Shown in pieces: positions 1 to 16,467 of a stretch of DNA of 16,467 bases; the first letter of the stretch is position 1, and each line of letters opens with the position of its first letter. Both the position numbers and the translations under genes were made by a program. The stretch lies in contig JARBTY010000042.1 of assembly GCA_029239935.1 (NCBI GenBank), positions 1-16,467 of the forward strand. Direction: 5' to 3'. Under the pieces are notes generated by a model. The model saw only the letters and a program-made list of their open reading frames with translations. It was not told the DNA's origin and did no database searches. The DNA is from Clostridia bacterium. GTDB lineage: Bacteria; Bacillota_A; Clostridia; Lachnospirales; Cellulosilyticaceae.

Positions 1-607
1 GGATACCCTCTTTTTTATATATTTCAATGGCCTCGTCTCCCCCAAAGCCTTTAGCGATACCTCCTAAATCAATAACCTGTCCTTCATCCCGCAGCATAAC
101 CTGATCTTTTTCTTTATCCAAATCTATTTTTTTATAATCGACCAGCTTAAGTAACTCCTCTATTTTTTCATCCTTTGGAACCTCTGGATGCTCTGTAATA
201 ATGCCCCATTCTTTTACTAATGGACCTATTGTAATATCAAAAGCGCCATGGCTCAGGGCAGCATAGCCTATTGCTTTTTCGATAACATAGACGGCGTCTT
301 TAGTCAGTTTGACCTGTTTTTTTCCTGCATAGTCATTTAACTGATTGATAACTCCACCTGCTGTATTGATAGTCATAGATTTTTCGAGTTCTTTAAGTCT
401 ATCTGATACTTTACCGGCTACCCGCTCTGCTTCATCGCCATAAACCCTTTGGGATATTGTGGTTCCCATAATAAACTCTTGAATCTCAAAAGCATCTGAA
501 CTTACTGTTTTAGTGTTTTTCACTATTTCCTGCTTGGTGTTACTTGTATTACACCCGCTTAATATTATTGTAAGTACTGTCAGTACCATGAATTTTTTTA
601 CGTTCAT
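1..607 (-). CDS. apbE: ApbE-type FAD:protein FMN transferase, lipoprotein (partial, C-terminus beyond left edge)
   Basis: This family moves FMN from FAD onto a Ser/Thr of exported target proteins, on the outer face of the membrane, using Mg2+. About 202 residues are visible, read on the minus strand from the ATG at 607. They begin with a lipoprotein signal peptide with the lipobox LSGC (Cys19), so the enzyme should be anchored outside the membrane. Family signatures follow: IMGTTISQRVYG (the usual N-terminal MGT segment), GAFDITIGPLVKEWG (about residues 133-147) and DLGGIAKGFGGDEA near the left edge. The C-terminal metal-binding half is cut off, so catalytic integrity cannot be judged. The start has a good Shine-Dalgarno (AAAGGGTGG). 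It lies 117 nt downstream of the giant FMN-binding-domain protein on the same strand, which is almost certainly its substrate. Confidence 0.93.
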   Translation of the reverse strand, partial: MNVKKFMVLTVLTIILSGCNTSNTKQEIVKNTKTVSSDAFEIQEFIMGTTISQRVYGDEAERVAGKVSDRLKELEKSMTINTAGGVINQLNDYAGKKQVKLTKDAVYVIEKAIGYAALSHGAFDITIGPLVKEWGIITEHPEVPKDEKIEELLKLVDYKKIDLDKEKDQVMLRDEGQVIDLGGIAKGFGGDEAIEIYKKEGI

Positions 608-655
608 AATCCACCCTTTTAATATTTTATCTCTCTACAGTTGTAACATAACAGA

Positions 656-681
656 GCGGATACCTATTCTATAGGCTCCGC
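656..681 (-). other. Stem-loop in the spacer between the surface flavoprotein gene and apbE
   Basis: On either strand two nested arm pairs form a hairpin: GCGGA (656-660) with TCCGC (677-681), and CCTAT (663-667) with ATAGG (671-675), with a 3-nt loop and a small asymmetric bulge between the arm pairs. No U-run follows it in the direction of transcription, so it is not a typical terminator. It may adjust apbE expression or stabilise mRNA ends after processing; this is inference. Confidence 0.5.
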
Positions 682-724
682 CTTCTGCTACATTGATCTG
701 CAAACTATCAGATAAGCTCTGCTT

Positions 725-3700
725 TTATTCAGAAATAAATTCTAATTGATCCAGTACATTCTTTAGGATAGCTGCTGCCTCGCCTCTTTTTGAAGTTGCC
801 TTAGGTTTAAAGCTGCCATCTTCAGTTCCTTTTACAATTTGTGCTTTTGCCGCATACTCAATTGATTTTACAGCCCAGCTACTCATCTCTTTTTCATCAA
901 TAAAAGGCACATAGTCAAACTGTGTATCCCCTTCTTCTTCAGAAGTATCCGGTTTTGCGTCTGCTAATGCATTTTTTACAGCCTTCATAGCTGCTTCTCC
1001 AGAAATTGTTGCTCCTGTAATCATATCAACTTCTTCTGACTGTGCTTTAATGATTCTCTTCATTGTCTCATCAACAGCTATATCTCCCAGATGAGCAGTC
1101 TCATGCATCTCTGTTAAATCAATTTTTTTAATCTTTCCTGCAGCAATGGTCACTTTAACACGAAGCGGTGTCCCATAAAATCCTGGTGCACTGCCTTCAT
1201 ACGTACCATCTTTCCATTGATCTGCTATCTGCTCTTCACTAGTTGTTTCTATTTGAGACTCTTGTACAATATCTATTGCTCTAGTTGCCATAACAACCAT
1301 TTCTTCTCTGGTAATCAGGTTATTAGGTCCAAAGGTATCTTTGCTGATGCCGCTTACAATACCACTAGCATACGCTGTATACACATCTTTTTCATACCAG
1401 CTGCCTGATACTATGTCTGAAAAAACTGCTTCATTTTGGCCAACTGTTTTTAAACCAAGTCCTCTGACTAACATGCATGTAAACTGTGCTCTTGTTAAGG
1501 AAGCTTCTGGCTCAAAAGTATCTCCGGTTCCTTTTAATATCATTTTAGAAGCAAGCAGCTCAATCACATTTTTTCCCCAATGGTTTTCAATGTCATTAAA
1601 GCCTTTTTTATTTTCGATGATACTATATAAACTATTTGAATTACGTTTAATCACCGCAATAGTCTTATTATCCTCTATTCTGAAGGTCGTTGGAACAGGC
1701 TTAAAGCTTCCCCCTTCAAATACAGCCCCTACACTTGTTTTAAAGTCTAGGATATCATCTATCACAATACTTCTCTCAATATACTGTTTACCAAAATCAG
1801 AGAGTATCACTTTTTCATTTTTAAATTCTACCTCTAAAGTATAGTCTACAGGTTCAGTTAACAATTTATAATTCTCTGTCATTTCTTTGGTTGCTTCTGT
1901 TTTTTCAATATGCAGGCTGAAGTTGACCATTTCTCCCTTGTCTTTAGACAGTTCCTCTAACGCTTTGAGTTGGTACGGTATTTTGTACTCTCCACCTGAA
2001 TAAGCAATACTAAGTGAACTTTTATTACTCTTCATAGCTTTGTAAGTTTCATTTTCAAGCTTTATCTCAAAGTTTGTAATATCTTCCGGCATAAGTACCT
2101 TGATTTCTTTAAGCTTGTTATTCTCTTTCAAGAGAGCTGCTAAGTGCTCAGCCGTAATTTTCAATGTTGCCTTGCCGGAAGCATCTTTTGTGATGTAAGA
2201 CTCTAGTTTGAGTGTGCCTTCCTCTGGGATAACAAGTACAGGTGTACTCCAGTCACCGGAAGATGTGGCTCCTGACCCAGTGTCTACTGGATCCTCTTCT
2301 TTAATGAGTGAATCCTTTAGTTTCATAAGTCCCTTTTTATGAGAAAGTATAAAAGAGTCTTTATCATACTCAATACTTTTAGGATCTTCTGCTATCATAT
2401 TGGCTGGCAGCGTACTCATCATCTTTAAACTGCCCTCATTCATGTAATAGACTTGCATATTTTTACTGATTACATAAAGTCTGTCTTCTACAGCCATGAT
2501 CTTTCTGCCTTCCCCATCAAAACCTGCCACTTGAACCCAGCTACTTTGATCACTAAGGGTTGTTTTCCATAAACCACTTTTACCTGTCACATAAAGTGTA
2601 TCCTGTGTATGATAAATGTCCCACACATCTTTGCCTTCTTTAGTGAGTCCCTCACTTTTAAACGGCACCCATGTCACCCCGTCCACTGAAGTAAGAAGTC
2701 CTTGCTTTTTAGTAGATAAATACCATTTACCCTCTATACTATAAAGCTTTCTTGCATCGTATTCACTTTCCTTTTCAGGATTTACAGGCAGATTATTATT
2801 ATAAACTGTCCAGGTTTTACCTCCATCTGTTGAGCGGTATAACCCATATTTATTAACAATGGCAATCATCTCATTTTCTGAGCGTACTAACAGTGACTCC
2901 ACCTTTTCAGAAGCTAAGCCTTCATGCACCACAGGCTCACTCCAAGTCTCTCCGCCATCATGAGTCACTAGTATGCTGTTGCCGTCTTTTCTTCCTATCA
3001 AATAAATGGTTTGTGTATCAGGTACTCTGTAGCCACTTTCTATCGCAGGTATGTTGTGAAGTTTAACTTCACTCTTTCCATCTGCATCCACTAATTGGGC
3101 TGTTGAGGTCTTTTCATCTCCATTTTTATTCACATAAAGATATTTGTTATTAACAACTGTTACAAATACGCCTTCATTACCATCTGCAATTAATTCTTTC
3201 CAATTGGCATCTGCAAGATCTTGTACAAATTTTGTACCTTCCAGTGCATTAATAGCCGCTCTTAAGACCCCTCTGCTTGTTTCTGTTGCACCTGAAACAG
3301 TATCTACATCCAGCGCCTGCTCTTTGATGATATTTTCTGGAACAACTCTTAATGCTTCAGCCACTTTATCAGAATGGTCATATCCTGATACTGATTCGTT
3401 GTGTGAAACAATTTCAGCACTTATAATCTGATCGCCATTCACTGTGATTTCAATGACTATCCCTTCATTTCTGCCTTTTCCAGTTCCTTGATATACAATA
3501 ATATCAACGCCCTCTTGCTTCCTTGGCACTATCACCTCAATCTCTTTTGTCAAAGCTGTATCTGTACTATCTGTTTCATTTATAATCCTAAAAATAAGTT
3601 TTACCGTTGTTTCCATGTCTGGTGGTGTTATCGTGCCATCCAAAGCAATAACATCTTCTCTGTCCGATTCATAAAGCTCAGCTTTATAACCATTAGGTAC

Positions 3701-5974
3701 CTCAGGCATTTCAAGTTGTGTTTTATTAATACCTGGGGCTTTAACACTGGTAATACTCTCTGCTACAGCATCTGCTGTCCATATCCTATACTCTTCTTGA
3801 ATAAGGAATACCCCTTTTTTATGGGCTGCAATAATCTGTCCATTATCATATTTGATATCTTTAAGCTCCTCTATCTTCAGACCCTCTGGCTGATTGGTAA
3901 ATGGTCTTAAAACACCAGTACTATCTACATAATAAATATTCGCATTACTTTTGGCAGTTACATAAATACGTCCATTGACACTTAGGATATTTTTAACCTC
4001 ATCAGTAAGCCCCTCTACTTTTGTAAAACCTTGACTTTCTTGGGATAAGTCTGTTTTATAAAGTCCTTCTTTAGTGGCAATCCACAGCATGTCGCCATCT
4101 GTTGCTACTTCGAATATTTCTTTGGACTTTTCACTTGTCAATCCATTTCCACTTTTAACCTGTGTGAAAACTTCTCCGTCTTCTGATATAAATATACCCT
4201 GTTTTTTAGTGGCTACATAATACTTGCCATTATATTTCCACATCCCCCTTGCTTCATAGTAAGTTAGAAGCACATCATTTTTTGTGCTCCAAGTCATCCC
4301 GGCATCAGCTGAATAATAAATGCCTTTTTTGTCTCCCAGTAAGAGATAAATCTCTAATCCTTCTACAAATAAACCCTCTATTTTGATATCACTGATACCA
4401 CTTGGCAGAGTAACCCCTGTTTCAAGCAGATTAGTCCAGTTATTTCCTGCATCTTCACTTTTATAAAAGAACTGACCTTTTTTATTTCCTACTATGTAAA
4501 CTGTATCGCCCTCTTGATAAGCTGCATCAACTTCTTTAATATCTGTTAGTGTATCCGTCCATAAAAGGTCCTCTGAATCAGATGCTGTTGTACTTACAAT
4601 AGAGTTGTCATCACTTTTTCTTATCAATAAATACTGACCCTTTCCAAACACAAAAATATGTGTACCATCTTTAGTATCAGGGCCTATCTCCTGCCAAGTC
4701 ATCGAATTTCTGTAAGATTCAAATAACATAATTGCCACATTTAATGTTTGATAAGCCCCATCAATTTCTTCTTGCACCTGCGCTTCATCTCTTATAGTTT
4801 CCGCTTGACTTATGGCACTAAGGAGTTCATCTTTTGCGCCTTCCTGATATTCCCCAGCACCGCTGCCTTCCACTGCTCCTTCATATTTTGTCTGTGCTAA
4901 CGTAATCAATTCATCGAGTTGACTGAGCTGAAGACCGTCTTCTTCTGGTTGTTCTCCCGGTTCTTCTTCACTATCAGGGATTTGGACTTTAAGTACTCCC
5001 TTTTTATGAGAAACTACGAGATTTTGGCCATCATAAGCCATGTCTTTTATGTCATCTACCGTTATACCATCAGGTTTATTTGTAAATGGCTGTAAAGTCC
5101 CTGTTTCATCAATAGTGTAAATATTATTTGTATCTTTACCAGTTAGATAAAGCGTCCCCTCTGCATTAATAATGTTTTTCACCTCATCACTAAGTCCCTC
5201 CAGCTTTATAAAACCTTCGCTGTCATCCTGTAAATCAGTGGTGTACACCCCATCTTTAGTTGCCGCCCACACTTTATCATCTTCTGCAAAAACTTCAAAT
5301 ACTTCTTTACCGCTGCTGCTCAGACCGTTCCCGCCTTTAAGCTGCGTAAAGCTATCTCCATCCTCTGATATCAGTACCCCTTGCTTTTTAGTGGCAACAT
5401 AATATTTTCCATCGTATTTCCACATCCCTCTTGCCTCATAAGAAGTTGGGATTGAATCATTTTTAGCACTCCATGAAGCTCCCCCATCTGCTGAATAATA
5501 AATACCTTTTTTATCACCTGCCATAAGATAAATTTCTGAGTCTTCAACATATATGGCCTCTGTTTTAGTCCCGCTTATTTGTGATGGCAATGTACTGCCT
5601 TGCTCTAGGAGGTTTGTCCAGCTATCCCCTTGGTCAGAGCTTTCGTAGAATGAAAAGCCTTGTTTGCTCCCTACAACGTAAACTGACCCCGTAGTAGTTT
5701 GCCACGCACTATCAATTTCACTGATACCAGATAAGGCTGCGCCCCATCCATTTTCATTTCCTGTATAAACTGTAGACTTCTTATCATCCTTTTGAATAAG
5801 TATATACTCCCCGCCTGATGCAAAAACTTGCGTTCCCTCTTTGCTGCTTGGCCCAATTTCTAACCAAGCATCCCCTGTCGCTGCAAATGTACTACTTGGC
5901 ATGCCTATCCAAATATTTGCTATCAACATCAAGACCAACATCATACTTATTTTCTTATGAAATTTCTTTCTCAT
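725..5974 (-). CDS. Giant S-layer-anchored multi-propeller flavoprotein with two FMN-binding domains
   Basis: A 1749-residue exported protein. Order of parts: signal peptide (1 to about 31, ending STFA); propeller 1 (about 34-330); acidic linker and helical FIVAR-like segment (335-425); propeller 2 (426-728); Ig-like segment (730-815); FMN-binding domain 1 (818-905); propeller 3 (912-1215); a beta-rich domain (1240-1455); SLH 1 (1458-1510); SLH 2 (1517-1570); FMN-binding domain 2 (1587-1672); SLH 3 (1689-1747). The propellers carry Asp-boxes such as SADGGASWS (161-169), as in YCF48/sialidase BNR repeats. Flavinylation motifs are DTVSGAT (acceptor Thr897) and DMITGAT (Thr1656). SLH domains bind the secondary cell-wall polymer. 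Inferred role: cell-surface redox protein carrying two covalent FMNs, served by the adjacent apbE. There is no CxxCH heme motif. The ATG at 5974 has AGGAGAGG 9 nt upstream. Confidence 0.92.
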   Translation of the reverse strand: MRKKFHKKISMMLVLMLIANIWIGMPSSTFAATGDAWLEIGPSSKEGTQVFASGGEYILIQKDDKKSTVYTGNENGWGAALSGISEIDSAWQTTTGSVYVVGSKQGFSFYESSDQGDSWTNLLEQGSTLPSQISGTKTEAIYVEDSEIYLMAGDKKGIYYSADGGASWSAKNDSIPTSYEARGMWKYDGKYYVATKKQGVLISEDGDSFTQLKGGNGLSSSGKEVFEVFAEDDKVWAATKDGVYTTDLQDDSEGFIKLEGLSDEVKNIINAEGTLYLTGKDTNNIYTIDETGTLQPFTNKPDGITVDDIKDMAYDGQNLVVSHKKGVLKVQIPDSEEEPGEQPEEDGLQLSQLDELITLAQTKYEGAVEGSGAGEYQEGAKDELLSAISQAETIRDEAQVQEEIDGAYQTLNVAIMLFESYRNSMTWQEIGPDTKDGTHIFVFGKGQYLLIRKSDDNSIVSTTASDSEDLLWTDTLTDIKEVDAAYQEGDTVYIVGNKKGQFFYKSEDAGNNWTNLLETGVTLPSGISDIKIEGLFVEGLEIYLLLGDKKGIYYSADAGMTWSTKNDVLLTYYEARGMWKYNGKYYVATKKQGIFISEDGEVFTQVKSGNGLTSEKSKEIFEVATDGDMLWIATKEGLYKTDLSQESQGFTKVEGLTDEVKNILSVNGRIYVTAKSNANIYYVDSTGVLRPFTNQPEGLKIEELKDIKYDNGQIIAAHKKGVFLIQEEYRIWTADAVAESITSVKAPGINKTQLEMPEVPNGYKAELYESDREDVIALDGTITPPDMETTVKLIFRIINETDSTDTALTKEIEVIVPRKQEGVDIIVYQGTGKGRNEGIVIEITVNGDQIISAEIVSHNESVSGYDHSDKVAEALRVVPENIIKEQALDVDTVSGATETSRGVLRAAINALEGTKFVQDLADANWKELIADGNEGVFVTVVNNKYLYVNKNGDEKTSTAQLVDADGKSEVKLHNIPAIESGYRVPDTQTIYLIGRKDGNSILVTHDGGETWSEPVVHEGLASEKVESLLVRSENEMIAIVNKYGLYRSTDGGKTWTVYNNNLPVNPEKESEYDARKLYSIEGKWYLSTKKQGLLTSVDGVTWVPFKSEGLTKEGKDVWDIYHTQDTLYVTGKSGLWKTTLSDQSSWVQVAGFDGEGRKIMAVEDRLYVISKNMQVYYMNEGSLKMMSTLPANMIAEDPKSIEYDKDSFILSHKKGLMKLKDSLIKEEDPVDTGSGATSSGDWSTPVLVIPEEGTLKLESYITKDASGKATLKITAEHLAALLKENNKLKEIKVLMPEDITNFEIKLENETYKAMKSNKSSLSIAYSGGEYKIPYQLKALEELSKDKGEMVNFSLHIEKTEATKEMTENYKLLTEPVDYTLEVEFKNEKVILSDFGKQYIERSIVIDDILDFKTSVGAVFEGGSFKPVPTTFRIEDNKTIAVIKRNSNSLYSIIENKKGFNDIENHWGKNVIELLASKMILKGTGDTFEPEASLTRAQFTCMLVRGLGLKTVGQNEAVFSDIVSGSWYEKDVYTAYASGIVSGISKDTFGPNNLITREEMVVMATRAIDIVQESQIETTSEEQIADQWKDGTYEGSAPGFYGTPLRVKVTIAAGKIKKIDLTEMHETAHLGDIAVDETMKRIIKAQSEEVDMITGATISGEAAMKAVKNALADAKPDTSEEEGDTQFDYVPFIDEKEMSSWAVKSIEYAAKAQIVKGTEDGSFKPKATSKRGEAAAILKNVLDQLEFISE

Positions 5975-6001
5975 CTGCCTTTTCCTCTCCTCTATACCAC
6001 T

Positions 6002-6034
6002 TTATTTTCCATCTGCTTGATTGCGCACTTTCAT
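6002..6034 (-). CDS. Possible 10-residue leader ORF ahead of the surface flavoprotein gene
   Basis: A short ORF, MKVRNQADGK, lies in the 5' leader, preceded by AAGAAGGG six or fewer bases before its ATG. It ends 27 nt before the start of the giant gene. The spacing and ribosome site would permit translation, but it is too short to show codon bias, so it may be chance. If translated it could influence ribosome loading on the main gene. Confidence 0.25.
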   Translation of the reverse strand: MKVRNQADGK

Positions 6035-6086
6035 AATCCCTTCTTTTACTTGCTCTCTTATGCTCCCTCCCTTTTAACGATGATTT

Positions 6087-6101
6087 TAATATTCATTCTC
6101 A
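6087..6101 (-). promoter_or_regulatory. Fur-like box 2 in the leader of the surface flavoprotein gene
   Basis: Minus-strand TGAGAATGAATATTA matches 11 of the 14 defined positions of the 7-1-7 Fur consensus TGATAAT-N-ATTATCA. It lies 113 nt upstream of the start codon and 76 nt downstream of the first Fur-like box. In AT-rich DNA a lone match of this quality would be weak; the pairing with box 1 makes it more credible. Confidence 0.5.
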
Positions 6102-6176
6102 TTTAACTACTTAAATAAAGAGTTCCTTAAGTTTTATTTGCCAAATTTAAGAAACCCTCTATTTATACTCGGAGAA

Positions 6177-6191
6177 AACGATAACGACTAT
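6177..6191 (-). promoter_or_regulatory. Fur-like box 1
   Basis: Plus-strand ACGATAACGACTATC lies inside a wider imperfect palindrome (6174-6198) flanked by GAAAA and TTTTC. The 15-mer at 6179-6193 (CGATAACGACTATCA) agrees with the Fur 7-1-7 consensus at 11 of 14 defined positions. It sits about 18-30 nt downstream of the predicted transcription start of the giant gene, a position suited to repression by iron-loaded Fur. PerR or Zur boxes are related, so the exact regulator is uncertain. Confidence 0.65.
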
Positions 6192-6215
6192 CATTTTCCA
6201 TTAATTTCATTTTGT

Positions 6216-6244
6216 ATTGTAAACTACTTGTCGCTTCCTGTCAA
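6216..6244 (-). promoter_or_regulatory. Promoter of the surface flavoprotein-apbE operon
   Basis: On the minus strand a perfect -35 TTGACA (6239-6244), a 17-nt spacer and a -10 TACAAT (6216-6221, 5 of 6) form a strong sigma-A-type promoter. Transcription should begin near 6209, giving a leader of about 235 nt that contains both Fur-like boxes and the small leader ORF. Confidence 0.75.
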
Positions 6245-6318
6245 TTAAAAGAATAAAAATACATAGATATCTCTAAAACAGCTTATAAAACAAAATAATT
6301 CTTTAGCAATTCACCGCA

Positions 6319-6347
6319 TTGACAAGATGCAGTGATTAAGCTAACAT
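6319..6347 (+). promoter_or_regulatory. Promoter of the Old Yellow Enzyme-like gene
   Basis: The -35 TTGACA (6319-6324) is perfect, followed by a 17-nt spacer and a -10 TAACAT (6342-6347, 4 of 6). The expected start is near 6354, some 35-40 nt before the gene. The Fur-like boxes lie more than 120 nt upstream, so iron control of this divergent gene is not implied. Confidence 0.6.
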
Positions 6348-6387
6348 AAGGTTAATTAGATTTTTATATTTAAATAGGAAAGGATGT

Positions 6388-7485
6388 ATGCCCATGAAAA
6401 CCTTATTTTCAGAAATTAAACTCAAAAACTTAAAAATCAAAAATAGGGTGGTAATGCCTCCTATGGTAATTTTTAAGCATGTAACAGCGGATGGATTGAT
6501 TGCAAAAGAACATATTGCCCATTATGAAGAAAGGGCCAAAACCGGAGTTGGCCTCATTATTGTTGAAGCAGCCTGCGTCAACAAAGAGGGCCGATTAGCA
6601 CCTAGGCAGCTTGGCTTATGGTCAGATGCCTTTATTGAGGGACTACAGGAAATCCCAAAGGTCTGTCACAAGTATGGTGCTAAGGTCCTTATCCAGCTGC
6701 ATCATGCCGGAGCCAAAACACCGCCGAGTGTATGCTCTGACAGCGTTTGTCCCTCTTCTTTTGAGACACTTCTGTCTCCTGATGCCCCGTCCGTTCAGAC
6801 CAGAGCACTCACCCTTAGTGAAATTCATAACTTGCAAAATGACTTTGTGGATGCTGCCATCAGGGCTAAAGAAGCTGGATTTGACGGTATAGAACTACAC
6901 GGAGCTCATGGCTATTTAATCAATCAATTTTTTTCTCCCCTTATTAATAAACGAAAAGATTCATACGGCGGAAGTCTTGTGAACCGTGCTAGATTTGCCG
7001 TTGAAATCATTACTGAAATCAAACAAGTTGTGGGAAATGACTTTATTATTGGCTGTCGGATGGGCTGTAACGAACCCGATCTTCAAACCTCTATTGCCCT
7101 TGCTAAGTTATTAGAAAATGCTGGCGTTCAATTGCTCCATATCTCCTTTGGTTCCGGGCCGAGTCTTAATTTTTCTTCTCCATCATTAATGACAGCTTGT
7201 CCTGACTTTGACTATAGCTGGGTGGTTCATGGCGGAACTGAAATGAAAAAACATTTAAAGGTTCCTGTCATTGTCGTTTTTGGTATTAGAAAACCCGAGG
7301 AAGCTGATGCACTTATCAAAAATAATCTAGCTGATTTTACAGCTGTTGGAAAAGGGTTATTGGTGGATCCTGCTTGGGCTGAAAAAGCTCAAAAAGGCGA
7401 AGTCATTGCTTTTTGTCGGAGCTGCAAAAAATGCTTGTGGTTTCAATCCGAGGATCTGTGTCCAGCCAGAAGAGCCGTCCAATAG
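6388..7485 (+). CDS. Old Yellow Enzyme-family FMN-dependent ene-reductase/NADH oxidase (single TIM barrel)
   Basis: A 365-residue cytosolic flavoenzyme of the OYE family, which reduces activated C=C bonds or related substrates with FMN and NAD(P)H. Visible motifs: KIKNRVVMPPM at the N-terminus, IQLHHAG (101-107), HGAHGYLINQFFSP (171-184, with His171, His174 and Tyr176 at the usual substrate-binding/catalytic positions) and NKRKDSYGGSLVNRARF (187-203). The C-terminus carries Cys343, 346, 349 and 358 (CxxCxxC-x8-C). This resembles, with altered spacing, the [4Fe-4S] motif of 2,4-dienoyl-CoA reductase relatives, but the FAD/NAD-binding domains of those enzymes are absent and the protein ends soon after. 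Start: ATG at 6388 or ATG at 6394; the AGGAAAGG at 6376-6383 is 4 nt from the first and 10 nt from the second, and MKTLFSEI is the typical family start, so 6394 is quite possible. Substrate unknown. Confidence 0.9.
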   Translation: MPMKTLFSEIKLKNLKIKNRVVMPPMVIFKHVTADGLIAKEHIAHYEERAKTGVGLIIVEAACVNKEGRLAPRQLGLWSDAFIEGLQEIPKVCHKYGAKVLIQLHHAGAKTPPSVCSDSVCPSSFETLLSPDAPSVQTRALTLSEIHNLQNDFVDAAIRAKEAGFDGIELHGAHGYLINQFFSPLINKRKDSYGGSLVNRARFAVEIITEIKQVVGNDFIIGCRMGCNEPDLQTSIALAKLLENAGVQLLHISFGSGPSLNFSSPSLMTACPDFDYSWVVHGGTEMKKHLKVPVIVVFGIRKPEEADALIKNNLADFTAVGKGLLVDPAWAEKAQKGEVIAFCRSCKKCLWFQSEDLCPARRAVQ

Positions 7486-7587
7486 CTAGCGCGCCAAAAA
7501 AACCAAATGTCTGAATTTCTATGCTATTTACAGTTGCCCTAACACCCTAATAGGTTATATTGTGGAAGCTGTAACTAAAATTATTAC

Positions 7588-7634
7588 GGCAAAACGAGCA
7601 GGGGGAAAACTCATTTTCTCCTGCTCGTTTTGCC
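7588..7634. terminator. Bidirectional terminator between converging genes
   Basis: A perfect 15-bp inverted repeat (7588-7602 with 7620-7634) with a 17-nt loop lies between the converging OYE-like and iron-sulfur-flavoprotein genes. It is followed on the plus strand by TGTTTTTA and on the minus strand by a T-rich stretch (GTAATAATTTT). Both transcripts could end here. Confidence 0.85.
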
Positions 7635-7639
7635 TGTTT

Positions 7640-9226
7640 TTATCCTCTCGCCCATCGTGCTGGATACCATTTTTGAAACCATGATGTAAAAATGCCCATA
7701 AGCGCTGGCAGAGCGGAATTGATTAAACCTATGTAGGGCGAAAAGCCGGTGTCCATCAGCATATAAGTCCAAATCGGGGTGACAAGATATAATCCGCCCC
7801 AAGCGGCGGTCAATATGCGATTTGTACTAATAAAAAGTGGATTTTCAAAAGCTTTTTCTTCTCCATAGTTCGCTGCGCTGTAATGGGCGGTCAGCGGTAT
7901 TTGGGGAAATGCGCCGATTGTCCATATCAGTCCAAAAATCAAATAGCTACCGGAAACCACAAGTCGTATATCCGTACCGAATAAAACTGCCAGCGAAAGC
8001 CCCGCCACAATTGGTACACTGATTTGCTCATAGACAACAGGGCGAAACACAAGCCACAGTAATGGAACAGATGCTGCTATGACAATGCCTATTGTACCGC
8101 CGACAACAGGGTTTATCGCTATTGCTGTCCAAATGGCTATCCACGGCATGAGAAGAACCATCATATTGGTTTTACGCTTTAACTTAATATCATTTGACTT
8201 TGAGGGTGTGTGGGTGCCAAACAGTTCATCCCACCTCAGCATGAGGTTAAAATCCCCGAGGACTTTATAAAGCCGCTGAAACAACGCATCCTGTCCGGAA
8301 ATTTCATTGCGGGCAATGGAACTCCAAACCGAGTATGGCGTTTCAATTCTTGTGGTATATGGTTTGAAACCATCCGTTATAACTTCTGATCCTTGCTTCG
8401 TCAACAAAATTTGATAGGTTTTGCCAATGTCAGTATAATGAAACTCCACTACACGCTCCACACCGTCCGGCTTATATAAAGCCGCCATCTGGGTTGTAAA
8501 ATTGAGGCTATTGTCTGCCGAAATGCCCGAATCTCCTTCCTTTGAAATCCCCCATGAAGCGTTCGCCATTTTTTCAAATGAATCCCGTGGATATAAGGGT
8601 GCTGCAAGTTCCTTCTGTGTCTCGGGATGAATTCCTCCGCCAGCATATTCTGCCCCTGCACGGCGGACGATTTCCAAATAGGCGTCCGTGCGACTTTTCA
8701 GTTCTGGCCCCCGAAACAACTCTCCTTGGCCGCAAAAAATGGTCGTGTAGTTGCCATTCCCGAAAAAGTGGTCAAACATAGGGATTACGGCGTCATAATT
8801 CCCTTTTGCTGTCCAAAAGCCACAGGTGGAAATAACAAGGCGTTTTTGCTGTACTAAATTATAGCGGGACGGATGCCCTCCACTCTCAGTTTCTTCCGCC
8901 ATAAACGGCAGATTAAGAGGGAGTTGCCTATCGATGAGATTTTTCATTCCTCCAGGAATGCCGAAATAATAGAGTGGAAAAGACCACACAATCACATCAG
9001 CGGCAATTATTTTGGCGAGTATTTCCGCCATTCCGTCATTTATAACACACTTTCCCGGTGTTTTATTCCAACATGCAAAGCACCCCAAACAGCCTTTTAC
9101 ATGAGCTTTTCCCACATCAATAATTTCTGCGTCTGTCCATTCAGCCCCGTTCAGAAATGCGTGGGTAAGGTTCATTGTATTGCTGCATTCACTTTTAGGT
9201 GAACCGTTCAAAACCAGAATTTTCAT
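7640..9226 (-). CDS. Iron-sulfur flavoprotein-SCP2-membrane domain fusion protein
   Basis: A 528-residue fusion. Residues 1-200 are a flavodoxin-like NAD(P)H-dependent FMN reductase domain: LNGSPKSECSNT binds the flavin phosphate, and Cys46, 49, 52 and 60 form the CX2CX2CX7C pattern of iron-sulfur flavoproteins that hold a [4Fe-4S] cluster. Residues about 240-335 look like an SCP2 lipid-binding domain. Residues about 352-525 hold about six hydrophobic segments. The enzyme would therefore be tethered to the inner face of the membrane, perhaps reducing a quinone-like or lipophilic substrate or xenobiotic; the substrate is not known. The ATG at 9226 overlaps the padR stop codon as ATGA, with AGGAGG 8 nt upstream inside padR, so the two are translationally coupled and probably co-regulated by PadR. 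The 7640-9783 segment has visibly higher G+C than the genes around it. Confidence 0.85.
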   Translation of the reverse strand: MKILVLNGSPKSECSNTMNLTHAFLNGAEWTDAEIIDVGKAHVKGCLGCFACWNKTPGKCVINDGMAEILAKIIAADVIVWSFPLYYFGIPGGMKNLIDRQLPLNLPFMAEETESGGHPSRYNLVQQKRLVISTCGFWTAKGNYDAVIPMFDHFFGNGNYTTIFCGQGELFRGPELKSRTDAYLEIVRRAGAEYAGGGIHPETQKELAAPLYPRDSFEKMANASWGISKEGDSGISADNSLNFTTQMAALYKPDGVERVVEFHYTDIGKTYQILLTKQGSEVITDGFKPYTTRIETPYSVWSSIARNEISGQDALFQRLYKVLGDFNLMLRWDELFGTHTPSKSNDIKLKRKTNMMVLLMPWIAIWTAIAINPVVGGTIGIVIAASVPLLWLVFRPVVYEQISVPIVAGLSLAVLFGTDIRLVVSGSYLIFGLIWTIGAFPQIPLTAHYSAANYGEEKAFENPLFISTNRILTAAWGGLYLVTPIWTYMLMDTGFSPYIGLINSALPALMGIFTSWFQKWYPARWARG

Positions 9227-9783
9227 CGTTTTACCTCCTCTAAAAGAGCGATTGCTTTGTCCGCCCAGTCAAGTCCCGCACTGCAAAACGATTCTCCATA
9301 AAGCAACGTCATTTTCCAGTATAGTGCCTTCCTATCGTCACCAACAATCGGTCCGTATTCAGAAATTGCATCATGAGCCACGCTCATTTCTTTACTACTT
9401 TCAAGGCATTTTTCACGATATGTGCGAAGCATTTCTAGTGATTGTTCGATACTCGTCTCTCCAGCGAAAAATACGCGCATTAGAAATGCGCTCCTTACAC
9501 GCATTGCGTCCAAAATATCTGCTTCCGGCAAGGAGAGCCACTTGGCAAGTTCTTCTTTTCCGCCCATCGTTATGGTATATACTCTCTTGTTCGGTTTTTC
9601 ACTCTGAATAATGCGCTCGCTGGTTAGCCAACCGTGGCGTTCCATAGCATCCAGTTCTCTGTAAATCTGACTAGTCTTTGCCTGCCAAAAAAACGAAAGA
9701 GACTCACTAAATGCCTTGTTCAGTTCATATCCCGTCATAGAGCCGTAATTCAAGAGCCCCAGCAAACCATGCTTGAGTGACAT
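9223..9783 (-). CDS. PadR-family transcriptional regulator
   Basis: A 186-residue regulator. The N-terminal winged-helix domain (about 1-85) has the family pattern: LKHGLLGLLNYGSMTGYELNKAF, then the recognition-helix region QIYRELDAMERHGWL and the wing KRVYTITMGGKEELAKWL. The C-terminal part (about 90-180) is the helical PadR C-terminal dimerisation domain. PadR proteins usually repress adjacent detoxification or efflux genes and are released by small hydrophobic ligands. The stop overlaps the start of the iron-sulfur-flavoprotein fusion by 4 nt, so it probably controls its own operon. The start ATG at 9783 has AAGGAGGT 6 nt upstream. Confidence 0.93.
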   Translation of the reverse strand: MSLKHGLLGLLNYGSMTGYELNKAFSESLSFFWQAKTSQIYRELDAMERHGWLTSERIIQSEKPNKRVYTITMGGKEELAKWLSLPEADILDAMRVRSAFLMRVFFAGETSIEQSLEMLRTYREKCLESSKEMSVAHDAISEYGPIVGDDRKALYWKMTLLYGESFCSAGLDWADKAIALLEEVKR

Positions 9784-9793
9784 ATGGCACCTC

Positions 9794-9813
9794 CTTGTAA
9801 TATATTCAACAAG
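9794..9813. promoter_or_regulatory. Candidate PadR operator
   Basis: CTTGT (9794-9798) and ACAAG (9809-9813) form an inverted repeat separated by 10 nt, overlapping the expected transcription start of padR and just upstream of its ribosome site. PadR operators are commonly inverted repeats of this size near their own promoter. The assignment rests on position and symmetry only. Confidence 0.45.
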
Positions 9814-9816
9814 TTT

Positions 9817-9845
9817 ATTATATAACTATTGGAATATCACTTCAA
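9817..9845 (-). promoter_or_regulatory. Promoter of the padR operon
   Basis: On the minus strand, -35 TTGAAG (9840-9845, 4 of 6), a 17-nt spacer and a perfect -10 TATAAT (9817-9822). Transcription would start near 9810, inside the inverted repeat proposed as the PadR operator. Confidence 0.65.
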
Positions 9846-9892
9846 GACTAAGTTGTTGTTTTTATTTCAATTTTGTAGGTAAAGTTAAAAAA

Positions 9893-9931
9893 GAGAAAAG
9901 CCATAAGATTTAAAATCCTACGGCTTTTCTC
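9893..9931 (-). terminator. Terminator of the hsp20 gene
   Basis: A 19-nt arm pair (9893-9911 with 9913-9931) forms a long stem starting GAGAAAAGCC. Read as minus-strand RNA its two irregular positions are G-U wobbles; read as plus-strand RNA they are A-C mismatches. On the minus strand it runs directly into a CTTTTTTAA tract. Both facts point to termination of the minus-strand hsp20 transcript, about 58 nt after the stop codon. Confidence 0.85.
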
Positions 9932-9988
9932 AAAAAACTAAAACATCCTTATTACCAAGGCATTTTCAGCTTGGTGTTTTTGTGCATT

Positions 9989-10435
9989 TTACTTAATTTC
10001 TATTTGGTATCTATTTTCATTAATCTCCACTTTTGGAGCAATAATTTTTAATATACCTTCTTCTAATTTTGCATCTATACTATCTGCTTTAATATTTTTT
10101 AAATAAACGCCTCTTTGCATTGAACTGGATTTTCTTTCTCTATGAATGTAATTATCCTTTTGTTCATTAACCTCTTCACTTTTCTGAATCGAAATAATGA
10201 GTTTATCTCCATTGTAATCTAGCTTAATATCTTCTTTTTTGATGCCTGGTACTTCTGCCTCAATTAAATATTCCTTTTCGTTTTCTTTAACGTCCATCTT
10301 AAAGGTATCATTTCGTAAACTTCTTACAGGTGAAAAGCTATCATTAAAAAAGTCATCGATCATATTGTAGAAATCCACGAAGTCGCTGTTATTTTTCTGC
10401 ATTACTTGACGATTAAAAGGTGTTAATCCAAACAT
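9989..10435 (-). CDS. hsp20: Small heat-shock protein, Hsp20/alpha-crystallin family
   Basis: A 148-residue ATP-independent holdase chaperone, cytosolic and oligomeric. The N-terminal arm (1-40) contains VDFYNMIDDFFND, typical of bacterial Hsp20s. The alpha-crystallin domain (about 43-140) shows VKENEKEYLIEAEVPGIKKEDI and the hallmark AKLEEGILKIIAPK near its end. The C-terminus is short, ending YQIEIK, an IxI-like anchor for oligomer assembly. Length is normal. It stands alone between its own promoter, CIRCE operator and terminator, so it should be heat-induced through HrcA. The start ATG at 10435 has AGGAGG about 7 nt upstream. Confidence 0.96.
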   Translation of the reverse strand: MFGLTPFNRQVMQKNNSDFVDFYNMIDDFFNDSFSPVRSLRNDTFKMDVKENEKEYLIEAEVPGIKKEDIKLDYNGDKLIISIQKSEEVNEQKDNYIHRERKSSSMQRGVYLKNIKADSIDAKLEEGILKIIAPKVEINENRYQIEIK

Positions 10436-10469
10436 ATCAATTCCTCCTCTAAATAATGATTATTTTTTG

Positions 10470-10496
10470 TTAGCACTCTATCAAGGTGAGTGCTAA
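10470..10496. promoter_or_regulatory. CIRCE element (HrcA operator)
   Basis: TTAGCACTC-N9-GAGTGCTAA is a perfect match to the CIRCE consensus. It lies just downstream of the hsp20 promoter and 34 nt before the start codon, where HrcA binding would block transcription. Confidence 0.97.
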
Positions 10497-10506
10497 TTAC
10501 ATTTTT

Positions 10507-10535
10507 AATATAACTCCACTTTTTTATTTTGTCAA
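10507..10535 (-). promoter_or_regulatory. Promoter of hsp20
   Basis: On the minus strand, a perfect -35 TTGACA (10530-10535), a 17-nt spacer and a -10 TATATT (10507-10512, 5 of 6), with the CIRCE operator starting about 11 nt after the -10 box. This is a housekeeping-sigma promoter under HrcA repression. Confidence 0.9.
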
Positions 10536-10565
10536 TACTCTTTTTTAATTTTTTTAATCTCTTTT

Positions 10566-10946
10566 CTAATTTTTTTTAATCTCATCAGATATATCAATCA
10601 TGTATGAGCGGGTGGGTGTTTCACTCATTTCTATAGATAAAAGCAACCAGCCTTTTTGAACGAGAATTTTTTGAAAAGCTTCTTTAAAATAGATACAAAT
10701 ATTTTCAAGAGTCGGATTTAAGGTGATAAAAGGAGAGATTTTATTGAGGTAGCGATCTTGAAAACTTTCTAAATATTTTTCCATATCCTTTTCTATAGCA
10801 TTGAAAGTAATAAAATCCTCTTTTACCTTAATGGTTTGAATGGTAATTTCCCATGTATGGGGATGCTCCTCCCCCAATTGCCCATCAATATAGATAGAAT
10901 GTGTTGCATTGAGATAAAATTTGAACCGGTATTGATTGTATTTCAA
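10566..10946 (-). CDS. 6-pyruvoyl-tetrahydropterin synthase-related protein of exosortase-G loci
   Basis: A 126-residue member of the 6-pyruvoyl-tetrahydropterin synthase/QueD fold. The three zinc ligands are visible: His16 in ATHSI, and His28 and His30 in EEHPHTWEI. PTLENICIYF matches the conserved PTxE segment. The catalytic Cys that normally sits about six residues before the HxH pair is absent (Gly22 region), so ordinary synthase activity is unlikely. A small family of this kind is known to occur beside Gram-positive exosortases (TIGR03112, as I recall), with no established function. The start is TTG at 10946, overlapping the upstream stop as TTGA, and is supported by AAGGAG about 9 nt upstream. 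It is the last gene of the locus. Confidence 0.8.
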   Translation of the reverse strand: MKYNQYRFKFYLNATHSIYIDGQLGEEHPHTWEITIQTIKVKEDFITFNAIEKDMEKYLESFQDRYLNKISPFITLNPTLENICIYFKEAFQKILVQKGWLLLSIEMSETPTRSYMIDISDEIKKN

Positions 10947-11392
10947 AGTGTTACATCTCCTTTACTGCTGCAGCTAGTACCCATCAGTTTATAGATATAT
11001 TTTCTGATATAATAAAGTATAAAAAACGGAACAACTACAGAAACCCCCTTACTGAATAAAAACTTAAAGGTTTCTGGTAAAAAATAGAATAATTTGTGAT
11101 AACTGATACTAATGAGCCCGCCGGCTAAAAAAATTCCTAAGATAAATGTCCCCACATAAACTATGAAACCAATAGCTCCATACTCTGTCTGAAACACGGA
11201 TTGTGAAGACAAAATATAATGAATGAAAAATCCTAAAATCATACCTACAGTATTGGCATATACTAGTTCCACTGCAAAATGATTCATTAAGAGCCATACC
11301 GCAGCACTGTCAACGATTGTAACTGCCACAGAATACATCAAGTACTTTGTAAATGGACTGGCGGTTTTGAGTGCTTTCATTAGATTAGGCAT
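10943..11392 (-). CDS. GtrA-like four-helix membrane protein
   Basis: A 149-residue protein with four predicted membrane helices at about 15-38, 42-62, 75-97 and 108-130. The segment VTIVDSAAVWLL and the VGMILGFFIHYILSSQSVF stretch fit the GtrA family (N-terminal helix pair, then GxxxxFxxNYxxSxxxVF). GtrA-type proteins are thought to flip polyprenyl-phosphate-linked sugars across the membrane or assist the glycosyltransferases that make them. Here it would pair with the polyprenyl-phosphate-type glycosyltransferase of the same locus. Its start overlaps the end of the degenerate-GGDEF gene by 8 nt, indicating one operon. The positively charged C-terminal tail is cytosolic. Confidence 0.8.
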   Translation of the reverse strand: MPNLMKALKTASPFTKYLMYSVAVTIVDSAAVWLLMNHFAVELVYANTVGMILGFFIHYILSSQSVFQTEYGAIGFIVYVGTFILGIFLAGGLISISYHKLFYFLPETFKFLFSKGVSVVVPFFILYYIRKYIYKLMGTSCSSKGDVTL

Positions 11393-12605
11393 AGTTCACC
11401 TCATCTCTTAAAGCAGACCTTTCTCTATCTAGACTATTCTTAGCTTTTTCAAGTGTCTCAAACAATGTCCCTGTTTCATCTGTTTTAACTGCAATGCCGC
11501 AAGGCATCTGTGCTATGGATTGTCCAAAATTCTCATATGCCTTTTGTCTGATATACTGCATACGCTCACCAGCTGATTCTTCATTTGAGTTATTCATAAT
11601 CACTGCCAATTCATTTTCATTGATGCGTGCTAAGATGTGTGTTGCGTCACAGCTTCTTTTAAATAACTCCACTGTTTGTTGCAATAGTCCAGCATTTTTT
11701 GCAAGACTTAAATCCACTGTCATAACCGTTACTGGAAGCAGTAATTGACTCTTCATATTGGCAAGCATTTTGTTTAGGAATACCTCATTATACACACCGG
11801 TCTCACTATCATGGGTGCTTGCTGCTTCTGCAATTTGTGTCATCGTTTTGATTTGACTTGCAAAATCTTCTATTTGTACATTTTTTTCTCTGATTTCTTT
11901 TTTAAATCGATTGGTTGTTTGGGCTGTCTTAAAAATGTAAAGTGAAAACCCTACACCAAGTACAATAATCGCTACAGTAAATAATCCGCTGATCAATGAG
12001 AGGCTTATAAAATGCTGTTGTGCTGAAACTGTAGTTAAGAAATAATCTTCTAAAGTTGAAATCCCTATCCTATAAGTCTTACCTTGTTCTTCAAAGAAAA
12101 ACCAAGAGATAATTTCTTTACCTGTTTCATTATCTTTAATGATCTCACTTGTTCCGCTGATACCCTCGTTCATAAGCTTTTGCATGTCTTCTGTCTGACT
12201 TCCGCCTGCATATTTCCATGCCTCAAAAACTTCATTTATCGTTTTATCTTGATAGGCTTCCGTGGTTAGGATGTCTTTTTCAAATAAAACAGCATCCTGT
12301 CCGTAAAAAAATATATATCTGTTTTGAGAATTTGTTTCTTTTTGAATCACTTCACTTATAACTTTGCTTTCTGCCTCAGCAGCAGACATTCCTTCATTCA
12401 TATATTCTGCTAAAGCTTTTTGCACTTGATCTGAAAATTGACTGTTAAATCTATATTGCTCCTCGGCAAAAGCTTCAACTAACTGGCTGCGGTGACTGCT
12501 TACTTGATAAAAAATAGCGGCCCATGCTGCTGAAATCAAACCTAACCCTAAAATGCAAATACTAAATATTTTAAATAAATATTTATGCTGTCTGTTATTT
12601 TTCAT
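11385..12605 (-). CDS. Membrane sensor-like protein with degenerate GGDEF domain
   Basis: A 406-residue protein. Helix 1 (about 12-33) and helix 2 (about 200-225) flank an external sensor-like region of about 165 residues. A coiled coil (about 235-262) follows, then a GGDEF-like fold (about 266-400) beginning DSETGVYNEVFLNKM, equivalent to the DxLTGLxNR start. The active-site loop that should read GG[DE]EF is NENEL (329-333 within RINENELAVIM), so diguanylate cyclase activity should be lost. It may bind nucleotide or act only as a signalling scaffold. The main Shine-Dalgarno (GAGGGG) is about 13 nt from the ATG at 12605, unusually far, and lies inside a small upstream ORF. Downstream it overlaps the GtrA-like gene by 8 nt. 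Confidence 0.75.
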   Translation of the reverse strand: MKNNRQHKYLFKIFSICILGLGLISAAWAAIFYQVSSHRSQLVEAFAEEQYRFNSQFSDQVQKALAEYMNEGMSAAEAESKVISEVIQKETNSQNRYIFFYGQDAVLFEKDILTTEAYQDKTINEVFEAWKYAGGSQTEDMQKLMNEGISGTSEIIKDNETGKEIISWFFFEEQGKTYRIGISTLEDYFLTTVSAQQHFISLSLISGLFTVAIIVLGVGFSLYIFKTAQTTNRFKKEIREKNVQIEDFASQIKTMTQIAEAASTHDSETGVYNEVFLNKMLANMKSQLLLPVTVMTVDLSLAKNAGLLQQTVELFKRSCDATHILARINENELAVIMNNSNEESAGERMQYIRQKAYENFGQSIAQMPCGIAVKTDETGTLFETLEKAKNSLDRERSALRDEVNYA

Positions 12606-12607
12606 GG

Positions 12608-12640
12608 TCAGTACCAGTCCCCTCTTTTAAAGTTACTCAT
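12608..12640 (-). CDS. Possible 10-residue leader ORF coupled to the degenerate-GGDEF gene
   Basis: MSNFKRGDWY is encoded from the ATG at 12640 and stops 2 nt before the ATG of the next gene. An AAGG lies upstream of it, and its codons contain the GAGGGG that would serve the next gene. Termination and re-initiation could couple the two. Too short for statistical support. Confidence 0.3.
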   Translation of the reverse strand: MSNFKRGDWY

Positions 12641-12797
12641 GCGCTAAATCCTTGTTTTTTTATCTTTTTATATTAAACACACACCAATCTACTTCTAGTA
12701 AAATATCAAGGTGAATTTGAGCAAACTAAAAAACATTTATATCTTTTCCTAGTATAATTAAGTCGACGAAAACATTAACCACGGCAGGATTATATAA

Positions 12798-13079
12798 ATG
12801 TTTGATGACCTCATTATAAACGATTCTTTTGACATAATCAAATTTCTAAATAAACTGAACCTTGACTTATCTTATACTTGGCCTCAGTTAAAACATATTA
12901 TAGTCATTGTCATAGCTATGGTAATCAAAGACTTCAACAGAAAACTATCTGATATTAATGAACTTACTAATCCTCACCATTATACAAGAATTGGCAAATT
13001 CCTAAACACTAGTCCATGGCATAAAAAAGATTACAGTTTATCATTATATCTTTTTCATTTTTTTAAGGTTAATCACTAA
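12798..13079 (+). pseudogene. Truncated transposase remnant (N-terminal fragment)
   Basis: An ORF of 93 codons whose first about 78 residues resemble the N-terminus of DDE transposases of the IS4/IS701 type: SFDIIKFLNKLNLDLSYTWPQLKHI, then the pattern RKLSDINELTNPHHYTRIGKFLNTSPWHKK. The catalytic DDE region is missing. After residue about 78 the reading frame turns low-complexity and runs antisense into the 3' end of the glycosyltransferase gene, so the element was lost by deletion. A TATAAT at 12753-12758 and GGCAGG before the ATG may be the old expression signals. I could not find terminal inverted repeats. It is the only plus-strand coding trace in the exosortase-G locus and separates the locus into two blocks. 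Confidence 0.6.
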
Positions 13080-13808
13080 CTTAAGACTGTTAATCGACGT
13101 TCTGAGCACTTTCATCTTGCTTGCACCTTCTTTAAAATCATATCTGAGCTCAAAGGGCACCTCCTGAAAGACTGCGCCGCAGACATACAGCTTGTATAAA
13201 AGTTCTGTCATGCAGGTAAAACCACTTTCCTCTATCATTTTATCCCTAAATCTTTCACTCAGCTTCTCTAAGATTTCTCTTTTATAAAGTCTGTAGCCAC
13301 AGGTATAATCTCTTATTCCTTTGACATGAAGCGCTGTTAAATAAATGTACTTTGCAGCCTGTCCAGTAAAACGCCTAAATCTTGAAAGACCCTTTATTGA
13401 TGCCCCTTTTTGATATCTGGAGGCTATAACAACATCTGCTTTTGTAATCTGTTGTTTGGTTAACATCTCAATGATATATTTAGGATCGTGGGTATTGTCA
13501 CAATCCATCACACACACATAGCTGCTATCTAGCTGGTTTTTTAGAACATAGTCAAAACCAGTCTTTAGTGCCTCCCCTAGTCCCTTATTTGTTTTGTGGT
13601 TGATCAGTATAAAATTTTCATAGTTCTTTTGAAGTTTTTCAGCGATGACCTTTGTCTGATCACTACTCCCATCATTGACTACTACTATCTTGAGTCCAAG
13701 GCTATAATGGGTTTGTAACGTATCTTTATACCCTTGCCACCTTCTAATAAGCTCATTTAAGTTTCCTTCCTCATTGTACGCAGGTAAAACAACTGTCAGT
13801 TCACTCAT
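13044..13808 (-). CDS. GT2 glycosyltransferase, polyprenyl-phosphate sugar synthase type
   Basis: A 254-residue family 2 glycosyltransferase without clear membrane helices, like dolichyl-phosphate mannose synthase (DPM1). Motifs: VVLPAYNEEGNL (6-17), VVVNDGSSDQT (42-52, nucleotide binding), GLGEALKTGFDY (77-87) and MDCDNTHDP (101-109, where Asp102 and Asp104 form the metal-binding DxD). YTCGYRLYKR is the acceptor-side motif typical of this subgroup. It probably transfers a sugar from a nucleotide sugar to undecaprenyl phosphate at the inner face of the membrane. The start ATG at 13808 has AAGGAG about 10 nt upstream and overlaps the upstream gene by 8 nt. The C-terminus is rich in Lys (LKKMKKI). 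Confidence 0.9.
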   Translation of the reverse strand: MSELTVVLPAYNEEGNLNELIRRWQGYKDTLQTHYSLGLKIVVVNDGSSDQTKVIAEKLQKNYENFILINHKTNKGLGEALKTGFDYVLKNQLDSSYVCVMDCDNTHDPKYIIEMLTKQQITKADVVIASRYQKGASIKGLSRFRRFTGQAAKYIYLTALHVKGIRDYTCGYRLYKREILEKLSERFRDKMIEESGFTCMTELLYKLYVCGAVFQEVPFELRYDFKEGASKMKVLRTSINSLKLVINLKKMKKI

Positions 13809-15180
13809 TGTTGATTCTCCTTTTTACTTTACCTATTATTTTAAATACTTTATCAAAATCAGATTTAACAATCTGACTAAAAATGGTGTATTCTTCTTTT
13901 AAGTTCAAAGTCTTCCATTGACTTTCTCCTTTTATACTGTTGATGATCCCTGCAAAGCGTATCCAAAAAACAATAAAGTTAAACGCCGGCATTAGCAAAA
14001 CAATATAACCTTTTGAGGTGTAATACCTTCTAATATCCTTATACGATTTGAGATAAGCTCTGACATTAAGATAGAAAAGAAAAGCTGAAAAAACGTAAAG
14101 CAGATAAATAATAAAGACTGACCCTGCAATAAGCTCAAAAGGATAATTCATAAAAAGTAAAAAGATAAGTGCAAAATACCAAATCATCCTTGGAAAAGCA
14201 AAAGTGTGGTCATACATCAAAAGTCTCACCATGAAATTGCTGAAAAATCCTTTAAAAGCAGCCATCTTATCTTGCAAAAACATGTGCGAAACCTCAATCT
14301 CACCTCTTTGCCAACGCTGTCTTTGAGTATAAAGCTTATCAAATCCTTCTATAGGATCTACAAAAAACAAAGCATTTTCACACAAATGGATATTTTTTTT
14401 AAGCAGATGTCTCATTTGAAAAGTAATATGCGTGTCTTCGCATACTGTTTCACTATTATAAAGCTGTGTTTTTAATACTGCTGACTTCCTAAAAGCTGAA
14501 AAGGCTCCTGATAAGGTATAAATACTATTCATCTCGGACTCAAAGTTTCTGCCTGCTAAAAATGCCTGTGCGTATTCAAAAAGTTCACACTCCCTAAGTA
14601 TCCTTAAGAAGATATTTGGGGTATCTTGAATATACCTTTGATCTGTAAGGATAACCCCCGTCATACAGTGCACATCTTGGTTTTGCTCAAATCTCACCAC
14701 AACATTTTTGATGGCATCTTCTCCTAGCTGTCCATCACTGTCAATATGCATAATGTATTTCCCGCCGCTGTTAAAAAGCGCCATATTCAGTGCCTTGGAC
14801 TTACCTTGCTTAGAACTCAGATACCTGAGTGACAATCCCTTAAATTCCTTTTGGCAGTCTGAAAATATTTCAAAACTGTTATCACTGCTCATATTGTCAA
14901 CAAGCATGATATCTATAAGCTCCATGGGGTAATCAGACAGATAAATAGACTGAATGCACCCTCTAAGAGTTTTGGAGGAATTGTATACTGGAATGATGAT
15001 GGTTATTTGAGGCAGGCTGCCTTCAAAAGGATGCTTTTTTATCGCAAACCTCTTTTTTATTAGGATAAAGAAGCCGCCGACCGCTGGAATAATCTCCATG
15101 ATAAATGGGATGATAATCCATGCCATCCAAAAAATCATTGCTCTTAGGGTTTTACTGAATAGGATCTCCATATGAAACAT
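13801..15180 (-). CDS. Exosortase-G-associated processive-type glycosyltransferase
   Basis: A 459-residue membrane GT2 enzyme like cellulose or hyaluronan synthases. An N-terminal helix (about 12-40) precedes the catalytic domain: VYNSSKTLRGC, VDNMSSD (Asp95), HIDSDG (Asp147 and Asp149, metal-binding DxD), CEDTHITF (Glu248/Asp249, catalytic base region) and QRQRW (286-290). At least three further helices follow (about 305-395). A family of this type is known beside XrtG in Firmicutes (TIGR03111, as I recall). It would polymerise or add sugars at the membrane; the product is unknown. The start ATG at 15180 lies 29 nt inside the XrtG gene and has AAAGG upstream. Met4 (15171) is an alternative start but is less well spaced. 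Confidence 0.88.
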   Translation of the reverse strand: MFHMEILFSKTLRAMIFWMAWIIIPFIMEIIPAVGGFFILIKKRFAIKKHPFEGSLPQITIIIPVYNSSKTLRGCIQSIYLSDYPMELIDIMLVDNMSSDNSFEIFSDCQKEFKGLSLRYLSSKQGKSKALNMALFNSGGKYIMHIDSDGQLGEDAIKNVVVRFEQNQDVHCMTGVILTDQRYIQDTPNIFLRILRECELFEYAQAFLAGRNFESEMNSIYTLSGAFSAFRKSAVLKTQLYNSETVCEDTHITFQMRHLLKKNIHLCENALFFVDPIEGFDKLYTQRQRWQRGEIEVSHMFLQDKMAAFKGFFSNFMVRLLMYDHTFAFPRMIWYFALIFLLFMNYPFELIAGSVFIIYLLYVFSAFLFYLNVRAYLKSYKDIRRYYTSKGYIVLLMPAFNFIVFWIRFAGIINSIKGESQWKTLNLKEEYTIFSQIVKSDFDKVFKIIGKVKRRINNE

Positions 15181-15748
15181 GACCTACCTTTTGTCTTTTA
15201 ATATGTGATCTGGTAAATACATAAAAATATAATACGATGGATAATGTGTAAAAAATAACTCTTCCAAAAATCGTATGGGCAAAATAAAACATGTTGTTGC
15301 CGTAATAATAAACAAGTATACAGATTGTAAAAATCCTGAGTATATTCGCCATAAAAATCCAAACGGTTCCGAGAGCTGTAACAACTATTTTTTCCAGAGT
15401 ATTATAGATTGGAAAAAACCATACAAGCGCTGTAAAGGCTAAAATCTCAATAACACCCGCACACTCATAATCAATATAAAGTGATATTGCTTCTTGGTTT
15501 CTGGATATAACGATAAGTGAATAGTCATGGAAGGTTTGATAATACCCGGTGGCATCTCCAACGATGCCTGAGACCACCGTCACCATCCTACTTAGTACAC
15601 TTACAAGGTACGGTTCAAAGAAAATCATCAGGAAAAAGAATAAGCCAACCGCTCCAACAACAAATTTAAAAAAGTGAAGCTTTCCCCGCTCAAACGTAAT
15701 CAGTATATACAACCATAAGACAAATAATGAACTTTTTAAAATAATCAT
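15152..15748 (-). CDS. xrtG: Exosortase family protein XrtG
   Basis: A 198-residue polytopic membrane protein with about six helices. The exosortase triad is present: Cys96 in DYECAGVIE, Arg138 in ANILRIF, His158 in YFAHTIFGR. The family is thought to cleave C-terminal sorting signals in the membrane, by analogy with sortases. The position beside a Firmicu-CTERM protein and a dedicated glycosyltransferase matches the Gram-positive exosortase group (TIGR03110, as I recall). The start ATG overlaps the stop of the CTERM gene (ATGA, 15745-15748), and no strong ribosome site is visible, so translation is probably coupled. This fits stoichiometric production of substrate and processing enzyme. Confidence 0.92.
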   Translation of the reverse strand: MIILKSSLFVLWLYILITFERGKLHFFKFVVGAVGLFFFLMIFFEPYLVSVLSRMVTVVSGIVGDATGYYQTFHDYSLIVISRNQEAISLYIDYECAGVIEILAFTALVWFFPIYNTLEKIVVTALGTVWIFMANILRIFTICILVYYYGNNMFYFAHTIFGRVIFYTLSIVLYFYVFTRSHIKRQKVGHVSYGDPIQ

Positions 15749-16359
15749 TGTATTTTGTTTCGCTTTCTTTTATAAATAAACATTCCTAGTCCCGCTGCCG
15801 CTGCACTGATTAAGATACCCATATAAGCATAAGTGCTGCCTGCCTGAAAGCTTAGGGATTGGCTGCCCAAATTCGGAAACTCTAATCTTAAAGTAAACAT
15901 CTGGTTATTGGCATCCTTTTCAAAAGTGGATAAAGGAATACGAAATTCAGCTTTGTCGCTGGTTTTGCCGTTATTATTGCTTCCTCTTACGACGTATCCA
16001 TCAGTTGTTAAAAAATTATAACCACCATTGGTATCGATAATAGAAACACGACCACCACTTGGATTATCAGGCGCCAGCGCCAGCTGTTTGCGATTGCCAT
16101 TATCTACATAATAATAAATCTGATAATAGCCTATATTTTGTCCACCCTTAGTACCCATTTGAATATGCAGATAGAGATCTGTATCGCTGACGTACCACTT
16201 AACCGTATGGGCCTGTCCTGGGTTATTCCACTGATAGCTTAACTGCGTCCCCGGTTTATCTGCCCAATCATCAAAATAGCCGTCAAGACTGATGCTTGCT
16301 GGCGCCCCATAGGTGATGAGTGGGATGCACATCCACATCAGTATGATTATCTTTTTCAT
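15745..16359 (-). CDS. Firmicu-CTERM sorting-domain protein (predicted XrtG substrate)
   Basis: A 204-residue exported protein. The signal peptide spans about residues 1-18 (ending TYGA). The mature part opens with ISLDGYFDDWADKP, typical of Firmicu-CTERM proteins (TIGR04145, as I recall), and continues as a beta-rich domain reminiscent of carbohydrate-binding family 9-like folds, with a segment WYVSDTDLYLHIQMG. The C-terminus carries the sorting signal: a small-residue-rich membrane helix (about 177-197, YAYMGILISAAAAGLGMFIY) followed by a basic KRKRNK tail. It is the likely dedicated target of XrtG encoded next to it. The ATG directly follows the stop codon of the upstream gene, and its AAAGGG ribosome site lies within that gene's 3' end. 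Confidence 0.85.
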   Translation of the reverse strand: MKKIIILMWMCIPLITYGAPASISLDGYFDDWADKPGTQLSYQWNNPGQAHTVKWYVSDTDLYLHIQMGTKGGQNIGYYQIYYYVDNGNRKQLALAPDNPSGGRVSIIDTNGGYNFLTTDGYVVRGSNNNGKTSDKAEFRIPLSTFEKDANNQMFTLRLEFPNLGSQSLSFQAGSTYAYMGILISAAAAGLGMFIYKRKRNKIQ

Positions 16360-16467
16360 CTAATCACCCTTTCTCTTGTATATGAAAATGAGCAGCAGCA
16401 CTAGTCCTAAACTCCCTATCAGTGAAACAATAATGCCTTGTACTAAATAAGGATAAATAATTTTGAC
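16360..16467 (-). CDS. C-terminal end of an upstream membrane protein (partial)
   Basis: Thirty-five residues are visible before a TAG stop at 16360-16362. They contain one strongly hydrophobic helix (GIIVSLIGSLGLVLLLIFIY) and end KRKGD. The frame is open to the right edge. The stop abuts the start of the CTERM gene with no spacer, so it belongs to the same operon. The helix-then-basic tail looks like the last membrane helix of a polytopic protein such as a YfhO- or PTPS-related family member, but with only this much visible the family cannot be named. Confidence 0.7.
   Translation of the reverse strand, partial: VKIIYPYLVQGIIVSLIGSLGLVLLLIFIYKRKGD

Follow-up and report, generated by a model that had tools for sequence, protein, structure and literature searches.

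Flavin-based extracellular electron transfer in Gram-positive bacteria is exemplified by Listeria, in which PplA and FmnB take part, and the IlsA protein of Bacillus cereus has an SLH anchor. Large SLH-bearing proteins have been reported in multi-flavinylated gene clusters (Meheust et al., 2021; PMC8238504), and the sections of that paper drawn on here also cite flavinylation clusters that are under Fur repression and linked to iron reduction. A seven-residue peptide, Dxx[ST]GA[ST], is enough for ApbE when used as an engineered tag, according to the portion of the source consulted (PMC12052999), and neither a natural linker flavin tag nor an SLH-flavin protein was found named in open-licence PMC papers.

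Domain Organization of the SLH Multi-FMN Protein

The window, meaning the whole 16,467-nt stretch of clostridial DNA that was analyzed, encodes on its minus strand, as do all features given below, a secreted SLH multi-FMN protein of 1,749 aa (P0001; 725..5974), recognized from its open reading frame, signal peptide and Pfam matches. The N-terminal signal peptide is present without a Cys after the signal sequence, and Pfam detects FMN_bind as two stretches (E 7e-27, whole protein) and SLH as three; with more than one FMN_bind domain, P0001 would count among multi-flavinylated proteins.

The N-terminal part begins with beta-propeller 1 (residues 34–331; 4982..5875), which has DUF6242/BNR matches and is 55% identical to propeller 2 (residues 423–728; 3791..4708) and 29% identical to propeller 3 (residues 923–1222; 2309..3208). 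The latter two were delimited by alignment of the propeller segments, and the mutual identity of the three segments (29–55%) agrees with the three propellers proposed in the initial annotation. PDB propellers including YCF48 fit the AF2 model of P0001 (TMt ∼0.7), presumably in the region of propeller 3; the model was built from a five-sequence alignment and has a pLDDT of 71 and a pTM of 0.38. The module between propellers 1 and 2 (residues 351–421; 4712..4924) resembles part of a hyaluronidase (phmmer, PDB 2jnk, E 7e-5). By name, we take this module to be FIVAR.

FMN_bind domain 1 (residues 827–912; 3239..3496), found by Pfam and by our own profile and folded in the model, carries the flavinylation motif DTVSGAT (residues 891–897; 3284..3304), which ends in Thr897. 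FMN_bind domain 2 (residues 1589–1671; 962..1210), supported by Pfam, the profile, the model and a match of PDB 8p2b to residues 1591–1673, carries DMITGAT (residues 1650–1656; 1007..1027), which ends in Thr1656. Domain limits were taken from the profile, which was seeded with three domains and then iterated on its hits, and both motifs come from a motif scan. SLH repeats 1–2 occupy residues 1457–1569 (1268..1606; Pfam, with a match to PDB Sap at 1457–1566), and SLH repeat 3 lies at about residues 1692–1735 (770..901; the third Pfam stretch, positioned by alignment with the relative L036). FMN domain 2 is therefore placed between SLH repeats 2 and 3, a position that was overlooked when the DNA was first annotated. 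The agreeing Pfam and motif positions, together with the three SLH stretches, bear out what had been claimed of an S-layer protein with SLH domains and two FMN-binding domains whose motif threonines are Thr897 and Thr1656. ApbE would attach FMN to both of these residues, a prediction from the motifs that we hold with considerable confidence.

Relatives and Conservation of the FMN Domains

The family considered here consists of ten members among the matches listed (the best 120 of 142 and the best 120 of 631); the protein searches scored only candidates sharing most words, so that, with such a prefilter and best-120 sets, the family may have further members. Of the ten, six (P0001, P0003, P0004, P0005, P0069, and P0071) have both FMN-domain motifs intact, while that of FMN1 is without its Gly in P0076, P0189, L036, and P0188, and that of FMN2 in P0188, so that a number of the sites may function poorly or not at all. 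Because all ten members have a common origin, such counts are not independent. In the module tree P0188 groups weakly (70/73) with flavin-free proteins, and the flavin proteins thus need not form one clade.

Other proteins combining SLH and FMN_bind exist among the matches listed, for example P0013–P0019 and P0118. Of the 16 genomes in the family of G001, six have a match to P0001 at E ≤ 1e-30, and the flavin protein is present in two of these, G001 and G016. Searches of the order (393 genomes) and the class (391) with query A2 at E ≤ 1e-60, which scored at most three candidates per genome, returned nine and two genomes, respectively, the FMN2 part being matched in G001, G016, G123, and G103; no further members were found in the families of G123 and G103 (the same 20 genomes). 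A plasmid search matched 43 records, none of which covered 80% of the query, and the 20 listed were mostly SLH parts.

A Flavinylation Motif in a Linker Modeled as Disordered

A third motif, DTGSGAT (residues 1231–1237; 2264..2284; motif scan), ends in Thr1237 and lies outside any FMN domain; it had been overlooked by the initial annotation. It is contained in a linker (residues 1225–1254; 2213..2302) that is disordered in the model, with pLDDT below 50 throughout and ∼24 at residues 1230–1249, and so has the Dxx[ST]GA[ST] form of a flavin-tag substrate in a stretch modeled as unstructured. The loose linker motif D..[ST].A[ST] is found in all ten family members and the strict form D..[ST]GA[ST] in eight, with 12 strict copies over the ten members, in several of which they stand in tandem. 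The 127 other FMN-domain proteins, many of whose rows are near-identical, hold 409 strict motifs within domains and two outside, and an FMN-free background of 169 proteins (235,240 residues) holds two strict and 39 loose motifs. In sequence, the linker motif looks like a natural "flavin tag," and attachment of FMN to Thr1237 by ApbE is predicted with a modest degree of confidence.

A competing explanation, which we regard as a serious possibility though short of probable, treats the linker motif as a leftover or by-product, derived from an eroded FMN domain or a low-complexity repeat, that is not flavinylated, leaving only the two FMN domains to work. The linker is low-complexity sequence, its motif is without the Gly in P0076 and L036, the repeats of P0124 contain two such motifs, and tags inserted in loops are flavinylated less fully than terminal ones in the portion of the tag study consulted (PMC12052999). 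Erosion or repetition of this kind is, however, difficult to reconcile with the presence of a strict copy in each of the four flavin-protein branches of the module tree, although the rest of the linker can hardly be aligned among branches, or with tandem copies in three branches. Divergence between copies also argues against it, the two tandem copies of L036 differing by six silent and no replacement changes over seven codons and copies 1 and 3 of L001 by four silent and none; the tandem copies of L037 and P0189 do show residue differences. Shuffled linker regions rarely yield the motif (strict in 0.04–1%, loose in 0.7–5.6%), the region tested being 95 residues, which in P0005, P0069, P0071, and P0188 includes the FMN1 motif too.

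We put forward, tentatively and as a reading that is close to evenly poised, that the linkers are natural flavin-tag arrays, in which ApbE would place one to three FMNs, none of them belonging to a folded FMN domain, on the disordered linker of a small iron-controlled S-layer family, where they would serve as swinging redox arms or in pocket filling and electrons would be shuttled along the cell surface. The linker flavin would work in one of two ways, as a tethered arm moving from domain to domain or by docking in a neighboring pocket, most simply that of FMN1, whose own motif lacks the Gly in four members. If the linker is flavinylated, a natural protein-bound flavin would be possible without a folded domain, and cells may employ tethered flavins much as some enzymes do their lipoyl arms.

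Promoter Region and Fur-Like Boxes

Upstream of the P0001 gene is a sigma-70-like promoter, TTGACA-17-TACAAT (6216..6244), that scores 11/12 and upholds the strong promoter of the initial annotation, though promoter-like sites in the region are no more numerous than expected by chance (21 vs. 19.4). Just downstream of its −10 hexamer lies the Fur-like box GAAAATGATAGTCGTTATC (6180..6198), which agrees with the 19-mer at 16 of 19 positions, where 0.01 such sites are expected in the window and 3 of 200 shuffles matched it. Two Fur-like boxes had been proposed, of which this one stands and the second, at 6087–6101, is at the background level of such hits; the 15-mer pattern gives seven three-mismatch hits against 2.7 expected, both claimed sites being among these, and in the upstream region of the window it performs no better than chance (P 0.087).

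Fur-like boxes are present at all five orthologue promoters read, with scores out of 19 of 16 in the window, 17 in L001, 15 twice in L020, and 17 in each of L036 and L037, whereas a weaker relative, L038, has none (best 13/19). A predicted box at the promoter that is kept in orthologues is consistent with membership in a Fur regulon and, with both FMN-domain motifs intact in most members, the earlier designation of an iron-responsive surface flavoprotein appears sound at the level of sequence. In Thermotalea metallivorans an FMN_bind lipoprotein encoded just downstream has a 16/19 box of its own, and boxes of 15/19 occur elsewhere, two in L001 and one each in L074 and L075; the loci of four single ApbEs contain no box of 16/19 or better. 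Boxes also precede the genes of SLH relatives L021, L022, and L023, in which no FMN domain was found (the null for these relatives and for the ApbE loci being five Markov replicates). The Fur-like box was accordingly rejected as a mark of flavin domains only, and by itself it assigns no ferric-reductase role.

These flavin-free relatives, which have RCC1 or subtilase N-termini, lend some weight to iron-regulated surface binding, whereby the propellers and SLH module would be what matters, for a ferric source, a substrate or a surface, and the flavins would be accessory. Such a role would be comparable to that of IlsA, which is required to obtain iron from heme and ferritin in the sections of the report drawn on (PMC2777315), and is in keeping with the interchange of propellers and invasin-like domains at the N-termini of the family among the matches listed. 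Despite that exchange, none of the ten members has lost either the two FMN domains or the linker motif, and we consider a mainly binding function unlikely.

The Adjacent apbE Gene

The gene for an ApbE lipoprotein, cut by the window edge after its first 202 aa (2..607; PF02424, E 4e-37; lipobox read directly), lies 117 bases downstream of the P0001 gene on the same strand, as had been noted, and no terminator-like site was found in positions 1–6400 of the window. The best PDB match of these N-terminal 202 residues is 7esa, presumably Listeria FmnB. The description of the flavoprotein as having its own ApbE is accurate for this window but does not extend to the four other loci read, none of which has apbE beside the orthologue gene; each of these genomes has a single ApbE match, placed elsewhere. 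Linkage to apbE was thus rejected as a family trait.

The lone apbE of A. carboniphilus (L024) is next to genes encoding an FMN_bind lipoprotein and an oxidoreductase of the Pyr_redox_2 family, and the gene order is the same in T. metallivorans (L074), where the oxidoreductase was judged from the sequence start only. This arrangement can be taken to favor respiratory extracellular electron transfer, with P0001 as the outer end of a chain that disposes of respiratory electrons onto acceptors such as Fe(III) or sulfur, as can the multi-flavin architecture and the description of A. carboniphilus, in the portion of the source consulted, as iron-reducing and as using sulfur compounds as acceptors. 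Respiration of Fe(III) yields Fe(II), however, and a Fur-repressed gene would then be expected to be off, so that the boxes at every orthologue promoter read speak against a respiratory role, which we think improbable.

Proposed Function

The function that we propose, in a judgment that is evenly balanced, is that of a multi-flavin protein, anchored in the S-layer and repressed by Fur, that serves iron uptake by delivering electrons to extracellular ferric iron. Under iron shortage the gene would be turned on, and electrons would leave the cell envelope for ferric iron outside the cell, enabling its uptake. The FMN domain inserted between SLH repeats would lie at the face of the wall, the propellers would form an outward binding or scaffold surface, and the electron donor would come from genes located elsewhere. 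Among the eight window ORFs run through the family library, none was a clear membrane electron donor. The relay across the wall and the surface ferric reductase of the initial annotation are likewise what we infer from the sequence. With Fur-like promoters conserved, a surface protein bearing several flavins would be linked to the acquisition of iron, and not to respiration.

Comparison with Known Systems

The initial statement that this combination does not match any characterized system was overstated, as SLH proteins in multi-flavin clusters had already been published (PMC8238504). Membership in RnfG/NqrC was rejected, the scores being far below the cut-offs (34 of 205 and 18.9 of 102 bits for RnfG models, 17.1 of 336 for NqrC). 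With the flavin-based system of Listeria the locus shares surface FMN_bind domains and ApbE but, in contrast to PplA, P0001 is SLH-anchored, 1,749 aa long and not a lipoprotein; EetA, EetB, and Ndh2 were not recognized in the family-library run of the eight window ORFs, and apbE, although present, runs past the end of the window. IlsA, in the sections consulted, is likewise located at the surface, controlled by iron and required for its acquisition (PMC2777315), whereas P0001 has flavin domains instead of NEAT, for which Pfam reported no domain at E 0.01.

Multi-flavinylated proteins described previously, in the portions of the two papers drawn on, are similarly extracytosolic with at least two FMN_bind domains, and large SLH-bearing proteins are mentioned in their gene clusters (PMC8238504; Huang et al., 2024, PMC11334425). 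P0001 and its relatives differ from these in the conserved domain-free linker motif, the FMN domain between SLH repeats, the propellers or invasin-like domains and the Fur-like promoters at the orthologues read. Flavin sites outside FMN_bind are also known, in the parts of the sources consulted, from the C-terminal extension of FMN_red proteins, which is unstructured in a published model (PMC11334425), from the extreme N-terminus of the trypanosomatid fumarate reductase FRDg (PMC8065229), and from the engineered seven-residue flavin tag (PMC12052999), which the linker motif resembles in this respect. Unlike these tags and tails, the motif described here is located in an internal S-layer linker, is in tandem in several members and has no non-covalent flavin domain recognized beside it.

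Architecture and relatives of the surface flavoprotein

The SLH multi-FMN protein of the window, P0001 (725-5974, minus strand; an ORF of 1,749 residues), comprises a signal peptide, propeller 1, a module matching PDB 2jnk, propeller 2, a stretch ending in the first FMN_bind domain (FMN1), propeller 3, a short linker, a module common to many SLH proteins, two SLH repeats, the second FMN_bind domain (FMN2) and a third SLH repeat (Pfam: FMN_bind 7e-27, SLH 3e-33). The three propellers share 29-55% pairwise identity, and PDB propellers, including YCF48, match the AF2 model of residues 810-1749 (5-sequence alignment; pLDDT 71, pTM 0.38). Motif positions bear out Thr897 and Thr1656, which the initial annotation had named as the motif threonines, and the ApbE lipoprotein that it placed just downstream does lie on the same strand, its start 117 bases downstream. 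This ApbE runs for 202 residues before the window edge cuts it; compared over these N-terminal residues with the full-length single ApbEs of four related genomes it shows 32-37% identity, whereas those share 42-66% with each other, and it thus looks like a separate copy.

In two of the genomes searched, G123 and G103, the single apbE adjoins a divergent gene (L075:5914-7656 and L076:6222-7955) for a protein of 580 or 577 aa that bears four Dxx[ST]GA[ST] motifs ∼117 residues apart. Elsewhere in the window, 7640-9226 encodes an apparently membrane-spanning fusion of FMN-reductase/flavodoxin-like and SCP2-like parts, directly preceded by a PadR regulator, and 10566-16359 holds a gene for the exosortase XrtG alongside those for a Firmicu-CTERM protein and a 6-pyruvoyl-tetrahydropterin-related protein, plus, by eye, two glycosyltransferase-looking genes.

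Three protein searches and genome searches yielded ten members with the layout FMN1, linker, module, SLH-SLH, FMN2, SLH; matches over the FMN2 part occurred in 4 of 393 genomes in an order-level search. Six carry N-terminal propellers, namely P0001, P0003 (93% to P0001), P0004 (locus L001, Anaerosolibacter carboniphilus; 48%), P0076, P0189 and the protein of locus L036, and four carry invasin-like domains, namely P0005, P0069 (L020, probably Thermotalea metallivorans), P0071 and P0188 (L037), which indicates that N-termini have been exchanged while the flavin/SLH part was retained. In a tree of the module the flavin proteins occupy four branches (P0001/P0003/P0004; P0005/P0069/P0071; P0076/P0189/L036; P0188), the last grouped weakly with flavin-free relatives.

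A third putative flavinylation motif in the linker

Beyond the two domain motifs, P0001 carries DTGSGAT at residues 1231-1237, in the linker following propeller 3, where pLDDT is the lowest of the whole model (about 24). The linkers of the relatives contain DTGSGAT (P0003), three copies of DGTSGAT (P0004), DTVSGAT (P0005, P0069 and P0071), DTDTGAT, DTETGAS and DTTSGAS (P0189), DTNTKAT and DTYTGAT (P0188), two copies of DTDTSAS (L036) and DTDTYAS (P0076). All ten members thus have the loose form, D..[ST].A[ST], and eight have the strict form, Dxx[ST]GA[ST] (12 copies). Strict motifs of the other FMN-domain proteins found in the searches (127, many near-identical) number 409 inside domains and 2 elsewhere, the latter pair in a single repetitive protein. 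In P0124, residues 590-800 join FMN domains through a long linker of Asp/Gly/Thr repeats, whose two DPGTGAT copies are perhaps a chance product of the repeat. A further 169 FMN-domain-free proteins (235,240 residues) contain 2 strict and 39 loose motifs, and the strict motif is absent from L021, L022 and L023, SLH relatives that share the module but have no FMN domain.

In L036 the two copies are separated by 6 silent and 0 replacement changes over seven codons, and copies 1 and 3 of L001 by 4 silent and 0 replacement changes, a silent-only divergence that points to selection on the motif residues; those of L037 and of P0189 are not identical in residues. Sections of one review (PMC12052999) state that the seven-residue motif is enough for ApbE, that flavin tags work best at termini and are modified less fully in loops, and that about half of the modification remains when the Gly is changed to Ala, so that in P0076 and L036, whose linker motifs have no Gly, these sites may be weak or inactive. 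In P0076, L036, P0189 and P0188 the Gly of the FMN1 motif is likewise missing, replaced by N or K, and a putative linker flavin could possibly serve the FMN1 pocket of such members. The fourth domain of another FMN protein, a four-domain one from G103, carries DAITKAT.

Fur-like boxes and proposed role

A Fur-like box matching 16 of 19 positions of the Fur 19-mer (6180-6198) directly follows the -10 element of a well-matching promoter sequence. Within 400-440 bases read at the gene starts of four other orthologues, boxes scored 17 (L001), 15 twice (L020), 17 (L036) and 17 (L037); none was found at the more distant L038 gene (best 13/19). Fourteen loci (244,256 bases) gave nine hits of at least 16/19 at eight sites, all fronting an SLH-module gene or the FMN_bind lipoprotein gene adjoining the T. 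metallivorans family gene; five Markov replicates and the loci of the four single ApbEs gave none. Three of these sites precede SLH genes without FMN domains, in L021 and L022 (both RCC1-type) and in L023 (subtilase-type), and count against a flavin-specific reading of the boxes; since they do, Fur control seems to be a property of this S-layer protein class, the flavin proteins being one kind within it.

The L023 gene (4924-10782), which has a 16/19 box in its promoter, encodes a subtilase of 1,952 aa bearing SLH repeats. At L022:5166-12196 and L021:657-6211 the boxed SLH/RCC1 surface protein gene is directly followed by [NiFe] hydrogenase genes for a TAT-type small subunit and a large subunit (assigned from the domains tested in L022, and from agreement in length and start in L021). 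The arrangement may be an iron-regulated operon for a surface-associated hydrogenase.

T. metallivorans is known for metal reduction. A. carboniphilus is described as iron-reducing in the title of Hong et al. (2015; cited in PMC12016495). A purely respiratory role would be disfavoured by Fur repression, because Fe(III) respiration should yield ferrous iron, which would maintain the repression. Of the readings, the likeliest is a surface relay that would be made when iron is scarce and reduce ferric iron for uptake, and the T. metallivorans lipoprotein, whose gene has its own box, is a plausible membrane-side partner.

Comparison with known flavinylation systems

Multi-flavinylated clusters that include SLH proteins, and PepSY-type flavinylation clusters under Fur repression, are both mentioned in passages of Meheust et al. 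(2021; PMC8238504). Flavinylation of FMN_red proteins with predicted sites on an unstructured C-terminal extension is shown in part of Huang et al. (2024; PMC11334425), an N-terminal motif of trypanosomatid fumarate reductase in part of PMC8065229, and DUF2271 and DUF3570 are noted in excerpts as flavinylated without an FMN-binding domain. No published description of such a linker motif or of such Fur-like promoters was found in the open-licence PMC literature. What appears to be new, as judged from sequence, is that an S-layer protein carries, in an internal linker, a conserved motif outside any domain, tandem in several members, and that Fur-like promoters stand at every orthologue read.
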